From: Egicoccus sp. AB-alg6-2
Lineage (GTDB): Bacteria > Actinomycetota > Nitriliruptoria > Nitriliruptorales > Nitriliruptoraceae
NCBI RefSeq assembly: GCF_041821025.1
Contig: NZ_JBGUAY010000006.1
Span: 62,001-126,000 of the forward strand
DNA: 64,000 bases
Direction: 5' to 3'
In this document: positions 1 through 64,000 of the stretch, one piece after another
How the letters are laid out: the number at the start of each line of letters is the position of its first letter
Position numbering within the stretch: position 1 is the stretch's first letter
The notes under the pieces: generated by a model
Told to the model about the DNA's origin: nothing
Databases searched by the model: none
What the model saw: only the letters and a program-made list of their open reading frames with translations
Program-made: the position numbers and the translations under genes

Positions 1-114
1 GCGTCCGATGGCCGGGCCCGCGTGCAGCGCCGGGATCACGACCACGACCTCGGCGTCGTCGGGCAGGGGGGACAGCGGCGGATGGAGCGGGTGGGCCGTC
101 GGGTCGTTGCTCAT
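1..114 (-). CDS. Start of a glycosyltransferase-like protein (partial)
   Basis: The first 38 codons of a gene run off the left edge. The ATG at 114 overlaps the stop of the neighbouring glycosyltransferase in an ATGA arrangement, so the two are translationally coupled. The visible part has a short polar leader and then the strand-like stretch EVVVVIPALHAGPAIG. That pattern is typical of the first beta strand of a GT2-type (GT-A fold) glycosyltransferase or a related nucleotide-binding enzyme. Its place at the end of a surface-polysaccharide operon agrees with this. The function is an inference from one strand only. Confidence 0.6.
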   Translation of the reverse strand, partial: MSNDPTAHPLHPPLSPLPDDAEVVVVIPALHAGPAIGR

Positions 115-1238
115 GCCGGCCGCTGCTGCTCGGCCCACTGCCGCAGTTGCTCGACGAACCCAGGCGCGACGGCGTCCCAGCTGTGGTGCTCCGCGACATG
201 ACGCCGGCCGGCGGCACCGAGCGCGGCACACCGCTCGCGGTCGGCGGCGAGTTCGAGCACGGCGGCCGCAGCGGCATCGGCATCCGCGAAGGGCACCACG
301 ATCCCGGCGCCCGCGGCGGTGACGAGGTCGCGTGCCGCCGGGAGCGGCGTGGTGATCGCGGGGACCCCGAGGCTGAGGTACTCGACCACCTTGGTGGGCA
401 TCGAGCCGCGGTAGTTCGGCACGTCGTGCAGCAGGCTCAGGCCGGCCACCGCGCCCCGCACGCGGTCGAGGGCGCGCTCGTTCGGCAGGTAGCCGTGCCA
501 GGTGAGCTCGCCGCGACCGTCGGCGGCACGCAGCGCGTCGACGACGTCGGCGTCCGCCGCACCCACCACCTCGACGTGCGGGCCGCCGCCCGCATGCAGG
601 CGGCCGGCGAGCGCGATCAGTTCCTCGGCGCCACGGAACCGCGACACGCGGCCGACGTAGACGACCCGTTCCTCGGTCCCGGCGTCGGGCGGCGCGGCGT
701 CGGGCAACCACGGCAGGTTCGGCACGACCGGGTGCGGCCGGGTGAAGCGGTGGCGGTAGGCGTCCTCGGCCAACAGCAGGTGCAGGTGCCGCTCGGCCCA
801 CGATTCCAGGCGGCGGGCCAGGCGGGCCGCGAGGGGACGCAGCGCGGACGGCACCCACGGGCGGTCCGGGAGGCTGCCGACGAGGTCCTCGTGGACGTCG
901 AGCACGACCGGCGGCAGGCGGTCCAGGCGCCCGACCACGGCCGCGACCAGCTCGGGATCGTGCAGCACCACCAGGTCGAAGCCGCCCTGGTGCGCACGCG
1001 CGACCCGGCCGAGCAGACGCCGCGCCGCACGCACCGCCGTCACCCGCCGACGGCCCGTCGCGCGCGGCAGATCGAGCGTGCGCACGCCGGCGACCGCCTC
1101 GCCGGGGTCGGTCTCGGTCGCCGACCACGGTGCGGCGTAGGTCACCTCGACGCCGGCGGCCACCAGCGCCCGGATCTGGCGGTGGTGGATCCTCGCGTCG
1201 AGCGGCGTGTGGACGGTCGTGACGATCAGGACACGCAC
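111..1238 (-). CDS. GT4-family glycosyltransferase
   Basis: A 375-residue protein of usual length for a cytoplasmic GT-B glycosyltransferase that adds a sugar from a nucleotide donor to a growing surface glycan. The N-terminal domain begins with RVLIVTTVHTPLDARIHHRQ, the acceptor-side Rossmann strand and loop. The C-terminal domain shows the donor-side pattern VVYVGRVSRFRGAEELIALA near residue 190 and a closing block with MPTKVVEYLSLGVPAI, whose Glu is the usual EX7E-type donor-binding residue. It lies 60 bp downstream of the nucleotide-sugar dehydrogenase and overlaps the next gene by 4 bp, so it belongs to that minus-strand operon. The donor and acceptor sugars cannot be told from the sequence. 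Confidence 0.85.
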   Translation of the reverse strand: MRVLIVTTVHTPLDARIHHRQIRALVAAGVEVTYAAPWSATETDPGEAVAGVRTLDLPRATGRRRVTAVRAARRLLGRVARAHQGGFDLVVLHDPELVAAVVGRLDRLPPVVLDVHEDLVGSLPDRPWVPSALRPLAARLARRLESWAERHLHLLLAEDAYRHRFTRPHPVVPNLPWLPDAAPPDAGTEERVVYVGRVSRFRGAEELIALAGRLHAGGGPHVEVVGAADADVVDALRAADGRGELTWHGYLPNERALDRVRGAVAGLSLLHDVPNYRGSMPTKVVEYLSLGVPAITTPLPAARDLVTAAGAGIVVPFADADAAAAAVLELAADRERCAALGAAGRRHVAEHHSWDAVAPGFVEQLRQWAEQQRPA

Positions 1239-1298
1239 GCGCTCACCGAACCTCGGCGCCCCCCAGGGCCCACCCGTACGGGGACCACGACGACGCGC

Positions 1299-2594
1299 CT
1301 ACAGCGCGTGGACGTTTGGCGCGTCGATGCCACGGCGGCGGTAGATGCCGCGGGTGTCGAAGACCAGGTCCACCTGCTGCGCGACCGCGGCGTAGTCGAC
1401 GTCGTCGTGGTCGGTCAGCACGACCGCGAGGTCCCAGTCGGTCAGGTCGGCGTCGTTCTCCAGCGCGTGCAGGCCGTGGCGCGCCAGGCGGTCGGTCGGG
1501 ACGTGGACGTCGAGCACCCCGACCTCGGCGCCACGCCGCTCGAGCAGCTTGAGGACGTCCATCGACGGTGACTCGCGGTCGTCGCCGATGTTCTTCTTGT
1601 AGGCCGCGCCGAGGCCGACGATCCGGCTGGACGAGAGCGCCTTGCCGCTGTTGTTGAGCAGCTCGGTGATGCGTCCGACCACGTAGTCGGGCATGTGGAG
1701 GTTGACGTCCTCGGCCAGGTCGATGAACCGGGTCGCGACACGCAGCTCGCGGGCACGCCAGGCCAAGAACTGCGGGTCCAGCGGGATGCAGTGGCCGCCG
1801 ACGCCGGGACCCGGGTAGAAGGCCTGGTAGCCGAACGGCTTGGTCGCGGCCGCGTCGACGACCTCCCAGATGTCGATGTCGAACACGTTGGCGACCTGGG
1901 CCAACTCGTTGATCATCGCGATGTTCACGGCCCGGTAGGTGTTCTCGAGCAGCTTGGTCAGCTCGGCCGCGCGCGCCGACGAGACGACGTGGACGTTGTC
2001 GACCAGGCGGCCGTACGCCGCCGCGGCGACCTCGCCCGAGACCTCGCTGACCCCGCCCACCACCTTGGGGATCTCGTGGGTGTGCAGGACGTTGCCCGGG
2101 TCGACGCGCTCCGGCGAGAACGCGACGAAACCGTCCTCGTCGAGCCGCAGGCCGGCCTTCTCGATCGCCGGCAGGAGGTAGTCCTCGGTGGTCCCGGGGT
2201 AGGTCGTCGACTCCAGCGAGACCAGCTGCCCGGGCCGGGCGACCCGGGCCACCGTCTCGGCGGCTGCCTCGATGTAGGACATGTCGGGCTGGCGGTTGCG
2301 GCCCAGCGGCGAGGGCACCGCGATGAACAGGGCGTCGGCCTGGGACAGGTCGCTCTCGTTGGCCGTGAACCGCGCCCCCGCGTCCAGTGCCTCGCGCAGT
2401 TCGGCGTCGCTGACGTCCTCGACGTGGCTGGTCCCGCCGTTGAGGTCGTCGACCTTGGCCTGTGCGACGTCGAAGCCGATGACGTCGAGTCCACGGCTGG
2501 CCGCGGTCACCGCGAGCGGCAGACCGACGTAGCCGAGTCCGACGACACCGGCGGTCCACTTCTGGGTTTCGAACTCGGAGGCGCGAGGGTGCAT
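1299..2594 (-). CDS. UDP-sugar 6-dehydrogenase (UDP-ManNAc dehydrogenase type)
   Basis: A 431-residue nucleotide-sugar dehydrogenase that oxidises C6 of a UDP-sugar to the uronate with two NAD. The start is taken as the ATG at 2594, because it directly precedes the conserved NAD-binding strand GVVGLGYVGLPLAV; the frame stays open far upstream but shows no family homology there. Other family marks are the PSPLG block, SLESTTYPGTTEDYLLP, the AELTKLLENTYRAVNIAMINE helix region and the catalytic-Cys segment PGPGVGGHCIPLDP (about residue 260). The form without a Gly-rich UDP-glucose-type spacer fits the WecC/TuaD-like branch. With the 2-epimerase at 7,014 it could supply UDP-ManNAcA. The exact substrate is inferred. 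Confidence 0.88.
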   Translation of the reverse strand: MHPRASEFETQKWTAGVVGLGYVGLPLAVTAASRGLDVIGFDVAQAKVDDLNGGTSHVEDVSDAELREALDAGARFTANESDLSQADALFIAVPSPLGRNRQPDMSYIEAAAETVARVARPGQLVSLESTTYPGTTEDYLLPAIEKAGLRLDEDGFVAFSPERVDPGNVLHTHEIPKVVGGVSEVSGEVAAAAYGRLVDNVHVVSSARAAELTKLLENTYRAVNIAMINELAQVANVFDIDIWEVVDAAATKPFGYQAFYPGPGVGGHCIPLDPQFLAWRARELRVATRFIDLAEDVNLHMPDYVVGRITELLNNSGKALSSSRIVGLGAAYKKNIGDDRESPSMDVLKLLERRGAEVGVLDVHVPTDRLARHGLHALENDADLTDWDLAVVLTDHDDVDYAAVAQQVDLVFDTRGIYRRRGIDAPNVHAL

Positions 2595-2636
2595 GAGGGG
2601 GCGTCTTTCATGACGAGTGATCGGCCGAGGATAGTG

Positions 2637-2671
2637 CCAGCGGCGCACGCCGCGATGGCGTGCGCCGCTGG
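2637..2671 (-). terminator. Strong stem-loop after the glycosidase gene
   Basis: A perfect 15-bp inverted repeat (arms 2637-2651 and 2657-2671, loop GCGAT) begins 33 bp past the stop of the minus-strand gene at 2705. There is no T-run, which is common in very GC-rich genomes. It also sits just upstream of the dehydrogenase start, so read-through into that operon would be limited. Confidence 0.7.
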
Positions 2672-2704
2672 TGGTCACCGGTGGTGCGGTCCGGCCGTCT
2701 GCGG

Positions 2705-4612
2705 TCAGGAGGGAGGCGCGACCCGGTTCTCGCTCACCAGCAGGTCGGAACCCCGCATGATCAGCGACGCCATCGCACCACGGGTCACGGGCTGGTCGGG
2801 GCCGTAGTTGTAGCCGCCCGTCCCCCCGATGACGCCCTGGTGCGCGAGGCGGTCGATGTTGGCCTCGTGCGCCTCGATGTGGTTGTCGTCGATGAAGGTG
2901 TCGCGTGCGGCCGGCAACTCCGCACCGCGTGCGTAGTTCAGCGCGCGGGCCAGCATCGAGGCCGTCTGCGCGCGGGTCACCGACCCGGTCGGGTTGAAGG
3001 TGGTCGTCGAGGTGCCGGAGATCACGCGGGCGGCCGCCAAACGGGAGATCGACGCCTCGTGCGTGGTGCCGGTGCCGACGTCGGTGAAGTTGTTGGGGGC
3101 CGACGCCGGAAGCGCCGTGCCGTTGCCACGGGCGGCGATGTCGTCGAGCCAACGGGCCAGGAACGACGCCATCTGCTGCCGGGTCACGGTGCCGTTGGGC
3201 GAGAACACCCCCGGCTCGGTGCCCTGCGTCACGTTCCACCAGGCGAGGCAGTCGATGCTCGCCGCGTGGGTGTTGCCGGCCGTGTCGCGGAAGCCGCCCG
3301 AGGGCACCCGACCCGAGGGGCAGGCGCCCGTGATCGCCCGGGACGCGGGGGGCAGCGGGGCATACACGAACAGTGCACTGGAGTGCCCGCGGTCGCGGTC
3401 GCTGGGCCGGTTCACCACGCTGCCGTTGACGGCCATGGTGGTCGAGCCGCCACCGTCGATGGCGACCGCGTCGACGACCCCGAGCGCGGCCATGATGCGG
3501 CCCATCTCGTGCAGGGTCACGCCGTCGCCGCTGCCCACGGAGGTCTCGTCGACGGTCACCAGCAGGCTGCGGCCGTCGTCCAGGCGGCCGACCGCGGTCC
3601 GGGCGCGCCGGCTGGTGGCGTGGTTGATGCCCTGGTCGTTGTGCGAGGCGCCCGACTGGACCGAGCCGTTCTTGACCAGCAGGCCGGCGCCGGCGATCGC
3701 GCCACGCAGGTTGGTCCAGTCCGAGGCGGGACCGGCCGTGATCGGCGCGACGTTGGCGGTCACGGCGACACGGGTCCCACGCGGTGCGGTCGCCAGGGGG
3801 TTGTTCGCGCTCACGACGATCGCGGTCTCGCCGGCGGCGAGCGTGTGCGTGGTCGCGGTGCCGCCCGCCGCACGCTGGGAGATGACCGTGCCCTCGGCCG
3901 TGCCGGAGGTACCGAGCGGCAGGTCCGTCACGAGCACGGCGGTGTGGTTCGCCGGGATCGGGAAGGCGCGACCGTAGTAGCGGTCGTAGAGGTGGATGCC
4001 CTCACGCACGGGGATCCGGTTGAGGTCGACGACGGGGACGTTGGTCAGCGCCAGGTCGGGGCTCGACAGCAGCAGTCCCACGTTGAGCTTGTCGCCGATG
4101 ATCCGGCCGTTCTGCTGGATGCCGAGGGCGGCCCGGAACTGGGTGTTGCCGCTGGGCAGGCCGATGGCGTGGGTCGCGACCAGGCGGCTGTCCTGGACGT
4201 GCAGGCCGTTCGGGTTGCCGTTCGGCTGCGCGATGAAGTAGCCGCCGTTGACGCCGGCGATGGCGCCCTTGGCGTACTCGCTGCGGATCATCTGCGGCAT
4301 GGTCTGCAGGCCGGTCGCGGTGCCACCGGCCAGCCGCGGACGCAACTGCAGGTCACTGGCGTCGCGGAAGCGGAGTGCCTGCCCGCGGATCCGGCGCCCG
4401 TCGAGGTTGATGTCGAGCTGCTGGTGGGTCAGGCCACCGAGCACGCGTTGCGTGTTGCCGGTCCGTACCTCGAGCGCGGCGTGGGCGGGCGCGGTCGGCA
4501 GCAACGTGGCGGCCAGCGCCAGCAGCAGCACGGCCACCAGCGAGCGCGACGCGCGGCGGGTCGTGGAAGCGAGCAGCGCGCCGCCGCGGGCGCGCACGGT
4601 GGTGTCGAGCAT
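2705..4612 (-). CDS. Secreted phosphodiester glycosidase with SLH repeats
   Basis: A 635-residue exported protein. The ATG at 4612 gives a clear Sec signal peptide (basic start, Leu/Ala core, cleavage near PAHAALE). Residues of about 130-410 match the NAGPA/phosphodiester-glycosidase (DUF2233) family: GVNGGYFIAQPNGNPNGLHV early, then LLVTVDETSVGSGDGVTLHE and the signature AIDGGGSTTMAVNGSVVNRP. Family members hydrolyse GlcNAc- or glycerol-phosphodiester-linked sugars, as in teichoic-acid-like polymers. The last 215 residues hold three SLH-type repeats of the form 'FRD..HAASI..L......G....F.PNG.VTRQQMASFL.R', which would hold the enzyme in the wall. Its position inside the glycan locus suggests it trims the same polymer. 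The long frame upstream of 4612 is repeat DNA and not coding. Confidence 0.85.
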   Translation of the reverse strand: MLDTTVRARGGALLASTTRRASRSLVAVLLLALAATLLPTAPAHAALEVRTGNTQRVLGGLTHQQLDINLDGRRIRGQALRFRDASDLQLRPRLAGGTATGLQTMPQMIRSEYAKGAIAGVNGGYFIAQPNGNPNGLHVQDSRLVATHAIGLPSGNTQFRAALGIQQNGRIIGDKLNVGLLLSSPDLALTNVPVVDLNRIPVREGIHLYDRYYGRAFPIPANHTAVLVTDLPLGTSGTAEGTVISQRAAGGTATTHTLAAGETAIVVSANNPLATAPRGTRVAVTANVAPITAGPASDWTNLRGAIAGAGLLVKNGSVQSGASHNDQGINHATSRRARTAVGRLDDGRSLLVTVDETSVGSGDGVTLHEMGRIMAALGVVDAVAIDGGGSTTMAVNGSVVNRPSDRDRGHSSALFVYAPLPPASRAITGACPSGRVPSGGFRDTAGNTHAASIDCLAWWNVTQGTEPGVFSPNGTVTRQQMASFLARWLDDIAARGNGTALPASAPNNFTDVGTGTTHEASISRLAAARVISGTSTTTFNPTGSVTRAQTASMLARALNYARGAELPAARDTFIDDNHIEAHEANIDRLAHQGVIGGTGGYNYGPDQPVTRGAMASLIMRGSDLLVSENRVAPPS

Positions 4613-4785
4613 GGAGCAGCGTCCCCGTTGGTCAGTGGCCGATCGGCCGTTTCGGCCACGGTATCCCCCACGTCGGCAACCGCTTTTCCGGCCCAATGCG
4701 CTACGCGTCCTGCGCGCGACGGGAACTCCCCGACCACTCCCCACGTCCGAGCCGCCCCACCGCGCCCTGCCGAGGTTCGGCCCGG

Positions 4786-4990
4786 GGCACGAAACGTGGG
4801 CGCCCCGAGCCGCCCACCCGCCGGCACACGCGACGACTTTCGCTCCGGGACACGAACGTGGGGACACCGGGCCGCCCACCCGCCGGCACACGCGACGACT
4901 TTCGCTCCGGGACACGAACGTGGGGACACCGGGCCGCCCACCCGCCGGCACACGCGACCACTTTCGCTCCGGGACACGAAAGTGCGTGGA
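4786..4990. repeat. 62-bp tandem repeat, about 3.3 copies
   Basis: Three nearly identical units follow each other with a period of exactly 62 bp. For example, the segment CGACGACTTTCGCTCCGGGA begins at 4831 and 4893, and a one-base variant at 4955. The first copy is slightly diverged and the last is cut off near 4990. A period of 62 is not a multiple of 3 and the six frames disagree between copies, so this is not coding. It fills half of the 391-base gap between two minus-strand genes. The other half (4613-4785) shows no recognisable element beyond a likely promoter region for the glycosidase gene. Confidence 0.9.
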
Positions 4991-5003
4991 TAGGCGCGGC
5001 GGG

Positions 5004-6830
5004 TCAGAGGGCGCCGAGGTCGCGGTAGATGCGGGCGTAGCGGGCGCCGTTGGCGGCCCAGGTGCGCTCGGCCACCACGCGCTCGCGCGCGGCAGCGCCG
5101 AGGCGGGCCCGCGTGCCGGGGTCGTGCAGGAGCGGTTCGACGACGTCGGCGAGACCGACCGGGTCCTCGGCCGGGAAGGTGCGGCCGGTCACCCCCTCCT
5201 CGACCATCTCGGCCAACGCCGGCAGGTCGCTGACGACCACGCAACGCTCCAGCGCCATCGCCTCGACGGGCTTGAGCGGGGTGACGTTGCGACACACGCG
5301 CTCGTCACGACGCGGCACGACGAACACGTCGATCGCCTCGTAGTAGGCCTGGATGTCGCCGTGGGGGACACGACCGGTGAACGTCGCACGTGCGCCCAGG
5401 CCGAGCTCGGTCGCCTCCCGCTCCCAGCCGGCGCGGGCGGTCCCGTCACCGACCACGACCACGCCGACGTCGTGCCCCCGGTCGAGCAGGTGCCGGGCGC
5501 CGCGCAGCAGCACCTCGACGCCTTCGTAGGGCACCAACGACGAGATGTAGCCCAGCAGCACGCGTCCGTCGGGGACGCCGAGACGGCGACGGATCGGACC
5601 GCCGCGGCCGCCCGGTCGGAACACCTCGGTGTCGACGGCGTTGGGGACCACGGTGATGCGGTCGGCCTCGACGCCGCGGGCGACCAGGTCGGCCTTCATG
5701 GCCTCGCCGAGGGTGACCACGTGGGCGGCCTGGGCGGCGCACCAGCCCTCGGTGTCGCGCATCAGCCGGTAGCGGTCGACCTTCTCGAGGTCGGGGACGC
5801 CGGCGTGGCGTGAGAGCCAGGTCTCCTCGAGGAAGCCGCGCACCTCGTAGACGACGGGGACGTCCAGGGCTCGACCCAGGGCGAGGCACACCTGCGCGTT
5901 GTCGTAGGGGGTGGTCGGGTGGAGCACGGCCGGCCGGAGCTCGGCGACGATGGGGCCGGTGCGCGCGACGGAGCGTTCGACGCGCTCGGCGGTGCCGAAG
6001 ATGGTGTCGCCGCCCGGGTCGGGCACGTGCACGTAGGGAATCCCGTCGACCACGTCGCGGGCGGCCGCGGAGGGCGAGGCCAACCCCTGCCGCCACGGGA
6101 ACCCGAGCTTGGTGACCATGACGGGATCCACGCCGTGCTCGCGTTGCGCCAGGGCGATGCGGTGGGCGCGGAGGGTGTAGCCGGCCTGGACCTGCGGCAG
6201 CGCGTTGTTGAGCAGGTGGACGGCGCGGCCCGGCGTCGGCGTCACGCGGGTCAGTCCCGTGACGGTCGGCAACCATCCCGGCTCGAGGGCGCGGACGTCC
6301 TCCGCCACGCGGTGCAGGGTGCGTTCGGTGGTGGGACGCGGATCGGCCGCGACGGCGGTGGCGAGCTCGTCGCGGGCGGCGACCCAGTGACCCGCCCGCC
6401 ACCGGATGCGTCCACGGACCCGTTGGACGCGAGGCACGTCGGCAAGCCCCTCGACCAGGGCCAGCCCGGCGTGCGGGCGTTCCACCTCGGCGAGCCACCC
6501 CGCCACGGTCAGCCGACCGGCCGGGGTCAGCCGCGCCCCGCGTTCGGAGGCCAGGGCCACGGCGCCGTCACGATCGCCGGCGAGGTCCAGCGCGACCAGC
6601 CGCAGCAGCAGGGGCCACCCTGCCCGGCGCGCCAACAACCCGGTGACGGTGCCGAGGAGGTGGAAGGGTCGCACCAGCCCTGTGCGGGCGCCGGCGGGAA
6701 GCAGCCCGAGCACGCGGACCAGGACGTGGGCCGGCTCGTCGCGGACGCGTGTGGCGACCAGCGTCGCGGCCCCCACCGGATCGGTCGCGGCGCGACGGAC
6801 CAGGGCACGCAGCAGACGCGCGAGCGTCAC
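5004..6830 (-). CDS. GT4-family glycosyltransferase with N-terminal extension
   Basis: A 608-residue protein; the GT-B transferase occupies about residues 205-608. The acceptor domain opens with VHLLNNALPQVQAGYTLRAH, a pattern of GT4 enzymes that place sugars on exported glycans. The donor domain shows VPNAVDTEVFRPGGRG, LLGYISSLVPYEGVEVLLRG and the closing block VTPLKPVEAMALERCVVVSD, with the E of the EX7E motif. The first 200 residues are Arg/Leu/Ala-rich with helix-repeat (TPR-like) character and no named domain. The gene stands alone on the minus strand between the tandem repeats and the divergent epimerase gene. Sugar specificity is unknown. Confidence 0.82.
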   Translation of the reverse strand: MTLARLLRALVRRAATDPVGAATLVATRVRDEPAHVLVRVLGLLPAGARTGLVRPFHLLGTVTGLLARRAGWPLLLRLVALDLAGDRDGAVALASERGARLTPAGRLTVAGWLAEVERPHAGLALVEGLADVPRVQRVRGRIRWRAGHWVAARDELATAVAADPRPTTERTLHRVAEDVRALEPGWLPTVTGLTRVTPTPGRAVHLLNNALPQVQAGYTLRAHRIALAQREHGVDPVMVTKLGFPWRQGLASPSAAARDVVDGIPYVHVPDPGGDTIFGTAERVERSVARTGPIVAELRPAVLHPTTPYDNAQVCLALGRALDVPVVYEVRGFLEETWLSRHAGVPDLEKVDRYRLMRDTEGWCAAQAAHVVTLGEAMKADLVARGVEADRITVVPNAVDTEVFRPGGRGGPIRRRLGVPDGRVLLGYISSLVPYEGVEVLLRGARHLLDRGHDVGVVVVGDGTARAGWEREATELGLGARATFTGRVPHGDIQAYYEAIDVFVVPRRDERVCRNVTPLKPVEAMALERCVVVSDLPALAEMVEEGVTGRTFPAEDPVGLADVVEPLLHDPGTRARLGAAARERVVAERTWAANGARYARIYRDLGAL

Positions 6831-7013
6831 GGATCCTCCTGTCGCCGGTTGGTCGCGGGCCGCGTACCGGTTGCGTCACCGGTGCGGCTTCCCGACTGGC
6901 AACCGGCAACGCACGGCGGGGCGTTCCGGAGCCGGATCCCGTGCCGGGATCGGTATCGGTGCGGCGGTAGTCTGCCAGCCGCCCACCACCCTTCCGACCC
7001 GGACGTCCATCTC
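6831..7013. promoter_or_regulatory. Divergent promoter region
   Basis: A 183-bp gap separates the divergent starts of the GT4 gene (minus) and the 2-epimerase gene (plus), so promoters for both must lie here. I see no convincing -35/-10 pair or operator. Confidence 0.4.
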
Positions 7014-8102
7014 ATGCCCCGTACCGTCGCGCACGTCGTCGGCGCCCGCCCCAACTTCATGAAGGCGGCGCCCGTCTTCGACGCCCTCGCGGCGCTCGGC
7101 CAGCCGCAGTTGCTGATCCACACCGGGCAGCACTACGACGAGAAGATGTCCGACATCTTCTTCCGGGAGCTGGGCATCCCCGAGCCCGACGTCAACCTCG
7201 GCGTCGGCTCCGGCTCGCACGCGTCACAGACGGCCGCGCTGCTGACCGGGCTCGAGACCACGGTCCTGGAGCATCTGCCGGCCGCGATGGTCGTCTACGG
7301 CGACGTCAACTCCACCATCGCCGCCGCGTTGGTGTGCGCGAAGCTCGGCATCCCGGTGGTCCACGTCGAGGCAGGCCTGCGCTCGTTCGACATGACCATG
7401 CCCGAGGAGGTCAACCGGCGCGTCACCGACGTGCTCGCCGACCTGCTGCTGGTCACCTCGCCCGAGGCGTACGCGCACCTGGCCAACGAGGGTTGCGACG
7501 TCGACAAGGTCCGCCTCGTCGGCAACCCGATGATCGACACCCTGCTCAAGAACCGGGACCGTTTCGACCCGGCGCCGGTCCGCGAGGCGGCCGGGCTGCC
7601 CGAACGTGTCGTGGTCTCCACCCTCCACCGGCCGGCCAACGTCGACGACCCGGTCGTCGCCAAGCAGATCGTCGAGGGTCTGCAGCAGGTCGCGAAGACG
7701 GTGGACGTCGCGATTCCGCTGCACCCGCGTGGCCGCGAGCGGCTGGCCGACCTGGGGTTGGTCTCCGGCGAGGGCGTGCACGTGATCGACCCGCTTGGCT
7801 ACGTGGACTTCGTGTCGCTGGTGTCGGGCGCGGCACTGGTGATCACCGACTCGGGCGGCGTGCAGGAGGAGACCACGATCCTCGACGTGCCCTGCCTGAC
7901 CGTCCGCCCCAACACCGAGCGGCCGATCACGATCACGCACGGCACCAACCGGCTCGTGACCCCCGAGGAGATGGCGCCTGCGGCCGAGGCGGTGCTCACC
8001 GGCGAGGCGACCTATCCCGTCGACCGCCCGCCGTTCTGGGACGGCCGCGCCGGGGAGCGGTGCGCCGCCGAGATCGTGGCGTTCCTCGACCGCATCGCGT
8101 GA
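7014..8102 (+). CDS. wecB: UDP-N-acetylglucosamine 2-epimerase (non-hydrolysing)
   Basis: A 362-residue enzyme of standard length that interconverts UDP-GlcNAc and UDP-ManNAc in the cytoplasm. The ATG at 7014 directly precedes the family N-terminus VAHVVGARPNFMKAAPVF. All expected active-site blocks are present: IHTGQHYDEKMSD, VYGDVNSTIAAAL (Asp), VVHVEAGLRSFD (Glu), MPEEVNRR (Glu), STLHRPANVDD (His) and the UDP-binding ITDSGGVQEETTILDVPCLT followed by RPNTERPITI. The stop overlaps the GTG of the next gene by 4 bp. With the dehydrogenase at 1,299 it would give UDP-ManNAcA, a common building block of secondary wall polymers. A more distant second copy lies at 55,850. Confidence 0.95.
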   Translation: MPRTVAHVVGARPNFMKAAPVFDALAALGQPQLLIHTGQHYDEKMSDIFFRELGIPEPDVNLGVGSGSHASQTAALLTGLETTVLEHLPAAMVVYGDVNSTIAAALVCAKLGIPVVHVEAGLRSFDMTMPEEVNRRVTDVLADLLLVTSPEAYAHLANEGCDVDKVRLVGNPMIDTLLKNRDRFDPAPVREAAGLPERVVVSTLHRPANVDDPVVAKQIVEGLQQVAKTVDVAIPLHPRGRERLADLGLVSGEGVHVIDPLGYVDFVSLVSGAALVITDSGGVQEETTILDVPCLTVRPNTERPITITHGTNRLVTPEEMAPAAEAVLTGEATYPVDRPPFWDGRAGERCAAEIVAFLDRIA

Positions 8103-9706
8103 CCGAGGTGGGTCAGGCCACGGCCCGCGCGACCCCCCGGTCGGCACGGCGGTGGTCGTTGACCCCGGTGGGGCTCGTGACGCTGGCGGGCGTGGTGTTC
8201 GCGGCGCTCACGGTCGTGTTCGTGGGGTTGGATCGCGAGCTGCGCTGGGACGAGGTCACCTACCTCGCCCAGGTCACGCCGGGCCAGCCCGACGTGTGGT
8301 TCGGCCCGCAGCGCGCCCGCGGCATGACGATCGTGGTGCTGCCGGTTGCGTTGCTCGGGGCACCGCTGACGCTGCTGCGCATCTGGATGGTGCTGGTGTC
8401 GTCGGTCGCGCTGGTGGTCGCCTTCCGGCCGTGGGCGAAGGTGGCGGGCTGGACCGGCGGTGCCGCCGCGCTGGTGGCCGCAGCCGGCTGGGTGCCCCAG
8501 TACTTCGCGGTCGAGCTCTATCCCAACTTGCTGGCCGGCTTCGCCGCCGCCGCCGCCGCCGGACACCTCGTCCTGTGGTGCCGCGACCGCGCGACCCGTG
8601 ACCTGGTCCTGACCGCGCTCGGTGTTGCGGTGGTGGCGTGGCTGCGCCCGTCGGAGAGCGTGTGGCTGGCGACGGGGCTGACGCCCGTGGTCGTCGCGCT
8701 CGCGCGCCGGGACGCCTGGCGCGGGATCCTCGCCCTGGCTGCTGGCGGCTTCGTCGGTTGGTTGCCCTGGCTGGTCGAGGCGATCCTGCGCTTCGGAGGC
8801 CCCTTCGCGCGATTGGGCGCCGCCGCCGGCGAGTCGGCGTCGGGGGCGGACCGCAACAGCCTGATCCAGTACCTCAACCTCGTCGAGGGACCGGTCCGCC
8901 AGGTCAGCGCCGATCCCGTGCTGACCTACCGGGCGCTCGCCCTGCTGGTGGGGCTGGCCCTGCTCGCGCTGCTCGGGATGGCGCAGCGCGTGGACGCGCC
9001 GCGACGTCGGGCGGCGGTGGCGGCGACGGTCACCGCGGTGGCCATGGCGGCGCCCTACCTCGTCCTCAACGCCGGCATCAACCTGCGCTACATCCTGCCC
9101 GCCCTGTTGCTGGCGGCCGTACCCGTCGGGGCGGGCGTCGTCACGCTGACCGGCGCCCTGCGGCGGTCGGGATCGGTGGCGGGGCTCGCCGTCGCCGTCG
9201 TGGTCGCGTTGGTCGTCGTCGGCTGGCAGGGCGTGCTGGCGCGCAACAACAGCGAGGAGATCGCCCCGCTGCAGGCGCGCGCCAGGGGCCTGGGCGAGTA
9301 CCTCGCCGCAGAAGCCGGCGGTGACCCGTGCGCATTCCTCTCCGAGACCCAGTGGCCCGAGATCCAGTGGCACTCGGGCTGCCTCGGCGAGGTCATCCAC
9401 CTCGACGCACCACTGCTGCAGTGCCACGACGCCCGGCGCGACCTGGCCGCACTCGCCGAGGACGGCTACCGCGTCTTCGCGATCTCCCGCGGACGTCCAC
9501 CCGCCGGACCGGGACTGACCGGCTGGGACGTGCAGCCCGTCGAGGGCGTCGAGGGTGGCGGCTGGGGCCTGTACGAACGCCCCGAGGACTTCGGTCCCGA
9601 CGACCCGCCCACGATCCCCGATCCGGCCGACAGCCCGACGCCCTGCCCACCGAGCCGCGCTCCCGACGCCGGCGACGCCAGCCTCGAGCTCCGCTGGAAC
9701 CGCTGA
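8099..9706 (+). CDS. GT-C family membrane glycosyltransferase (ArnT/PMT-like)
   Basis: A 535-residue polytopic membrane protein translated from a GTG that overlaps the epimerase stop (GTGA), so it is coupled to it. After a short basic leader and a first membrane helix comes LRWDEVTYLAQ, the Asp-Glu motif in the first extracytoplasmic loop of GT-C transferases that use polyprenyl-phosphate sugars. About nine to ten more hydrophobic segments follow up to residue 375. The rest is a soluble, Cys-containing outer domain. It probably glycosylates a lipid-linked glycan or protein on the outer face of the membrane. The donor is not predictable. Confidence 0.75.
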   Translation: MTEVGQATARATPRSARRWSLTPVGLVTLAGVVFAALTVVFVGLDRELRWDEVTYLAQVTPGQPDVWFGPQRARGMTIVVLPVALLGAPLTLLRIWMVLVSSVALVVAFRPWAKVAGWTGGAAALVAAAGWVPQYFAVELYPNLLAGFAAAAAAGHLVLWCRDRATRDLVLTALGVAVVAWLRPSESVWLATGLTPVVVALARRDAWRGILALAAGGFVGWLPWLVEAILRFGGPFARLGAAAGESASGADRNSLIQYLNLVEGPVRQVSADPVLTYRALALLVGLALLALLGMAQRVDAPRRRAAVAATVTAVAMAAPYLVLNAGINLRYILPALLLAAVPVGAGVVTLTGALRRSGSVAGLAVAVVVALVVVGWQGVLARNNSEEIAPLQARARGLGEYLAAEAGGDPCAFLSETQWPEIQWHSGCLGEVIHLDAPLLQCHDARRDLAALAEDGYRVFAISRGRPPAGPGLTGWDVQPVEGVEGGGWGLYERPEDFGPDDPPTIPDPADSPTPCPPSRAPDAGDASLELRWNR

Positions 9707-9719
9707 CCGCCTGCGTCGT

Positions 9720-9806
9720 CATGTCACGCAAGCTCATCCATGTCGCGCCGATCCCGCACCGGTGCGGCGCTGCCGCGACATCGAGGTGGAGCCGCGACAT
9801 GATCGG
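9720..9806. repeat. 87-bp structured repeat, copy A
   Basis: This element is about 93% identical over 87 bp to the one at 10,808. It contains the perfect 14-bp palindrome CCGCACCGGTGCGG, flanked by ATGTCGCG on the left and CGCGACAT on the right. A further outer pair of the same octamer is partly conserved. It can therefore fold as a long nested hairpin. It starts 14 bp after the stop of the GT-C gene. Confidence 0.9.
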
Positions 9807-9882
9807 CGGGGCGGGCACGCGGACCACAGGGTGGGCGAGCGCCGTGGGTGTCGCCAGGCGGGGTGATGGCAGCATCCGCCGC

Positions 9883-10806
9883 ATGCCGAGTGTCGACGAT
9901 CGTGCCCTGGACATCGCCCGGTCGCAGCGTGGGCTGGCGACGCGCCGGCAACTGCTCGACGCGGGGGTGTCGCCAGCGACCATCACCCGTCGCCTGCAGA
10001 ACGCGCGGTGGTCGGAGCCGGTGGCCGGCGTGGTGGACGTCGGGACGCACGAACCGACGTGGCACGGACGGCTGCAGCAGGTCCTGCTCGCCACCGGCCC
10101 CGCATCGTGGGTCTCGCACCGCTGCGCCGCCTATCTGCACCGCTTCCTCGACGTGGACGAGCCGGGCCACCTCGACATCCTGGTACGCCGTGGACGTCAC
10201 ACCGCCGTCGGAGCGCTTCGGTTGCACACCACGCTCGGGCTGGCCGACGACGAGACGACGGCGGTGTCCGGGCTGCGGTGCACCACCCGAGCCCGGACAC
10301 TCCTCGACCTCGCTGCCACGACCGCCACCGACGAGCTCGAACGGCAGGTGCTGGAGCTCGCCCGGCGCGACCGCACCGCGTTCCGCCAGCTCGGCGGACT
10401 GCTCGCCCGCTATCCGACGATGCCCGGCCGACGTCGACTGCTGACGGTCCTGGCCCGGCAACCCGAGGCGATCGAGAAGCTCGGCTCCGCCTTGGAGGTG
10501 ATCGGTCTGCCGGCGCTCCTGCGCCACGGCGCTCCTGCTCCCACGTTGCAGTACCAGGTACGTGACCGTGGTGGAGCGGCGGTCAAGCGGGTCGACGCCG
10601 CGTGGCCCGACTTGTGGACGATCCTCGAGTTCGACGGCGCGGCCTACCACGACACGTCGGCCGCCCGACGCCACGACGCCGAGGTCCGGGACCGCATGCG
10701 GGCGTTGGGCTGGACCGTCGAGGTGTTGCGCTTCGCCGACCTCGACGGTCCCCGTCCCGCCCAGATCGCGGCCCGCCTGCGAGAACGCGCCGCCACCACC
10801 GCGTGA
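9883..10806 (+). CDS. AbiEi-like / DUF559 domain protein
   Basis: A 307-residue protein. Residues 5-60 form a small winged-helix region (IARSQRGLATRRQLLDAGVS, TITRRLQNARWSEPVAGVV) like the N-terminal antitoxin domain of AbiEi-family proteins. Residues of about 215-305 match the DUF559 (Vsr/PD-(D/E)XK-like) pattern: ILEFDGAAYHDTSAARRHD, then RDRMRALGWTVEVLRFADL. Such fusions are common and mostly uncharacterised in actinobacteria; a role in DNA binding or nuclease-linked defence is an inference. No toxin partner is adjacent. The gene is flanked on both sides by the 87-bp repeats, and its stop is only 1 base from copy B. This suggests the gene and repeat arrived together between two glycosyltransferase operons. 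Confidence 0.75.
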   Translation: MPSVDDRALDIARSQRGLATRRQLLDAGVSPATITRRLQNARWSEPVAGVVDVGTHEPTWHGRLQQVLLATGPASWVSHRCAAYLHRFLDVDEPGHLDILVRRGRHTAVGALRLHTTLGLADDETTAVSGLRCTTRARTLLDLAATTATDELERQVLELARRDRTAFRQLGGLLARYPTMPGRRRLLTVLARQPEAIEKLGSALEVIGLPALLRHGAPAPTLQYQVRDRGGAAVKRVDAAWPDLWTILEFDGAAYHDTSAARRHDAEVRDRMRALGWTVEVLRFADLDGPRPAQIAARLRERAATTA

Positions 10807-10807
10807 T

Positions 10808-10894
10808 CATGTCGCGGGAGCTCGTCCATGTCGCGCCGATCCCGCACCGGTGCGGGGCTGCCGCGACATCGAGGTGGAGCCGCGACACGATCGG
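10808..10894. repeat. 87-bp structured repeat, copy B
   Basis: This second copy exactly fills the gap between the stop of the plus-strand DUF559 gene (10,806) and the stop of the minus-strand glycosyltransferase (10,895). It keeps the central palindrome and all four ATGTCGCG/CGCGACAT arms, with the last slightly changed. Placed between convergent genes it could also act as a two-way terminator. Confidence 0.9.
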
Positions 10895-12523
10895 TCAGGT
10901 GACGCCGAGGCGGCGGGCGGCCTGCTTGGCCAGCGACTTCGCGGGGGCGGGGAGGCGCTTGGCGGCGTCGCGGACCGGATCGGGCAGCGAGGACACGGCG
11001 GTCGGTCGCTTCGGCAGGTCGGCGAGCAGGTCCACCCACCGGGCGGCGACCAGCGGAAGGTCGTAGCGCTCGACGACGAACCGGCGGGCCGCGTCGCCCG
11101 TCGCGGACAGCGGACCGGCCCGCACGGCGGTGAGCACCCGTTCGACGGCGGCGTCGGTGTCCGCGACGACGTGCTCGGCGGGGAAGATCTCGCGGACGCC
11201 TTCGCGGTCCCACAGCAGCGGGATGCTGCGGGCCGCCATGCCCTCGGCGGGCGCGAGGTGGAACGACTCGAAGTCCGAGGGGGACAGCACCCAGCCCACC
11301 CGGCGGAACCAGCCGGGGACGTCCGCGACCGGGCCGACGAACCGGACGGCGTGCCGCAACCGCGGGGAGCGTTGGACGCGGTCGAACAGGCGCTCGTAGT
11401 ACACCTGCTCGTCGTGGCGCTGGCGGACCCACTCGCTGTCCCACGGCATCGCGCCCGCGACCTCGAGCCGGAACCGCTCGTCCACGGCCCGTAGGCGTTC
11501 GACGAGGTCGATGGCCCGGTCGAGGCGCTTGCGCTCGGGGAGGAATCCCAGCATCCCCAGCACGAACGCCGAGCCCTCCAGTTTCGGTCGGTCGAAGGCG
11601 TCGGTGTCGACCGCGTTGGGCACGACGTGCAGCCGATCGCGCCAACCCAGCTCGGCCGCCGCCCGGTCGCGGGTGAACCCGGACACGAACACGGTGGCGT
11701 CGACCGCCTGCTGACGGATGCGGGCCGGGAACGGCGTGGACAGCTCCTGCAGGTGCAGGTGCACGACCAGGCGCTGGTTCGCCCGGCGGTTGGCCGCGTA
11801 CCAGACCGCGTTGCCCAGGGCCCACTCGCACACGACCGTGTCAGCCCAGTCGAGGTGGCGCTTGGAGCGTCGCTCGTCGTGTCGGACGTGGCTGCGCCAG
11901 GGGTCGATGCGCACCTGCGCCCCGGCGCGTTCGAACGCCGGAACCAGCGCGCGGAAGAACTTGAGGTCGTGCCCCGCGAGGGCGATCTTGCGTCCACGCA
12001 GCCGCGGGCTCCCGTTGGGCACGGGCGCAGCACAGCGCCGCTGCAGGGCCGCGGATCCCAGCACCTGTGTGCGCCACGAGGCGGCGTGCCAGCGACCGAC
12101 GACGGTCGCGCGCTCGGTCTCGTCGCGGCACACGATCACGTCGACGGCATCGGTCAGACGCTCCCACAACTCGTCGTCGGCCTCCAGCAGGCCGGGGTCG
12201 GGCGCGACCCATCGCTGGGCGGCCGGCCGACGCGCCACCAGCTGCCGCACGCCGTCCACGCCACGCACCAGAATGGCGTCCGCCGCGCTGGCCACACCGG
12301 CCGTGACCGTCAGCAGCCGCTCGGCCGGTGCCGGCGAGGTGCCGCCGTCCGAGGTGACCTCGATGCCCGCACCGGTGGCCGTCGCCAGCAGTGACCGCAT
12401 TCGACCGCTGCGCGCGACGACCCGGACCGCGGCGCCGGCGTTCCGTAGCGCGTCGGCGGTCACCCGCGTCCAGTCGACCGCCGCGTCGACGTCGGCGGTG
12501 GTGTCCAGCAGGTGGACCTTCAT
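10895..12523 (-). CDS. GT4-like glycosyltransferase
   Basis: A 542-residue GT-B protein. The start is the ATG at 12,523, overlapping the upstream stop by 4 bp and preceding MKVHLLDTTADVDAAVDW; the longer frame is not supported. Residues 165-480 show LAGHDLKFFRALVPAFERAG, then DWADTVVCEWALGNAVWYAA, HVVPNAVDTDAFDRP, LGMLGFLPERKRLDRAIDLV and the donor-binding block FESFHLAPAEGMAARSIPLL. The same sequence of motifs recurs in the second half of the protein at 19,465-21,684, so the two are paralogues. The first 150 residues are a separate Rossmann-like region without clear family marks. It probably builds a repeat unit of the surface glycan. Confidence 0.8.
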   Translation of the reverse strand: MKVHLLDTTADVDAAVDWTRVTADALRNAGAAVRVVARSGRMRSLLATATGAGIEVTSDGGTSPAPAERLLTVTAGVASAADAILVRGVDGVRQLVARRPAAQRWVAPDPGLLEADDELWERLTDAVDVIVCRDETERATVVGRWHAASWRTQVLGSAALQRRCAAPVPNGSPRLRGRKIALAGHDLKFFRALVPAFERAGAQVRIDPWRSHVRHDERRSKRHLDWADTVVCEWALGNAVWYAANRRANQRLVVHLHLQELSTPFPARIRQQAVDATVFVSGFTRDRAAAELGWRDRLHVVPNAVDTDAFDRPKLEGSAFVLGMLGFLPERKRLDRAIDLVERLRAVDERFRLEVAGAMPWDSEWVRQRHDEQVYYERLFDRVQRSPRLRHAVRFVGPVADVPGWFRRVGWVLSPSDFESFHLAPAEGMAARSIPLLWDREGVREIFPAEHVVADTDAAVERVLTAVRAGPLSATGDAARRFVVERYDLPLVAARWVDLLADLPKRPTAVSSLPDPVRDAAKRLPAPAKSLAKQAARRLGVT

Positions 12524-14982
12524 GCGCCAGCCGACCCGGCACGACCGGCGGTTTCCACGGCGTAGAACAGCGAGCCGCTGGTCCGGGCCTCGTCGAGGAT
12601 GCGCGCGAGCACGGTCGGGTCCGACGACCAGCCCAGGCGCGCCACCAACTCGCGGCGAACGAGGGCCGGTCCGGCGCGCAGGGCGTCGACATAGCGGTGG
12701 GTGGGACCGTCGTCGGCGTCGGTTCCGATCGCATCGGCCCGCGTGTAGCGCCGCGCGGTCGCGAGTCGTGCCACCTCGTCGCGGCCGGGAGCGCCCTCGC
12801 CGACCAGCACCCATGCGGTCGGTGCGAGGTCGGCCAGTTCGCGGTAGCGGGCCACCTCGTCGTCGCTGCCCAGGGTCAACCGACGCACCTCGACGGACCC
12901 GTCGGCGGCCGCACCGCGACCGCCGGCCGGACCCCCGCCGCCTGCTGCACCCCCGCGACCGCCGGCCGCGCCGGACCCATCCGTCGCGTCCCCGGCGGTG
13001 AGGACGACCTCGAGGTCGGCGTCACCGGCGGGGTCGCTGGCGGGGCGCAGCGCCGTGATGGCGGCGTCGCGGTCGGCGGCGACGTCGTAGCCGCACCAGC
13101 GGGCGACCTGCGCCAGCCGGTCGGCGTAGGTGTGCTGCGACATCACCAGTTGCAGTCCGGCGAGGCTGCGTTCGCGCCACCAGTCCTCGTCCTCCACCAG
13201 GCGCCGGATGGCGTCGCGGGCCGCCTCCTCGGTGTCGACGACGTCGACCACGTCACCGAGCATCTGCTCGAGCCCGAGGCTCGGGGTCGACACGACCGGC
13301 GTCCCACAGGCCAGCAGTTCGAACACGCGCCGCGAAAACATCGTCGGCGACGAGACGACCGAATTGGTGTTGAGAAACACCTTGTGGCGGCCGTACAGGC
13401 GCACCATCTCGGCATACGGCACCCCGCCGACGATGTGGGACGCGAACCGGTCCGGGAAGCCGGTCGAGGGGTCGCCGTCGCCGTGGGTGCGGTCGTAGAT
13501 CATCAGCTCGAAGGGGCGCGCGGCGTCGAGGAGCTGCTCGAGCGAACGCTTCCGTTCCTCGTGGCGGCTCTTGTAGTAGGTGCCGGCGAAGACCGGCCGT
13601 GGGTCGCGCGGACCCATGTTGCCGGTCGGGTTGTGCAGGACCGGCTGCGCCGCGAACGGCAATGCCTCGATGACGTCGGCGGTCTGCAGGTGCAGCTTGG
13701 CGTACTCGGGGACGCAGTCGGCGTCGGTGGTGAGCACGACGTCGAACAGCGTCGACGCGCGACGGAACCGGTTGAAGTGGATCGGGTCTTCCTTGTTCCA
13801 GAAGACCGTCGGGATGCCGCGCTGCCGGCACCAGGCCGTCAACGCCGACAGTTCGGGATGCCCGACCGACAGCACGTCGTCGTACTGGCCGACGCGGTAC
13901 TGCCAGCTGCCGTCGTTGCCCTGCCACGCCGACTCGACGAACAGCAGGTTCGGGGGTCGCTGCTCGAGCGTGTCGCGCCAGCCTTCGGGGGTGAAGGTGA
14001 GCAGTTCCACCTCGGGTTCGAAGCAGGCGCGGGTGAAGGTGTCCATGATCCCGGCGACCCGCAGGTCGGCGACCGCGGCCGGTTCGACCGGGTCGAGCGC
14101 GCGTGGCCGCATGCCCGTGACGACCGGGAGGCCCTCGGGCACCTTCAGCGGCACCTTCTTGCGCGTCGGTCGCGGCAGCGCGGACGGCACCGGCGGTCCC
14201 GTCACGATCTGCCACACCTTCAGCGGGAGCAGCAGCAGCGCCTTCCGGCTGCGGCGTGCCTCGCCGAGCGCCGTGCCCAGCCGGTTCCAGCGGCGCACCC
14301 GCATCGAGGCCAGCTTCCACCGCGCGTCGTCGCGCTGGAACGCGACTTCGCACAGCTGCTGCTCGGCGGCTTCGACGGTCTCGCGCAGCGTCTGCTCGAG
14401 CCGGCGCCGCTCCTTGGCGTGGACGCTGCGCCCACGCACCGCCGCCTGCAGCCCGTCGAGGCGTTCGTTGAGCCCGCGCAGTTCCTCGCTGCGCCGGTGC
14501 GCGAGTTCGGCGGTCTCACGCCAGGCGGCCTCGGCGGCGGCGTGCACCCCCGCCTGCAGCCGTGCCACCTCGACGGCGTCGGCCGCTCCGGGGACGGCTG
14601 TCAGCAGCAGGTCGCCGTCGTCGAGGTGCAGCGTCCTCGGAGCCAGGTGCTGCGCCACGGCCGGGACCAGCGTGCCGGGGGTGGACACGGGTCGAGGCTC
14701 GCGGTCGCCGGCGCCAGCGACGCGGTGGGCGACCAGCAACCGGCCGTCGTCGGCCAGGACGCGGGCGATCCGGCCGAGCAGCGCCCCGGCGTCGTCGGGG
14801 TCGAGGTGGTCGAGCACGTCGGCGAGCACCACCACCGACGCCGTGCCCTCGCCGAGCCCGGCGAGCCGGTCCGCAGCGGTGGCGGGGTCGTCGAGGAGGA
14901 CGGTGCCCGGCCCTCCGTCATGTTCGGCCAGCCAGGCGTGGCGGGCGGCGTGCGCGGGCTGCGGTGCCTCGACCTCGGTCAC
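12520..14982 (-). CDS. Multidomain glycosyltransferase (methyltransferase-like, coiled coil, CgeB-like)
   Basis: An 820-residue protein starting at a GTG. Residues 1-135 resemble the back half of a class I methyltransferase (SVVVLADVLDHLDPDDAGAL, LADDGRLLVAHRVAGAG), but the usual SAM-binding Gly-rich loop is missing, so this part may be inactive. Residues 140-240 are Ala/Arg/Glu-rich and look like a coiled coil. Residues 290-620 match CgeB/DUF3880-type transferases: LLFVESAWQGNDGSWQYRVG, PTVFWNKEDPIHFNRF, VFAGTYYKSRHEERKRSLEQ, then SPTMFSRRVFELLACGTPVV. A Gly/Ala-rich linker and a short tail end the protein. It overlaps the downstream GT4 gene. It probably acts as a polymerising or chain-initiating transferase at the membrane-bound export complex. 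Confidence 0.75.
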   Translation of the reverse strand: MTEVEAPQPAHAARHAWLAEHDGGPGTVLLDDPATAADRLAGLGEGTASVVVLADVLDHLDPDDAGALLGRIARVLADDGRLLVAHRVAGAGDREPRPVSTPGTLVPAVAQHLAPRTLHLDDGDLLLTAVPGAADAVEVARLQAGVHAAAEAAWRETAELAHRRSEELRGLNERLDGLQAAVRGRSVHAKERRRLEQTLRETVEAAEQQLCEVAFQRDDARWKLASMRVRRWNRLGTALGEARRSRKALLLLPLKVWQIVTGPPVPSALPRPTRKKVPLKVPEGLPVVTGMRPRALDPVEPAAVADLRVAGIMDTFTRACFEPEVELLTFTPEGWRDTLEQRPPNLLFVESAWQGNDGSWQYRVGQYDDVLSVGHPELSALTAWCRQRGIPTVFWNKEDPIHFNRFRRASTLFDVVLTTDADCVPEYAKLHLQTADVIEALPFAAQPVLHNPTGNMGPRDPRPVFAGTYYKSRHEERKRSLEQLLDAARPFELMIYDRTHGDGDPSTGFPDRFASHIVGGVPYAEMVRLYGRHKVFLNTNSVVSSPTMFSRRVFELLACGTPVVSTPSLGLEQMLGDVVDVVDTEEAARDAIRRLVEDEDWWRERSLAGLQLVMSQHTYADRLAQVARWCGYDVAADRDAAITALRPASDPAGDADLEVVLTAGDATDGSGAAGGRGGAAGGGGPAGGRGAAADGSVEVRRLTLGSDDEVARYRELADLAPTAWVLVGEGAPGRDEVARLATARRYTRADAIGTDADDGPTHRYVDALRAGPALVRRELVARLGWSSDPTVLARILDEARTSGSLFYAVETAGRAGSAGA

Positions 14983-15064
14983 GGCTCCCCCTGCTGCTCG
15001 TCGGACGGTGCGCCGACCACGACGCCGGAGGGCGCGGGACGGCGCTCGGAACCTAGCCGCGCAC

Positions 15065-15165
15065 GCGCCGGCGGCCCGTGGCCCGTCGGCGACCCGCGGC
15101 CCCGGGGAGCCCCGCGGCCCCTCGGCGACCCGTGGCCCGCCGGCGACCCCCGACCCCTCGACGGT
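15065..15165. repeat. 18-bp tandem repeat array
   Basis: About five imperfect units of 18 bp (consensus GCCCSTCGGCGACCCGYG) lie between the ABC ATPase stop and the start of the multidomain transferase. Units begin at 15,081, 15,099, 15,117 and 15,135, with weaker ones on either side. No gene crosses the array on the coding strand. Confidence 0.75.
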
Positions 15166-15171
15166 CGGCGG

Positions 15172-15978
15172 TCATTGCTCGGCGGCGCGGCGCCGGCGGT
15201 CGGCGACGTCGCTGCGGTACTCGTCGATGACCTCCTGTGGGTCACCGTCGGCGCGCAACTGTCCGTCGTGCAGCCACAGCACCCGGGTGCAGGTGTCCAG
15301 GATCGTGTCCAGCGCGTGGCTGACGAGGAACACGGTGCCGGCGTTCTCGCGCAGTTCGTTGATCCGGGCGCGGCTCTTGTCGCGGAACTCCTCGTCGCCC
15401 ACGGCCAGCGCCTCGTCGATGACGAGGATGTCGGGGATGACGGTGGTCGCGATGGAGAACAACAGCCGGGCGCGCATACCGGAGGAGTAGGCCCGCAGCG
15501 GCAGGTCGCCGAACTCCTCGACGCCGGCGAACTCGAGCACCCGCGGGAGCGCCTCGTCGACCTCCTTGCCCTTCATGCCGAGTGCGAGGCAACCGAGCTC
15601 GACGTTGCGGCGACCCGAGAGGTTGGGCTGCAGCGCGGTGCCGACGCCCAGCAGCGTCGGCTGGCTGCGGGCGTACACCTCGCCGGCGTCGACGGGCAGC
15701 AGGCCCGAGAGCGCCTGCAGCAGCGTCGACTTGCCCGACCCGTTGCGGCCGACGATGCCGATGGTCTCGCCGCGGCGGGCGACGAGGTCGACGCCGCGCA
15801 CGGCCTTGATCTCGCGGTACTGGCGCTTCTTGCCGCGGGCGAGGTCCTGCAGCCGCAGGGCGCGGTCCTCGTAGATGCGGTAGGTCACGTGGACGTCGTC
15901 GAGCCAGACGTTGACGTCCTCGTCGCCGAGGACCTGGTCGGGGGCGCGCCGGTCGGCGGCGGTGTCCTGCTCAGCCAC
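15172..15978 (-). CDS. ABC transporter ATPase for surface polysaccharide export (Wzt/TagH-like)
   Basis: A 268-residue nucleotide-binding subunit. Walker A is GRNGSGKSTLLQALSG, the signature is LRAYSSGMRARLLFS and Walker B is ILVIDEALAVGDEEF, followed by the switch VSHALDTI. The segment VHVTYRIYEDRALRLQDLAR before Walker A is typical of the polysaccharide/teichoic-acid export branch rather than drug or nutrient transporters. The protein lacks the long C-terminal carbohydrate-binding domain of the larger Wzt forms. The GTG start at 15,978 lies inside the end of the permease gene (8-bp overlap), so the pair is co-translated and forms one transporter in the membrane. Confidence 0.92.
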   Translation of the reverse strand: MAEQDTAADRRAPDQVLGDEDVNVWLDDVHVTYRIYEDRALRLQDLARGKKRQYREIKAVRGVDLVARRGETIGIVGRNGSGKSTLLQALSGLLPVDAGEVYARSQPTLLGVGTALQPNLSGRRNVELGCLALGMKGKEVDEALPRVLEFAGVEEFGDLPLRAYSSGMRARLLFSIATTVIPDILVIDEALAVGDEEFRDKSRARINELRENAGTVFLVSHALDTILDTCTRVLWLHDGQLRADGDPQEVIDEYRSDVADRRRRAAEQ

Positions 15979-16867
15979 GGCCGTACCGCTTCTCGGCGGC
16001 GGTGAAGAAGAAGAAGCCGCCGGCCAGCGCCAGCAGGGTCCACAGCACCGCCGACAGCCACAACAGGCGCAGGTCGAAGTGCGCGTGGGAGTGCATCAGG
16101 TACTCGCGGGCGAGCGAGATGAACACGTAGAACGGATTGAGCAGGAACACCGGCTCGAGCCACTGCCAGTTGGGACGGCCCTGCGTGAAGCGGCCGATGT
16201 CGTAGAGCACCCCGGAGAGGTAGAAGCCGAGCCGGAACACGAACGGCAGGACGTTTCGCATGTCCCGCACCGTGTCGGTCAGGCGCGCGGTGATCATGGC
16301 GCCGCCGAGGTTGAACAGCGTCGCCATCACGAACACGACCGGGAACGCGAGCATGCCCCAGAACAGGCCCTCGCCGGTCAGCAGCATCGTGGCGAGGATG
16401 ACCAGGAACGAGGGCCAGAAGCCGGCGGCCTCCTTGATCGCCACCGACAGCGGCAGGATCGCGCGCGGGAACTGCAGCGAGCGCAGCAGGCCGACGTTGT
16501 TGACGATCGAGCTGGCCCCGCCGCTGATGGTGCGCTGCATGTAGCCGTAGAACATCACGCCGACGGTGAGGAAGGCGATGTAGTTGGGCGGCCGGACGTC
16601 ACCGGCGAGGTCGGCGTCCTCGACCGCCGCGCCACCGACGTCGAAGATGATCCCGAAGATGAGGTAGTAGATCGCGATGAGCAGGATCGGGTTGATCAAC
16701 CGCCACAGGCTGCCGAGCACGGTGTCCATGTGCTCGCCACGCAGCTGCCCGGTGGCGAGGTTGACGGCGAACTGCCGTCGCGCCCACAGGCCACGCAGGT
16801 AGTCGCGCGCGCGGGGCTTGCCGCCGAGCGGGATCAGCCCCCGGGGCGGCGAGGAGAGTTGGGACAC
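15971..16867 (-). CDS. ABC transporter permease for polysaccharide export (Wzm/TagG-like)
   Basis: A 298-residue ABC2-type membrane protein with about six helices. The in-frame GTG at 16,867 is chosen because the sequence from there (PRARDYLRGLWARRQFAVN) shows the usual amphipathic lead before the first helix. The nearby upstream ATGs are out of frame. Family marks include LGSLWRLINPILLIAIYYLI, SIVNNVGLLRSLQFPRAILP and, in the last third, LLNPFYVFISLAREYLM. It would carry a lipid-linked glycan across the membrane, powered by the ATPase encoded next. Confidence 0.9.
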   Translation of the reverse strand: MSQLSSPPRGLIPLGGKPRARDYLRGLWARRQFAVNLATGQLRGEHMDTVLGSLWRLINPILLIAIYYLIFGIIFDVGGAAVEDADLAGDVRPPNYIAFLTVGVMFYGYMQRTISGGASSIVNNVGLLRSLQFPRAILPLSVAIKEAAGFWPSFLVILATMLLTGEGLFWGMLAFPVVFVMATLFNLGGAMITARLTDTVRDMRNVLPFVFRLGFYLSGVLYDIGRFTQGRPNWQWLEPVFLLNPFYVFISLAREYLMHSHAHFDLRLLWLSAVLWTLLALAGGFFFFTAAEKRYGRG

Positions 16868-17065
16868 GGGCGGGGCATCCGGACATGGGGAGGAGTCGGC
16901 GCGCCATCCTACTGCCGCCACCCGCCCGTATCGTGCCGGCGGGTCCCGGCGGCCTGTCCGTGCGCCGGTGCGTCGAGGTCCGTCGGAGGGCCCCGCTGCT
17001 ATCGTCGAGCGTCGTCGCCGCCGGCCTGGTGGCGGCGACGTTTTCGTCCGAGGAACGTCCACCTC
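16868..17065. promoter_or_regulatory. Divergent promoter region
   Basis: A 198-bp gap lies between the ABC exporter operon (minus) and the transferase operon (plus). Both must start here, so export and assembly genes could be co-controlled. I could not pick out a convincing promoter or operator. Confidence 0.4.
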
Positions 17066-19468
17066 ATGCGCCACTCCCCCGCGCGGCCGCAGCGCACCAT
17101 CGACCTGCTGCGCCCCCATCTCGACGGCGTCAGCCACGCCCTGGACCTGCACCCGGGAGACCCGGACCTGCGCGGCGTCGTCGGGCTGCCGGCGGAGGTC
17201 GCCCACGTCCCGGTCACCTCCGACATCGAGGTGTCCCGCGACCAGCGCTGTCTGCTGGTGACGCGGGTCGCCGCCGGCGCGGATCCGCAGGAGGCGGTCG
17301 GCGACCTCGACGGGGCCGCCGCCGGCGCCCGGGCGGTGGTCTTCCTGCGCTCGGGGCTCGAGCACGCGCCGGTGCTGGGCCTGGGTGCCGCACTCGCCGA
17401 CGCCGGCTGGCGGGTGCTGGGATTCGGCGAACTGCTCTACGAGGTGGCACCCAGCGCGGTGGTCGCGGTGCGCGCCGGCGACGGTGGCAAGGACGACGGC
17501 CACGCCGACGCCGGCGACAGCGGCGACCGCGACCAGGACGGCGGCCACGCCGACACCGGCGACGACGATCTGGCCGAACACAACCGTCGTGTGCTCGAGC
17601 GGGCGCTGGTTCCGCTGCTGCTGGCCCGCCTCGAGGGCGGCGAGGACGGCGACGAGGGCGACGCCGAGCACCTGCGCGACCGCCTGGCCTACCTCGAACG
17701 CCAGCTCGACCGGTTGCGCGACGACGCCGCGGAACACCGTGAACGCGAGCGCGTGCTCAAGCGCGACCTGCGGACCGCACAGCGCAAGCTCGGACAGATG
17801 GAGACCTCGACGAGCTACCGCGTCGGACACGCGCTGGTCCGCTCGACGCGTTCGCCGGGTGCCGCCAAGCGGCTGCCCAAAGAACTGGCCAAGGCCCTGC
17901 GCGAGCGCGAGGCCCCGGCCACCACGACCCCCGAGGTCGCCGAGGAGCACGCCGGCGGTGCCGAGGCGCAGGAACGCAGCGGTGAACCGGCCGAGCGGTG
18001 GCGACTGGTCGACGGGCTGACGACCCGGTTCACCGCCGACGTCGCCCCGTCGCTCGCCGTCGTCGGCACCGCCGAGTTCGCCGACGTGCTGGGCCGTCAC
18101 GCCGCCGTGACCCGCCTGCTGCCGCACGACGCCGCGTTGCTGCTCGAGCGGATGCGTCCCGGGGCGGTGCTCGTGCAGGCCAGTGCGGTCCTGCACGGTT
18201 CGCCCTGGGCGGGCGGCGGAACGTCCGTGTCCGTCGAGCGCGACCGCGACCTGGCGCAGGTGCTCGCCGCCGCGTCGGCGGCCGGTGTGTCGACCGTGTG
18301 GTGGTGGGACGCGCCGGCGGCGTCGCTGCCGCTGCTGCGCTCGGTCGCCGCGACCTGTGACGTGGTGCTCTCCGCCGACGGCCGGCTCGGGCCGGCCTGG
18401 GCCCCTGGCGCGGACCTGCACCACGTCGACGTCGCGGCCCGGGGCGGCGACGGCGTCGTCCACCTGCACACCGGTGGTCCTCGCGCACCGGTCGGACTCC
18501 TGCGCGAGGCCCTGCGTGCCGCCGCCCGGCGCACCACGACCCGCGTGGTGGTCGACCTCCTCGACCATCCCCGGCTGGCCGACGTGGCGGTCGAGACCGG
18601 CGCCGAGCTGTCCGTCGCCACCCCGAACGACCGCTACGCGGCCTACCGCGACGCCGCCGTGGTCCTCGCCTCGCCCTTCACCAGCGCGCCGGACGGCACC
18701 GACGCGGTCGGCCCGACGTTGGCGGCGTTGCTGTCGGGCGCCCGCGTCGTCAGCGGCCCGAACCCCGTGCTGCGCGACCTCGTCGGCGACCTCGTCACCT
18801 TCGTCGACACCGCCGACGAGCTGCCGGACGCGTTGGAGCAGGCGCTGACCGCCGCGCCCGCCGACGACGCGGCCCGCTGGCGACAGCTGCGCCACCTCGC
18901 GGCGGTCGCCTCGCCCTACACGGCCCTGCGCCGCCTGGGCGGCCACCTCGGCCACCAGGTGGATCCGACCCCGCAGCGGGCCGTGACGGTCGTCACCGAC
19001 CTCGACGGCGACGCCGAGCCGTTCGTGGCCGCCGCGCTGGCCCAGCGGACCCGCCCGCAGGTCGTGGTCGCCCGCGGCGCGCAACCCGGCCTGCACGACC
19101 GCGCCCTGGCCGAACTCGAGGCCGCCGGGATCCAGGTCATCGCGACCGGCCCCTCGCGCGGCGCCCTGCCCCTGACCGCGCCGACGCCGTGGGTGGTGCG
19201 CCTCGACGCCGGCGCCGAGCTGCACCCCGACCACCTGCACGACCTGCTGCTGGCGGCCGAGCTCGGGCCGCTCCCGGACGCGGTCGGGTACGCCGACCGG
19301 CTGGGACCGGCCGAGCGCCTGCCCGACACCGGCACGCTGCTGCGCGCCGAGCTGGTCCGCCGGCGCGGCCGGACCGCCGCCGACCGCTGGACGCCGCTGG
19401 GGCTGCGCAGCCTCGGTGTGCCCCGACTCCACGAACCCCAGGCCACGACCGGCGAGGTGACCCCGTGA
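17066..19468 (+). CDS. Large multidomain glycan-assembly protein (glycosyltransferase-like)
   Basis: An 800-residue protein. Residues 1-140 form a Rossmann-like domain similar in layout to the N-terminus of the transferase at 12,520. A Gly/Asp-rich spacer follows, then a coiled coil at about residues 185-265 (rich in RDRLAYLERQLDRLRDDAAE-type heptads). Residues 310-620 look like a CgeB-type transferase, ending with TLAALLSGARVVSGPNPVLR. Residues 630-760 resemble a GT-A domain with VVRLDAGAELHPDHLHDLLL, where an Asp-rich turn would bind metal. No full match to one family can be claimed. It is the first of three tightly overlapping plus-strand genes and probably works with them on the exported glycan. 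Confidence 0.65.
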   Translation: MRHSPARPQRTIDLLRPHLDGVSHALDLHPGDPDLRGVVGLPAEVAHVPVTSDIEVSRDQRCLLVTRVAAGADPQEAVGDLDGAAAGARAVVFLRSGLEHAPVLGLGAALADAGWRVLGFGELLYEVAPSAVVAVRAGDGGKDDGHADAGDSGDRDQDGGHADTGDDDLAEHNRRVLERALVPLLLARLEGGEDGDEGDAEHLRDRLAYLERQLDRLRDDAAEHRERERVLKRDLRTAQRKLGQMETSTSYRVGHALVRSTRSPGAAKRLPKELAKALREREAPATTTPEVAEEHAGGAEAQERSGEPAERWRLVDGLTTRFTADVAPSLAVVGTAEFADVLGRHAAVTRLLPHDAALLLERMRPGAVLVQASAVLHGSPWAGGGTSVSVERDRDLAQVLAAASAAGVSTVWWWDAPAASLPLLRSVAATCDVVLSADGRLGPAWAPGADLHHVDVAARGGDGVVHLHTGGPRAPVGLLREALRAAARRTTTRVVVDLLDHPRLADVAVETGAELSVATPNDRYAAYRDAAVVLASPFTSAPDGTDAVGPTLAALLSGARVVSGPNPVLRDLVGDLVTFVDTADELPDALEQALTAAPADDAARWRQLRHLAAVASPYTALRRLGGHLGHQVDPTPQRAVTVVTDLDGDAEPFVAAALAQRTRPQVVVARGAQPGLHDRALAELEAAGIQVIATGPSRGALPLTAPTPWVVRLDAGAELHPDHLHDLLLAAELGPLPDAVGYADRLGPAERLPDTGTLLRAELVRRRGRTAADRWTPLGLRSLGVPRLHEPQATTGEVTP

Positions 19469-21684
19469 CCCGGCGCCTGCGCGCCCTGCTGTACGGCGAC
19501 GTCGACATGAACGTGATCGACGGCTCGGCGGTGTGGGCCCAGTCCACCGCGCTGGCGCTGGCCGACGCCGGGGTCGAGGTGACCCTGGTCCTCAAGGCCG
19601 CCGTCACCACCGACCGGCTGTTGCAGCCGCTGGCGGACCACGCGGGCATCGTCGTGCACGCCCCCCACGCGGAGCGCACGGTGGCCGACCTCGGCGAGGG
19701 ACAGCTCACGCCGGCGCAGTTCGCCGAGCTGGCCGCGGAGCTGGACGCCGCCGACCGCTTCGACCTGGTGGTGCTCCGCGGCTTCGGGCTCGTGCGCACG
19801 GTCGTCGAGGACGGCCGCCTGCACGGCCGCCTGTGGACCTACCTGACCGACATCCCGCAGACGGTCGTCGAGCTCACCGACGAGGCCGTCGACCAGCTGA
19901 CGGCGATAGCGGACGCCTCGCGGGTCGTGTTGTGCCAGACCGAGGAACTGCGCTCCTTCCTCGAGACCGGCGTCCCGGCCACCTGTGGCAAGACGGCGCT
20001 GTTCCCGCCGATCGTGCCGGCGGCGCAGGTCTCGGCCACCGACGAGCCGCCCGCCACCGACGACCTGCAGCTGGTCTACATCGGCAAGTTCGCCCGCCGC
20101 TGGAACACCCTCGAGATGACGCAGCTGCCGGCCCGGCTCGCCGAACACGGCGTGACCGCCCAGCTGCACGCGGTCGGCGACAAGATCCACCGTGGCGACG
20201 AGGTGATGCCCGACTTCCCGCACCGGATGCGTGAGGGGCTGGAGAACGGTGTCGGCGTCGTCTGGCACGGCGGACGCCCACGCGCCGAGGCGATGGCCCA
20301 GGCCGCACTCGCCCACGTCGGCATGTCGTGGCGTGACGCGGAGCTCGACGCCAGCCTCGAGCTGTCCACGAAGGTGCTGGAGTACGGCTCGCTCGGACTG
20401 CCGGTCGTGCTCAACCGCACCCCGGCGCACGAGGCGCTGCTCGGTGCCGACTATCCGTTGTTCGCCGCGACCGAGGACGAGGTCGTCGAGGTGCTGCTCG
20501 ACGTCACCCGCGACGGTGAACGCTGGAAGTTGGCCGCGGAGCGCTGCCGCACCGCCGCGGCGGCCTACACCCTGGAGCGTGCGAGCGAAGAGCTGCGCAT
20601 CGAACTGGGGCGGGTGTTCCCCGACGCGCCGGCGCTGGCCCGCAGTGACGGTCGCCCGCTGCGCGTGGTCGTCGCCAGCCACGACCTGAAGTTCTTCACC
20701 CGCATCCTCGACGACCTGCAGGCCCTGCCCCAGGTCGAGGTCCGCATCGACCCGTGGGCCTCGCTCAACGACCACGACGAGGCCCGCTCGCGCGAGCTCA
20801 ACGACTGGGCCGACGTCGTCATCCTCGAGTGGTGTGGCCGCAACGCGGCCTGGTACTCGCGGCACAAGCGGGAGGGGCAGCGCCTGATCCTGCGCCTGCA
20901 CCGCTTCGAGCTCTACACCCACTATCCGGCGGACGTGCAGCACGACGCCATCGACCAGGTGATCGCGGTCAGCCCGCACTACGCCGACCTCACCCGCGAG
21001 TTGACCGACTTCGCCCCCGAACGGGTCGTGACCATCGCCAACTGGGTCGACGTGCACGCCTTCGACCGCCCGAAGGATCCGGCGGCCCGGTTCCACCTCG
21101 GCATGATCGGGGTGTCCCCCGTCACCCGGAAGCGGCTGGATCTCGGCATCGACGTCGTCGAGCGCCTGCGTGCTGTCGACCCGCGTTTCATGTTGTTCGT
21201 CAAGTCGAAGCTGTCGTGGGACTACTGGTGGATCTGGAAGGACGACGACGAGCAGCGTGAGCTGCAGCACAGCCTCGACCGGCTGCAGTCGTCGGCGCTG
21301 CTGCGCAACGGGGTGGTGTTCGACGGGTTCGGTCCCGACGTCGCGGCGTGGCTGCGCAAGATCGGGTTCGTGCTCTCCACCAGCGACGACGAGTCGTTCC
21401 ACCTCTCCCCCGCCGAGGGCATGGCGTCGGGCGCCGTCCCGCTCGTCCGTGACTGGCCGGGCTCGCGGACCATCTACGCCGACCGTTGGGTGCACGCCGA
21501 CGTCGACGAGATGGTCGAGCGCATCCTCGACCTCGTCCACGGAGGCGGCTACGACGCGGCGGCGGACGAGGCCCGCGCGCAGGTCACCGAGGCGTTCGAC
21601 CTGCCGGGGGTCGCCGAGCAGTGGCGGCGCATCCTGGTCGAGGACCTGCCGCCGGACGCGCCGGGGGCCCGGCTGATGCCATGA
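19465..21684 (+). CDS. Double GT4-like glycosyltransferase
   Basis: A 739-residue protein starting at a GTG that overlaps the upstream stop (GTGA). It contains two GT-B modules. The first (residues 1-380) opens with ALLYGDVDMNVIDGSAVWAQ and has LVYIGKFARRWNTLEMTQLP and SLELSTKVLEYGSLGLPVVL. The second (residues 390-735) opens with VVVASHDLKFFTRILDDLQ and has VVILEWCGRNAAWYSRHKR, TIANWVDVHAFDRPKD and DDESFHLSPAEGMASGAVPL. The second module is a clear paralogue of the protein at 10,895-12,523. Two transferase modules in one chain fit the addition of two successive sugars of a repeat unit. Confidence 0.82.
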   Translation: MTRRLRALLYGDVDMNVIDGSAVWAQSTALALADAGVEVTLVLKAAVTTDRLLQPLADHAGIVVHAPHAERTVADLGEGQLTPAQFAELAAELDAADRFDLVVLRGFGLVRTVVEDGRLHGRLWTYLTDIPQTVVELTDEAVDQLTAIADASRVVLCQTEELRSFLETGVPATCGKTALFPPIVPAAQVSATDEPPATDDLQLVYIGKFARRWNTLEMTQLPARLAEHGVTAQLHAVGDKIHRGDEVMPDFPHRMREGLENGVGVVWHGGRPRAEAMAQAALAHVGMSWRDAELDASLELSTKVLEYGSLGLPVVLNRTPAHEALLGADYPLFAATEDEVVEVLLDVTRDGERWKLAAERCRTAAAAYTLERASEELRIELGRVFPDAPALARSDGRPLRVVVASHDLKFFTRILDDLQALPQVEVRIDPWASLNDHDEARSRELNDWADVVILEWCGRNAAWYSRHKREGQRLILRLHRFELYTHYPADVQHDAIDQVIAVSPHYADLTRELTDFAPERVVTIANWVDVHAFDRPKDPAARFHLGMIGVSPVTRKRLDLGIDVVERLRAVDPRFMLFVKSKLSWDYWWIWKDDDEQRELQHSLDRLQSSALLRNGVVFDGFGPDVAAWLRKIGFVLSTSDDESFHLSPAEGMASGAVPLVRDWPGSRTIYADRWVHADVDEMVERILDLVHGGGYDAAADEARAQVTEAFDLPGVAEQWRRILVEDLPPDAPGARLMP

Positions 21685-22730
21685 ACCAGGCCACCCGGAT
21701 CGCCCGCGGACTGCTGCGACGCGTGCGCCGCCGGTGGCGACGTGGCCGCGGAGGACCCGGCGCGACACCGGCGGCGGGCAAGCCGGCGGCGGGCAAGCCG
21801 GCGGCGGGCAAGCCGGCCGGCAAGGCGTCGGCGGGCACGCCGTCGGAGGTCGCGGCGGACGGCCCGGCCGAGGGCGTCGACCGCCCGACGCAGGCGCCGA
21901 CGCTGACACAGCGCCGGTTCACCACCCGCCTGCCGGTGCCCGCCGGCACGGCCCCGCTGCCGCCGTTGCTGGTCGAGGCGCCGCCGCGGGCGTTCGTGGC
22001 AAAGCGGCTGCACGAGGTGGGCCTGGCGGGCTACGAGCCGGACACCCTCGCCGCCTGGTGTGCGGCGCTGCAGTTGCGTCCGCCGGGACTGGTGTACGAC
22101 GTGGGCGCGAACATCGGCGTGTTCGCGCTGACCGCGGCGCTGCTGGTCCGCGAAGGGCTGGCGCCGGCACACCGGATCGTCGCGGTCGAGCCGACGCCCG
22201 AGCTCGTGGAGGTGGCGCGGCGGCTGATCCGCCGCAACCACCTCGACGTGGAGGTGCTGTCGATGGCGTTCGGACGCGACGACACGACCGCCATCTTCCA
22301 CCTGTCGGACCAGTCGGACGCCTCGTCGTCGCTCAACGAGGCGTTCCGGCCCTCGACCCGCAAGGTCGAGGTGCAGATCGAACGGCTCGACTCCGACGTC
22401 GCCCAGCGCGGCGAGGTGCCGACGCTGCTCAAGATCGACACCGAGACCACCGAACCCGACGTGCTGGCGGGGGCGCGCGACACGCTCGAGCGCCACCGGC
22501 CGTGGATGATCTGCGAGGTGTTGCCGGGCCGCGGCTCCGAGGAGGGGCTGCAGCCGATCCTCGACGGGCTCGGGTACCGCACCTACCGCCTCGACGGCGG
22601 CGGGCCGGCCTCCGAGGGGCCGCTGGCGGGCGACACCGACTACGAGTACCTCAACTGGCTGTTCACCCCCGAGGAACCGGACGAGGCCTTCTGGGCCACC
22701 GTCGCGACCTGGCGGAACGCCTGGCGCTGA
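21681..22730 (+). CDS. FkbM-family methyltransferase with basic Ala/Gly/Lys/Pro-rich leader
   Basis: A 349-residue protein whose ATG overlaps the previous stop (ATGA). The first 80 residues are basic, then Ala/Gly/Lys/Pro-rich with three exact AAGKP units. From residue 110 the FkbM methyltransferase fold is plain: LVYDVGANIGVFALTAALLV (SAM loop), IVAVEPTPELVEVARRLIRR, and LLKIDTETTEPDVLAGARD with the family's conserved Lys-Ile-Asp. The C-terminal YEYLNWLF is also typical. Family members O-methylate sugars or lipids. Here it would cap or decorate the surface polysaccharide made by the operon. The leader may tether the enzyme to the membrane or to nucleic acid-like polyanions; that is speculation. 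Confidence 0.85.
   Translation: MNQATRIARGLLRRVRRRWRRGRGGPGATPAAGKPAAGKPAAGKPAGKASAGTPSEVAADGPAEGVDRPTQAPTLTQRRFTTRLPVPAGTAPLPPLLVEAPPRAFVAKRLHEVGLAGYEPDTLAAWCAALQLRPPGLVYDVGANIGVFALTAALLVREGLAPAHRIVAVEPTPELVEVARRLIRRNHLDVEVLSMAFGRDDTTAIFHLSDQSDASSSLNEAFRPSTRKVEVQIERLDSDVAQRGEVPTLLKIDTETTEPDVLAGARDTLERHRPWMICEVLPGRGSEEGLQPILDGLGYRTYRLDGGGPASEGPLAGDTDYEYLNWLFTPEEPDEAFWATVATWRNAWR
21771..21815 (+). repeat. Three exact 15-bp tandem repeats inside the FkbM gene
   Basis: The unit GCGGCGGGCAAGCCG occurs three times without change at 21771, 21786 and 21801, encoding Ala-Ala-Gly-Lys-Pro each time. In-frame slippage here would change leader length without breaking the gene. Confidence 0.9.
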
Positions 22731-22822
22731 GCGTCGCCGCCGAACCGGATGAACCGATGGCGCCGTTGCGCACGTAGTCCCTGGTGATCGAGTGCAGGCG
22801 ATCCCGAGAAAAGGGCTGTCCC

Positions 22823-23416
22823 ATGCGGACGCGAGCGCACACACTGGCCGTGGTGACGATGGCGGTGGTGCTGGCCGCCTGCGGTTCGGAGGATCCGCCG
22901 GCGGGTGAGGCGACGGGCGAGACCGCCGACGACCCGGCGGCGGACGCCGGCGACACGCCGAGCGGCGAGGAAGCGGGCGAGGAGACCGGCGAGGCGGCCG
23001 GCGAGGCGGGCGGCGACGAGGCAGCGGGCGGGGAGGGCGACGTGGCGGTCGCGAGCACGGAACTCGGTGACGTGCTGGTCGATGCCGACGGCATGACGCT
23101 GTACCTGTTCACCAACGACCAGGACGGTCAGAGCGTCTGCGAGGACGACTGCGCGGTCGCCTGGCCGCCGCTGCTGGTCGAGGACACGCCGACGGCGGGC
23201 GCGGGCGTCGACCCGTCGCTGCTCGGCACGACCGAGCGCAGCGACGGCACCACCCAGGTGACCTATGCGGACTGGCCGCTCTACACCTGGGCCTCCGACC
23301 AGGCGCCGGGCGACGTGACGGGCCAGGGCGTCGGTGGGGTGTGGTTCGTGGTCGACCCGCAGGGCGAGGCGATCGAGGACGAGGTGGGCGCGGCCGCCGG
23401 CGACGACGGCTACTGA
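22823..23416 (+). CDS. Lipoprotein with secreted-repeat (COG4315-type) domains
   Basis: A 197-residue predicted lipoprotein. The signal peptide ends in the lipobox LAAC at about residue 18, then an acidic Gly/Glu-rich spacer of 50 residues. Residues 75-185 carry two copies of the actinobacterial 'secreted repeat of unknown function': GDVLVDADGMTLYLFTNDQ with CEDDCAVAWPPLLV, then VTYADWPLYTWASDQAPGD with GVGGVWFVVD. These domains are common outside the cell and sit next to ECF sigma genes in many actinobacteria. A redox or metal role has been guessed but is unproven. The stop overlaps the ECF sigma start by 1 base, so the three genes to 24,677 form an operon. Confidence 0.85.
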   Translation: MRTRAHTLAVVTMAVVLAACGSEDPPAGEATGETADDPAADAGDTPSGEEAGEETGEAAGEAGGDEAAGGEGDVAVASTELGDVLVDADGMTLYLFTNDQDGQSVCEDDCAVAWPPLLVEDTPTAGAGVDPSLLGTTERSDGTTQVTYADWPLYTWASDQAPGDVTGQGVGGVWFVVDPQGEAIEDEVGAAAGDDGY

Positions 23417-23982
23417 TGGTGGGACGATCATCGACGCGCGGTCCGGTCGGCGAGGCGGAACTGCTCGCCGGGGCCGCGCGCGGTGACGAACGCGCCGCGA
23501 CGGTGCTCTACGACCGCTACGCCGACGGGCTCTACGGCTACGGCCTGCAGCGGCTGCGCGACGAGGAGCTGGCCGAGGAACTGGTCCAGCGGGTGCTGGA
23601 GAAGGCCTGGCGGCGGGCCGGCACCTACGACCCGGCGCGTGGGACGGTCGGCGCGTTCCTGTTCGCCATCGCCGCCTCGACGGTGGCGGACCTGCGCCGC
23701 ACCGCTGCGCGTCGGCCCCGGCCCGTCGGTGAGCTCCACGACCGCGACGCCGCGGTCGACGACGACGCCGAGCGTGTCCTGCTGGCCGCGGCGATGCGCA
23801 CCGCGCTGGGACGCCTCGCACCCGACCACCGTCGCGTCCTGGAGTTGGCCTACGAGCGTGGACTGAGCCAGCGCGAGATCGCCGACGTGCTGCGCCTGCC
23901 GCTGGGAACGGTGAAGTCGCGCACCTACTACGCGCTGAAGACGTTGCGGCTGGCCTGTGAGGAACTCGGGGTGACACCGTGA
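23416..23982 (+). CDS. ECF-type RNA polymerase sigma factor
   Basis: A 188-residue sigma-70-family protein. Region 2 is at residues 20-95 (ATVLYDRYADGLYGYGLQRL, EELVQRVLEKAWRRAGTYDP, AFLFAIAASTVADLRR). Region 4 is at residues 125-180 (ALGRLAPDHRRVLELAYERG, LSQREIADVLRLPLGTVKSR). There is no region 3, as expected for ECF factors. The order lipoprotein, sigma, zinc-type anti-sigma in one overlapping operon suggests the sigma is held by the next protein and controls envelope functions, possibly its own operon. Confidence 0.93.
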   Translation: MVGRSSTRGPVGEAELLAGAARGDERAATVLYDRYADGLYGYGLQRLRDEELAEELVQRVLEKAWRRAGTYDPARGTVGAFLFAIAASTVADLRRTAARRPRPVGELHDRDAAVDDDAERVLLAAAMRTALGRLAPDHRRVLELAYERGLSQREIADVLRLPLGTVKSRTYYALKTLRLACEELGVTP

Positions 23983-24677
23983 GCGAATGTGACGAGATCC
24001 GCCACGCCCTGGGTGGCTATGTCCTCGACGGGTTGGAGCCGGACGAGCGGGAGCTGGTGGCCGCGCACACGGCTGTCTGCGAGCGCTGTCGCGCCGAGCA
24101 GGCGGAGCTCGCCGAGACGGCACGGTGGCTCGGTGCCCTCGACCGCTCGACGTCCGCGACGCCGACGGCGCCGGCCGACCTGCGTCAGCGGGTCCTCGGC
24201 GCGCGTCGGAAGCGGCGCGGCCGCATCCGCCTGGTCGCGGCGGCGATGGTCCTGTCCGCGGCGGCCGGCGCGGGCGTGGCCACGCTGGCCTCGCGCCCGC
24301 CGCCGCCGGACGCGGCCGTTGCCCTGCAGGCGGACGAACCGGTCGGGATCGTCGGTGAGGCACAGCTGCGCCAGCTCGCCAACGGCGTGGAGGTCGCGCT
24401 CGACCTGACCGGGGTCCGAAGCGGGGAGCAGGGCTACTACCACGCCTGGTTGCACGCCGGGGACGTGCGCGCCAGCGCGGGGACGTTCGTGGGGACGGCC
24501 GACGCCCGGGCGCGCGTGGAGCTGCTGTGTGGCGGGCGCCTGGCCGACTACGACCGCCTCACCGTGACGTGGCATCCGGCGGGCGGCGACGACGAGGTGG
24601 TGGCGCTGGACGCGGCGCTGGACCCGTCCGCGGCCGCGACCGGCGAACCGGGTGCCGAGCCGCTGCCGGGGTGGTGA
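23979..24677 (+). CDS. Membrane anti-sigma factor (zinc-finger type, anti-sigma-K-like)
   Basis: A 232-residue protein from a GTG overlapping the sigma stop (GTGA). Residues 30-40 contain HTAVCERC, the His-x3-Cys-x2-Cys core of zinc-binding anti-sigma domains. One membrane helix lies at about residues 88-107 (LVAAAMVLSAAAGAGVATLA). The outer domain of about 120 residues with GYYHAWLHAGDVRASAGTF resembles the anti-sigma-K C-terminal domain. It is predicted to hold the ECF factor at the inner face of the membrane and release it on an outside signal. Confidence 0.88.
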   Translation: MSECDEIRHALGGYVLDGLEPDERELVAAHTAVCERCRAEQAELAETARWLGALDRSTSATPTAPADLRQRVLGARRKRRGRIRLVAAAMVLSAAAGAGVATLASRPPPPDAAVALQADEPVGIVGEAQLRQLANGVEVALDLTGVRSGEQGYYHAWLHAGDVRASAGTFVGTADARARVELLCGGRLADYDRLTVTWHPAGGDDEVVALDAALDPSAAATGEPGAEPLPGW

Positions 24678-24701
24678 CGTCCGCCCGACCGAGCGGGGCG
24701 C

Positions 24702-27167
24702 TCACTCCAGTTCGAGCGCCCGGGCCAGCAGCGACGCCATCTGGCCGCGACTGAGCGATTCCGTCGGGCAGAAGTCGCGGCCGTCCGACGAGCATCCGCG
24801 GGTGATCTGCGCCTCCGCGAGACGGTTGATCGCGTCCTCGTGGACGCTGCCGGCGTCGTCGCGGAAGTGGTCGCGCGTGGCCGCAGGCAGTCCCAGGGCA
24901 CGGTCGAGCATCGAGGCGCTGGCCGCGCGACTGACCGGTTCGTCGGGCCGGTAGGTGCGCGCGCCGAAGCCCTGGACGTAGCCGGCGTCGGCCGCCCGGT
25001 TGATGGCGTCCTCGTGGACGCTGCCCGTGTCGTCGTCGAAGTGGTCGCGCGTGGCGGGGGGCAGCTCGAGCGCACGCGCCAGGAAGCTCGCCAGCTGGCC
25101 GCGCGTGACGTCGTGGTCCGGGCAGAACCGGGTACCGGAGCGGTCGCAACCCTGCGTGATCCCGTGTGCGACCAGCAACTCGATGTTGGCCTCGTGGACG
25201 CTGCCGTCGTCGTCGGCGAAGGTGCCGCGGGCGGCCGGGGTCGCCGGCCCCTGGGTCCGGCCGAGGTAGCCGCCGGGGCTGATGCGCACGTGCAGCGTCT
25301 CGCCGCCGACACGCACCTGCAGCAGCAGCCACCCGTCGGCGGTGCGGGCGATCTCGGACGACACGTTGGCCGCCGGCTCGGTCGCCGCCAGCACGGTCAG
25401 GTGGGCGGTCGAGGTACCGGTTCGGCGCATCTCGACGGTGGGCGCCGGGGTGCGCTCACGGACCTGGAACGAGCGCCATCCCTGCAGCGGGTCGGTGCTC
25501 CCGCGCACGACGCGGGTGGAGCCCGCCGGCACCTCCTGTCCCGGCAGGGCGACCTGCTGGAGGATCAGCTTCGTGGTGCCGTCGGTCGTGCGTGCGTCGA
25601 CGTAGGAGCGTCCGACCGGGGTGGCCGCCATGTCGGGCGGCAGGTGCCAGTGCTGGGTGAACACGCGGCTGGCCGGTGCACTGGCGCGGTCGAAGACGAC
25701 GACCACCTCGGGGTCGGAGGCGACCAGCACGCTGCGCTGCCGTGGCGCGTTGGGGTAGGAGCGGTCGTCGAACTCGACGAAGTCCGCGCCGGCCCGCAGT
25801 TCGGAGCGGGTCAGGCGGGTCGGTGCGCTGCGCCACGTCTCGCCGGAGACGGTGAGGACGTTGTGGCCCTGCGGGCTGCGCAGGAACTGCCGGTACGCCG
25901 AGGTCTCGTAGCCGACGTGCCCGGAGTCCACCAGCAGGTCGCGGCCGCGCGCGTGCCACAGGATCGAGGTGCGGTCCTCGTGACCGTGGACGTCACGTGC
26001 GGGGCCGAACCGTCCCGACCACCAGCTGTCCTCGGCGAAGGCGCGCTCGCCCTGGCCCCAGCCGCTGCGCCCGAACACGTAGCCGGCGTCGAAGATGGCG
26101 GCCCGGTCTGCCGGCGGCGTGCCCTGGGTCCCGGCGCTGCGGACGTACTCCATCGGCGTGCCGCCGATGGGGTCGGGCCGGTCGTAGGCGTACGAGTCGC
26201 CGATGTTGGGCAGGTAGCCGTTGGGCTTGGTCGCATGGGCGATGAAGTTGGGCATCGCCTCGACCAGCCTGCGGGTGGTCGCGTCGACCGTGTCACCGCA
26301 CTGCTCGGCCATCTGCATCAGCAGCCGGAAGCGCCGGTTGACGTAGAGGTCGTAGCCGACGGCCTGCTCGTTGCTGCCGCCGCCGGGGTGAAGCGCGACC
26401 CGCGCCAGGTTGTCGTTGCGCTCGAGGGCGGCGCGACGCAGGTCGGCGCGGTCGAGCACGCATCCGACGCCGTACAACGCGAGGTTGTCGTCGAGGCCGT
26501 GGTTCCAGTCGCCGCTGTAGTTGGCGAGCAGGAAGTCGGCGTGGCGGGCGAGCGCGGCGTCGAGCCAGTCGTGGGCACCGATCCGCTCGCGCAGGCACAG
26601 CAGCACGTTCGAGCGGTGACGGACCGCCTCGGCGTCCTGGCCCTGCAGGCGCTGGACGTCGTGGGTGCGGGTCCAGTCGCGGGCGATGTCGGTGGCGCGC
26701 TGTACCGCGGCGGCGTCGGGCGAACGGATCAGCGACCCCGTCCAGCGCAACGACTGGAACCAGAGCCGCCAGGTGCTGTCGCCGTAGGGGTTGAGGCTCC
26801 AGTCGACGCGCCCGTCGCGCATGACCTGCACCGCCGGGCGACTGGTGAGCACGACCTCGCCGCGCATGACCTGTTCGACGGGGTTGTCCCGGTCGATGCC
26901 GGAGTAGCCGAGGCAGAGCGAGCCGCGCTGGGCGTCGACGCTGGCCGTGCCGATGTAGGGCTCTGCGGGATGGTCGGCGAGCGGGTCGTGGTCGAGCCCG
27001 GACGGCGGCTCGTCGCCGGTGGGCGCCGGCGGCGCCTCGGTCCGCACGGAACCGTCGATCGGCGTCGAGTCCTCGTCCTGTGCGAGCGCCGGCTGGGCGG
27101 TCATGGTGAGCGGGACGAGCACGGCGGCGGCCGCCACGGCCGCGAACGTACGGAACAACGGTCGCAC
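24702..27167 (-). CDS. Secreted heparinase II/III-like protein with SLH repeats (first copy)
   Basis: An 821-residue exported protein. The GTG at 27,167 is preferred because GGGGGA lies 5-6 bases upstream and a good signal peptide follows (cleavage near PALAQDE); a TTG at 27,200 would add 11 residues. The middle has an all-helical region, then the heparinase II/III-type beta domain at about residues 370-620 with IFDAGYVFGRSGWGQGE, FGPARDVHGHEDRTSILWHA, LLVDSGHVGYE and RSPQGHNVLTVSG. The HGHED block holds the expected catalytic/metal His. The last 190 residues are three SLH repeats with HEDAINR and 'VTRGQLASFLARALEL' units. It probably cleaves acidic polysaccharide while held to the cell surface. 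It is a paralogue of the next protein. Confidence 0.85.
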   Translation of the reverse strand: MRPLFRTFAAVAAAAVLVPLTMTAQPALAQDEDSTPIDGSVRTEAPPAPTGDEPPSGLDHDPLADHPAEPYIGTASVDAQRGSLCLGYSGIDRDNPVEQVMRGEVVLTSRPAVQVMRDGRVDWSLNPYGDSTWRLWFQSLRWTGSLIRSPDAAAVQRATDIARDWTRTHDVQRLQGQDAEAVRHRSNVLLCLRERIGAHDWLDAALARHADFLLANYSGDWNHGLDDNLALYGVGCVLDRADLRRAALERNDNLARVALHPGGGSNEQAVGYDLYVNRRFRLLMQMAEQCGDTVDATTRRLVEAMPNFIAHATKPNGYLPNIGDSYAYDRPDPIGGTPMEYVRSAGTQGTPPADRAAIFDAGYVFGRSGWGQGERAFAEDSWWSGRFGPARDVHGHEDRTSILWHARGRDLLVDSGHVGYETSAYRQFLRSPQGHNVLTVSGETWRSAPTRLTRSELRAGADFVEFDDRSYPNAPRQRSVLVASDPEVVVVFDRASAPASRVFTQHWHLPPDMAATPVGRSYVDARTTDGTTKLILQQVALPGQEVPAGSTRVVRGSTDPLQGWRSFQVRERTPAPTVEMRRTGTSTAHLTVLAATEPAANVSSEIARTADGWLLLQVRVGGETLHVRISPGGYLGRTQGPATPAARGTFADDDGSVHEANIELLVAHGITQGCDRSGTRFCPDHDVTRGQLASFLARALELPPATRDHFDDDTGSVHEDAINRAADAGYVQGFGARTYRPDEPVSRAASASMLDRALGLPAATRDHFRDDAGSVHEDAINRLAEAQITRGCSSDGRDFCPTESLSRGQMASLLARALELE

Positions 27168-27281
27168 GAATCCCCCGAGATCGTGGCGAAGTGGGAACAA
27201 AGATCGAAGATCGTAGGGGCAAGCGACCGGGACCGCCCTTCGGGTACGGGGCGTGCGCGCTCCGCCCTGCCGGTCGGCGGG

Positions 27282-29750
27282 TCATGGGCGCCGTGCGTCG
27301 GCGTGCCGGATCCCGTGGTCGGCCAGCATCATCAGGTGCGAGGTGAGCTGCGCGCGCGTGACCGCAGCGCCGGGAACGAAGTCGCCCTGGGACGACCGGA
27401 TCACCGGCATCACCTCGAGGTGGGCCATCGCGCCGGCGCCGCGCGCGTGGGCGCTGCCGACGGGGACGTCGGGCAGTCGCGCCGTCGTCGCCGGCAGGGC
27501 CCCGTTCCAGACCTGCTCGTGGAGGCGCGTGAGCATCGTGGCGAGCTGACCGCGGGTGACGGCGCCCGCGGGGTCGAAGCTGCCGTCGGTGCGGCCGGCG
27601 ACGATGCCCGCCGCGGCCATGCGACCGATCGCCTCGGCGTGGACGTTGCCGGCCGGAACGTCGGTGAACCGCTTCGTGGTGGCGGCCGTCCGTGGGTGGC
27701 CGCTGGCGGTCACCAGCCGGTCGAGCATGGACGCCAGCTGCGCGCGGGTGACGGTGCGGGTCGGGGCGAACTCGCGGGCGCTGATCCCGTTGATGACGCC
27801 CCAGTCGACGGCGCAGGCGATGTCGGCGGCGAAGGGGGTGCGCCCGAGGTCGGTGAACGTGGCCGGGGCGAACGTGCCGGGCGGGCAGGCCGCGTCGAGG
27901 CTGACGGTGGTGCGCTCGTCGGGCACGGTCGTCGGCTGCAGCTGCGGTTGGGCGACCGCGGACTCGATCAGCCACATGTTGCCGTCGTTGCCCAGTCCGT
28001 AGCGGCGCACGGTGCCGCCGGCGGTGAGCGTGACCTGCAGGTGGCTGCCGACCGCAGTGACGGACGCGGAGACGGCGGTCCCGGTGGGGACGGGGACGAC
28101 GGCGGTCACCATGCGGGTCGAGGTGCCCGAACGGCTCGTGCGGACGACGGGAGCGGCGTGCCAGGCACCAACGGACGGCGCCAGCCAGCCGAGCATCGGG
28201 TCGGTACGCCCGGTGATGACGTCGGTCGAGCCGGCCGGCAGGGTCTGTCCCGGCAGCGGGATCTGCAGCACGTGGGTCTCGAGCGCTCCGCTGGGGTGCC
28301 GGGCCACGGCGCGGCCGCGGCCCTCGACGCGGACCTGGCTGCCGCGGGGCAGGTGCCAGAGCTGGTCGAACCAGCCCGTCGAGCCGCGCGCGGCGCGGTC
28401 CTGGATCAGCAATGCCTGCAGCGAGGTGTCCGCCAGCATCCCGCGGGTGCGGTCGTGGCCGCCCCAGATCCGGTCGTGGACCTCGAAGAACTGCCACGTC
28501 GACCCGCCGCGGGAGCGGACCAGTTGCGTGGGCTGGCGCCGGCGCAGCGTCTCGCCACGGGCGACCAGGACGTTGTGCGCCTCGGGTGAGCGGAGGTGGT
28601 CCCGCTTGGCACGGTCGGTGTAGCCGACGTGGCCGGAGTCGACCAGGACGGGGCGCCCGGACGCAGCCAGCGTGACCGACTGGTGGTCCTCGTGGCCGTG
28701 GAAGTCCATGCCGGGCCCGAACCGCAGGCTGTAGTGCATACCGGTCGCGAACGGCTTCCAGGTGTCGCGACCGAACACGTAGCCGGCGTCGTAGACCTTG
28801 TGCGTGCCGCTGGGGGCGCGGCCCTCGCGGCCGGCGCTGGTGACGTAGGCGGTCGGCGAGCCGGCCACGACGCGGGGCGGCTCGTGGTAGGTGTCGCCGA
28901 TCTGGACGAACCGGCCGTCGGGGCCGGTGGCCCAGGCGACGAAGTCGAGCAGCAACGGACGCCGGGCGGCGATGGCGGACGGCACCGGCTGGCCGCACTC
29001 GGTGAGCTTGTCCGCGACGATGCCCCAGCGGTCGTAGATGAAGCCGCCGTAGCCGGGCGCCTGCTCGTTGATCGCGCCCTGGTGGTCGATGTTGACCGCG
29101 ATGAGCCTGCCGAGCCGGTCACCGGCCTGCCTGCGCCACTCGGCCCGGTCGAGGCGGCAGCCGGCACCGAGCAGTCCGAGCGCCGGATCGATGGCCTGGT
29201 TCCAGTTGCCCGGATCGTTGACGGGGTCGGCGAGCCAGCTGCCGTGCGCGGCCAACGCCGTGCGGATCGCCGGGTCGTCGCCGAGACTGTCGAGACAGCT
29301 GTAGACGGTCGCCCGCTGCCCGGAGTACATCGGGTTCCACACGTCGAGGGGCCGGGAACCGCGGCCGGGCGGGTTGTCCCTGGCGAAGTCGCGCGCGATG
29401 GCCTGGGCGCGTTCGAGGTGGATCGTGGACCTGCCGCGGGCGGCCTCGCGGGTGAGCGGATCGAGCCACTTGAGGCTGTAGAACAGCCGTGCGCTCTCGG
29501 TGTCGAGCTGCGGCTGCGACCAGTTCACGTCCCCGGTGGTCCCGATGCTGACGGTGACGCCCTGGGGCAGCACGACCTTGCCGGCGAGCACGCCCTCGGG
29601 CGTGTTGAGTCCCATGAGTCCGCTGGCCGGCATGCACGAGAACGCCAGCGGCGCGGCCTGTGCCGAAGTGTCGGCGGGGGGCAGGACGAGCAGCCCCAGC
29701 GCCACCAGCACGGCGAGCAACGGACGGGCGGACGGGCGGCGGTGCGACAT
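27282..29750 (-). CDS. Secreted heparinase II/III-like protein with SLH repeats (second copy)
   Basis: An 822-residue exported protein. The ATG at 29,750 is preferred, having GGGGAC just upstream; an ATG at 29,765 is also possible. A signal peptide (Leu-rich core, cleavage near SAQAAPL) precedes a helical domain and the heparinase-type fold with VYDAGYVFGRDTWKPFA, FGPGMDFHGHEDHQSVTLAA, VLVDSGHVGYTDRAKRDHL and RSPEAHNVLVARGE. Three or four SLH-type repeats close the chain (AADIACAVDWGVINGISARE, VTRGQLATMLTRLHE). The pairing of this gene with its 821-residue neighbour, same order and same layout, indicates an old tandem duplication. The substrate is unknown but likely uronate-containing, which fits the ManNAcA-type polymer predicted from the first 8 kb. 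Confidence 0.85.
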   Translation of the reverse strand: MSHRRPSARPLLAVLVALGLLVLPPADTSAQAAPLAFSCMPASGLMGLNTPEGVLAGKVVLPQGVTVSIGTTGDVNWSQPQLDTESARLFYSLKWLDPLTREAARGRSTIHLERAQAIARDFARDNPPGRGSRPLDVWNPMYSGQRATVYSCLDSLGDDPAIRTALAAHGSWLADPVNDPGNWNQAIDPALGLLGAGCRLDRAEWRRQAGDRLGRLIAVNIDHQGAINEQAPGYGGFIYDRWGIVADKLTECGQPVPSAIAARRPLLLDFVAWATGPDGRFVQIGDTYHEPPRVVAGSPTAYVTSAGREGRAPSGTHKVYDAGYVFGRDTWKPFATGMHYSLRFGPGMDFHGHEDHQSVTLAASGRPVLVDSGHVGYTDRAKRDHLRSPEAHNVLVARGETLRRRQPTQLVRSRGGSTWQFFEVHDRIWGGHDRTRGMLADTSLQALLIQDRAARGSTGWFDQLWHLPRGSQVRVEGRGRAVARHPSGALETHVLQIPLPGQTLPAGSTDVITGRTDPMLGWLAPSVGAWHAAPVVRTSRSGTSTRMVTAVVPVPTGTAVSASVTAVGSHLQVTLTAGGTVRRYGLGNDGNMWLIESAVAQPQLQPTTVPDERTTVSLDAACPPGTFAPATFTDLGRTPFAADIACAVDWGVINGISAREFAPTRTVTRAQLASMLDRLVTASGHPRTAATTKRFTDVPAGNVHAEAIGRMAAAGIVAGRTDGSFDPAGAVTRGQLATMLTRLHEQVWNGALPATTARLPDVPVGSAHARGAGAMAHLEVMPVIRSSQGDFVPGAAVTRAQLTSHLMMLADHGIRHADARRP

Positions 29751-29841
29751 GCGGTCCCCGGGCATGGCGGAAGCGACGCGTAGGTCACGCGTCCACCTCC
29801 CCGTCGGTCCTGCCGGGGGGCGGCGTTAGCGGACGCGCTCC

Positions 29842-29892
29842 GGGCGCACGACCGACCCGGCCCGGTCCGGGCCCACGACCCGGCTCGTGCCC
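29842..29892 (-). terminator. Stem-loop after the membrane-protein gene
   Basis: A long imperfect hairpin starts 2 bases past the minus-strand stop at 29,894. The outer arms are GGGCGCACGA and TCGTGCCC, and the inner core is GGCCCGG/CCGGGCC around a single base (29,859-29,873). It has no T-run, so terminator function is likely but unproven. Confidence 0.45.
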
Positions 29893-29893
29893 G

Positions 29894-30643
29894 TCAGGCG
29901 TGGAGCAGCTCGGTCCGTGGCGCGATCCGCCGCCACCAGGACCACAGCGTGGCGAAGAAGAGGGCGATGCCGGCCATCTCGCCGGTCTCCTCGACGAGCA
30001 CGGCGCCCTGGTAGAGCGGATCGTCCGTGCCGCGGTCGTAGAGCAGCCCGCCGACGATCTCCACCCCGACCGCGCCGCCGACGTACAGCGCCGCCGAGAG
30101 GATGGCGAGCAGCCGCAGGTCCGCCGGCATGCGCAGCACCGCGGGCAGGTAGATCGGCAGCAGCGCGAGGACCGCGACCGCGCCGAGGATGACCCAGCCG
30201 AACCGCAGGGCGGCCAGCGAGATCCCCAGCTCGTTGACCACCGTGTTGGCCCGCTCGTGGATGCGGGCGCCCTCGTCGAAGGCGAGCAGGACGAACCCGA
30301 GACCGAGCCAGCGCCAACGGGTCGCGTCCGGCAGGTCGCGGGCGCGCAGGCACGCACCGGTCAGCAGCAGCAGGGCGCCGCAGGCGGTCAGCCCCAGCAC
30401 GCTGGCGATGCTCGGGACGTTGAACTCCGAGTCGAGGTGGAACAGCGCGACCAGGCCTTCGCTGCCGGGAAAGACCCAGCCGGCGGTCCTGACGACCGCC
30501 GCAAGGATGCCGAGGACGACGAGCGCGGCGACGAGCCCGGCCGCGACGAACGCGACCCGCCGCCCGGTGGGCAGCGCCAAGCGGACGGTCGTCGGCGGTG
30601 CACCAGGGCGGGTGAGCTCGGCGTCACCCAGCTCCTGGCTCAC
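29894..30643 (-). CDS. Polytopic membrane protein of unknown function
   Basis: A 249-residue protein with seven likely membrane helices, starting at a GTG that overlaps the upstream SLH/CHRD gene stop (GTGA). Polar motifs lie within or near the helices: GFVLLAFDEGARIHERAN at about residue 115 and LVEETGEMAGIALFFATLW near the end. A His and paired acidic residues inside the membrane could bind metal, as in membrane hydrolases, but I cannot assign a family. Translation coupling to the secreted CHRD/SLH protein suggests they share a process at the cell envelope. Confidence 0.6.
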   Translation of the reverse strand: MSQELGDAELTRPGAPPTTVRLALPTGRRVAFVAAGLVAALVVLGILAAVVRTAGWVFPGSEGLVALFHLDSEFNVPSIASVLGLTACGALLLLTGACLRARDLPDATRWRWLGLGFVLLAFDEGARIHERANTVVNELGISLAALRFGWVILGAVAVLALLPIYLPAVLRMPADLRLLAILSAALYVGGAVGVEIVGGLLYDRGTDDPLYQGAVLVEETGEMAGIALFFATLWSWWRRIAPRTELLHA

Positions 30644-31932
30644 CGGAAGGAGGCCACGCCCGGCTGCCCGGGCGGTGGGACGATCTCGCCGGGCGGATCG
30701 GCGACCTCGAGTTCGTCGTCGTCCTCGTCCTCGCCGGCGTCGAGGAGCTGCCCGCGGACCGCGCCGTCGGGATGTCCGTCGGAGGTCACCAGCACGTAGT
30801 GCCCGAAGGGATCCTCCACCAGTTCCGCGAAGCGGTGGTCGACGTCCATCTCCATGACGACGCCGGTGACGACGCCGTCGCTGGCCGCGTCGAGTTGTGC
30901 ACCGGTCGCGAGCGGGATGACGGCGGGCCCGTTCTCGTCGTGCGCACCGAGGTGGATGGCCGCGCCGCCGGAGGAGGCGAACGGACCCGAGACGTCGGAG
31001 ACGTCGATCGTGTACTCGAGGACGCCGTCGAAGGCGTCGACGGTGATGGTCGCCTCGCCCCGGCCCGCGAGCTCACCCTGCCCCGGGCGCCCGTCGTCGT
31101 CGAGGACCGTCAGCCCGCTGAGCGGGACGAGGAACTCGACGATGACGGCGGTCGGCAGCCAGCGCTGCTCACGGTCGCCGTAGTCGGCGCCACGCATCAG
31201 GAACGACGCCATCTGCCCGCGGGTGACCCGACGGGCGGCGCCGTAGTCGCCGCTGCTGTCACCCTGGACGATGCCGACGCCGGCGATGCGCTGGATGTCG
31301 GCCTGGAAGGCGCTGCCGACGGCGTCGGCGAAGTAGACCGTGTCGTCGGCGGGCGGCAGCGAGCCGTCGACCGCGAACGTGTCGGCGTAGTCGATCGCGT
31401 TGGCGACGAAGCGCGCCATCTGGCCGCGGGTCACGCTCGCACCGGGCCCGTAGGAGCCGTCGGCGCGCCCGCTGACGATGCCGGCCTCGGCGAGCTTCCT
31501 GATCGCGTCGACGTGGGTGCCACCGGCGATGTCGGGGAAGTAGGCGGCCTGCGGGTCGAAGGGCAGCTCCTCGCCGGTGGCCACCTCGACCCAGTTGGCC
31601 ACGAAGGTCGCCATCTGGGCCCGGTTGATCGCCGCGCCGGGACGGTAGGTGCCGTCGGTGAAGCCCGAGACGAGCAGGTAGTCGGCGGCGCACTCGATCG
31701 CGTCACCGTGGGTGCCCTGCGCGTCCGCGAATCGCGGTTCGCCCGGCTCGAGCGGGGCGCCGTCGTCGCCGGGGGGCGGACAGACCCGCTCGATGCCGCG
31801 TTCCTCGGACGCGCCGGCCTCCGGGCCGGTGGTCTGCGCGAGCGCGGCCGGGGCGAGTGCGGCCGTCAGGGCCACCACGGCGGACAGCGCAAGCGTCCGC
31901 TGCGGGGCACGACGACGTCGGCGGACATCCAC
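30640..31932 (-). CDS. Secreted SLH protein with CHRD domain
   Basis: A 430-residue exported protein. The GTG at 31,932 is chosen because GAGGGAG lies 8 bases upstream and a signal peptide follows (LALSAVVALTAALAPAALAQ). Three SLH repeats occupy residues 40-250 (GFTDGTYRPGAAINRAQMAT, GRADGSYGPGASVTRGQMAR and one more). Residues 265-400 match the CHRD domain: GRGEATITVDAFDGVLEYTI, AIHLGAHDENGPAVIPL and TSDGHPDGAVRGQLLDAG. CHRD domains occur in secreted bacterial proteins of unknown role. An acidic tail ends the chain. SLH first and CHRD last is the reverse order of the enzyme/SLH proteins in this window. Confidence 0.82.
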   Translation of the reverse strand: MDVRRRRRAPQRTLALSAVVALTAALAPAALAQTTGPEAGASEERGIERVCPPPGDDGAPLEPGEPRFADAQGTHGDAIECAADYLLVSGFTDGTYRPGAAINRAQMATFVANWVEVATGEELPFDPQAAYFPDIAGGTHVDAIRKLAEAGIVSGRADGSYGPGASVTRGQMARFVANAIDYADTFAVDGSLPPADDTVYFADAVGSAFQADIQRIAGVGIVQGDSSGDYGAARRVTRGQMASFLMRGADYGDREQRWLPTAVIVEFLVPLSGLTVLDDDGRPGQGELAGRGEATITVDAFDGVLEYTIDVSDVSGPFASSGGAAIHLGAHDENGPAVIPLATGAQLDAASDGVVTGVVMEMDVDHRFAELVEDPFGHYVLVTSDGHPDGAVRGQLLDAGEDEDDDELEVADPPGEIVPPPGQPGVASFR

Positions 31933-32120
31933 GTATGGGGCTCCCTCGAAGGTTGCAGCACCGCGCAAGGTAGGTGACCGGCGCGCGCGCCGTGGCCGTG
32001 TTGCGGAGACCGGACGCGACGTTCGGTGCCGTGATGCCACGGCGCGGTGGTGCGCTGAGGCCGAGGTAGACCCCGGGCTGACCGCACGACCGCGCCCTGG
32101 CAGCACGGCGGGGCAGCCGG

Positions 32121-33299
32121 TCAGTCGGCGCCGACGGCGGGGCGGCTCGCGGGTTCGACGGGGAGCTGTTCGAGCCAGTCCGCGGGTAGTTGTCCGGCCG
32201 GCAGCGGCCGTCCGAGGTGGTAGCCCTGCCCGAAGTGGCAGCCGGTGCGCGCGAGGAGCCGCTGCTGCCGGCCGGTCTCGATGCCCTCGGCGACCACGGG
32301 CGCCCCGATCTGCTCCGCCAGCGCCAGGATGACCTCGACGACCCCGAGCGAGGGTCCGGAGGCCTCGAGTTCGGCGACGAAGCTGCGGTCGAGCTTGATG
32401 ACGTCCACCGGGAGCCGGTGCAGGTAGGACAGTGCGGCGTGGCCGGCGCCGAAGTCGTCGATCGCGACGCAGACGCCACGCTCGCGCAGCGCCTGCAACC
32501 GGCGCGCGCACCCGTCGAGGTCGGCGACGACGGCGCCCTCGGTCACCTCGACGCACAGCAGCTCGGCGGGGAGGCCGCTGCGTCGCAGGGCCCGCTCGAC
32601 GCGCGCCTGCAGGTCGTCTGCGCTGACGCACTCCGCGGCGAGGTTGACCGCGAGCACCGGCGGCCGGCGACCGGCCGCCTCGGCCTCGCGGCGCCATCGT
32701 TGCGCCTGCTCGCAGGCGATCGACAGCACGACGTCACCGATCTGGCGCATGCGCCCGGTCGCCTCCGCGACCGGCAGGAACGTGTCCGGGGCGCGCAGAC
32801 CGTCGGGGTGGTCCCACCGCACCAGGGCCTCGTAGCCGCGCAGCTCACCGGTCGAGAGGTCGAACACCGGCTGGTAGTGGACGTCGAGTCGACCCGCCTC
32901 GATGGCTGCGACGAGTTCGCGCTCGTCCCTCGCCAGACGCGCGGCCGCCTGCAGCGGGGGTCGGGCATGCCGGGCCAGCCACGCCGCCAGCTGCCCGATC
33001 AGCAGGAAGTACGCCAGCCGGGTTCCCCATTCGACGGGCGCCTGGTGCGTCGCCGAGTCGACCACCTGGTAGGTGAACGGCCCGGCCAGCAGGCCGGCCA
33101 CCGCCGCGGTGGCGAGGGCGGCGAGATGCCCGAAGCGCAGGGCGACGAACAGCACCGGCAGGTAGTAGCCGTGCGGGACGACCACCCCGGCGCCGAACAC
33201 CGAGTTGAGCGCCCACTGGGCGAACAGCAGGGCGGCGACCAGGACCACGCTCGCACGCGGACGGAGGGAGACGGCGGCCAGGAGTGCGCGCGCGGCCAT
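32121..33299 (-). CDS. Membrane-anchored EAL-domain c-di-GMP phosphodiesterase
   Basis: A 392-residue protein. Residues 15-110 form three to four membrane helices with VVVPHGYYLPVLFVALRFGH. Residues 135-375 are a full EAL domain: GYEALVRWDHPDG (the EAL motif), LAVNLAAECV, LCVEVTEGAVV, VAIDDFGAGHAAL, DVIKLDRSFVAEL, VVAEGIETGRQQ and CHFGQGYHLGRPL. The Glu of EAL, the Asn, the Glu of EVTE, the DD pair, the Lys and the later Glu are all kept, so hydrolysis of c-di-GMP is expected. It is the last gene of a co-oriented group with the micropeptide, the large regulator and a second EAL protein that shares the same membrane module. Confidence 0.9.
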   Translation of the reverse strand: MAARALLAAVSLRPRASVVLVAALLFAQWALNSVFGAGVVVPHGYYLPVLFVALRFGHLAALATAAVAGLLAGPFTYQVVDSATHQAPVEWGTRLAYFLLIGQLAAWLARHARPPLQAAARLARDERELVAAIEAGRLDVHYQPVFDLSTGELRGYEALVRWDHPDGLRAPDTFLPVAEATGRMRQIGDVVLSIACEQAQRWRREAEAAGRRPPVLAVNLAAECVSADDLQARVERALRRSGLPAELLCVEVTEGAVVADLDGCARRLQALRERGVCVAIDDFGAGHAALSYLHRLPVDVIKLDRSFVAELEASGPSLGVVEVILALAEQIGAPVVAEGIETGRQQRLLARTGCHFGQGYHLGRPLPAGQLPADWLEQLPVEPASRPAVGAD

Positions 33300-33335
33300 C
33301 GCCGTCGGCGTTCCCGTCGACGGCGCCGGATCAGT

Positions 33336-33356
33336 GGCCGCACCGGCGGTGCGGCC
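33336..33356. promoter_or_regulatory. Perfect hairpin between micropeptide and EAL gene
   Basis: Nine-base arms GGCCGCACC and GGTGCGGCC enclose GGC. It lies 37 bp upstream of the EAL start and about 100 bp past the micropeptide stop. It may be a terminator for the micropeptide transcript or an operator; no T-run is present. Confidence 0.55.
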
Positions 33357-33453
33357 CCGCGACGCGCTCGAGATGTCTGGGCTCCCTGGACGTACTCCCC
33401 GTCGTCTTGTCGGCCGTGTGGCCCGTCGCCTGAACCTCGACGTCGCGGTCCGG

Positions 33454-33558
33454 CTACAGGCCGAGGTTCTTGATCCCGGCGAAGGCGGGGCTGGCGGCGA
33501 GCATCGCCATGGCGGTCATGACGGAGAGGGCGGTGAGACGGGCCTTGAGGCGGGACAT
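33454..33558 (-). CDS. Signal-peptide-bearing micropeptide (34 codons), candidate signalling propeptide
   Basis: A complete short gene: ATG at 33,558, stop TAG at 33,454, with AAAGG seven bases before the start. The product starts MSRLKAR, has a hydrophobic core with LSVMTAMAMLAA, a textbook cleavage motif ending AFA, and then only GIKNLGL. Export would thus release a heptapeptide or a similarly short fragment. It lies 149 bp downstream of, and in the same direction as, the BTAD/ATPase/TPR regulator. Receptor followed by exported propeptide is the order known for PlcR-PapR and NprR-NprX in Firmicutes. Calling it a pheromone is inference; a small membrane or envelope peptide is the alternative. 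The codons obey the local GC bias, which supports real coding. Confidence 0.7.
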   Translation of the reverse strand: MSRLKARLTALSVMTAMAMLAASPAFAGIKNLGL

Positions 33559-33584
33559 GGCGCAACCTTTGGTGACGGTCGGAC

Positions 33585-33629
33585 GACCGCCGGGCCGGCG
33601 GTCGAGGGGGGACCGCCAGGCTGGCGGTC
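33585..33629. promoter_or_regulatory. Two 19-bp palindromes upstream of the micropeptide gene
   Basis: GACCGCCGGGCCGGCGGTC (33,585-33,603) and GACCGCCAGGCTGGCGGTC (33,611-33,629) are near-copies, each with 9-bp arms, centred 26 bp apart. They end 27 bp before the micropeptide start. They may be paired operators, or two hairpins in the leader RNA controlling its translation. Confidence 0.7.
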
Positions 33630-33660
33630 GGAACGAGACCGCGTCAGGGTCGCGAGCGAC

Positions 33661-33676
33661 TGTCTCTGGAATGTCT
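33661..33676 (-). promoter_or_regulatory. Direct AGACA boxes with 11-bp period (candidate SARP/BTAD site)
   Basis: On the minus strand two AGACA boxes start exactly 11 bp apart (GAGACATTCCAGAGACA). SARP-family regulators with an N-terminal winged helix plus BTAD bind short direct repeats at 11-bp steps near -35. The site is 103 bp upstream of the micropeptide start and just past the stop of the BTAD regulator gene. The same arrangement occurs at 38,887. Confidence 0.5.
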
Positions 33677-33707
33677 CGATCGGGCCGCGGGGCCTGTCAC
33701 CTACCGC

Positions 33708-36700
33708 TCATCCGGTCCGGCGGCCGCGCGTCTCGATCGGCCGGCCGGCGGAGCGAAGGGCGGCGAGGTCGCGCCGGACGGTCGCCTCGCTGACGTCGAG
33801 CAGGCCCGCGAGGTCGGCCGTCGTCGCGGCTCCGCCCTGGTCGGTGATCTGCGTCACCACCCGGGACAGCAGCCAGCGTCGCCGTTGGATCGGATCGTCG
33901 GGCGCCTCCGGTCCGGGGGGAAGCGCGACCTCGACCTCGACGTACTCGGCGGCCCGCAGCGGGCGGCCGCGCGGGGCCGTTGCCGCGGCGACCCGGACCG
34001 TCACCACCTCGGCGGCGACGCGGGCCGCCGCGGTCAGGATGCGCCGGTGCTCGGGGACGTCCTCGGCCCGGGCCCGGTCGTCGGGCGGCAGGCCGGCGAG
34101 CAGCGCGCCCAGGCTGTCCGCGGCATCCGCGGCGACCCGGCGGGCTGCCTCGTCGCGACCGCTGGCGCGGAGCACGTCGTGGTGGGCGAGGTGCACCAGC
34201 CAGGGACGTTCGACCCCGTCGTGCAGCAGGGCGACGGCGGAGGCCGTGGCCTGCTCGGCGGCCGGGAGGTCACCCGATGCGAGGTGCACGCGCCCCTGCA
34301 GGGCACGGATCCACGGTGCCACCTCGGTCAGCGCGTGCCGTTCGGCCAGCGCCAGGGCTTCGCGTACCGACCGGGCGGCGTCGGCGGGCACGCCCTCGGC
34401 GAGCGCCACCTCGGCGGCGCGGGTCAGCAGCTGCGCGTGGCCCCGCACGTCGTCGCCCGCGGCGGCCAGCGCGAGCGCCGTCCTCACGTGGCGGCGGGCC
34501 GCGACGGTGTCGCCAGCACGTAGCGCCACGCCGGCCAACGCCTCGCGGGCGGCGGCCTCGAACGGGGCGTCGCCCGCGTCGGCGAAGAAGTCCAGCGCCG
34601 CGGTCAGTTCGGCGACGGCGCGGTCGTCGTCCCCGAGCACGGCGTGCGCGACGACCCCGAGGTTGAGACGTACGGCGGCCTCGCCACGCCGGTCGGCGAG
34701 CTGGGCGAAGACCCCGGCGGCAGCCTGGTAGTCGTCAAGTGCCGCGGCGAGCAGGCCGCGCACGTAGTGGACGTTGGCGCGGTTGACGAGGTTGATCCCC
34801 TCGCCGCGGGGGAAGCCGATGGCGCGGCAGCGGTCGATCGCCTGCCCGTACAGCGCCGTCGCCTCGGTGGCGTGTCCCGTTTCCATCCGCACCGTGCCGA
34901 GGACGCCGAGTGCCTGCGCCTCCTCGCGCGTCTCGGCGTGGCTTCGGGCGAGGTCGAGCGCGGCATCGAGCTCCAGGGCGGCGGCGCGGTAGCGCTGCAG
35001 TTCCCGCAGGACGGACGCGAGCGTGGTGCGGATCTGCACGGTCGTCGCCGGTGGCAGGCCGGGTGCCCGCACGGCCCGCACGAACAGTGGCACGGCGGCG
35101 CGGCGCTCACCGCCCCAGGCCAGCACCTGCGCCAGCGCGAAGCGGCAGGTGGCCGACAACGGCTCGTCACCGACCGAGGTGGCGAGTTCGACCGCCTGGG
35201 TGGCGGCGACGCGCGCCGCGGCGTGGTTGCCGAGGTGTCCCTCGAGCAGTGCCTGCCGGCGTCGCGCCTCGACCTCGCGTGCCGCCGAGCCGGCCGCGAG
35301 CGTTGCCAGCTCGGCGACCACGTCCTGCTGCGCCGCGCGGTCGCCCAGGACGTCGAGGACGTCGCTGTACTCGGCCAGCAGTGCGAAGCGGGCGGACACG
35401 CTGGCGGGGCGGCGACGCTGCGTCTCGACCGCCTGGCGCAGGTACTCCTCCGCCGCGGTGTAGGCGTGCACGCCGGCTGCCTGCCGGCCGGCGGCACGCA
35501 GGTAGTGGACGGCCTTGCGATGGTCGCCGGCGGCGACGAAGTGGTGCGCGAGCCGGTCGACCGCGCGCGGGTGGTGGTGCTCGAGTGCGTCACCGAAACG
35601 GCGGTGCAGGGCACGGCGGGCCGCGGCCGGCATCGCCTCGAGCACCACGCGGCGGATCTGCTCGTGCTGCAGCCCGAAGCCGTCGTCGCGTTCGCAGAGC
35701 AGCGCCCGGCCCACCAGGGAGGCGGTGGCGTCGGCCACGGTGAGGCGTGGCAGGTCGCAGGCGGCGACGAGGCTGTCGAGGTCGGTGCCGTCGCCGCCGA
35801 CCGCGGCGAGGTCGACCACGTTGCGTTGCTCGGTGCTGAGGCCGTCGAGCCGATCGAGGACCAGGTCACGGATCGTGGCGGGCAGCGGCAGGGCGCCGAT
35901 GTCGCGGTCCCCGCCGGCGGGGTCGCTCCCGCCGCGCTCGTCGGCTTCGGTGAGCATCCGCAGCGTCTCGACGACGAACAGCGGGTTGCCGCCGGTCTCG
36001 CGGTGGAGGCGGGCGGCCAGCTCGGCCTCGGTTCCGCGTGCACGCCCGACAGCCCGCACGACGTCGGCGACGGCCTCGGGGTCCAGCGGCGCCAGCACGA
36101 TCCGCACGGGACGCACGCGACGGTCGAGGTCGCGGACGGCGTCCCAGACCGCTGGTCGTGCCCGTGCCTCCTCGCCCCGGTAGCCGAGCAGCAGGGCCAG
36201 ACCGTGCTCCGGTGCCTGTGCCGCGACGTCGACCAGCACCTGCAGGGAGCTGTCGTCGGCCCAGTGCAGGTCGTCGACCACCACCAGCAGTGGGTCGAGG
36301 CCGGCGAGCGCCGCCATGGTGCGCGCGAGGGCGTGCCGGAGCCGTTGTGCCGCCTCGTCGCTGCGGACGGCGGGAACCTGGCGTTGCTCGGGCGGCAGCG
36401 CCTGGGCGACGGATGGCAGCAGCTGGGCCACGACCCCGAGCCACACGGGCTCGACGCGGTGCCGCAGCTGTTCGACCCGCAGCGGGGTCAGGACCGGTTC
36501 GAGCAACTGGCGCACCGCGGCGTACGGGCCCGCGAGCTCGGGGCCACGGCAGACCGCCTGCAGCGTGCGGAAGCCGCGCCAGAGCCCGTCGTCGACCAGC
36601 TCGGCGAGCAGGCGGGACTTGCCGTGGCCCGGGTCGGCCTCGACCAGCACCAGCCCGCCACGTCCGGCCAGAGCCTGCTCGAGCACGGCGACACCCTGCT

Positions 36701-37538
36701 CACGCTCTCGGTCCCGTCCTGCCAGGGGCAGCTGCGTGGGGAACGGTGGGTGCTGGACCGGCGGACGCGGCGCGGCGACCGCGTCACGTTCGCGCAGGAT
36801 CCGCTGGTAGAGCTGTTCGGTGGCGGCGGCCGGCTCGGTACCCAGTTCCTCGGCCAACACCTCCCGGCAGCGTTCGTACTGGCGCAGCGCGTCGCTGGTG
36901 CGACCGAGCAGCGTGCACAGGCGCATCACCTCGCGGTGGGCGTCCTCGCGCAACGGGTCGTGGTGGGTCAGCCGGCGCGCGAACACCAGCGCCTCGGCGT
37001 AGTCACCGGTGCTGCGGGCCAGGCCGATGAGCCCGGACAGGGCGTCGAGGTGGCGCTGGGCGAGCCGCTGCTGCTCCGCCAGGACCCAGTCGTCGTAGTG
37101 GCCGGCGAGGAAGTCACCGCGGTACAGCTCGACGGCCTGCTCGAGGCTGGCGCGGTCGCTGGCCCGACGTGGCTCGGCGGCGGGCGCCCGGACGGTGTCG
37201 AGGCGGCGTTCGAACTCCTCGACGTCGATCCAGCACGGCGCGTCCCGGTCGATCGCGATCGCGTCCGTCGTGGCCTGCAGGTGGTCCCAGCCGCCGGGCA
37301 GTTCGCCGAGGGCGTCCTGGAGCTGCCACAGGGTGTGGCTGAGCCGGCGCCGGGCGCGTGCGGGTGGCAGGTCGGGCCAGAACTGCGCCGCGAGGCGGTC
37401 CCGGGAGTGGCGGACACCCCGGTCCAGCACCAGGTAGGCCATCAGCGAGCGTGCGGCGCGAGAAGGCACCGGCGGGAGCGGTTCACCGTCGTTGCGCAAC
37501 TGGAAGCCGCCGAAGAGCAGCACCTCCAACGCCGCCAT
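33708..37538 (-). CDS. Large BTAD / ATPase / TPR transcription regulator
   Basis: A 1,276-residue cytoplasmic regulator. Residues 1-95 form an OmpR-like winged helix (LFGGFQLRNDGEPLPPVPSR, RRLSHTLWQLQDALGELPGG). Residues 100-255 are the bacterial transcriptional activation domain (LEQAVELYRGDFLAGHYDDW, RRLTHHDPLREDAHREVMRL). Residues 280-560 are a STAND/AAA-type ATPase with Walker A VEADPGHGKSRLL and Walker B LLVVVDDLHWADD. Residues of about 640-1,150 are a long run of TPR-like helical repeats. The last 55 residues are a DeoR-type helix-turn-helix (TTADLAGLLDVSEATVRRDL), an unusual addition. TPR arrays often bind peptides or partner proteins. The gene lies 29 bp after an EAL gene and before the micropeptide, so it is the likely receptor/controller of this cluster. 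Confidence 0.85.
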   Translation of the reverse strand: MAALEVLLFGGFQLRNDGEPLPPVPSRAARSLMAYLVLDRGVRHSRDRLAAQFWPDLPPARARRRLSHTLWQLQDALGELPGGWDHLQATTDAIAIDRDAPCWIDVEEFERRLDTVRAPAAEPRRASDRASLEQAVELYRGDFLAGHYDDWVLAEQQRLAQRHLDALSGLIGLARSTGDYAEALVFARRLTHHDPLREDAHREVMRLCTLLGRTSDALRQYERCREVLAEELGTEPAAATEQLYQRILRERDAVAAPRPPVQHPPFPTQLPLAGRDREREQGVAVLEQALAGRGGLVLVEADPGHGKSRLLAELVDDGLWRGFRTLQAVCRGPELAGPYAAVRQLLEPVLTPLRVEQLRHRVEPVWLGVVAQLLPSVAQALPPEQRQVPAVRSDEAAQRLRHALARTMAALAGLDPLLVVVDDLHWADDSSLQVLVDVAAQAPEHGLALLLGYRGEEARARPAVWDAVRDLDRRVRPVRIVLAPLDPEAVADVVRAVGRARGTEAELAARLHRETGGNPLFVVETLRMLTEADERGGSDPAGGDRDIGALPLPATIRDLVLDRLDGLSTEQRNVVDLAAVGGDGTDLDSLVAACDLPRLTVADATASLVGRALLCERDDGFGLQHEQIRRVVLEAMPAAARRALHRRFGDALEHHHPRAVDRLAHHFVAAGDHRKAVHYLRAAGRQAAGVHAYTAAEEYLRQAVETQRRRPASVSARFALLAEYSDVLDVLGDRAAQQDVVAELATLAAGSAAREVEARRRQALLEGHLGNHAAARVAATQAVELATSVGDEPLSATCRFALAQVLAWGGERRAAVPLFVRAVRAPGLPPATTVQIRTTLASVLRELQRYRAAALELDAALDLARSHAETREEAQALGVLGTVRMETGHATEATALYGQAIDRCRAIGFPRGEGINLVNRANVHYVRGLLAAALDDYQAAAGVFAQLADRRGEAAVRLNLGVVAHAVLGDDDRAVAELTAALDFFADAGDAPFEAAAREALAGVALRAGDTVAARRHVRTALALAAAGDDVRGHAQLLTRAAEVALAEGVPADAARSVREALALAERHALTEVAPWIRALQGRVHLASGDLPAAEQATASAVALLHDGVERPWLVHLAHHDVLRASGRDEAARRVAADAADSLGALLAGLPPDDRARAEDVPEHRRILTAAARVAAEVVTVRVAAATAPRGRPLRAAEYVEVEVALPPGPEAPDDPIQRRRWLLSRVVTQITDQGGAATTADLAGLLDVSEATVRRDLAALRSAGRPIETRGRRTG

Positions 37539-37567
37539 GCGTCCCCTCGCGATCCTCGGGGGTCAGG

Positions 37568-38785
37568 TTACGCCAGTCCGGCAGGTCCCCTCGCTGCCAC
37601 CACGGTCTCGGCGACGATGATGCGCGAGTGGGCGTCGACCGGCAATGGCCCCGGACGGGCCAGGTGGTAGCCCTGCGCGCCGTGTGCCCCGAGGTCGCGC
37701 CAGGTCACCAGGTCGGCGTGGTGCTCGATGCCCTCGGCGACCAGCTCGCTGCCCGTCTCCCGGGCGAAGCGGATGAGGCAGTCCGCCAGCTTGCGACGGA
37801 TCGGGTCGTGGCGCAGGTTCTGCGTCAGGGACATGTCGAGCTTGATGATCTCCGGCGCCAGCCGCACGATGTGGCGCAGGCTCGCGAATCCGGCGCCGGC
37901 GTCGTCGACGGCGAAGCGCGCCCCGTGCTCGCGCAGCAGCGCCATGGCCCGGTCGAGCTCGTGGTAGTCCTCGACGAGCACGTGCTCGGTGATCTCGAAG
38001 ACGACCGGCCGGCGACTGGTCCGTACCAGGTGCAGCAGGCGAGGGTCGGCCAGGGTTCCGGGCGAGCAGTTGAGGCTGAGTGCCACGTCCTCGGGGAGTC
38101 CCTCGGTGTCGGCGACCCGGACGGCCGCCAGGATGACGGCCACCTCGAGGTCGCGGCCCATGCCCAGATCGTCGGCGCGACGGAACCAGACGTCGGGGGC
38201 CTCGGGCGGCTCGGTGGTGAAGCGTGTCAGGGCCTCGACCGCGAGCAGGCGCCCGTCGTCGAGGGCATAGATGGGCTGGAACACGGGTGTGAAGCGCTGC
38301 TGTTCGAGCAGTTCGCGCACCTGCCACTGGTGGTAGGAGGTGGTCGGCACGGCCGATTCGGTCGCCAACCGCAGCTCGTGGTCGAACCGCGCTTCGAGCG
38401 CGGCCTCGTAGTTGCGGCGCATCGCGGTCACCAGCAGGCCGAGCATGACGCCGATGAGCACGAAGAAGAACGCGCGCAACAGCCAGTTCGCGGCCAGCTG
38501 CGACTCGCCGGTGGCGACGTTCAACGGCAGAAGGGGGCCGCTGAGCAGGCCCGCGGCGAGGCCGGTCAGTGCGCCGCCCGGCGCTCCGAGCAGCAGCGCC
38601 GCCAGCACGATGGCGAGGTAGAAGCCGTGCGGCGCCGCCGTGCGTGATCCGCCGGCGGCATAGGAGATCAGCCAGGCGCCGGCGAGCAGGGCCAGGATCG
38701 CGGACACGCTGAACAGGGGGCGGAAGGTCCCCGACACCCACGGCTGCATGGCGGGGGCGCGAGGGACCGGTTGGGAGACGGACAA
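37568..38785 (-). CDS. Membrane-anchored EAL-domain protein (second)
   Basis: A 405-residue protein if it starts at the TTG at 38,785, which has GAGG nine bases upstream; the ATG at 38,749 would shorten it by 12 residues but lacks any ribosome site. Residues 25-115 hold four membrane helices with AAPHGFYLAIVLAALLLGAP, the same module as in the EAL protein at 32,121. The EAL domain (about residues 155-390) has AVEALTRF, SLNCSPGT, VVFEITEHVLVEDY, FAVDDAGAGFASLRH, EIIKLDMSL, LVAEGIEHHAD and GAQGYHLARP. The metal-binding Glu, Asn, second Glu, DD and Lys are present, so activity is plausible. The stop is 29 bp from the regulator start, so both are probably one transcript driven from the boxes at 38,887. 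Confidence 0.87.
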   Translation of the reverse strand: MSVSQPVPRAPAMQPWVSGTFRPLFSVSAILALLAGAWLISYAAGGSRTAAPHGFYLAIVLAALLLGAPGGALTGLAAGLLSGPLLPLNVATGESQLAANWLLRAFFFVLIGVMLGLLVTAMRRNYEAALEARFDHELRLATESAVPTTSYHQWQVRELLEQQRFTPVFQPIYALDDGRLLAVEALTRFTTEPPEAPDVWFRRADDLGMGRDLEVAVILAAVRVADTEGLPEDVALSLNCSPGTLADPRLLHLVRTSRRPVVFEITEHVLVEDYHELDRAMALLREHGARFAVDDAGAGFASLRHIVRLAPEIIKLDMSLTQNLRHDPIRRKLADCLIRFARETGSELVAEGIEHHADLVTWRDLGAHGAQGYHLARPGPLPVDAHSRIIVAETVVAARGPAGLA

Positions 38786-38886
38786 GGAGAAGGACCTCGG
38801 CGGCGGCGGGGGTGAGCGCGGGCGGACGCCTGCCCGGCCGACGGCCGACCGCGCAGGAGCATCCGATGCTCACCCTGCCCGGGAGG

Positions 38887-38902
38887 TGTCTCGCGACTGT
38901 CT
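38887..38902 (-). promoter_or_regulatory. Direct AGACA boxes with 11-bp period (second candidate site)
   Basis: On the minus strand AGACA occurs twice with a step of exactly 11 bp (CAGACAGTCGCGAGACA), 102 bp upstream of the TTG start of the EAL/regulator transcript. The ten bases AGACAGTCGC are shared with the site at 33,656-33,665, which supports a common regulator. Confidence 0.5.
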
Positions 38903-38934
38903 GCGTCCCGGCCCGGCGATCCGTCGCCGTCGCG

Positions 38935-41115
38935 TCACGCCGACGGTGGGGTGGCGACGCCGGCCGCCACCAGCGCGTCGAGCAGTCGCGCGACCATGGT
39001 GGCGGCCTGGCCGCGGTTGAGGACGGCGCTCGGCTCGTAGTGGCCGTCGCCGTTGCCGGCGACGATTCCCAACGCGGCGAGCCCTTCGATCGAGGCGGCG
39101 TGGGACGACCCGGCGACGTCGGTGAACGCGGGGCGGCCCGCCGGGAGGTCACCGGCCAGCTCGCGGTAGGTACGGGCCAGCATCGCGGCGAACTGGCCCC
39201 GGGTCACGGGGGCGCCGGGCGCGTACGTGGTCTCCGTGATCCCGCCGACGATGCCCAGCTCGGCCAGCTTGGCGATGGCCTCCCGATGGGCCGAGTCACC
39301 GACGTCACCGAAGCTCGTGCGTCCCGCGGGCAGGGGCCGACCGGTCGCCCGCTCGATGCCGCGTGCGAGGACCGACGCGAGTTGTCCGCGGGTCAGTTCG
39401 GTGCCCGGTTGGAACGCCCCGGTGGTCGAGCCGGTGAACACCTGCCAGGACGCGGCGCAGCCGACGCCGGCCGCGTGCGGCGAGGTGGTGGGAACGTCGT
39501 GGAATCCAGACGTCCGGAGCGACGGGCAGGCCTGCTCGAGGGAGCGCGCCCCGGTGCCGTCGTAGGGGACGGGCGTGCGGACGGGCTCGGTCCTGGGCGC
39601 GGGCGCAAGGGGCTCAGGGACCGGCGCCGGCGCAGGAGCCGGTCCAGGCGCGGGCGCCGGAGCAGGAGCAGGCGCCGGAGCCGGCGCGGGCGCGGGCGCA
39701 GGAGCCGGTGCAGGCGCGGGCGCGGGCGACGGTGCCGGAGCGGGAGCCGGGGCCGGGTCCGGTGCAGGCGCGGGATCAGCCGCAGGGGCCGGGTCCGTGG
39801 GGGCGTACGGCAGCAGGGCGGCGTGGGCGTCGAGGAGCCCGCCGGTCGTGGTGATCGCCGACAGCGACGCCAGCGGCCGGACCCCGGCCTTGAGCGCCTC
39901 AGCGAGTCCGGCACCGTCCAGCCCCGGCGCGAGGGAGGCGATCAGCGCCGCCGCCGCGGACGCATGCGGTGCCGCCATCGAGGTGCCCGACGCGTGCGCG
40001 TACCCGCCGCCGGGAACCGTGGAGTAGATGTCGGATCCTGGCGCGCCGAGGTCGACCGAGGCGACGCCGAAGTTGGAGAACGACGAGCGGTTGCCGTGGC
40101 GGTCGATGGACGCCACCGACAGCAGGTTGTGCACGCCGTGCGGGTCCCTGGCCCACGACGCCGGATAGCTCGGCGTCACGTCGATGTCGACGCCGTTGTT
40201 GCCGGCCGAGGCGACCACCAGCGCGCCGGTGGCGTTGCGGATGGCCTCGCGCAGGATGCTGCTGCCACTGCCGCCACCGAACGAGGCGTTGATGACCGTG
40301 GCGCCGTTGGCGTGCGCGTAGGTGATGGCGGCAGCCGCCGCCGAGGTGGTCCCGGTGCCGCCGGGCCCGAGCGCCTTGACCGGCATGATCCTGACGTTCG
40401 GCGCCAGTCCGGCGATCCCGATGCCGTTGTCCGCCACGGCCGCGACCGTGCCGGCGACGTGGGTGCCGTGGCGGTCCTCGACGGCGTCGACGAAGACCTG
40501 GTTGGTGTTGTGGTGGAAGTTCCAGCCGTTGACGTCGTCGACGAAGCCGTTGCCGTCGTCGTCGCGGCCGTTGCCGGCGATTTCACGCGGGTTGGTCCAG
40601 ATGTTGCCCGCCAGGTCCGGGTGGCCGAGGTCGATCCCGGTGTCGACGACGGCGACGACGACCTCCGGTGCGCCGCGGGTCAGCCTCCAGGCCGCCTCCG
40701 CGCGGACGTCCATGCCCGCCGTCCCACCGCTCTGACCGGTGTTGTGCAGCCCCCACAGGCGGCGGAACTCCGGGTCGTCCGTCGCCACCTCCAGCAGGAA
40801 GTCGGGCTCGGCGAACTTGACGTGCGCCTCGTCGGTGAGGGCGGTGATCGTGCGCTCCACCGCGCGGGCCGGCACACCGACCACCTCGGCGTCGAGTCCG
40901 TCGATCTGCTCGAGGGTGTGCAACCCGTGGCGGTCGAGGAGTGCGGCACGGTCCTGCTCGACCACGTCGTCCTCCCACGCGACGACGACGCGGCCCGGGA
41001 CGACGTCGGGGTCCGCGGGCGCCGGCGCGGAGGTCGCGGCAACCGACGAGACGGCCAGTCCGGCCAGCGACAGCCAGGACACCAGGTGCGACCGGACAGA
41101 GGCGTGGCGGGTCAC
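38935..41115 (-). CDS. Secreted subtilisin-like protease with Ala/Pro linker and SLH repeats
   Basis: A 726-residue exported S8-family serine protease. The GTG at 41,115 has GGAG six bases upstream and is followed by a signal peptide. An I9-like propeptide covers residues 35-110 (VVPGRVVVAWEDDVVEQDRA). The catalytic domain holds the triad: Asp in VVAVVDTGIDLGHPDLAG, His in VEDRHGTHVAGTVAAVAD and Ser in HASGTSMAAPHASAAAAL. The oxyanion Asn is in VVASAGNNGVD. A linker of about 75 residues is almost pure Ala-Pro, which gives the low-complexity DNA at 39,590-39,790. Three SLH repeats end the protein (LTRGQLASVLARGIERATGR and two more). It is probably a wall-bound processing protease, and could in principle process exported peptides from the adjacent micropeptide cluster. 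Confidence 0.9.
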   Translation of the reverse strand: MTRHASVRSHLVSWLSLAGLAVSSVAATSAPAPADPDVVPGRVVVAWEDDVVEQDRAALLDRHGLHTLEQIDGLDAEVVGVPARAVERTITALTDEAHVKFAEPDFLLEVATDDPEFRRLWGLHNTGQSGGTAGMDVRAEAAWRLTRGAPEVVVAVVDTGIDLGHPDLAGNIWTNPREIAGNGRDDDGNGFVDDVNGWNFHHNTNQVFVDAVEDRHGTHVAGTVAAVADNGIGIAGLAPNVRIMPVKALGPGGTGTTSAAAAAITYAHANGATVINASFGGGSGSSILREAIRNATGALVVASAGNNGVDIDVTPSYPASWARDPHGVHNLLSVASIDRHGNRSSFSNFGVASVDLGAPGSDIYSTVPGGGYAHASGTSMAAPHASAAAALIASLAPGLDGAGLAEALKAGVRPLASLSAITTTGGLLDAHAALLPYAPTDPAPAADPAPAPDPAPAPAPAPSPAPAPAPAPAPAPAPAPAPAPAPAPAPGPAPAPAPVPEPLAPAPRTEPVRTPVPYDGTGARSLEQACPSLRTSGFHDVPTTSPHAAGVGCAASWQVFTGSTTGAFQPGTELTRGQLASVLARGIERATGRPLPAGRTSFGDVGDSAHREAIAKLAELGIVGGITETTYAPGAPVTRGQFAAMLARTYRELAGDLPAGRPAFTDVAGSSHAASIEGLAALGIVAGNGDGHYEPSAVLNRGQAATMVARLLDALVAAGVATPPSA

Positions 41116-41171
41116 AGCGGTCTCCAGGATGCGACGGGGCGGGCGGCGACGTGCCGCACGCCGTCGATCGC

Positions 41172-41189
41172 GGCGTGTCGGGACACGCC
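41172..41189. promoter_or_regulatory. 18-bp palindrome upstream of the subtilase gene
   Basis: Arms GGCGTGTC and GACACGCC around GG lie 57-74 bp before the protease start. This may be an operator, or a weak terminator for the broken ANTAR gene. The rest of the 215-bp gap shows nothing clear. Confidence 0.4.
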
Positions 41190-41330
41190 CAGCCCGTCGG
41201 CCATGCGCCCCTGCGGCCACAGCAGTTGGTCAGCGGACCATCATGCAGGTGCACGCAGCGCCCGCCACGGGCGCGACGCGGCAGGGGGCCGGGACCGGCG
41301 CGCCCCGAGGGATCACGACGGAGGCGGCGA

Positions 41331-42025
41331 TCAGACGCCGGAGGCGACCCGGTCGACGAGGTCCTGCGCGATGCTGCGCAGCTTGCGGTTGCTCGTCATC
41401 GACGCTTCCCGCAACCACGCGAAGGCCGTGTCGGCGTCGATCTGTTCGCGTGCCATCAGCACGCCCTTCGCCTGCTCGATGACGGCGCGCGAGGCGAGTG
41501 CCTCCTCGAGCTGACCGGTGATCACCAGCTGTTCCTGCAACGCGCTGGCGTACAGCACGTAGCCGGCCGCCATCGCCGCCAGGATCTCGCAGCCTCCACG
41601 TCCTCGTCGCTCCAGGGTCCTGGCCGGTCGCGATAGACGTTGAGCACGCCGATCGTGGTGCCGCGGGCGTTGAGCGGTAGGCCGAGCACCGACCGCAGAC
41701 CGAGCTCGAGCGCCCGGCTGCGGTACTCGGGCCAGCCGTCGACCTGCTCGAGATCGGCGACGACGAGGGTCGTGTTCTTCATGAACGCCTCGTGGCAGAC
41801 CCCCGACTGGTTGCGGTCCTGGATCCGCTCGACCGCCGTGACCACCTCGTCGGAGGCGGCGGCGAACTCGAGGCTGTCGCCGCGCGCGAGCATGATGCCC
41901 GCCCCCGTGGCCTCGACCACCGTCACGGCATGGTCGGTGATGCGATGCAGCAGCTCCGACAGGTCGTACTCGTCGAGGAGCGCACGCGTGAACTCCACCA
42001 CCACGGCACGCAGATGTTCCTGCAC
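41331..42025 (-). pseudogene. GAF-ANTAR regulator broken by a frameshift
   Basis: The first part (from GTG 42,025) encodes a GAF domain up to GVLNVYRDRPGPWSDEDVEA. At about 41,588-41,592 the frame must change by one base to continue with EILAAMAAGYVLYASALQEQ and the ANTAR domain (SRAVIEQAKGVLMAREQIDA, TAFAWLREASMTSNRK). The joined product would be about 231 residues, normal for GAF-ANTAR proteins, which bind paired RNA hairpins to prevent termination. One base is missing after GAG GCT GC. This is either a true mutation or an assembly error; no slippery run is present, so programmed shifting is unlikely. Confidence 0.8.
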
Positions 42026-42051
42026 GGACCGGCCACCCGTCGATACGGGCC

Positions 42052-42396
42052 ATGATCAGCTTCCGGCTGTTCCTCGAGGGTGACACCCTCGGGGCCCTGA
42101 ACTTCTACTCCGCTACTGCGCACGCGTTCGGTGCCCGCTCCCGCCTGCTCGGACAGGTCTTCGCCTCGCATGCCGCCGTGGCGATGAAGGCGTCCATCGC
42201 CGAGGTCGGCCTCCACGCGGCGCTCGAGTCGCGCGACGTCATCGGCCAGGCGAAGGGGATCCTGATGGCGCGCGAGGCACTGACCTCCCAGGCGGCGTTC
42301 GACCGGCTCCGCGACGTGTCGCAACGCCGCAACGTGGCACTGCGCGAACTTGCCGAGGAGGCCACGCGAACGGGCGAGTCACCCGTTCCGGGGTGA
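42052..42396 (+). pseudogene. 5'-truncated GAF-ANTAR gene
   Basis: The 114-residue frame starts at an ATG in the middle of a GAF domain (SFRLFLEGDTLGALNFYS) and goes on to an intact ANTAR domain (SRDVIGQAKGILMAREALTS, AFDRLRDVSQRRNVALRELA). Conserved residues (IRAM before SFRLF) continue a few codons upstream of the ATG, so the first half of the gene has been lost. Only 26 bp separate it from the divergent, frameshifted relative, which points to a past rearrangement between the tandem copies. A short ANTAR-only protein could still be made. No ribosome-binding site is visible. Confidence 0.7.
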
Positions 42397-42558
42397 GACA
42401 CAGCCCCGCACCGGTGCACCGGCGGGGGCCGTGGAGGCGGTCACGCGTGGCGCCACCCCATGTCGGGGCGCTCGGGGTTGAACGCCACGACACTCTCCCT
42501 CAGGGTGCCACCTCGTCCTGGCGGCTGCTCGGGGCGATCGGCCATCCAGGCGGCAGGA

Positions 42559-43377
42559 TCAGGGCAGTTCGCCCGTTTCGGCGACGTGCCTCGCGACGTC
42601 ACGCAACTTGACGTTGTCGCGCTGCGACACCTCGCGGATCCGGTCCAACGCCTCGAGCGCCGACCAGCGGTGCCGCTGCATCAGGATGCCCTTGGCCTGG
42701 CCGATCACGTCCCGGGACTCGAGCGCGGACTGCAGCCCCTCGCGTGCGATCGCGGCCGCCAGCGCCGCCGCACACTGTGCGGCGAACACCTCACCGCGCT
42801 CGACCGCCTGGGCGTCGAACGCGTCGGTCTCGCGGGAGTAGAGGTTGAGCACGCCGAAGCGGTCGTCGTCGGTGCGATGGAGGAAGAGCGGAAACGACAG
42901 GGCCGATCGGATGCCCCGTTCCGCGGCGTCGGGGCCGAACGCCGGCCAGCGCGGGTCGCTGCCGAGGTCGGCGGCGACCACCGTGACCTGGTCGTGCCCC
43001 GCCTGCAGGCACGGCCCCTCGTCGGTCGCTTCCTGGATCTTGTCCAACTCGATCGCGAGCGGATCGGTCGAGACCGGGGTCGTGACCCCGCGGGCGCGGA
43101 TGAACATGATGTCGGCGATGTCGCAGCCCCCGACCAGTTCGGTCGCCAACTCGACCGCCAGTTGCAGCGTGCCGTCGACCTCGTTGCACGACGCGAGGTC
43201 GCGCAGTGCCGCCGCGAACCGGCCCGACCCGCCCTCGGGACCGCCTTCAGCCGCGCCCAGACCATCTACCACGAACGAGCCACCGTCGTCCGAACGGCTC
43301 GTCAGCGGTTTCGTCCACAGCAAGTTCGTCCGCAACGAGCCTACCAATCCCCTGTTGGACGCCGGACCAGGTGGCAC
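42559..43377 (-). CDS. GAF-ANTAR RNA-binding antiterminator
   Basis: An apparently intact 272-residue protein if read from the GTG at 43,377; a GTG at 43,272 is equally possible because the first 35 residues show no conservation and no ribosome site was seen. The GAF domain covers residues 50-190 (ADLGSDPRWPAFGPDAAERG, IRSALSFPLFLHRTDDDRFG, VLNLYSRETDAF). The ANTAR domain covers residues 205-265 (SRDVIGQAKGILMQRHRWSA, ALDRIREVSQRDNVKLRD). It would sense a ligand through GAF and bind twin hairpins in target transcripts. It is the only undamaged member of the three-gene group. Confidence 0.85.
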   Translation of the reverse strand: MPPGPASNRGLVGSLRTNLLWTKPLTSRSDDGGSFVVDGLGAAEGGPEGGSGRFAAALRDLASCNEVDGTLQLAVELATELVGGCDIADIMFIRARGVTTPVSTDPLAIELDKIQEATDEGPCLQAGHDQVTVVAADLGSDPRWPAFGPDAAERGIRSALSFPLFLHRTDDDRFGVLNLYSRETDAFDAQAVERGEVFAAQCAAALAAAIAREGLQSALESRDVIGQAKGILMQRHRWSALEALDRIREVSQRDNVKLRDVARHVAETGELP

Positions 43378-43410
43378 GAGGTGATGTGACCCGAGGGATG
43401 CCTCGTCGAC

Positions 43411-43860
43411 TCATTCGGCGGCGTCGCCGTAGGCGAAGCGGTGGACCTCGGCGCCGGCGGCATCCCGCAGGACGAGCACGTCGCCGTCGTCGTCCAGCAC
43501 CTCGGTGTCGAGGCAGTTGAAGACCGCTTCGTCGCTGTTCTCGCCGCAGGCCGTGTGCACGCGCAGCTCGGCACCGGGGTCGATCTGGGTCCCGATGCCG
43601 ACGTTGAGGCGGTTGCCCTGCGCATCCTCGAGCCACCAGCCGCCGAGGTCGTTGCGGATGTCGAGGTCGTGGCGCAGGACCACGTGCTCGCCCGCCCCCT
43701 CGGCGAGGTCGTCGCCCTCGGCGTCGGCGACGACCCTGGCGATGTAGGCCGACCCGGTCCGCGCGGTGTCGGCGTCGGGCAGGTCGAACGTGCCGCTGGC
43801 GCCACCGCCGCTGCAGGCGGCGGCCACCATGGCCGCCGCCACCACCGTACGCCGACCCAC
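43411..43860 (-). CDS. Small lipoprotein with lamin-tail-like domain
   Basis: A 149-residue predicted lipoprotein. The GTG at 43,860 is supported by AGGAGG a few bases upstream and by the lipobox AAAC near residue 16. Residues 40-145 have the pattern of a lamin-tail (LTD) domain: DLDIRNDLGGWWLEDAQGN, RLNVGIGTQIDPGAELRVHT and DDDGDVLVLRDAAGAEVHRF. Such domains occur in secreted bacterial proteins and are thought to mediate binding on the cell surface or to nucleic acids. The 28-bp gap to the permease gene suggests a shared transcript. Confidence 0.75.
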   Translation of the reverse strand: MGRRTVVAAAMVAAACSGGGASGTFDLPDADTARTGSAYIARVVADAEGDDLAEGAGEHVVLRHDLDIRNDLGGWWLEDAQGNRLNVGIGTQIDPGAELRVHTACGENSDEAVFNCLDTEVLDDDGDVLVLRDAAGAEVHRFAYGDAAE

Positions 43861-43888
43861 GGTCCCTCCTCGACGCGGGCCGGGAAGG

Positions 43889-45349
43889 TTACGTCCCGGT
43901 CGTGTCGGCCGGCGGGACCGGGTCGTGCCGGTGCGCAGGATCCGGCGCTCCCGCCGGGCCGGTCGGACGCGCCGGATCGGTCGGACGCGCCGGGTCGGTC
44001 GTGATGTTGGCTGGAGCGACCGCTGCACCCAGCGGCGAGTCGGTCCCCGTCTCGCGTCCCGGCAGGACGAGGTTGAGGAACACGGCGAGGAAGCCGGCCG
44101 GCACGATGCCGGTGATCAGCAGGACCCGCAGCTGTTCGGGCGCGATGGCGACCAGGTCGGGCACGGTGGCCATGCCCTGGCCGACCCCGACCGAGACGGC
44201 GATGATCAGCAGCGCGCGCCGGTCGAGCCGCGACTCCGCGATCAGGCGGATACCTGCCGCGGCGACCATCGCGAACATCACGACCGCAGCACCACCGAGA
44301 ACGGCCGACGGCATGGCGGCGATGACCGCGGCGAGCTTCGGGATGAAGCCGGCGAGGATCAGGAAGACCGCGCCGACGGACACCACGTGCCGGCTCATCA
44401 CGCCGGTGAAGGCGACGAGGCCGACGTTCTGGCTGTAGGAGGTGTTGGGCATCGCGCTGAACACCGACGCGAACGCGGTGCCGACACCGTCGGCGATGAC
44501 GCCACCGGACAGCTCCTTGTCGGTGACCTCGCGGCCGGCACCGCCCTTGGTGACCGCGGCGAGGTCGCCGATGGTCTCGACGCTGGTCGCGATGGCCATG
44601 ACGCCCATGCCGATGACGGCCGCCGCCGGGAACGTGAGGCCGAACGCGAGCGGACGCGGGAACGAGAACCAGGCGGCGTCGGCGATGCGGGCACCGTCGA
44701 CGAGCCCGAACGGGATGGCGGCGAGGTAGCCGACCACGAGGCCGACCAGGACGGAGGCGGCGCTGAGGATGCCCTTGCCGAGCGCGTACGTGACCAGGAT
44801 CACCACGAGCACCAGGCCGGCCAGGCCGAGGTTGGTGGCGGAACCGAAGTTCTCCGAACCGGCGCCACCGCCGGCGAGGTTGATCCCGGCGGGCAGCAGC
44901 CCGACCCCGATGACGAGCACCACGATGCCGCTGACCAGCGGCGGGAACAGCGACTTGAGCCAGCGCAGGCTGACGCCCAGCAAAACCTGCACGACGCCGG
45001 CGAAGATCGCGCCGCCGAAGATCGCCGACAGCCCGTACTCCGACGCCAGCGGGATGGCGATGACCAGGAACCCGAAGCTGGTGCCCTGGACGACGGGAAG
45101 CCGGGCGCCGACGGGCCCGATTCCGATCGTCTGCAGCAACGTGGTCAGACCGGCGACGAGCAGCGCGACCTGCACGAGAAAGGCGGTCTCGCCGGTGGTC
45201 GCTCCCACGACGCCGGCGATGATGATGGGGATGGTGACGTTGCTGGCGACCATCACCAGCACGTGCTGAAGGCCGAGGGGGATGGCCTTGCCCAGCGGCG
45301 GCATCTCCTCGACGTCGTACAGGACCTCAACCGAACCGCGATCGACCAT
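43889..45349 (-). CDS. NCS2-family nucleobase permease (xanthine/uracil type)
   Basis: A 486-residue inner-membrane transporter with about 13-14 helices. The ATG at 45,349 follows GGGAG. Family marks: IPLGLQHVLVMVASNVTIP at the N-terminus, VVQGTSFGFLVIAIPLASE, ATSVETIGDLAAVTKGG (conserved Glu of the substrate site) and SYSQNVGLVAFTGVMSRHV (the QNxG motif). It imports a purine or pyrimidine base with protons. The C-terminal 45 residues are a Pro/Asp-rich cytoplasmic tail with DPARPTDPARPTGPAG repeats. I cannot separate xanthine from uracil specificity. Confidence 0.9.
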   Translation of the reverse strand: MVDRGSVEVLYDVEEMPPLGKAIPLGLQHVLVMVASNVTIPIIIAGVVGATTGETAFLVQVALLVAGLTTLLQTIGIGPVGARLPVVQGTSFGFLVIAIPLASEYGLSAIFGGAIFAGVVQVLLGVSLRWLKSLFPPLVSGIVVLVIGVGLLPAGINLAGGGAGSENFGSATNLGLAGLVLVVILVTYALGKGILSAASVLVGLVVGYLAAIPFGLVDGARIADAAWFSFPRPLAFGLTFPAAAVIGMGVMAIATSVETIGDLAAVTKGGAGREVTDKELSGGVIADGVGTAFASVFSAMPNTSYSQNVGLVAFTGVMSRHVVSVGAVFLILAGFIPKLAAVIAAMPSAVLGGAAVVMFAMVAAAGIRLIAESRLDRRALLIIAVSVGVGQGMATVPDLVAIAPEQLRVLLITGIVPAGFLAVFLNLVLPGRETGTDSPLGAAVAPANITTDPARPTDPARPTGPAGAPDPAHRHDPVPPADTTGT

Positions 45350-45473
45350 GAAGCGCTCCCTTTTGCTCCGGTCCATCCAGTCCGGACATCGTACGGACGG
45401 ACGGTCGACCAAGCGGCAGGTTCGACCACGGACGCGTCCGCGGTGACGAGGGCGTGGCAGGTATCGTCGTCGC

Positions 45474-45890
45474 GTGGAGACCAGCGAACTCGTGGAGACG
45501 ATCGGTACGGCCCTTGCCGGCGAGCCGGTGGAGTTCGCGTACCTCTTCGGTTCCCAGGCGCGGGGTGACGCACAGCCGCACAGCGACGTGGACCTCGCGG
45601 TGCTGTTCGCCGACGGACTGCCGGCATCGGACCGCTTCGAGCGGTTCCTCGAGCTCGGAGCCCGGCTGGAGCGTCTGCTGGGTCGGCACGTCGACGTCGT
45701 CGACCTGGCCGAAGCGCCGCTGCGCCTCGCCGGTCGCATCCTGACGGAGCGTGTGGTCGTCGTCGGACTCCAGAGCGCAGCACGGGTGCGGTACGAGACC
45801 GATCTCCTCCCCCGCTTCCTGGACTTCGACCACCATGCCCGGCAACTCGACCAAGCGTTGCTGGCGACGATGGCCAGGCAGGCGCCCTGA
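45474..45890 (+). CDS. mntA: MntA-like nucleotidyltransferase antitoxin
   Basis: A 138-residue minimal nucleotidyltransferase starting at GTG. The core motif is AYLFGSQARGDAQPHSDVDL, the GSxxxGDxxxxSDxD pattern with the two metal-binding Asp residues, and LLGRHVDVVDLAEAP supplies the third Asp. In the HEPN/MNT pair, MntA adds AMP groups to a Tyr of the partner toxin and silences it. The partner follows after 2 bases. The divergent NCS2 gene lies 124 bp upstream; no operator was recognised in that gap. Confidence 0.88.
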   Translation: METSELVETIGTALAGEPVEFAYLFGSQARGDAQPHSDVDLAVLFADGLPASDRFERFLELGARLERLLGRHVDVVDLAEAPLRLAGRILTERVVVVGLQSAARVRYETDLLPRFLDFDHHARQLDQALLATMARQAP

Positions 45891-45892
45891 GC

Positions 45893-46315
45893 ATGGTCGA
45901 CGCCGAACGACTCCTGGCTCTCCTCGATCGGCTCGAGCGGACCGAGGACGAGCTGCGCCGGTTGCGCGAACTCGGCCCCGCTGCCGTCCGCGACGATGTC
46001 GACCGGATGTACGCCTGCAAGTACCTGTTCGTCCTCGCGGCGGAGATCGCGATCGATGCGGGACAGCATGTCATCGCGTCCGAGGGCTACTCCGCGCCGA
46101 GCTCGTTCGCCGGCGTCTTCGAGGAGTTGGCGCGTCGAGGCGCGATCGACGCGGAACTCGGCGACTCCCTGGGGGCCATGGCGCGGTTTCGGAACCTGCT
46201 CGTGCATGGCTACGCGGAGGTCGACGACGACCGTGTCGTCGACATCCTGCACGGCGATCGGCTGCACGACCTCCAGCGGTTGCGATCCAGCCTTGCGGGC
46301 CTGGCCGAAAACTGA
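45893..46315 (+). CDS. hepT: HepT-like HEPN-domain toxin
   Basis: A 140-residue all-helical HEPN (DUF86) protein. The catalytic motif FRNLLVHGYAEVDDDRV fits R-x4-H-x-Y exactly; the Tyr is the site modified by MntA in studied pairs. HepT toxins act as RNases. The ATG lies 2 bases after the antitoxin stop, so both come from one mRNA. The pair is complete and looks functional. Confidence 0.9.
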   Translation: MVDAERLLALLDRLERTEDELRRLRELGPAAVRDDVDRMYACKYLFVLAAEIAIDAGQHVIASEGYSAPSSFAGVFEELARRGAIDAELGDSLGAMARFRNLLVHGYAEVDDDRVVDILHGDRLHDLQRLRSSLAGLAEN

Positions 46316-46406
46316 GGCCCGGCGAGCCAGAGACGGAGCACTACAGTCGCCGGTTCGCACCCCGGGCATACGCAGCGGACCCGGGCCCAAGCGGGAAGAG
46401 GACCGT

Positions 46407-46673
46407 ATGGAGCCGTTCGACGAGAAGGACATGGGCCAGCGGGCGCTGAAAGTGCTTCGAGCCTGGAACGCTGGCAACGAGGACAACCTGCCGATCGCGA
46501 TGCACGAGGCCAAGCAGATCATCGAGGAGGACGGCGATGCTGATCGTCTCGTCGCCGACCTCATCACCGTGGCCGGCTTCCTGCTCGTCAACCTCGAGCA
46601 GCGCGGCCAGCCCCCCGCCGTCACGATGGCGCTGACCGAGGCCTTCCTCGAGAGCGGACGCGACGACGCCTGA
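46407..46673 (+). CDS. Small protein of unknown function
   Basis: An 88-residue, acidic, soluble, mostly helical protein; GAAGAGG lies upstream of the ATG. It has no Cys pair, signal or membrane segment. Blocks such as MGQRALKVLRAWNAGNEDN and MHEAKQIIEEDGDADRLVAD are helical and amphipathic. It follows the toxin gene after 91 bp and may be co-transcribed. I do not recognise a family. Confidence 0.6.
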   Translation: MEPFDEKDMGQRALKVLRAWNAGNEDNLPIAMHEAKQIIEEDGDADRLVADLITVAGFLLVNLEQRGQPPAVTMALTEAFLESGRDDA

Positions 46674-46805
46674 TCCCGGCCCCCCCGCCCGGTTCCTGCC
46701 GCGGCCAGGTGTCCGACGGTCGGTCTCGTCCCGCGAAACCTGTAGCTACGCTGAAGGCCGGACTCAAGGCGCGGGTCCTCCCGGATCGTCGAGGAGGGAC
46801 CCGCG

Positions 46806-47051
46806 ATGGCCGCACCTGCTTCCGCCGCACTGGACTGGCCCGTCCCGCCGGCCTGCCTGTTGTGTGGCACGCCGACGCCTGAGCCGGGCTGCTGTTCGGC
46901 CACCTGCGCCAGCCGGGCCCACCTGGAGGTCCAGCGCAACGCCGCACGGCTGCGCACCGCCGCGCTGACGGCCGAAGACCGCCGGGCACTCGCGGAGCGC
47001 AACGGCCGCCTCACCTCGATCCTGCTGCAGTGGCAGCGGAAAGCCGGCTGA
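46806..47051 (+). CDS. Small zinc-ribbon-like protein
   Basis: An 81-residue protein. GAGGAGGGACC stands nine bases before the ATG. Residues 17-36 carry CLLCGTPTPEPGCCSATC, a compact Cys-rich cluster that could bind one zinc ion. The rest is a helical, Arg-rich tail (RNAARLRTAALTAEDRRALA). Size and layout suggest a regulatory or nucleic-acid-binding small protein. The function is unknown. The hairpin at 47,099 ends the transcript. Confidence 0.6.
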   Translation: MAAPASAALDWPVPPACLLCGTPTPEPGCCSATCASRAHLEVQRNAARLRTAALTAEDRRALAERNGRLTSILLQWQRKAG

Positions 47052-47098
47052 GGCGCGGGGCGACGGCAGCGGCGCCACCGTGGCTGGCTGGAGGCTCG

Positions 47099-47127
47099 GG
47101 AGGGGCCGGCACCAGGCCGGCCCCTCC
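47099..47127. terminator. Bidirectional terminator
   Basis: A perfect 12-bp stem (GGAGGGGCCGGC / GCCGGCCCCTCC) with loop ACCAG lies between two convergent genes, followed on the plus strand by a short T-containing stretch. Confidence 0.85.
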
Positions 47128-47145
47128 AACTGTTTCGAGAACCTG

Positions 47146-48948
47146 CTACCCCCGGGCGTCGGCGATACCGCGCAGGGCCTTGGCCAACGCGGACGCGTCC
47201 GACTGGTGCTCGATCTGGTTCGCGAGGGCGTGCAGCTGGGCCGTTGCGGCCCGACCCTGCGCACCGCTGTCGAAGCGCAGCGCCCGATCGAGGAACTTGT
47301 CGAGGTCACGTCGCAGGTTGGCCGGGAGCTCCGCCCGGTCAGCTTGGTCGCGCAATGCGTCAGCGACCACAGCCGTCAGCCTCCAGGTCACCTTCGACTG
47401 GGTCATGGGGTTGTGCTGGTCGTAGGTGACGGTCTTGGCCGCAGCGAGCTCGTTCGCGCTCAGGTACTGGGTCTCGACCAGGTCGAAGACGTCCAGCCCG
47501 CGGGCGATCTCGGTGCCGTAGACGTTGCCGTTGTGCCAGTAGCCGGACCAGAACCCGCCGAGCACGAGCGTGTCGGCGATCGGGCCGCGGTCGAAGTAGG
47601 CGATCTCGAACGGTGCCGACGGGTCGGTCCAGTCGAACACCGAGATGCCACCCTGGTACCACGCCTGGACCATGATGTCGCGACCGGGTACCGGCACGAC
47701 GTTGGCCTGGTGGGCGACACAGTTCTCCGCCGCCGTCTGTGCCGCCGGCAGCTTGTAGTGACTGGCGAACTGCAGACGTGGACCGTCGGCGGTCCGCACG
47801 ATCTCGTACAGCCCGTTGGCGCCCCAGGTCGCGGGGTCACCTTCGCGGCAGCGCGCCGCGGTGCCGCCGCCCCACTCGTCGGTGAACATCACCGCGGTGC
47901 CGTCGTTGTTGAAGTTGGCCGAGTGCCAGTAGGCGAAGCTCGGGTCGATCACCTCGTCGATCCGTTTCGGGTTGGCCGGGTCGGAGATGTCGAGCAGGAG
48001 CCCGTTGCCCTCGCAGGCGCCGGCGGCCAGACCGATCTCGGGGAAGACCGTGATGTCGTGGCACGCGTCGGTCTGCGTGGTGTTCTGCGTCCCGGGACCG
48101 TGGCTACCGCCCGGCCACAGCCCGTCGATGTTGCCCTCGTCGTCGGCGAACAGTCGCGGTTCGTTGACGATCTCGGCCGCGGCGGGATTGGCGAGCGGGA
48201 CCTCGATCACCTCGATGCGGAACCTCGAAGACGCCTCGTCGAAGTCCTCGGCGGTGGCGGGCGGGTTGGCGCAGCCCTCGAGCTCGTCGCCGGAGCGGAC
48301 CGAGCTCGTGCCGTTGACGTAGACGTAGATCCTGCTCGGGTCGTTGAGGTCGGGAACCAGCCGGTGGGTGTGCGAACCGCGGCAGGTCTGCACCGTCGCG
48401 ACCTGCTGCGGATTGTCGATGTCGCTGATGTCGAAGATCCGGACGCCCCGGAAGCGGTTGGGGTTCTCGCCGGAGGACGGACCGGCGGTGCAGTCGAGCT
48501 GCGCGCGGGTCTCCTCGACCGACATGAAGACCAGGTCACCCCACACGTTGAGATCGCCCTGGCCACCGGGGCAGTGCACCACCGTGCGCAGCGTCGGATT
48601 GGCCGGGTCGGAGATGTCGAAGATGTTGAAGCCGGCGAAGTTGCCCTGCAGGGCGTAGTCGCCGGTGAAGGTCAGGTCGGAGTTGGCCGTCGAGATCCCG
48701 CCGAAGGCGGAGTCGAGGCTCGCCGGGTCCCACAGTTCGCCGTCCGGCTTTTCGAAGGTGCCGATCAGGTCCATGCCGAAGATCGCCTGTTCGGCATCGA
48801 GGAAGCCGCTGCCCAGACCCTCGCGAGGGTCGGTCTGCGCGGTCGCCGCTGCCGGCATCAGCGCGACGAGCAGTCCGGCGATCGCCGCGAGGCTCAGGAT
48901 GCGTGGGCGGCTGCGGCGCTGGTTGCGCCGCGGTTGCGAGTCGTGCAT
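47146..48948 (-). CDS. Secreted LVIVD-repeat protein
   Basis: A 600-residue exported protein. The ATG at 48,948 is preferred (purine-rich GGAGAGGACC upstream); a TTG at 48,969 is in frame. A signal peptide with LAAIAGLLVALMPAAATAQ follows a basic start. The body contains repeated LVIVD-type units, each with 'V.IFDISD..NP..V': AGFNIFDISDPANPTLRTVV, VRIFDISDIDNPQQVATVQT, LLLDISDPANPKRIDE and ISVFDWTDPSAPFEIAYFD. These form a beta propeller on the outside of the cell. The C-terminal 100 residues are helical and may bind the wall. Similar proteins are common in Actinobacteria, without known function. Confidence 0.85.
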   Translation of the reverse strand: MHDSQPRRNQRRSRPRILSLAAIAGLLVALMPAAATAQTDPREGLGSGFLDAEQAIFGMDLIGTFEKPDGELWDPASLDSAFGGISTANSDLTFTGDYALQGNFAGFNIFDISDPANPTLRTVVHCPGGQGDLNVWGDLVFMSVEETRAQLDCTAGPSSGENPNRFRGVRIFDISDIDNPQQVATVQTCRGSHTHRLVPDLNDPSRIYVYVNGTSSVRSGDELEGCANPPATAEDFDEASSRFRIEVIEVPLANPAAAEIVNEPRLFADDEGNIDGLWPGGSHGPGTQNTTQTDACHDITVFPEIGLAAGACEGNGLLLDISDPANPKRIDEVIDPSFAYWHSANFNNDGTAVMFTDEWGGGTAARCREGDPATWGANGLYEIVRTADGPRLQFASHYKLPAAQTAAENCVAHQANVVPVPGRDIMVQAWYQGGISVFDWTDPSAPFEIAYFDRGPIADTLVLGGFWSGYWHNGNVYGTEIARGLDVFDLVETQYLSANELAAAKTVTYDQHNPMTQSKVTWRLTAVVADALRDQADRAELPANLRRDLDKFLDRALRFDSGAQGRAATAQLHALANQIEHQSDASALAKALRGIADARG

Positions 48949-49280
48949 GTGTCGTGGTCCTCTCCTCAAGTGCTCCCGAACCCGGCATGCAGGCGACGCG
49001 TGGCGACGTCGCGGTGATGCGGCCGTCCTCCCCCGAACGACGACCTCGCACCGATCCGACTCGCCGGCGCCTTCCGACCGGGCATGGGAAGAAACTAGTC
49101 ATTTCCGGCCGGTCGCGAACAGGGCCCTCGCGCGCAGCTCGCGCGGCGGCGAGCCATTGGACGCGGCAGGTCACCGTACGGGCGCGCCCGCGCTGCGCGC
49201 ACCGAATCAGTTCATCATCGTCGGTCCGGCAGCCGGGTCTATGGTTTCGACTTTCGGCGTACGTGGCGGAGGACCGGCGG
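48949..49280. promoter_or_regulatory. Divergent intergenic region (332 bp)
   Basis: The gap lies between the divergent LVIVD and DUF305 genes. It holds a locally AT-richer patch at 49,086-49,102 (AAGAAACTAGTCATTTCC) and another at 49,240-49,254 (TCTATGGTTTCGACT). These could be the -10 areas of the minus and plus promoters. No repeat, RNA gene or coding stretch is supported. Confidence 0.4.
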
Positions 49281-49967
49281 ATGAGTGCTGTTCGGCGGCG
49301 TCGTCACCCGCTGCCGCTGCTGATGGCGGCGGCCATGCTGGTCGGCTGCACCTCTTCGTCCGAGGACGCTCCCCGGGTTGTCCAGCCGGGCGCTCCGGGC
49401 GATGCCAGTCGCGAGTTGTCAGCGAGCGAACTAGCCGCGATCGACTACAGCGACTACGGCGAGGCCGACGTCGCCTTCATGCAGCACATGATACTCCACC
49501 ACGTCCAGGCGTTGCGGCTGACCCGACTGGTGCCCGACCGCACCGCGCGTGAGGACATCCCGCTGCTCGCGCGTCGCATCGACCTGTCGCAGGAGGCCGA
49601 GCTCGAACAGATGCGCGCCTGGCTGCTCGAGCGCGACGAACCCGTCCCGTCCCTGCTCGCCGGCCACGACCACGACGAGGTCACGGTCCCCGACGACGAG
49701 CTGATGCCGGGGATGCTCACCGAGCAGGAGCTGCTGGCCGTCGAGGCAGCCAGCGGCGAGGCGTTCGACCGGCTGTTCCTCGAGGCGATGATCCGCCACC
49801 ACGAGGGTGCGCTGCAGATGGTCACCGAGCTGTTCGACGCCGAGAGCGGCGCCACCGACCTGTCGGTGTCGAGCTTCGCCAATCACGTGGCGGCCGACCA
49901 GACGATCGAGATCGGCCGGATGCGCCGCATCCTCGACGAGCTCGACGCCGGCGACGCGGCGGGTTGA
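49281..49967 (+). CDS. DUF305-family lipoprotein
   Basis: A 228-residue predicted lipoprotein: basic start, hydrophobic core and lipobox LVGC at about residue 22. Two DUF305 half-repeats carry the His-rich helices DVAFMQHMILHHVQALRLTR and LFLEAMIRHHEGALQMVTEL. The Met/His pattern of this ferritin-like fold is linked to copper or other metal binding in related proteins. GGAGG lies ahead of the ATG. It is divergent from the LVIVD gene and ends 46 bp from the convergent stress-protein gene. Confidence 0.85.
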   Translation: MSAVRRRRHPLPLLMAAAMLVGCTSSSEDAPRVVQPGAPGDASRELSASELAAIDYSDYGEADVAFMQHMILHHVQALRLTRLVPDRTAREDIPLLARRIDLSQEAELEQMRAWLLERDEPVPSLLAGHDHDEVTVPDDELMPGMLTEQELLAVEAASGEAFDRLFLEAMIRHHEGALQMVTELFDAESGATDLSVSSFANHVAADQTIEIGRMRRILDELDAGDAAG

Positions 49968-50013
49968 GGTCCGTCGCTCCTGAGAAGTCGCTGGGCAGCC
50001 GCCGAGGTCGCGC

Positions 50014-50481
50014 TCAGCTGTGCTCGTCGGTGGACTCGGCCTCGTAGCGGATGATCACCACGGGACAGTGGGCATGGTTGGCGGCCTGGCGGCTCACCGA
50101 TCCGAGCACCAGCTCCCGGAACCCGCTCAGCCCCCGGGAGCCGACCACGAGCAGGGCGGCGTCACGGGAGCGTTCCACCAGCGCGTCGGCCGGGCCGCGG
50201 TCGTCGACGACGAGGCGCCGGATGGTCACCTCGCCTGCCTCGACGTCGGCGATCGCCTCGTCGAGGGCGCGCTGCGCTTCCTCCCTGGCACCGACGATCG
50301 CGTTGTCGAGCACGTCGGGGTTGACGAGGCCGTCGGTGTAGCCCGACGCCATCATGCCCGGCATGTCGAGCACGTACACCGCCTCGACCTGCGCGTTTCG
50401 CAGCCGGGCTTCCTCGACCGCCCATCGCAGGGCCGCAGTCGAGCGCTCGGACCCGTCGACGCCGACGACGATGGTGTCCAT
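50014..50481 (-). CDS. Universal stress protein (UspA family)
   Basis: A 155-residue single-domain Usp. The start IVVGVDGSERSTAALRWAVE is typical. The ATP-binding motif G-x2-G-x9-G-S is met by VGSRGLSGFRELVLGSVS near residue 125. Such proteins bind ATP in the cytoplasm and help survival under stress. The start at 50,481 follows a purine-rich GGGGGAC. A 104-bp gap separates it from the recombinase gene. Confidence 0.92.
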   Translation of the reverse strand: MDTIVVGVDGSERSTAALRWAVEEARLRNAQVEAVYVLDMPGMMASGYTDGLVNPDVLDNAIVGAREEAQRALDEAIADVEAGEVTIRRLVVDDRGPADALVERSRDAALLVVGSRGLSGFRELVLGSVSRQAANHAHCPVVIIRYEAESTDEHS

Positions 50482-50585
50482 CTTCAGTCCCCCGGTTGCG
50501 GTACCCGGATGGTCGCAGCGAACCGCCCCACCGGCAAGGCGGCGACCGACGTGGTGACACGCGCCGGTGTCGAGCGGGTGATCGG

Positions 50586-51506
50586 TCACCACCGGTCGGC
50601 GACGACGCGGCGCAGGTCGTCCAGGTGGAGGTGGGTGTAGCCGACGGTGGAAGCGATGGACCGGTGCCCGAGCAGGCGTTGCACGACGTGGATGTCGACG
50701 CCGTCGCGGACAAGCTCGGTCGCGAAGGTGTGGCGCCATCGGTGAGGGAAATGCCGCCCGGCCACGCCTGCCCCCTCGCCGGCCAGCACGACTTCGCGGT
50801 AGACGGCCTCGTGACTGAAGCCGGCCTGCGGTGTGGTCACGGCCGGGTGCGGGTTGGCGAACAGCAACGGCGAGTCGGGCAGCTCTGGACGCAGCCCGCC
50901 GAGGTAGCCGCGGAGCAGCTGCTGCAGCGGAGGTGGCAGCACGACGACGCGGGGACGCGACCCCTTGCCGATGACACCGGCACGACCGGCGTCGAGGTCG
51001 AGCCGGTCCAGGCGCAGACTCCGCAGCTCGCCGGAGCGCATCCCGGTGTAGCGGAGCGTTGAGACGATGACGTGGCGCAGCCGCCCGCGGAGGTCGTCGA
51101 GGGCAGCGGTGTGGCCGAGGATGTCGCGCACCTCGTCGGCGCGGTAGACCGAGATCTCCGACGTCGAGACCTTCGGCGCGGCGAGCCTCCCGGCGGGATC
51201 GTCGTCGTTTCGCCCGGTGAGCACCAGCCAGGCGAAAAAGCGGCGCAGCGTCGCGAGTTGCGCCTTGCGGGTCGCAGCACTCACGCCACGATGGTCTTCG
51301 GCGATGAGGAAGCTGGCGAGCTCGGCGGTCGTCGCGCTCGACGGGCAGCGGTCGGCATGGACGCCGAACCACCACCGGGCGAAGGTGCGCAACCAGAGTT
51401 CGCGGTGTCGCAGCGTCTCGGCTGCGAACCCCGCCACGGCGCGTTCGTGATCGACAAAGCCGCTGAGCAGCGCCTGCCAAGAGCTCGTGTGCGAATCAGC
51501 GGCCAT
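50586..51506 (-). CDS. Tyrosine recombinase (XerD-like)
   Basis: A 306-residue site-specific recombinase; the ATG at 51,506 gives the usual SAM-like N-terminal DNA-binding domain. The catalytic residues are all visible: Arg in LRYTGMRSGELRSL, Lys in VIGKGSRPR, His-x2-Arg in HFPHRWRHTFATELVRDG, His in VVQRLLGHRSIASTVG and the nucleophile Tyr in VGYTHLHL. Length and pattern fit XerC/D or phage-integrase-like enzymes. It has no partner gene, no attachment site was found, and it lies next to the S-layer-like gene. Whether it is a housekeeping Xer, a relic, or controls a local inversion cannot be decided here. Confidence 0.9.
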   Translation of the reverse strand: MAADSHTSSWQALLSGFVDHERAVAGFAAETLRHRELWLRTFARWWFGVHADRCPSSATTAELASFLIAEDHRGVSAATRKAQLATLRRFFAWLVLTGRNDDDPAGRLAAPKVSTSEISVYRADEVRDILGHTAALDDLRGRLRHVIVSTLRYTGMRSGELRSLRLDRLDLDAGRAGVIGKGSRPRVVVLPPPLQQLLRGYLGGLRPELPDSPLLFANPHPAVTTPQAGFSHEAVYREVVLAGEGAGVAGRHFPHRWRHTFATELVRDGVDIHVVQRLLGHRSIASTVGYTHLHLDDLRRVVADRW

Positions 51507-51621
51507 GGGCTGATGCTGACAGCGCCGCCGGCCCACCAGCGGAAACAGTGACCGACGCCTGTGGATCACGGCTGGCGTCAGGGCTTGCGCGTCAACGCCG
51601 ACTGCCGTCCCGGAAAAACCG

Positions 51622-51653
51622 GAAGCCCCGGTCTCCGAAGAGACCGGGGCTTC
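51622..51653 (-). terminator. Rho-independent terminator of the S-layer gene
   Basis: Perfect 14-bp arms (GAAGCCCCGGTCTC / GAGACCGGGGCTTC) with loop CGAA are followed on the minus strand by GGTTTTTCC. It sits 51 bp past the stop of the S-layer-like gene and is the clearest intrinsic terminator in the window. Confidence 0.92.
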
Positions 51654-51704
51654 ACGTCGTGCGACTGACCTGGATCAAACGATCAGACGGTGACCTATCG
51701 TCAC

Positions 51705-53876
51705 TCAGCTGATCGTGGTAACGCCCGCTGTCAGGTCCACGTTCAGACCGGTTACTGCGGTGATCTCGAGTGGGTAGGTCAGGTTACCGTCACCAGCGAT
51801 GGTGCGGTCGTCCGCCTCCTCGAGCAGTGTGACAACGAGGACGTCGTCGTCTCCAGTCGTGTCCCAGGTGCATTCGGCGCTGGTCTCGCCAGCTGCCGAG
51901 CTTCCGGGAACTGCGACTACGTCGTAGCAGACCACGATGGTCGCGTCCCCGTCGCCGTCTTGGACACGGATTTGGATGTCGTCGGCATTGGCCGTGTCCA
52001 TGTCCTCAGCGAAGGTCAGCTCCCACACGTCGCCGGCGTCAGCCAGACCCTCGATGACCGTGTCGGTCAGATCGATGTCGGTGATGGTCGCCGGCTCGGC
52101 CGGAACCGTGGTGTCCACCTCGACCTGGACAGCGACAGCGTCGCTGTAGTGCCCAGTGAAGGAAACGGCGTAGACCTCGACGCAGTACTCGCCGTCGACC
52201 AGGCCCTCGAACGTGTACTCCGTGACAGCAGCGGTCGTGCTGGCGTCATCAACATCGGTCCCGGCACATGCCAGAGCGGTGTCGGCGGCGTCAGCCTCGT
52301 ACAGCCAGACCTCGTAGCCAGCGATGCGGCCCTCGGCCGGGCTGGGAGCATCCCAGTCCACGACGATGTCGTCCTCATCGGCGACAACCGTCACGTTCGC
52401 CGGAGCGGCGGTGACGTCCTCGACGATGTCGTGGATGGTGGCGTCACCAGGCTCGGCGCCGCCAGGGTTGTAGTCCGTAACCTGGATCGTGTCCCCCGCG
52501 CTCGCCCACGCCTCGAACTGTGCGAGGGAGATCGAAGCGCCGTTATAACGGAAGGTGTCACCGGCGACGTAGGTGATGACGACGTCGGCCCGGCCATCGC
52601 CGTCCGTGTCGAGCATGTACCAGTTGTTCGCGGCGTCGATCGTGGTGACCTCACCGTCGTGGTCCGAACCAATCTCTGCCTCGGTCGGGATCCACGTCTT
52701 CTGACCACCGACACCGAAGTCCTCGGTCGGCAGGCCGTCTTCATCGACGTCGAGCGCGAGGGCGGTGAAGTCGGCTCCGTCCTCATCAAGCCAGACGACC
52801 GGGAAGACGCTGTCAGCTAGGTCGCTGTTGATACGGAAGGTGATGGTGCCACCCACCGGCACGGCAGTCTGCTGGTCGGCATCCACGACGTCGAGGTTAT
52901 TGACGTGGGTGATGACGGCAGCGATGTCGCCTTGGTCGGCGGTTCCGGTGGTGCCGTCCTCATCGAAGGACACCACGTCTCCCGTGGCGACAGTGACACT
53001 GCCGGCTTCGAACAGTGCGATGTTATAGGTCTCGGTGTCGTCGAGGCCCGTCACCGTGTAGGTACGGCCATCGCCGACCTCGTTAGTGGCAGCCTCGCCT
53101 GTGGTCACCGTGAAGGTCTGGTTCGTGGTGGGAGTGGTCGGCTCTTCTTCGAACTCGCCCTCCCAAAGGCCCTGCTCGTGCAGCTCGGCGGCGCCGAGGA
53201 TGATGAACTGGGCCATCTGCTGACGGGTCACGTTGGCGCCGGGACGGTAGGTACCGTCACCGAAACCACGAACGATGCCAGCCTCGGTCAGCTTGTTGAT
53301 GTTGTCCGAGTGGGTGGCGTCATCGTCGACGTCGGGGTAGTTGTCCCCGTCGCCTTCGGGAAGCTCAGCGCCGACCTCTTCCATCGCGCGAGCGATGTAG
53401 CTGGCCATCTGCGCACGGGTGACGTTGGCGCCGGGACGGTAGGTACCGTCACGGAAGCCCTCGACGATCCCACGCTCGGTCAGGTAGTCGATGGCGGCCT
53501 GAGCCTCGGGGGTCGCGTTCTCGCGGTCCGGGTAGTCAGACGCCGCCGTCGGCGGCACGGTGGTGTTGCCGTTCTCCGCCTGCTCGATGAAGCGGGCGAT
53601 GAACAGCGCCATCTGCTGACGGGTGACGTGCTGGCCAGGACGGTACGTGCCATCGGGGAAGCCAGCGGCGATGCCGTAGGCCTGCATGCACTCCACGTAC
53701 TCACGGAACGTGGCACTGATGGTGGCGTGGTCCTGGAAGTCGGTGGACTCGGGGGCGTCTGCACAGACGTCCTCGTGGTTATCAGCGAACGCGGCGCCTG
53801 CGGGCAGGAGCGACAGAACCATCGCCCCAGCCATAGCGACACCGAGCGTCCGCCTCACGCGATGCGTGATGCTCAC
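51705..53876 (-). CDS. Probable major S-layer protein (SLH repeats plus beta domains)
   Basis: A 723-residue exported protein. The GTG at 53,876 has GAGGAGG six to seven bases upstream. A signal peptide ends near AAFADNHE. Three SLH repeats at residues 45-250 share FPDGTYRPGQHVTRQQMALF, FRDGTYRPGANVTRAQMASY and FGDGTYRPGANVTRQQMAQF. The remaining 470 residues are strongly acidic and Thr/Val-rich beta-sandwich material, including a fibronectin-like segment (VDWDAPSPAEGRIAGYEVWL). No catalytic motif is seen. SLH-first order, acidity, perfect ribosome site, structured leader, strong terminator and codon use less extreme in GC than the neighbours all fit a highly made structural surface protein. 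The acidity fits a saline habitat. Confidence 0.8.
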   Translation of the reverse strand: MSITHRVRRTLGVAMAGAMVLSLLPAGAAFADNHEDVCADAPESTDFQDHATISATFREYVECMQAYGIAAGFPDGTYRPGQHVTRQQMALFIARFIEQAENGNTTVPPTAASDYPDRENATPEAQAAIDYLTERGIVEGFRDGTYRPGANVTRAQMASYIARAMEEVGAELPEGDGDNYPDVDDDATHSDNINKLTEAGIVRGFGDGTYRPGANVTRQQMAQFIILGAAELHEQGLWEGEFEEEPTTPTTNQTFTVTTGEAATNEVGDGRTYTVTGLDDTETYNIALFEAGSVTVATGDVVSFDEDGTTGTADQGDIAAVITHVNNLDVVDADQQTAVPVGGTITFRINSDLADSVFPVVWLDEDGADFTALALDVDEDGLPTEDFGVGGQKTWIPTEAEIGSDHDGEVTTIDAANNWYMLDTDGDGRADVVITYVAGDTFRYNGASISLAQFEAWASAGDTIQVTDYNPGGAEPGDATIHDIVEDVTAAPANVTVVADEDDIVVDWDAPSPAEGRIAGYEVWLYEADAADTALACAGTDVDDASTTAAVTEYTFEGLVDGEYCVEVYAVSFTGHYSDAVAVQVEVDTTVPAEPATITDIDLTDTVIEGLADAGDVWELTFAEDMDTANADDIQIRVQDGDGDATIVVCYDVVAVPGSSAAGETSAECTWDTTGDDDVLVVTLLEEADDRTIAGDGNLTYPLEITAVTGLNVDLTAGVTTIS

Positions 53877-53940
53877 TCTTGCCTCCTCGAAATGGTTGCT
53901 CTCCAGCCCGAGGAACTCGGGCGCGGGAGTCGAAAACCCA

Positions 53941-54009
53941 CGGATGTGGCCTTCCGAAGGGGTGAGCGTAGTCACGTCCTTCCGCGGGTACTACGAAGGG
54001 CCACATCCG
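53941..54009 (-). promoter_or_regulatory. Structured leader upstream of the S-layer gene
   Basis: An 11-bp outer stem (CGGATGTGGCC at 53,941-53,951 with GGCCACATCCG at 53,999-54,009) encloses an inner 6-bp stem (CGTAGT 53,967-53,972 with ACTACG 53,990-53,995). A small CCTTC/GAAGG hairpin lies at the left. The element ends 64 bases before the GTG. It could be a transcript-stabilising leader or a cis-regulatory RNA. Confidence 0.6.
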
Positions 54010-54088
54010 CTCGTACGTGCGCGGAGCGCATTCAAATCGGCTAGTCCCACCGACCCAGGGGCCCCGGCCGCATGGCCGCAATGAAAAA

Positions 54089-54115
54089 CCCTCCGTCTCG
54101 GATCGAGATGGAGGG
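54089..54115 (-). terminator. Terminator of the sigma/anti-sigma operon
   Basis: A 12-bp stem with one wobble pair (CCCTCCGTCTCG opposite CGAGATGGAGGG) is followed on the minus strand by five T. It lies 24 bp past the stop of the membrane partner gene at 54,140. Confidence 0.88.
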
Positions 54116-54139
54116 CGGCGAAGCGGTGGTTGCTGGCGG

Positions 54140-55072
54140 CTACGGCAGGTCGGTGACGACCTCGTCCTCGTCGCCTGCCGGGGCGTCCGACGGCGGCTGT
54201 TCGGTGCTACCCGGGTTGGCGACCTCGTCGCCGTCGCCGGTCTCGCTGGGCGACGGCGTCGGGGCGGGCGACTCGCTGGGCCGGCACGACTTGAGCTTTT
54301 CGTCCTCGGCCTCCTCCTCGGCTGGGTCGTCTGACGCGGACTCCGAGGCGCTGGGCGTCGGCGACGGCGTCGGGCACAGGGGGCGACCGCCGAAACCGTC
54401 GAGCTCCTCAGGATTCTCGGTCGGATCGGCAGACGGCGAGGGCGACTGCGGCGCAGGCTCGGACGACGGCGGGCTCGAGGGACTCGACGGCGTCGACGGG
54501 CTGGGGGACGACGGCGAGGCCGGCGAACCGGTCGACGGTGCCGTGGTCGTGCCACCGGATACGTCGGTGGACGGGGTTTCCTGCGTCGGCGGCTGGCTGG
54601 TGCTCGGCGACGGACTCGCCTCGGGCGACTGCTCAGCAGCGGTCGAACCCGACGTCGGTGTGGTGGACGGGTCCACCTCGTCGACGTCGGCGATCTCGCC
54701 CAGCGCCTGCGGCGCGCCCTGCGCGTTCGCGCCGCTGGCGACCGGGCCGCCGGACATCCCGACATCGGTGACGACGACGGTGCCGTCGCGGTCGATGGAC
54801 GTCACCCCGACAGCAGTACCGGCGATGAGGACGAACACCGCCGCGACCTTCCCCACGCGGTCGACGACGGCGTAACGGCGTCCGAGGTGGACGACGTTGG
54901 GTACTTCGTGGCGGTGCTGAGCGGCGGCGGCGTAGATGTCCTGCAGATCCTGCTCCGCACGGTCGCTGACCGGCGGAGTCACCAGGCGGGCACGCAGTCG
55001 CCACAGCGCGTCACGGGTGGGACCGTCGACCGCTGGCTCGTCGTGCTCGAAGGCGCCAGGAGGAATAGTCAT
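54140..55072 (-). CDS. Membrane partner of ECF sigma factor (putative anti-sigma)
   Basis: A 310-residue protein overlapping the sigma stop by 4 bp (ATGA). Residues 1-70 are a cytoplasmic helical part (RDALWRLRARLVTPPVSDRA, EQDLQDIYAAAAQHRHEVP) without the usual zinc-binding His/Cys set. One membrane helix follows (VGKVAAVFVLIAGTAVGVT, about residue 73-92). The outer 200 residues are low-complexity Ser/Pro/Thr/Glu, with a short Cys-containing segment (RPLCPTPSP, KLKSCRPSES) that could form one disulfide. By position it should control the sigma factor. The Ser/Pro-rich stalk could reach the S-layer and may be glycosylated; that is inference. Confidence 0.7.
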   Translation of the reverse strand: MTIPPGAFEHDEPAVDGPTRDALWRLRARLVTPPVSDRAEQDLQDIYAAAAQHRHEVPNVVHLGRRYAVVDRVGKVAAVFVLIAGTAVGVTSIDRDGTVVVTDVGMSGGPVASGANAQGAPQALGEIADVDEVDPSTTPTSGSTAAEQSPEASPSPSTSQPPTQETPSTDVSGGTTTAPSTGSPASPSSPSPSTPSSPSSPPSSEPAPQSPSPSADPTENPEELDGFGGRPLCPTPSPTPSASESASDDPAEEEAEDEKLKSCRPSESPAPTPSPSETGDGDEVANPGSTEQPPSDAPAGDEDEVVTDLP

Positions 55073-55653
55073 GCTGATGAGGTCAGCGAACGCTGACCCC
55101 GCCGCGGGTACTTCGCATCATCGAGTTGATCGCGGAGCGCGCTGATCGCACGACGGTGCAATGCCTTGACGGCGTTGTATTCCTTGTCGAGCACCTCGGC
55201 AGCCTGGTGCAGACTGAGGTCGGCGACGTAGCAGAGCAGCAGGACGTCACGCTGGTCCGGCGTGCAGGCGGACAGCAGGTGCTCGAGCTCCGCTCCGCCG
55301 AGTCCGTTGAGGACGGCGTCGTCGATGCGGGTCGCCGGCAGTCCGGCCTCCAGCACCTCGGACTCCGCGGGTCGGACCGGGCGGGCCTTGGTGTGGCGGG
55401 CCGCGTCGATCATGCGGTGGTGGGCGATGGAGAACACCCAGGAGCGGAAGTTGGCTTCGGTGCCGCTGAACTTGCGCAGGTCGCGAACGACCTGCAGCAG
55501 CGTCTCCGAGGCGACGTCCTCCGGCGTCGCGCAGCCGCGACCGCGCAGATAGCCGACCAGCGCAGGCTGGAGCTCGAGGTAGAACCGGCGCCAGGCCGCT
55601 TCCTCGCCTCGACGTGCTGACGCCAGCACGTGCTCGAAGCCTTCGCCGATCAT
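55069..55653 (-). CDS. ECF-type RNA polymerase sigma factor
   Basis: A 194-residue sigma factor. The ATG at 55,653 is chosen; GGGGGAG is directly upstream, though close. Region 2 (residues 10-85) has RRFYLELQPALVGYLRGRGC, EDVASETLLQVVRDLRKFSG and FRSWVFSIAHHRMIDAAR. Region 4 (residues 120-180) has LSACTPDQRDVLLLCYVADL and SLHQAAEVLDKEYNAVKALH. The gene is coupled to its membrane partner and lies just upstream of the S-layer gene. Control of surface-protein expression is therefore plausible. Confidence 0.92.
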   Translation of the reverse strand: MIGEGFEHVLASARRGEEAAWRRFYLELQPALVGYLRGRGCATPEDVASETLLQVVRDLRKFSGTEANFRSWVFSIAHHRMIDAARHTKARPVRPAESEVLEAGLPATRIDDAVLNGLGGAELEHLLSACTPDQRDVLLLCYVADLSLHQAAEVLDKEYNAVKALHRRAISALRDQLDDAKYPRRGQRSLTSSA

Positions 55654-55849
55654 GCTCCCCCGTTCGCATGCGCGGTGGGCGATTTGTGGTCGTTCGCTCA
55701 CCCGCTGTGAACGGCACGAGCCTAGTAGTCCGGCCGTGGGGCGCAAGCGAAGGAATCATCGACCCTTCGACCCTCAACTGGAGCGAAAGGTTGCAATTGG
55801 CGCGTGAGCCGCTCAACCAGCACGAGTCGGGAACTCTTGCGACGAGTCT

Positions 55850-56968
55850 TCAGGCGTGGTTTCGGAGGTGTTCCAGCACCACCTCGGAGGGTTTGAGCTC
55901 GTCCGCGATCGCCGGCCGGCGCAGGCGCTGCGGTTCGGCCAGGAAGGCGTCGACCACGCGACGGTCGTAGTCGGACACCACCACGTTGGCGCCGATCCCA
56001 TCGGCGCGTTCCGTTGCTGCGCGCCACAACAGCGTCGGCACCCCCAGCAGCGCGCACTCCTCCTGGATCGACCCACCGTCGGTGATCACGAACGGCGCGG
56101 CCTGCAGCATCGCGACGAACTGCGCATGCGGCGCCAGCTCGACGAGCTCGACGCCGGCCGCCCTCAAGCGTTGGTCGAGGCCGCGGCGCTTCAGCGTGTC
56201 GATGGTGGGACCGTGCTGCACGAACCGCACCGGATGCGTGACGGCGATGCGTTCGACCGTCGAAACGAGGTGCTCGACGCGTTCGCGACGGTTGAGGTTC
56301 TCGACGCGGTGCATGGTCACGATCACCGGAGCCTCGACCTCAGCTTCAGCCGCGTCGCTCGTGCCGTTGCTTGGGGCGGGTCGGAGGTCGTGGGCGAGCG
56401 CCTCGGCGACAGTGTTCCCGGGCAACGGCACGATCCGGCCCTTCACCCGCATCCTCCGCAGGTTGGCAACCGCCTCGGCGTCCGGCGCGAACAGCAGATG
56501 GGCGATGCGCATCACGATCACCCGGATCAACTCCTCCGGGAACGGATGCAGCAGGTGCTTCGACCTCAACCCCGCCTCGAGGTGGGCCACCTGCAGGCCG
56601 GCCCGGCGTGCCATCAGCGTCGACAGCAACGTCGAGGGCGTGTCGCCGTGCACGACACAGACCCCACCCTGCCCACCGAAGACCTCCCGCCGGAGCTTGC
56701 GGCCGTCGAGGAGACGCGCGAACAGCTTCAGGGCCCACCGCGCCGCCTGCGGGATCGAGGTGATGTCGCGTCCCGACGCCAGGACGTGGTCGGGATGACG
56801 GACGCCGAGCTCCTCGCGCAGACCGACCGACAACGCGGCGTGCTGACCGGAGTCGATCAGGCGGTACCCGATCCCTTCTGCGTCGAGCAGCCGCAGCAGC
56901 GGCGCCGTCTTGATGTACTGCGCCTTGGTGCCGAGGAAGACGTGGATCACGTGGCCGGTCCGGGTCAT
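55850..56968 (-). CDS. UDP-N-acetylglucosamine 2-epimerase-like protein
   Basis: A 372-residue protein of the 2-epimerase superfamily, clearly different from the WecB at 7,014. The start HVIHVFLGTKAQYIKTAPLL replaces the usual GARPNFMK loop. Active-site blocks remain: VCVVHGDTPSTLLSTLMA, LQVAHLEAGLRSKHLLHPFP with EEL, VIVTMHRVENLNRRERVEHL and FVITDGGSIQEECALLGVPT. The ATG at 56,968 is the first sensible start; upstream codons show no homology. The changed N-terminal loop hints at another UDP-HexNAc substrate. The gene stands alone between the sigma operon and a divergent small gene. Confidence 0.82.
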   Translation of the reverse strand: MTRTGHVIHVFLGTKAQYIKTAPLLRLLDAEGIGYRLIDSGQHAALSVGLREELGVRHPDHVLASGRDITSIPQAARWALKLFARLLDGRKLRREVFGGQGGVCVVHGDTPSTLLSTLMARRAGLQVAHLEAGLRSKHLLHPFPEELIRVIVMRIAHLLFAPDAEAVANLRRMRVKGRIVPLPGNTVAEALAHDLRPAPSNGTSDAAEAEVEAPVIVTMHRVENLNRRERVEHLVSTVERIAVTHPVRFVQHGPTIDTLKRRGLDQRLRAAGVELVELAPHAQFVAMLQAAPFVITDGGSIQEECALLGVPTLLWRAATERADGIGANVVVSDYDRRVVDAFLAEPQRLRRPAIADELKPSEVVLEHLRNHA

Positions 56969-57203
56969 GGGGCGAAGGGGGCGCGCCGAGCATAGGAGCG
57001 GCCACCTCGACTCCCGTGCCGCATGACGACGCCGCTCGAGCATCCACGACCTCGCCATCGGGCGCCGTCCACCTCTTGCGGTGAGCTCGTACGGTCGCCG
57101 CTGCCATGACGGGGAGGCGATGACACGATGCCGGTCGAGGAACGTCGACGCGTCGCGCTGCACAGCCAGATGGCCGCGACGAGGGGCGAGGCCGCGGAGA
57201 CCG

Positions 57204-57530
57204 ATGTTCGAGCTGCTCACGCCCGCCGGCCAGGAGATGGCTACGCGCGCCGACCTCGAAGCCGGTTTCGCCGCCATGGACGCCCGCTTCTCCGCGATGG
57301 AACAGCGCTTCGCCGCCATGGACCGGCGCATGGACGAGCGCTTCGCGGCGATGGACCAGCGCTTCGCGGCGATGGACCAGCGCATGGACGAACGACTCGG
57401 CGGCATGGTGGACCGGGCAACGTTCGAGCGACGCATCGGCGAGGCGGTCACCAGCCAAACCCACAACCTGGTGCTCTCCCAGCTCGCAGCCCTCGTCACG
57501 ATCGCGGCGTTGGCGTTCGGCCTGCGCTGA
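57204..57530 (+). CDS. Small coiled-coil protein with C-terminal membrane helix
   Basis: A 108-residue protein; GGAG stands six bases before the ATG. Residues 15-65 are built from repeated units of the type RFAAMDQRMDERFAAMDQRF, giving a strong coiled coil in seven- and eleven-residue steps. The C-terminal hydrophobic stretch LSQLAALVTIAALAFGLR is a likely membrane anchor. The layout matches small tail-anchored coiled-coil proteins seen beside many bacterial genes, without known function. The repeats at DNA level (GCGATGGACCAGCGC twice) suggest recent expansion. Confidence 0.65.
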   Translation: MFELLTPAGQEMATRADLEAGFAAMDARFSAMEQRFAAMDRRMDERFAAMDQRFAAMDQRMDERLGGMVDRATFERRIGEAVTSQTHNLVLSQLAALVTIAALAFGLR

Positions 57531-57596
57531 AGCGCGTCAGGTTGCCCGGTCGCGATGGAGCGGCGCCGCGCCATCGGCCGCGCTGTTTCCGATGCC

Positions 57597-57661
57597 GCGC
57601 CGGACCGACCGCCGGCTCATACGGCGAGGCAGCGCCGGACCGGCCGCCGGCTCACACGGCG
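57597..57661. repeat. 35-bp tandem duplication at the end of the subtilase gene
   Basis: The stretch GCGCCGGACCGACCGCCGGC at 57,597 recurs with one change at 57,632, and the following bases also match, giving a period of 35 bp. The second copy runs into the last codons of the minus-strand protease gene. Confidence 0.8.
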
Positions 57662-59640
57662 GGTTCGAGCAGCCCTTCCTGGACGAGGCGGTCGAGCAGA
57701 CGGCCCAACATGCTCGCGGCCTGGTCGCGGCGGACCGGCGCGTCGGGAGCGAACCGGCCGTCGGTCATCCCGGTCACGACCCGCAGACCCGACGCGGCGC
57801 GCAACAGCCCCTCGTCGGCGTGGCCGACCGTGTCGCTGAATTTCGGCCCGTAGATGCGGTATGGGCCACCCGCCAGGTACTCGTTGGTGCGGGTGACGAT
57901 GGCGGCGAACTCGGCACGGGTCGTGATCGCGTGCGGCGCGAACCGCGTCTCGGTCCGGCCACGGACGATGCCGACCGCGGCCAGTGCCTCGATGGCGTCG
58001 CGGTGGACGTACCCGGTGGGCGCGACATCGGAGAAGCGGCCGACGGTGGGAGCGGCCGGCAGGCGGCCGGCACGCTCGAGGGCACGGGCCACCATGGTCG
58101 CGACCTGCCCCCGCGTGAGCCCGTCAACGGCCCCGTACGTGCCGTCGGTGCGGCCCTGGGTGATACCGAGCGAGACGAGGCAGCCGACCGCGGGGCCGTG
58201 CACCGACGCGGCGCTCACGTCGGTGAAGCGCTGCGGCGAGATCTGCCGACACGCCGGCACCGTCGTTCCGAGGCGGTCGAGCACCAGCGGCGCGCGCACG
58301 AGCCCGCCCGAGCGCGTGTCACGCATACCCGGCAGAGGACGGACGCTGGCGCGGACCGCCTCGACCACCTCGACGGCGTTGCGACCGCGGTGGTGCTGCA
58401 GCGCGAGGGCCAAGGCGCCCGTGACGTGCGGCGCGGCCTGCGAGGTGCCCGACATGCGGTCGAGGCGACCACCAGGAACGGTCGAGAGGATGTGGCTGCC
58501 CGGCGCGACCACGTCGACCAGTTCGCGGCTGCGGGCGCTGTAGGACGCGATGGCCCCGGCGTTGTCGATGGCGGCCACACCCACCACGTTGGGCAGGCGC
58601 CAGGCAACGGGGTAGACCGGGAGCTGCTCGAGGGTGCGCGCCGTGTTGCCGGCCGCGGTGACCACCGGCAGGCCCGACTCGTACAGCGCCATCTGCAGCG
58701 CAGTCGACGCCACCGGGGAGGTCCAGCTCGCGTTGATGACGTGCGCGCCGTTGTCCCGGGCGTAGCGGATCGCCGCCACGGCGTCCGAGACCCGACCCGA
58801 GTCGCCCTCGAGGAACTTCAGGACCATCAGCCTCGCGTCCGGCGCCACCCCGGTGAAGCCGCTCGACGCGTCGGCGGCGCCGGCGATGATGCCGGCGACA
58901 TGCGTGCCGTGACCGTCGCTGTCAGGCGTGCTGTAGAGCCGATTGTTGTTCGCCGCGAAGTTCCAGCCGTGCACGTCGTTGACGTAGGTACGTCCGGTGA
59001 CCGGGTCGGTCCGTGGCGTCGCAGCGCGCGGGTTGCGCCACAACTGGTCGCGCAGCAGCGGGTGGCTGACGTCGACACCCGTGTCGATCACGGCGACGAC
59101 CACGCCCTTGCCGGTGGCGTAGGGCCAGGCCTCGGTGGCGCCGACGTCGACCTTGGCACGGCCGGGCTTGCTTGCCACGACCTGGCCGGTGTTCCGCACG
59201 CCCCAACTTCCGGCACTGGTGTCGAACCCGGCCACGACCGTGGAGGCGGGACCGCTGTGCGTGACTGCGCTCGACGTGGCAGTGGTGGCGGTCGTCGCGG
59301 TGTAGATCAGGGTGTCCGGCTCGACGGCCACGACGTCGTCACGGCGGGCGAGCAGGCGCTCGGCCGCGGCCGCGTCGGCCGTGGTGTCGAACTCGAGCAC
59401 CTGCACCTTCGAGTCATCGACCGGCGCCGCCGACGGGCCGTTGACGTTCGCCGGCGAGAAGTCGTCGGCGACGGGCAGCCCCTCGCCGGCGGTGGCGGCG
59501 TCGACGGGCGCGGCGAACGTCACCAGGAGCCGGACCTCGTCGCCGTCACCGGCCAGGGCCGGCACGGCGAAGGCGGCCGACGCGGTCGCGACGGCGACAA
59601 CCAGTGAGACGAACCGCGGCAGGGGGCGGAACGACGCCAT
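57652..59640 (-). CDS. Secreted subtilisin-like protease with SLH repeats (second)
   Basis: A 662-residue exported S8 protease. The ATG at 59,640 begins a standard signal peptide (cleavage near PALAGDG). The catalytic triad is visible: Asp in VVAVIDTGVDVSHPLLRDQ, His in DSDGHGTHVAGIIAGAADA, Ser in DRMSGTSQAAPHVTGALA, with Asn in VVTAAGNTARTL. Three SLH repeats follow (LTRGQVATMVARALERAGRL, ITTRAEFAAIVTRTNEYLAG, VRRDQAASMLGRLLDRL). Unlike the protease at 38,935 it has no Ala/Pro linker. It is probably wall-bound and acts on surface or exported proteins. Confidence 0.9.
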   Translation of the reverse strand: MASFRPLPRFVSLVVAVATASAAFAVPALAGDGDEVRLLVTFAAPVDAATAGEGLPVADDFSPANVNGPSAAPVDDSKVQVLEFDTTADAAAAERLLARRDDVVAVEPDTLIYTATTATTATSSAVTHSGPASTVVAGFDTSAGSWGVRNTGQVVASKPGRAKVDVGATEAWPYATGKGVVVAVIDTGVDVSHPLLRDQLWRNPRAATPRTDPVTGRTYVNDVHGWNFAANNNRLYSTPDSDGHGTHVAGIIAGAADASSGFTGVAPDARLMVLKFLEGDSGRVSDAVAAIRYARDNGAHVINASWTSPVASTALQMALYESGLPVVTAAGNTARTLEQLPVYPVAWRLPNVVGVAAIDNAGAIASYSARSRELVDVVAPGSHILSTVPGGRLDRMSGTSQAAPHVTGALALALQHHRGRNAVEVVEAVRASVRPLPGMRDTRSGGLVRAPLVLDRLGTTVPACRQISPQRFTDVSAASVHGPAVGCLVSLGITQGRTDGTYGAVDGLTRGQVATMVARALERAGRLPAAPTVGRFSDVAPTGYVHRDAIEALAAVGIVRGRTETRFAPHAITTRAEFAAIVTRTNEYLAGGPYRIYGPKFSDTVGHADEGLLRAASGLRVVTGMTDGRFAPDAPVRRDQAASMLGRLLDRLVQEGLLEPAV

Positions 59641-59877
59641 GCAGTGACTCCGTGGGGCGACCACGTGTGCCCGCCCCTCGGACACGGCCCGCAGCCGCAT
59701 GCGCACATAATCGGCCAATTGGTCGAAAGTGCGAGCACCCGCGCGCAGAGCATGGCAACGAGGGCGGGGAAATCCGGCGGGATTCGCGGGCGGCTTAGGC
59801 GGACGCGTCACGACGCGTCACCGCGAACGATCAGCAACGCGCCGCGTCGATCCGTTGCGGACGGCTCTGATGCGGCT
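59641..59877. promoter_or_regulatory. Upstream region of the subtilase gene
   Basis: This 237-bp gap between two minus-strand genes has an AT-richer patch at 59,705-59,721 (ATAATCGGCCAATTGGTCG on the plus strand) that includes the palindrome CCAATTGG and a -10-like GATTAT on the minus strand. A direct repeat GACGCGTCA occurs twice near 59,803-59,820. Confidence 0.4.
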
Positions 59878-60678
59878 TCACCCAGCACGTGCCGCGTGAT
59901 CCAGCCGGGATGCTCGGGTGGCCGGCGAGCCCAGGGCGCGCGAGAGTGATGCCGCTGTCGACATCACGGCGAGTGCCAACGGCTCCGTCTCGAAACGCGT
60001 CGTGGGTACGGAGACGGAGATGCCGGCGACGAGATGACCACCGGGGCCGAAGACCGGCGCGGCGACGCAACCGAGACCGAACGCCGACTCCTCCCGCTCC
60101 TGCGCGAAGCCGCGCTGCTGCGTCTCCTCGAGCTGTGACCGAAGGAGCGAAGTCACGGCCGTCGTGTGCGGAGTGCGCGGGACGAGGCCGCGCTCCACGA
60201 CGCGGTCGAACAGCTCGGGCGGCGAAAATGCGAGAAGGGCCTTGCCGATCGCGGTGCAGTACAACGGCATGCGCCCCCCCATGCGGGATGGGCTCTGGGC
60301 CGTCCGGTGACCGACCAGCTTCTCGATGTAGAGCACGTCGACCCCGTCGACGATTCCCAGGTGCACGATCTCGCGGGTGGCGGTGTAGAGGTCCTCCATG
60401 AACGGCAGGGCGGTCTCACGCAGGATGCGCTGGCGAGGAACCAACTGACCTAACTCGAACAGGCGCAACCCCAACCGGTATCCACCCGCGACCCGCTCCA
60501 GCAGCCCCCAGGTGACGAGATCGTTCGCGATGCGGTGGACGGTGCCCTTCGCCAGTCCCGTACGACTCATCAGTTCATTGAGTTGAAGAGTCGAGGTTTG
60601 GGCTTCGAAGCACTCCAGGACGCGCTGCACCTTGCCGAGGACGGAGCGATCGTCCAGGTGGGTCTCCAACGGCTTCAT
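59878..60678 (-). CDS. IclR-family transcription regulator
   Basis: A 266-residue regulator. The N-terminal winged helix (residues 12-75) has VLGKVQRVLECFEAQTSTLQ and LNELMSRTGLAKGTVHRIAN. The C-terminal effector domain has PLYCTAIGKALLAFSP, LEETQQRGFAQEREESAFGL and CVAAPVFGPGGHLVAGISVS, all typical of IclR. It is divergent from the meta-cleavage operon, with 266 bp between, and so probably controls that operon in response to an aromatic intermediate, as MhpR and PcaR-like members do. Confidence 0.92.
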   Translation of the reverse strand: MKPLETHLDDRSVLGKVQRVLECFEAQTSTLQLNELMSRTGLAKGTVHRIANDLVTWGLLERVAGGYRLGLRLFELGQLVPRQRILRETALPFMEDLYTATREIVHLGIVDGVDVLYIEKLVGHRTAQSPSRMGGRMPLYCTAIGKALLAFSPPELFDRVVERGLVPRTPHTTAVTSLLRSQLEETQQRGFAQEREESAFGLGCVAAPVFGPGGHLVAGISVSVPTTRFETEPLALAVMSTAASLSRALGSPATRASRLDHAARAG

Positions 60679-60738
60679 CTATCAGACCTCGTCTCGTCCC
60701 CGCTCGCCCGTCCTGGCAGTATTGCACCGACCATTGAG

Positions 60739-60762
60739 CCCACGGCCCTACAGCGCCGTGGG
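60739..60762. promoter_or_regulatory. Inverted repeat in the IclR/meta-pathway divergent region
   Basis: Arms CCCACGGC and GCCGTGGG with an 8-base spacer lie 61 bp upstream of the regulator start. It is a candidate operator for the IclR protein. The rest of the gap shows no other clear element. Confidence 0.5.
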
Positions 60763-60944
60763 TCGCCCTGCACGCCCAGGGTGACACGGCCCGCGTGCGC
60801 GTCCCGCTCAGTGGAACAGTGCCGTTGCGTCGACCAACTGCAGGCCGCACGTTGCTGGAAGCGAACCTGTCCGCCCGACTGGGCATGCCGGCAGGCACGA
60901 TGGTTGACGCCGCTGCCGACCCGGCCGCACTTCAGGAGCGCCCA

Positions 60945-61751
60945 ATGACCGACCACGCCTCCGGCAACGCGACGGATCCCGATACGCGGGGCCGCGCACG
61001 CGCGCTCTACGACGCCTTGCGCACCCACGAGCCGATCGAGCCGCTCACCACCGGCGCACCCGACTTCAGCCTCGAGCAGGCTTACGAGGTACAGCGCCGG
61101 CTCGTCGAGATGCTGCTCGCGGACGGCGACCAGATTGTCGGCTACAAGCTCGGGTTGACCTCGCGACCTATGCAGGAACTGCTCGGCGTCGACACACCGG
61201 ACTTTTCCGCCGTCGTCGACTCGCAGCAACTTCCGGACGGCGCCGTCGTCGCGTTGGACCGCTTCATCTCGCCCATGATCGAGGCAGAGTTCGTGTTCCA
61301 TCTCGCGTCGCCGCTCCAGGGCCCGGGCGTCACCATCGACGAAGTCGTGAACGCGACCGAGAGCATCTCCGCGGGCCTCGAGATCGTCGATTCGCGGATC
61401 CGTGACTGGGCGATCAGGTTGCCCGACACCGTCGCGGACCTGGCCTCGTGCGGTGCGGTCGTCGTGTCGGCCCGGCGCGAACCTCTTCCAGTCGGCGGCG
61501 CACGACTGCTGGGAATGGCGCTGAGCCGCAACGGTGAACTCGTGGACACCGGCTGCGGCGCAGCGACGCTCGGTGATCCCGCAGCGGCCGTCGCCTGGCT
61601 GGCGAATACGCTCGGCTCACGGGGCGTCCGCCTGGAGCCAGGACAACTGATACTCACGGGTGCGCTGCACAAGGCCGTCCCACTGGCTCGCGGCGACCAC
61701 TTCGTCGCCGAGTTCGATCGCATCGGATCCGTCGACGTCCACGTGGAGTAG
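60945..61751 (+). CDS. 2-oxopent-4-enoate hydratase (meta-cleavage pathway)
   Basis: A 268-residue enzyme of the MhpD/DmpE family that adds water to 2-hydroxypenta-2,4-dienoate to give 4-hydroxy-2-oxovalerate. The ATG at 60,945 has GGAG six bases upstream; the longer frame is unsupported. Family marks: SLEQAYEVQRRLVEMLLADG, QIVGYKLGLTSRPMQELLGV, MIEAEFVFHL with the metal-binding Glu pair, AGLEIVDSRIRDWAIRLPDT and LEPGQLILTGALHKAVPLAR. It is the first gene of the operon that runs to the right edge. Confidence 0.9.
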   Translation: MTDHASGNATDPDTRGRARALYDALRTHEPIEPLTTGAPDFSLEQAYEVQRRLVEMLLADGDQIVGYKLGLTSRPMQELLGVDTPDFSAVVDSQQLPDGAVVALDRFISPMIEAEFVFHLASPLQGPGVTIDEVVNATESISAGLEIVDSRIRDWAIRLPDTVADLASCGAVVVSARREPLPVGGARLLGMALSRNGELVDTGCGAATLGDPAAAVAWLANTLGSRGVRLEPGQLILTGALHKAVPLARGDHFVAEFDRIGSVDVHVE

Positions 61752-61752
61752 C

Positions 61753-61806
61753 GCGCACGAGGTGCGGGCCGGCAGCGTCGCGCACGAGGTGCGGGCCGGC
61801 AGCGTC
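61753..61806. repeat. 27-bp tandem duplication after the hydratase gene
   Basis: The unit beginning GCGCACGAGGTGCGGGCCGG occurs at 61,753 and again at 61,780 without change, with a third partial start. It begins one base after the hydratase stop. The remaining 227 bp to the hydrolase start show no gene. Confidence 0.9.
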
Positions 61807-62033
61807 GCGCCCGGCCACGGGTCGGCGTACCCACCGGCAGGGGCGCCATGGTGAGGCCCCGCTCGCGGACGTCGCAGCACAGCCCCGCCGTGCGGGTTCC
61901 ACTGGCTGGACCGTTCGCGTTGCCGCAGGTCATGAGGCGGGGCATCGTGGCCCCATCGTGTGAACGCACGCACGAATCGCCTATTCGCGCCGGGCGGCCG
62001 GATCGAGCACGGCCGTCCTGAGGAGTGACGAGC

Positions 62034-62975
62034 ATGGTGCACAGCGGCCACGACACGATCTGGCTGGACCTGTTGGGAGCGCAGACACGCTACGTGGACG
62101 CCGGGGGTATCCGCACCCGTGTCATCGAATCGGGTACGGGCCCGGCGCTGGTGTTGCTGCATGGGGGCGGCGGCCATGCCGAGGCGTTTGCCCGCAACGT
62201 CGTGCCGCTGGCTGGCGAAGGTCTTCGCGTTGTCGCCGTCGACTACCTCGGACACGGATTGACCGATCGGCCCTCGAACCCGATCGGTCGCGACAACTAC
62301 GTCGCCCACCTCGTCGCAACTCTCGACGCCCTCGGGCTCGAACAGGCCACGCTGGCCGGCGAGTCGCTCGGGGGATGGATCGCGTTCTGGACCGCGCTTC
62401 TGCACCCCGACCGTGTGACGAAGTTGATCTCGGTGTGTGGGGCCCGACTGGAGGTCGAAAAGGACCCGGCATCCGAGGCGCACGTCCGCGAGGGACGCGC
62501 GCGCTTCAAGGCGCTGAACGAGGCGTTCCTGGCGGACCCGACCCTCGAAAACGTCCGAAACCGCCTCGCCTGGCTGTTCTTCGACCCCGACGAGTCGATC
62601 ACCGACGAACTCGCGCAACTCCGCCTGCGGCTGTACCAGGACGACAAAGTGCGACGCACCCTTTCCGACGGTATCGGGATGAAGGTCGTCACCTCGGGTG
62701 CCGACACGGTGAAACGCAACGATGCGTTCGACGCGGACGCGCTGGCCGGCATCCAGCACGAGACGTTGGTCCTTTGGACCAGTCACAACCCCAGCAACAC
62801 CGCCGCGACGGCACGTCGGGCGGCGTCGTTCATCCCCAACTCGCGGTTCGCTGTCATGTCCGACTGCGGACATTGGCCGCAGTGGGAGGACCCCGCAACG
62901 TTCAACCGACTGGTCGCCGACTTCACGCTGGGCCGCGCCCAGGTCGGAGAGCCCGTCGAACTGGCCTCCACCTGA
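62034..62975 (+). CDS. Alpha/beta hydrolase of the meta-cleavage type
   Basis: A 313-residue alpha/beta-fold hydrolase; GAGGAG precedes the ATG at 62,034. The oxyanion region is LVLLHGGGGHAEAFARNVVP, the nucleophile elbow LAGESLGGWIAFWTALL (Ser), the acid is around residue 245 (VLWTSHNPSNT region, less certain) and the His is in MSDCGHWPQWEDPATFNRLV. It fits the MhpC/BphD/DmpD group, which splits the C-C bond of ring-cleavage products. The lid helices at 150-210 are normal. The acid site is Ser-His-Asn rather than the common Asp-x2-Pro, an oddity worth checking. Confidence 0.85.
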   Translation: MVHSGHDTIWLDLLGAQTRYVDAGGIRTRVIESGTGPALVLLHGGGGHAEAFARNVVPLAGEGLRVVAVDYLGHGLTDRPSNPIGRDNYVAHLVATLDALGLEQATLAGESLGGWIAFWTALLHPDRVTKLISVCGARLEVEKDPASEAHVREGRARFKALNEAFLADPTLENVRNRLAWLFFDPDESITDELAQLRLRLYQDDKVRRTLSDGIGMKVVTSGADTVKRNDAFDADALAGIQHETLVLWTSHNPSNTAATARRAASFIPNSRFAVMSDCGHWPQWEDPATFNRLVADFTLGRAQVGEPVELAST

Positions 62976-63014
62976 CGAGTCTTCGATCGCTGGTTCGTGG
63001 CAGGGAGCCTTGCA

Positions 63015-63950
63015 TTGGACGTGGACAACAGCCCCAGCGGGCAGTCCGAGGCGCCGCTTTCGGTGGCGATCGTCGGCCCGGGCAATATCGGCACCGACCT
63101 GCTGCTCAAGTTGCAGCGCAGCGAACACGTCGAAGTCCGCTACATGGTCGGCATCGACCCCGATTCGGACGGTTTGCGCTTCGCCGAACAACATGGCGTC
63201 GAGGCGTCCGCAGACGGCGTGCCGTGGCTCGTCGGACGCGAGGATGTTCCGGACGTCGTCTTCGAGGCGACCTCGGCGAGCGCGCATCGCCACAACGCGC
63301 CGCTGTACGAAGCGGCGGGGATCCAGGCAGTCGACCTGACGCCGTGTGCGCTGGGCCCCTCTGTCGTCCCGAGCGTGAACCTCGACCAACATCTCGGCAC
63401 CTCGAACATGAACATGATCACCTGCGGGGGGCAGGCCACGATCCCGATGGTCGCAGCCGTCTCGCGGGTTACTCCGGTCGCCTACGCCGAGATCGTGGCG
63501 TCCATCGCCTCACGCTCGGCGGGACCCGGCACGCGCGCCAACATCGACGAGTTCACCCAGACCACCGCAGCGGGACTGGAGGCCGTCGGCGGCGCTGCAC
63601 GTGGCAAGGCGATCATCGTGCTCAACCCCGCCGAGCCACCCATGATCATGCGCGACACGGTGTACTGCGCGATCGATCCCGAAGCCGATCAGGAAGCGAT
63701 CACGGCTTCCGTCGAACGGATGGTGGCGGCCGTCGCCGCCTATGTGCCGGGGTATCGCCTTGTCGCGTCGCCGCAGTTCGACGGGCCGCGGCCCGAATGG
63801 GACGGCCTCGCTCGCGTCACCGTGTTGCTGCAAGTGGAGGGCAACGGCGACTACTTGCCGCCGTATGCGGGCAACCTCGACATCATGACCGCCGCCGCGG
63901 CGCGAGTGGCTGAGCGTCTGGCTCGCGCGCGAGTCGGCGCCGCCGGTTGA
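63015..63950 (+). CDS. Acetaldehyde dehydrogenase (acylating)
   Basis: A 311-residue enzyme of the MhpF/DmpF type that converts acetaldehyde, NAD and CoA to acetyl-CoA. The TTG at 63,015 lies seven bases after AGGGAG; a GTG at 62,997 or 63,021 is possible. NAD binding is shown by [18 protein letters not shown], and the catalytic Cys by [20 protein letters not shown]. Also present are GVDP-like [34 protein letters not shown] and [18 protein letters not shown]. Such enzymes work in a complex with 4-hydroxy-2-oxovalerate aldolase, probably the next gene. Confidence 0.93.
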
Positions 63951-63980
63951 GTGGTGGAACGCGACAACGGGAGAGTCGAC

Positions 63981-64000
63981 GTGGAATCGAGCAAGAACAA
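63981..64000 (+). CDS. Start of the next operon gene (partial)
   Basis: A GTG at 63,981 with GGGAGAG upstream opens a frame cut by the window edge after six codons; an in-frame GTG at 63,951 is possible. By operon order in known meta-cleavage clusters it is likely 4-hydroxy-2-oxovalerate aldolase. That is inference from context only. Confidence 0.4.

Follow-up and report, generated by a model that had tools for sequence, protein, structure and literature searches.

The gene at 9883..10806 (+ strand) of the window, the whole 64-kb stretch of DNA analysed here, encodes a 307-aa protein (P0001) that is predicted to join an AbiEi fold to a Vsr/I-Bth0305I-like nuclease fold, and it stands between two copies of a palindromic repeat that is dispersed in the surrounding genome (G000, 3.74 Mb in 24 contigs). 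Homologs of this gene elsewhere in Actinomycetota are bracketed by repeats of their own, and the pairing of gene and repeat is established. We lean, modestly, towards the view that gene and repeat form a selfish nuclease-and-repeat system in which the protein drives the spread of the repeat, binding, cutting and the causation of copying being steps that we infer.

The nuclease gene and its two bracketing repeats

Copy A (9719..9802, ends approximate, + strand) lies 5' of the gene and corresponds to G000:C6:71722-71799 with 1 mismatch to the repeat pattern, whereas copy B (10807..10890, ends approximate, + strand) lies 3' of it and corresponds to G000:C6:72810-72887 with 0 mismatches. Each is a palindrome of ~84 bp made of four 7-bp TGTCGCG sites with the spacing 7-N12-7-N26-7-N12-7, that is, two direct sites at a distance of 19 bp, then a centre of 26 bp, then two inverted sites at the same distance of 19 bp. 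The sites of copy A are TGTCACG (9722-9728), TGTCGCG (9741-9747) and CGCGACA (9774-9780 and 9793-9799), and those of copy B are TGTCGCG (10810-10816 and 10829-10835) and CGCGACA (10862-10868 and 10881-10887). The perfect palindrome CCGCACCGGTGCGG is central in both copies, within the 26-bp centre, and the nested arms ATGTCGCG/CGCGACAT are common to both, the first arm of copy A being ATGTCACG and the last arm of copy B CGCGACAC. The first-pass annotation had described a single gene flanked by two 87-bp elements, about 93% identical, with this central palindrome and these arms; the pair, the palindrome, the arms and the single 307-aa gene are all present, but the unit measures ~84 bp and the gapless alignment of the copies is 91% identical over 94 bp. 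As it had also noticed, copy B fills exactly the gap between two convergent stops, from the TGA that ends the nuclease gene (10804-10806) to the stop of the opposing gene (10895). By inspection, both neighbours, upstream on the + strand and convergent on the minus strand, appear to encode glycosyltransferase-type proteins; no AbiEii-like toxin was seen beside the nuclease gene, which is alone between the two repeat copies.

Within the window this arrangement is singular. A search for arm plus core found 2 places only, copies A and B (0 in 100 shuffles), and when the 64 kb were scanned motif-blind for pairs of direct and of inverted 7-mers, period 19 gave these two copies only (score of at least 27) and eleven other periods gave just two isolated matches. 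In a flank-repeat test across the window, the nuclease gene alone stood out among 624 positions.

Profile matches of P0001 are below threshold: AbiEi_4 reaches 23.4 bits (cut-off 25) with residues 6-38, in the part of the gene at 9886..10047 (+ strand) that also has a fold match, MTES_1575 (PF18741) reaches 18.7 bits (cut-off 38.2), and PF13338 is below its cut-off as well. A PADLOC AbiEi profile matches at 4e-19. The AlphaFold model is confident (pLDDT 91); in it, residues 3-197 resemble the AbiEi antitoxin 6y8q (Z 13.7 over 184 residues) and include a predicted winged helix-turn-helix, and residues 201-304 (10483..10794, + strand) resemble the catalytic domain of I-Bth0305I (3r3p, Z 12.0) and Vsr (1cw0, Z 9.7). 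In an alignment of 18 homologs E205, D238, H256 and D265 are invariant and E249 and D251 nearly so, and by analogy with the Vsr/EDxHD family the invariant acidic and His residues would form a putative active site. The predicted folds fit the earlier description of the protein as AbiEi and nuclease-like, but DUF559 (PF04480) is absent from the profile matches of P0001 and that label is approximate.

Dispersal, position and turnover of the repeat

The four-site pattern, with up to 3 mismatches, occurs 23 times in G000 (reversed-pattern control, 0), BLAST gives a similar picture, and the first-pass suggestion of a REP- or MITE-like dispersed element therefore stands. A single-sequence search found only three gene homologs in G000, so that most repeat copies stand alone; indeed 2 of the 23 adjoin such a nuclease gene, and the element does not always accompany an AbiEi/DUF559 gene. 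Among the 21 copies whose gene context was examined, 11 are convergent, 10 tandem and none divergent. They mostly lie directly after stop codons, and at six the TGA abuts the repeat (flanks read by inspection; at L024 an inspected short plus-strand ORF disagrees with the automatic context call). Between copies the motif sites are conserved far more than the spacers, and spacer identity averages 47% (0.47; shuffles give 0.28 and at most 0.30, the flanks 0.32-0.33), which argues for common descent of the whole unit; conservation drops at the unit edges. No flanking duplication recurs around the 21 copies, in agreement with the first reading, and to our knowledge REP/RAYT elements are likewise expected to leave no target-site duplication.

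An exact four-site scan of 84,980 species found no species besides the source, as expected if each lineage has its own motif; a viral-contig match to three of the four sites is isolated and looks like chance. Rfam has no match for the repeats. The left arm of the copy at L014 is longer, with four 19-bp units (40 bases before the repeat), and the number of sites per arm can thus grow.

Four copies were followed through their flanks into three congeners, and at all four sites the gene ends are ~80-90% identical and the TGTCGCG repeat is missing, so that empty sites do exist and the repeats turn over quickly. At the site of L015, both neighbour genes are still adjacent in G003, and the ~50 bp that separate them leave no room for the repeat; at that of L009, the congeners have the tRNA and its terminator followed by unrelated DNA. 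The site of L023 has no repeat in G003 and G002 and a different element, of GGTGACG type, in G001. This GGTGACG-type repeat (L142) lies ~40-150 bases downstream of the gene end that is the homolog of the one at L023, and either two repeats arrived independently at one site or the motif was converted in place.

Copies that follow the 3' ends of genes and often separate convergent ones are what ordinary bidirectional terminators would look like, and the two copies in the window could have come from a local segmental duplication. Both explanations, which the first-pass annotation had named as its possible undoing, are contradicted, and together we consider them extremely improbable: terminator-like hairpins separate from the repeat, resembling intrinsic terminators, stand beside the copies at L006, L009 (after the tRNA), L020 and L027, the 23 copies are dispersed, and the examined congener sites lack the repeat. 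The hairpin as such fares less well than the dispersed palindrome, the other part of the first reading. Dyad symmetry is clear and copy B is predicted to fold better than shuffles (copy A not clearly so), but stem pairs across the family show no covariation beyond shuffles. A selected hairpin is therefore not supported, and from its sequence the repeat looks like a set of duplex binding sites.

Such binding sites need not move. In a non-mobile model, the protein would be a nuclease that controls its own expression (defence- or toxin-antitoxin-like) through the bracketing copies as operators, and the copies dispersed in the genome would act as a regulon, as insulators or as chromosome-organising sites. 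Copy A does lie in the 5' region of the gene, the PADLOC AbiEi profiles match P0001, and both the high conservation of motif sites relative to spacers and the stem pairs without covariation are as this model would have them; moreover, the promoters of AbiEi and Rv2827c contain 23-bp inverted repeats, two and four respectively, to which these proteins bind (PMC7319586), and such binding is autoregulation of the required kind. We nevertheless consider the model unlikely, because none of 21 copies lies between divergent genes and nearly all are at gene 3' ends, the examined sites are not conserved in congeners, the copies share descent beyond their motifs, and copy B is 3' of a gene with no adjacent AbiEii-like toxin gene.

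Gene-repeat pairing in relatives and across Actinomycetota

Homologs of the gene are present in 87 of 296 sampled Actinomycetota genomes, many of which have 7 or more. At 58% of 45 loci the 300-bp flanks on the two sides of the homolog have a repeat in common that exceeds the 99th percentile of mismatched pairs, and a shared flank repeat with a score of at least 16 was found at 23 of 39 homolog loci versus 2 of 77 local controls (p = 7e-8), which upholds, phylum-wide, the proposed link between element and AbiEi-nuclease gene; ~40% of homolog loci have no shared flank repeat in the alignment test. When 11 flank repeats were compared with 11 genomes, each matched its own genome only, among the matches listed. 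The listed counts are 74, 30, 28, 21, 12, 10, 9, 7, 2, 1 and 1, which are upper bounds for copies as they include both strands and overlapping tandem matches; copy counts of the other families are those among 40 candidates scored per genome in DNA searches. Eight of the 11 tested repeats are clearly dispersed, and those of G253 and G300 are at their own locus only, among the matches listed. At L137 (G113:C9) the homolog has 37-bp tandem arrays of AACCCAGGGTT/CCCCTCCAGGGG palindromes on its flanks; such arrays are found many times over in G113, and the 96-99% identity of some dispersed copies there suggests a recent spread.

A tighter profile search gave matches in Nitriliruptoraceae only, plus two weak ones; all named close relatives of the gene belong to this family, which makes G000 a probable member of it and gives the phylum its name here. 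The closest orthologs, in G003 (65%) and G001 (64%), are at other loci and have four-site arrays in their flanks with related motifs (TGTGACGCC; TGTCACGCC and TGTCGCG). The G000 paralog at C6:10226-11131, outside the window, is flanked on either side by a pair of copies of a different repeat; this second family (GTGATGC/GTGCGG type) is dispersed, with a copy in the window at 32031..32106 (- strand), and three tandem copies occur at G000:C5:136382-136673. Besides this family, dispersed gene-linked families were found in G003 (two) and G010 (one); none of these families occurs in G002, which lacks a close homolog. The repeats E1, E6 and E7 matched at their own locus only, and at least one further E6-like copy exists. 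In G001, whose genome is 77% complete, a dispersed family with motif CGGTCGAG (for example L041 and L044-L053) was found without a linked nuclease gene; it is either an orphan family or one whose gene is on a missing contig.

The 19-bp period appears in the motif-blind scan also at homologs with different motifs, and the Nitriliruptoraceae motifs, aligned by eye, are variants of [TG]GT[CG][AG][CT]GCC. T-first motifs go with the protein clade L031/L054/L055 (support 99/98) and G-first motifs with the other clades; motif variants thus follow the protein tree, and protein and motif would appear to co-evolve. T-clade orthologs occupy three different loci in three congeners, which suggests that the gene itself moves. 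Several homologs (L032, L054, L058, L068, L056, L059 and L063) share a chromosomal spot, marked by a conserved upstream gene ending in ..EYYADDYLPE or by a conserved convergent downstream gene, and have differing repeats; the position of the gene can therefore predate its present motif.

Movement of the gene could also be by homing, the nuclease cutting empty repeats and repeat-gene-repeat entering by homologous recombination, with the repeats spread by other means. Orthologs at differing loci in three congeners, a gene between two repeat copies as a homing product would be, and a nuclease domain nearest to that of a homing endonuclease, I-Bth0305I, all agree with this, but it leaves the spread of the repeat and the empty sites unexplained and no second gene-filled repeat of TGTCGCG type exists in G000, and we hold it to be quite unlikely. 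The repeats might instead be MITEs of an unrelated transposase, with nuclease genes inserting beside them. Their MITE-like size fits, as do the undispersed gene-linked families and the one dispersed family without a known gene; this is very unlikely, however, since motif variation tracks the nuclease tree and the pairing is found again in many genera, where the repeats are unrelated. The target-site duplication that a MITE of a DDE transposon would leave is also missing from the flanks of the 21 copies. Y1 transposases speak against it too: Y1_Tnp (PF01797) was found in none of seven genomes of the group and was positive in 5 control genomes. A RAYT as mobiliser is rejected on the same search and on the fold of P0001, AbiEi plus Vsr-like.

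Proposed mechanism and comparison with known systems

Returning to the nuclease-driven system that we favour, its steps would be as follows. The AbiEi-type winged-helix module would bind the four 7-bp sites of the cognate palindrome cooperatively, at copy A in its own promoter region, at copy B 3' of the gene and at the ~20 dispersed copies; we infer that recognition of the cognate repeat through this module is very likely. By analogy with AbiEi and Rv2827c and their promoter repeats, copy A may also serve autoregulation. The Vsr/I-Bth0305I-like module would nick or cut DNA at or beside the bound repeat, and repair would copy the ~84-bp unit into new intergenic sites, mostly just after stops, and could carry the gene along or leave it behind. 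The nuclease could provide mobility through breaks at new sites or through homing into repeat copies, and co-evolution of protein and motif would give each lineage its own repeat family. End joining as a necessary route is rejected, since Ku is missing in the carrier G144 although the G144 repeat is dispersed. Against protein-driven copying, the movement of a repeat to non-homologous sites by a PD-(D/E)XK-type nuclease lacks an explanation; the missing target-site duplication, the non-dispersed gene-linked repeats, the gene-less G001 family and the ~40% of loci without a shared repeat are further points against it. Whether there is a phylum-wide class of mobile elements, in which an AbiEi-Vsr/EDxHD nuclease spreads its own co-evolving palindromes with no transposase, is in our judgement evenly balanced.

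The closest parallel is that of REP/RAYT systems (REPtrons, TIRtrons), in which a gene is flanked by palindromes that are also intergenic, mostly in convergent or tandem contexts, with family-specific pairing (PMC3733652). Here too, the dispersed intergenic palindromes match those flanking the gene, and a trans-acting enzyme with non-autonomous palindromes is proposed; however, the enzyme is an AbiEi-fold and Vsr-like nuclease and not a Y1/HUH transposase, and the unit is an 84-bp four-site array as opposed to a 20-40 bp stem-loop. The earlier idea of a REP/RAYT-like logic with a different protein family accords with the dispersed palindromes and with the absence of Y1 from the seven genomes. 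P0001 shares its AbiEi fold with the AbiEi antitoxins and Rv2827c (type IV toxin-antitoxin), but is fused to a nuclease domain without an adjacent AbiEii-like toxin, and its presumed binding sites are also 3' of the gene and dispersed. With I-Bth0305I and Vsr (EDxHD) it shares the nuclease fold and the invariant acidic and His positions; unlike that of I-Bth0305I, its gene is outside any intron or intein as far as seen, is bracketed by cognate palindromes and encodes an AbiEi module. Caulobacter VsrA (DUF559) is likewise Vsr-like, with an unclear role and a functional link to a cytosine methyltransferase, and the available part of its description mentions neither repeats nor an AbiEi module (PMC12907096). 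In the open-access literature we found no description of a link between AbiEi-nuclease or DUF559 genes and cognate repeats.

Taken together, this points towards a hitherto undescribed family of selfish elements that spread repeats, set apart from REP/RAYT by an unrelated enzyme and by the recurring pairing, which on a cautious view could be a variant of the REP/RAYT kind. If our reading is true, it would account for the abundance of AbiEi-nuclease genes in Actinomycetota and show where many of the anonymous intergenic palindromes of these genomes come from, and spread in the REP/RAYT manner would then be known from a second, unrelated type of enzyme. Copying by the nuclease, if it takes place, would amount to a new chemistry for short repeats in bacteria, and close homologs with one-base motif differences would offer natural protein-site pairs for testing.

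Follow-up and report, generated by a model that had tools for sequence, protein, structure and literature searches.

Does the large regulator encoded at this locus sense a short peptide released from the micropeptide that is encoded beside it? The window, a 64,000-nucleotide stretch of an Egicoccus genome (3.74 Mb in 24 contigs), carries four genes in a row, all on the minus strand. EAL1, a membrane EAL-domain c-di-GMP phosphodiesterase with a TTG start (37568..38785), is followed after 29 bp by a 1,276-aa regulator and putative receptor (33708..37538), after a further 149 bp by a 34-codon micropeptide gene (33454..33558) whose product reads MSRLKARLTALSVMTAMAMLAASPAFA followed by GIKNLGL, and after another 154 bp by EAL2 (32121..33299), a membrane (DUF4118-like) EAL protein. 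An earlier note on this DNA had described the same four co-oriented genes and their spacing. Both the layout and the domains it named were borne out, with Pfam matches to EAL for each enzyme and to BTAD, AAA_16 and TPR for the regulator. We think it probable that the locus encodes a self-controlled peptide-pheromone circuit sensed by an AfsR-type SARP-STAND-TPR regulator.

We found that the 34-codon ORF is a real gene, far beyond chance. The 450 nt after each regulator ortholog were read for ORFs passing a strict rule (n-region charge, hydrophobic core and AxA site), and all signal peptides given here are predictions by such rules. A micro-ORF of this kind lies downstream of 42 of the 44 distinct orthologs with readable downstream DNA (contig L095 is the same as G645 and was counted once). 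These orthologs span two classes of Actinomycetota, with regulator identity down to 37%, and their micro-ORFs encode 28–34 aa, ending 5–8 residues past the AxA site. The strict rule found no such ORF after any of 12 paralogous BTAD-ATPase-TPR genes, and it passed just one ORF, an unrelated one, across some 4,840 background tiles (450 nt each). The two orthologs that missed the rule are G646, with a looser version of the ORF behind a perfect operator, and G493, with a deletion that is described below. The predicted export signal is kept at 43 of the 44 loci although the signal sequence itself drifts. In a six-frame search of 61 related genomes, the micropeptide came immediately after the regulator in the genus as well as in the family. 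The earlier note had likened the pair of TPR regulator and exported propeptide to the arrangement of RRNPP systems, had suggested a search for short signal-peptide ORFs after BTAD-ATPase-TPR genes, and had staked its reading on the 34-codon frame persisting where the regulator is kept. The search set orthologs apart from paralogs, and both the gene pair and the frame are kept across the two classes.

Of 396 genomes spread evenly across the phylum, 15 carried a regulator ortholog, and ten of these 15 belong to the window's own order. In the second class the count was 34 of 345 genomes; this class includes G222, identical in sequence to L100, which is labelled Acidimicrobiia. The majority of the genomes are metagenome assemblies, and the orthologs of the window's family come from MAGs labelled Nitriliruptoraceae. 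Pooled over 24 pairs, the micropeptide has a pS of 0.46 and a pN of 0.12 (Nei-Gojobori), a sign of purifying selection; since synonymous differences so exceed amino-acid changes, the sequence is kept as protein and not as RNA. For the ILRPGH and AVVNIR ends, synonymous sites differ and amino-acid changes are none. The micropeptide matches no family in Pfam or NCBIfam.

The regulator consists of a wHTH and BTAD (the SARP part), a STAND ATPase, a TPR superhelix and a DeoR-type HTH. Pfam placed BTAD at residues 104–248, matched TPR_12/TPR_8 and identified the C-terminal DeoR/HTH_11 helix-turn-helix at residues 1227–1274, which is absent from the earlier note. The OmpR-type wHTH joined to BTAD that marks SARP and AfsR-type regulators is present. 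AlphaFold2 modelled the N-terminal half with a pLDDT of 85.8; its first Foldseek match was the AfsR SARP domain (8k60/8hvr), and AfsR and EmbR were the top matches of this part. The C-terminal part was predicted with confidence (mean pLDDT 91.5) as a TPR superhelix followed by an HTH, and the superhelix model best matches peptide-binding TPR proteins such as LGN. The closest families are AfsR-type SARPs and LGN-type TPRs, and the regulator belongs with the large SARPs. Its Walker A reads GHGKS and its Walker B LLVVVDD. The orthologs in G007, G018, G019 and G026 carry GxGTS and have lost the Walker A lysine, thus the textbook STAND ATP switch is not universal in this family.

We found the motif TGAGAYA-N5-GAGACA upstream of the peptide gene, as part of a bipartite candidate operator composed of TGAGCGCAAGGT, about 24 bp and GAGACA-N5-GAGACA. 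In the window the direct repeat AGACATTCCAGAGACA (33661..33676, minus strand), which contains AGACA-N6-AGACA, is preceded at a distance of 22 bp by the upstream element TGAGCGGTAGGT (33699..33710, minus strand; consensus TGAGCGCAAGGT), which overlaps the regulator stop codon. A second operator, AGACAGTCGCGAGACA (38887..38902, minus strand), lies upstream of the EAL1-regulator pair. Exact AGACA-N6-AGACA occurs at only two sites in the whole window genome, one preceding the micropeptide gene and the other EAL1. Among the orthologs, a direct repeat within 2 mismatches is found in 35 of 44 peptide promoters (2.7 expected from shuffles), and TGAGCGCAAGGT within two mismatches in 18 of 44 (0.17 expected from shuffled flanks), located 22–26 bp upstream of the direct repeat in many clades. 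The AVVNIR, TGDFHR and AVLNML clades are without the operator. Pairs resembling AGAYA are spaced at period 11 in 28 promoters, at 9 in five and at 13 in four, with none at 10 or 12. A 3' repeat placed 8 bp from the −10 element is a further mark of SARP target promoters. The published direct-repeat spacing of SARP sites is 11 bp (PMC10936776), and the peptide promoters, as candidate sites of the regulator, show this same period.

The operator is also scarce. When 37 genomes were searched with the longer direct-repeat pattern, 12 of 15 matches fell at the peptide gene or before EAL1; the remaining three were an unlinked EAL gene in G018, a site in G005 judged to be chance, and a site in G035. 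The G035 match lies 1.7 kb upstream of the regulator, before a tyrosinase-like gene, and is unexplained. With the bipartite pattern, 61 genomes yielded 13 matches: ten lie at the peptide gene, two were judged to be chance, and the remaining one is at the G018 EAL gene. In seven second-class genomes no operator was found other than that of the peptide promoter. Matches at G361 C1:814736, G005 C9:22947, G036 C1:970844 and G019 C242:14438, the last inside a GAGCGCCAGG tandem repeat, were set aside as chance because no peptide or EAL gene follows them. We also rejected TGAGCGCAAGGT as mere stop-codon context since its position is not tied to the stop codon and one copy precedes the EAL gene of G018; its near-fixed distance to the direct repeat likewise speaks against this. 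A bipartite site would suit a regulator whose two ends each carry a DNA-binding domain, and any assignment of one domain to one part is a guess.

Both EAL1 and EAL2 carry, by eye, the catalytic motifs EAL, N, E[IV]TE, DDxGAG, KLD and EGIE. EAL1 lies directly upstream of the regulator, with an operator before it, in the window genome, G002 and G003. In another genus (G018) a membrane EAL protein 52% identical to EAL1 is encoded on a different contig behind a full bipartite operator. Because this unlinked homologue carries the same operator, EAL1 is a likely output of the circuit, and sequence comparison makes control of EAL1 by the circuit likely in the window's family. The window genome holds 24 GGDEF matches, which indicates that c-di-GMP signalling exists in it, and GGDEF enzymes were found in all genomes tested for them. 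EAL2 follows the peptide gene directly in the window genome only. The gene in this position is a subtilase in G002, a HisKA kinase in G007, G009, G018, G019 and G026, and a PAS/HisKA or PAS protein in G222, G437 and G446; a receiver protein is also among the neighbours. In G009 the downstream signalling gene overlaps the peptide ORF as ATGA, and the following gene is encoded on the opposite strand in many genomes, most members of the ILRPGH clade among them. Since this gene differs even within the genus, we rejected EAL2 as a conserved partner. The pairing of the circuit with two EAL enzymes that the earlier note had put forward thus stands for EAL1 but not for EAL2, which is possibly read from the peptide promoter.

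The residues that follow the AxA site are GIKNLGL in the window and, elsewhere, GVRNLGL, GIRNIGF, GTLNMG, VVNMG, GIRNM, SISDMS, SVSDMS, AVVNIR, NGDWGV, TGDFHR, ILRPGH, IWRPGHN, TWRPGHG and others. These mature ends cluster by receptor clade in a maximum-likelihood tree of 40 regulators. Four genomes (G476, G607, G681 and G700) encode two regulators each, and each of the four has two different peptides, one belonging to each clade. It is with the TPR region of the regulator that mature-peptide distances correlate best (r 0.67), and the partial correlation is 0.39 for TPR given SARP and 0.06 for SARP given TPR. This co-variation of peptide and TPR sequence, which is confounded by shared descent, is suggestive of a peptide read by the TPR region. 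The ORF at G493, ATGCTGCGCCCCGGACACGGACCTAGCTAA, encodes MLRPGHGPS: the signal peptide is deleted and the bare pheromone part is left, with the operator and an AGGAGG ribosome-binding site retained. The propeptide of its sister G361 ends in QPALA followed by ILRPGH. Such a deletion would be expected of a system whose functional unit is the short C-terminal peptide, acting on a cytoplasmic target, and it comes from a single locus in a draft genome where an assembly fault is possible.

We propose a circuit modelled on SARP and RRNPP biology. The regulator would bind the bipartite operator before the propeptide gene and, in the window's genus, also the operator before its own EAL1-regulator pair. 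The propeptide would be exported by way of its signal peptide and cut after AxA, releasing a C-terminal peptide of 5–8 residues (GIKNLGL here). This peptide would re-enter the cell, probably via an oligopeptide permease; OppA-type binding proteins were found in 7 of 7 genomes tested. Inside the cell it may bind the groove of the TPR superhelix and switch the STAND regulator. The peptide promoter and the EAL1-regulator unit would then be activated, giving feedback on peptide synthesis and on the phosphodiesterase EAL1, with c-di-GMP as the putative output.

The same locus can be read in other ways. The micropeptide might be an afsS-like small effector acting in the envelope or outside the cell, with the regulator switching it on while sensing something else. 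afsS is likewise a small gene adjoining afsR. The afsS promoter carries an 11-bp direct repeat that is bound by AfsR (PMC10936776), the closest relative with a solved structure, and a peptide promoter that is the sole operator found in seven genomes would fit such a role. We nevertheless consider this reading unlikely since the part left after cleavage is just 5–8 residues long, varies with the clade of the receptor and follows its TPR region most closely, and a mature peptide that has lost its export signal, as in G493, would be odd for an envelope or extracellular function. The bare cytoplasmic peptide of G493 would sit well with a peptide that acts only inside its producer, or as a secretion gauge in which unprocessed or leaked propeptide binds the regulator, with no communication between cells; the circuit also appears to be self-targeted in several genomes. 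However, retention of the export signal at all but one locus despite sequence drift, and the presence of peptide permeases, make this improbable in our view.

A further reading, which we hold very unlikely, makes the micro-ORF a SecM/MifM-like regulatory leader or arrest peptide through which secretion would be sensed and translation of the following gene controlled. A signal sequence with a conserved extreme C-terminus is what such a peptide would have, and a signalling gene does follow in some loci, in G009 with overlapping codons. Yet the C-termini share no common arrest motif, G493 is without a signal sequence, and the opposite orientation of the next gene in many genomes leaves nothing downstream to be controlled.

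The peptide-pheromone circuit that we favor shares the SARP-STAND-TPR order with AfsR-AfsS of Streptomyces, where AfsR is a large SARP with NOD and TPR; the N-terminal part of the window regulator matches the AfsR structures noted above, and in both systems the target promoter holds direct repeats spaced at an 11-bp period (PMC10936776). Here, in contrast, the small target gene encodes a signal-peptide propeptide of 28–34 aa, a second element accompanies the operator repeat at a near-fixed distance, and the regulator is extended by a C-terminal DeoR-type HTH and has a TPR sensor with a candidate ligand, whereas the portion of the AfsR account drawn on here names no peptide trigger (PMC10936776). 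The RRNPP systems of Firmicutes and phages (Rap, Rgg, NprR, PlcR, PrgX and AimR) also combine a cytoplasmic TPR receptor with an adjacent small Sec-type propeptide that ends in a short signal (PMC10075063). The window regulator has the TPR domain, and by rule-based prediction of the Sec signal we found the adjacent propeptide at 42 of 44 loci. In RRNPP systems the mature peptide also binds its receptor and alters the activity of the latter; clade tracking and the bare-peptide locus G493 lend indirect support to such a step here. The receptor, however, is of about 1,270 aa (1,276 aa and AfsR-type in the window) instead of 250–500 aa, has a SARP-STAND architecture with two DNA-binding domains and a dedicated bipartite operator, and belongs to Actinomycetota instead of Firmicutes or a mobile element. 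The system would thus work like RRNPP without being a member, by receptor family, size and phylum. No relatives of the regulator were found in viral contigs, and we therefore rejected viral (arbitrium-like) copies. STAND regulators such as MalT have an ATPase switch and a TPR-like sensor arm acting on a DNA-binding domain, a plan that this regulator would share. MalT, however, responds to a sugar and binds DNA through a LuxR-type HTH, while the regulator here has a SARP domain, likely senses a gene-encoded peptide, and in some orthologs is without the Walker A lysine.

Full-text searches of openly available published papers turned up no account of a SARP that senses a peptide, nor of any RRNPP-like system from Actinomycetota. 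Antibiotic production in relatives is controlled by large SARPs. According to a 2023 paper, the signals of actinobacteria are typically enzyme-made small molecules, and peptide signals are a Firmicutes trait (PMC10075063). The RRNPP software covered only Firmicutes and viruses and only receptors of 250–500 aa (PMC10075063), so the family of the window regulator lay beyond its reach. On balance we lean towards a peptide quorum-sensing class of its own beyond the Firmicutes, with NLR/STAND-like large SARPs as putative dedicated receptors for gene-encoded pheromones of 5–8 residues. The clade-specific ends GIKNLGL, ILRPGH, AVVNIR and SISDMS are sequences open to synthesis and testing. A conserved unit of receptor, propeptide and operator in two classes would extend intracellularly sensed peptide pheromones to Actinomycetota and would supply a definite hypothesis as to which ligand the sensor half of large SARPs binds. 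If such a class exists, peptide signalling would be tied to c-di-GMP in some lineages, and other large SARPs of the AfsR type that are orphans in Actinomycetota may likewise be receptors for peptides.

We found two tandem hairpins, ACCGCCAGCCTGGCGGT and ACCGCCGGCCCGGCGGT, at 33586-33602 and 33612-33628 of the window, in the interval between the operator and the start of the micropeptide gene. In the ILRPGH clade, the SD of the peptide gene could be masked by TCCTCCT...AGGAGGA pairing. Translational control of the peptide gene through such hairpins or SD pairing is possible.

The GAGACA repeat was absent 5' of the peptide gene in the AVVNIR, AVLNML, and TGDFHR/NGDFHR clades (L163, L135, L141, L139, L170, L168, L169, and L158). 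Several of these loci carry T-rich CTGTAGTTTTTTCGGTT or CTAGTTTTTACC elements in its place, which perhaps represent an altered operator. At L067 13337 (minus strand) of G035, a perfect operator repeat lies 5' of a tyrosinase-like gene, approximately 1.7 kb upstream of the regulator, making this gene a possible additional target of the circuit.

Alignment of the regulators placed GxGTS at Walker A (residues ~302-312 of the window protein) in one subclade, G007, G018, G019, and G026. Since the Walker A lysine is replaced, their STAND ATPase may be degenerate.

The window is rich in surface proteins with S-layer homology domains (2705-4951, 24702-29765, 30640-32697, 38935-41220, 51705-53975, and 57652-59811), including subtilases, heparinase-like lyases, a CHRD protein, and a phosphodiester glycosidase. 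The G+C content of 52001-54000 is 0.65, lower than the ~0.73 found elsewhere, and this stretch is perhaps a more recent insertion.

In G493 (contig C72, L142 5268-5598), a deletion has removed the signal peptide from the propeptide gene, leaving the ORF MLRPGHGPS with both operator and SD retained. Judged by its sequence, this ORF is a naturally occurring variant encoding the putative pheromone alone.
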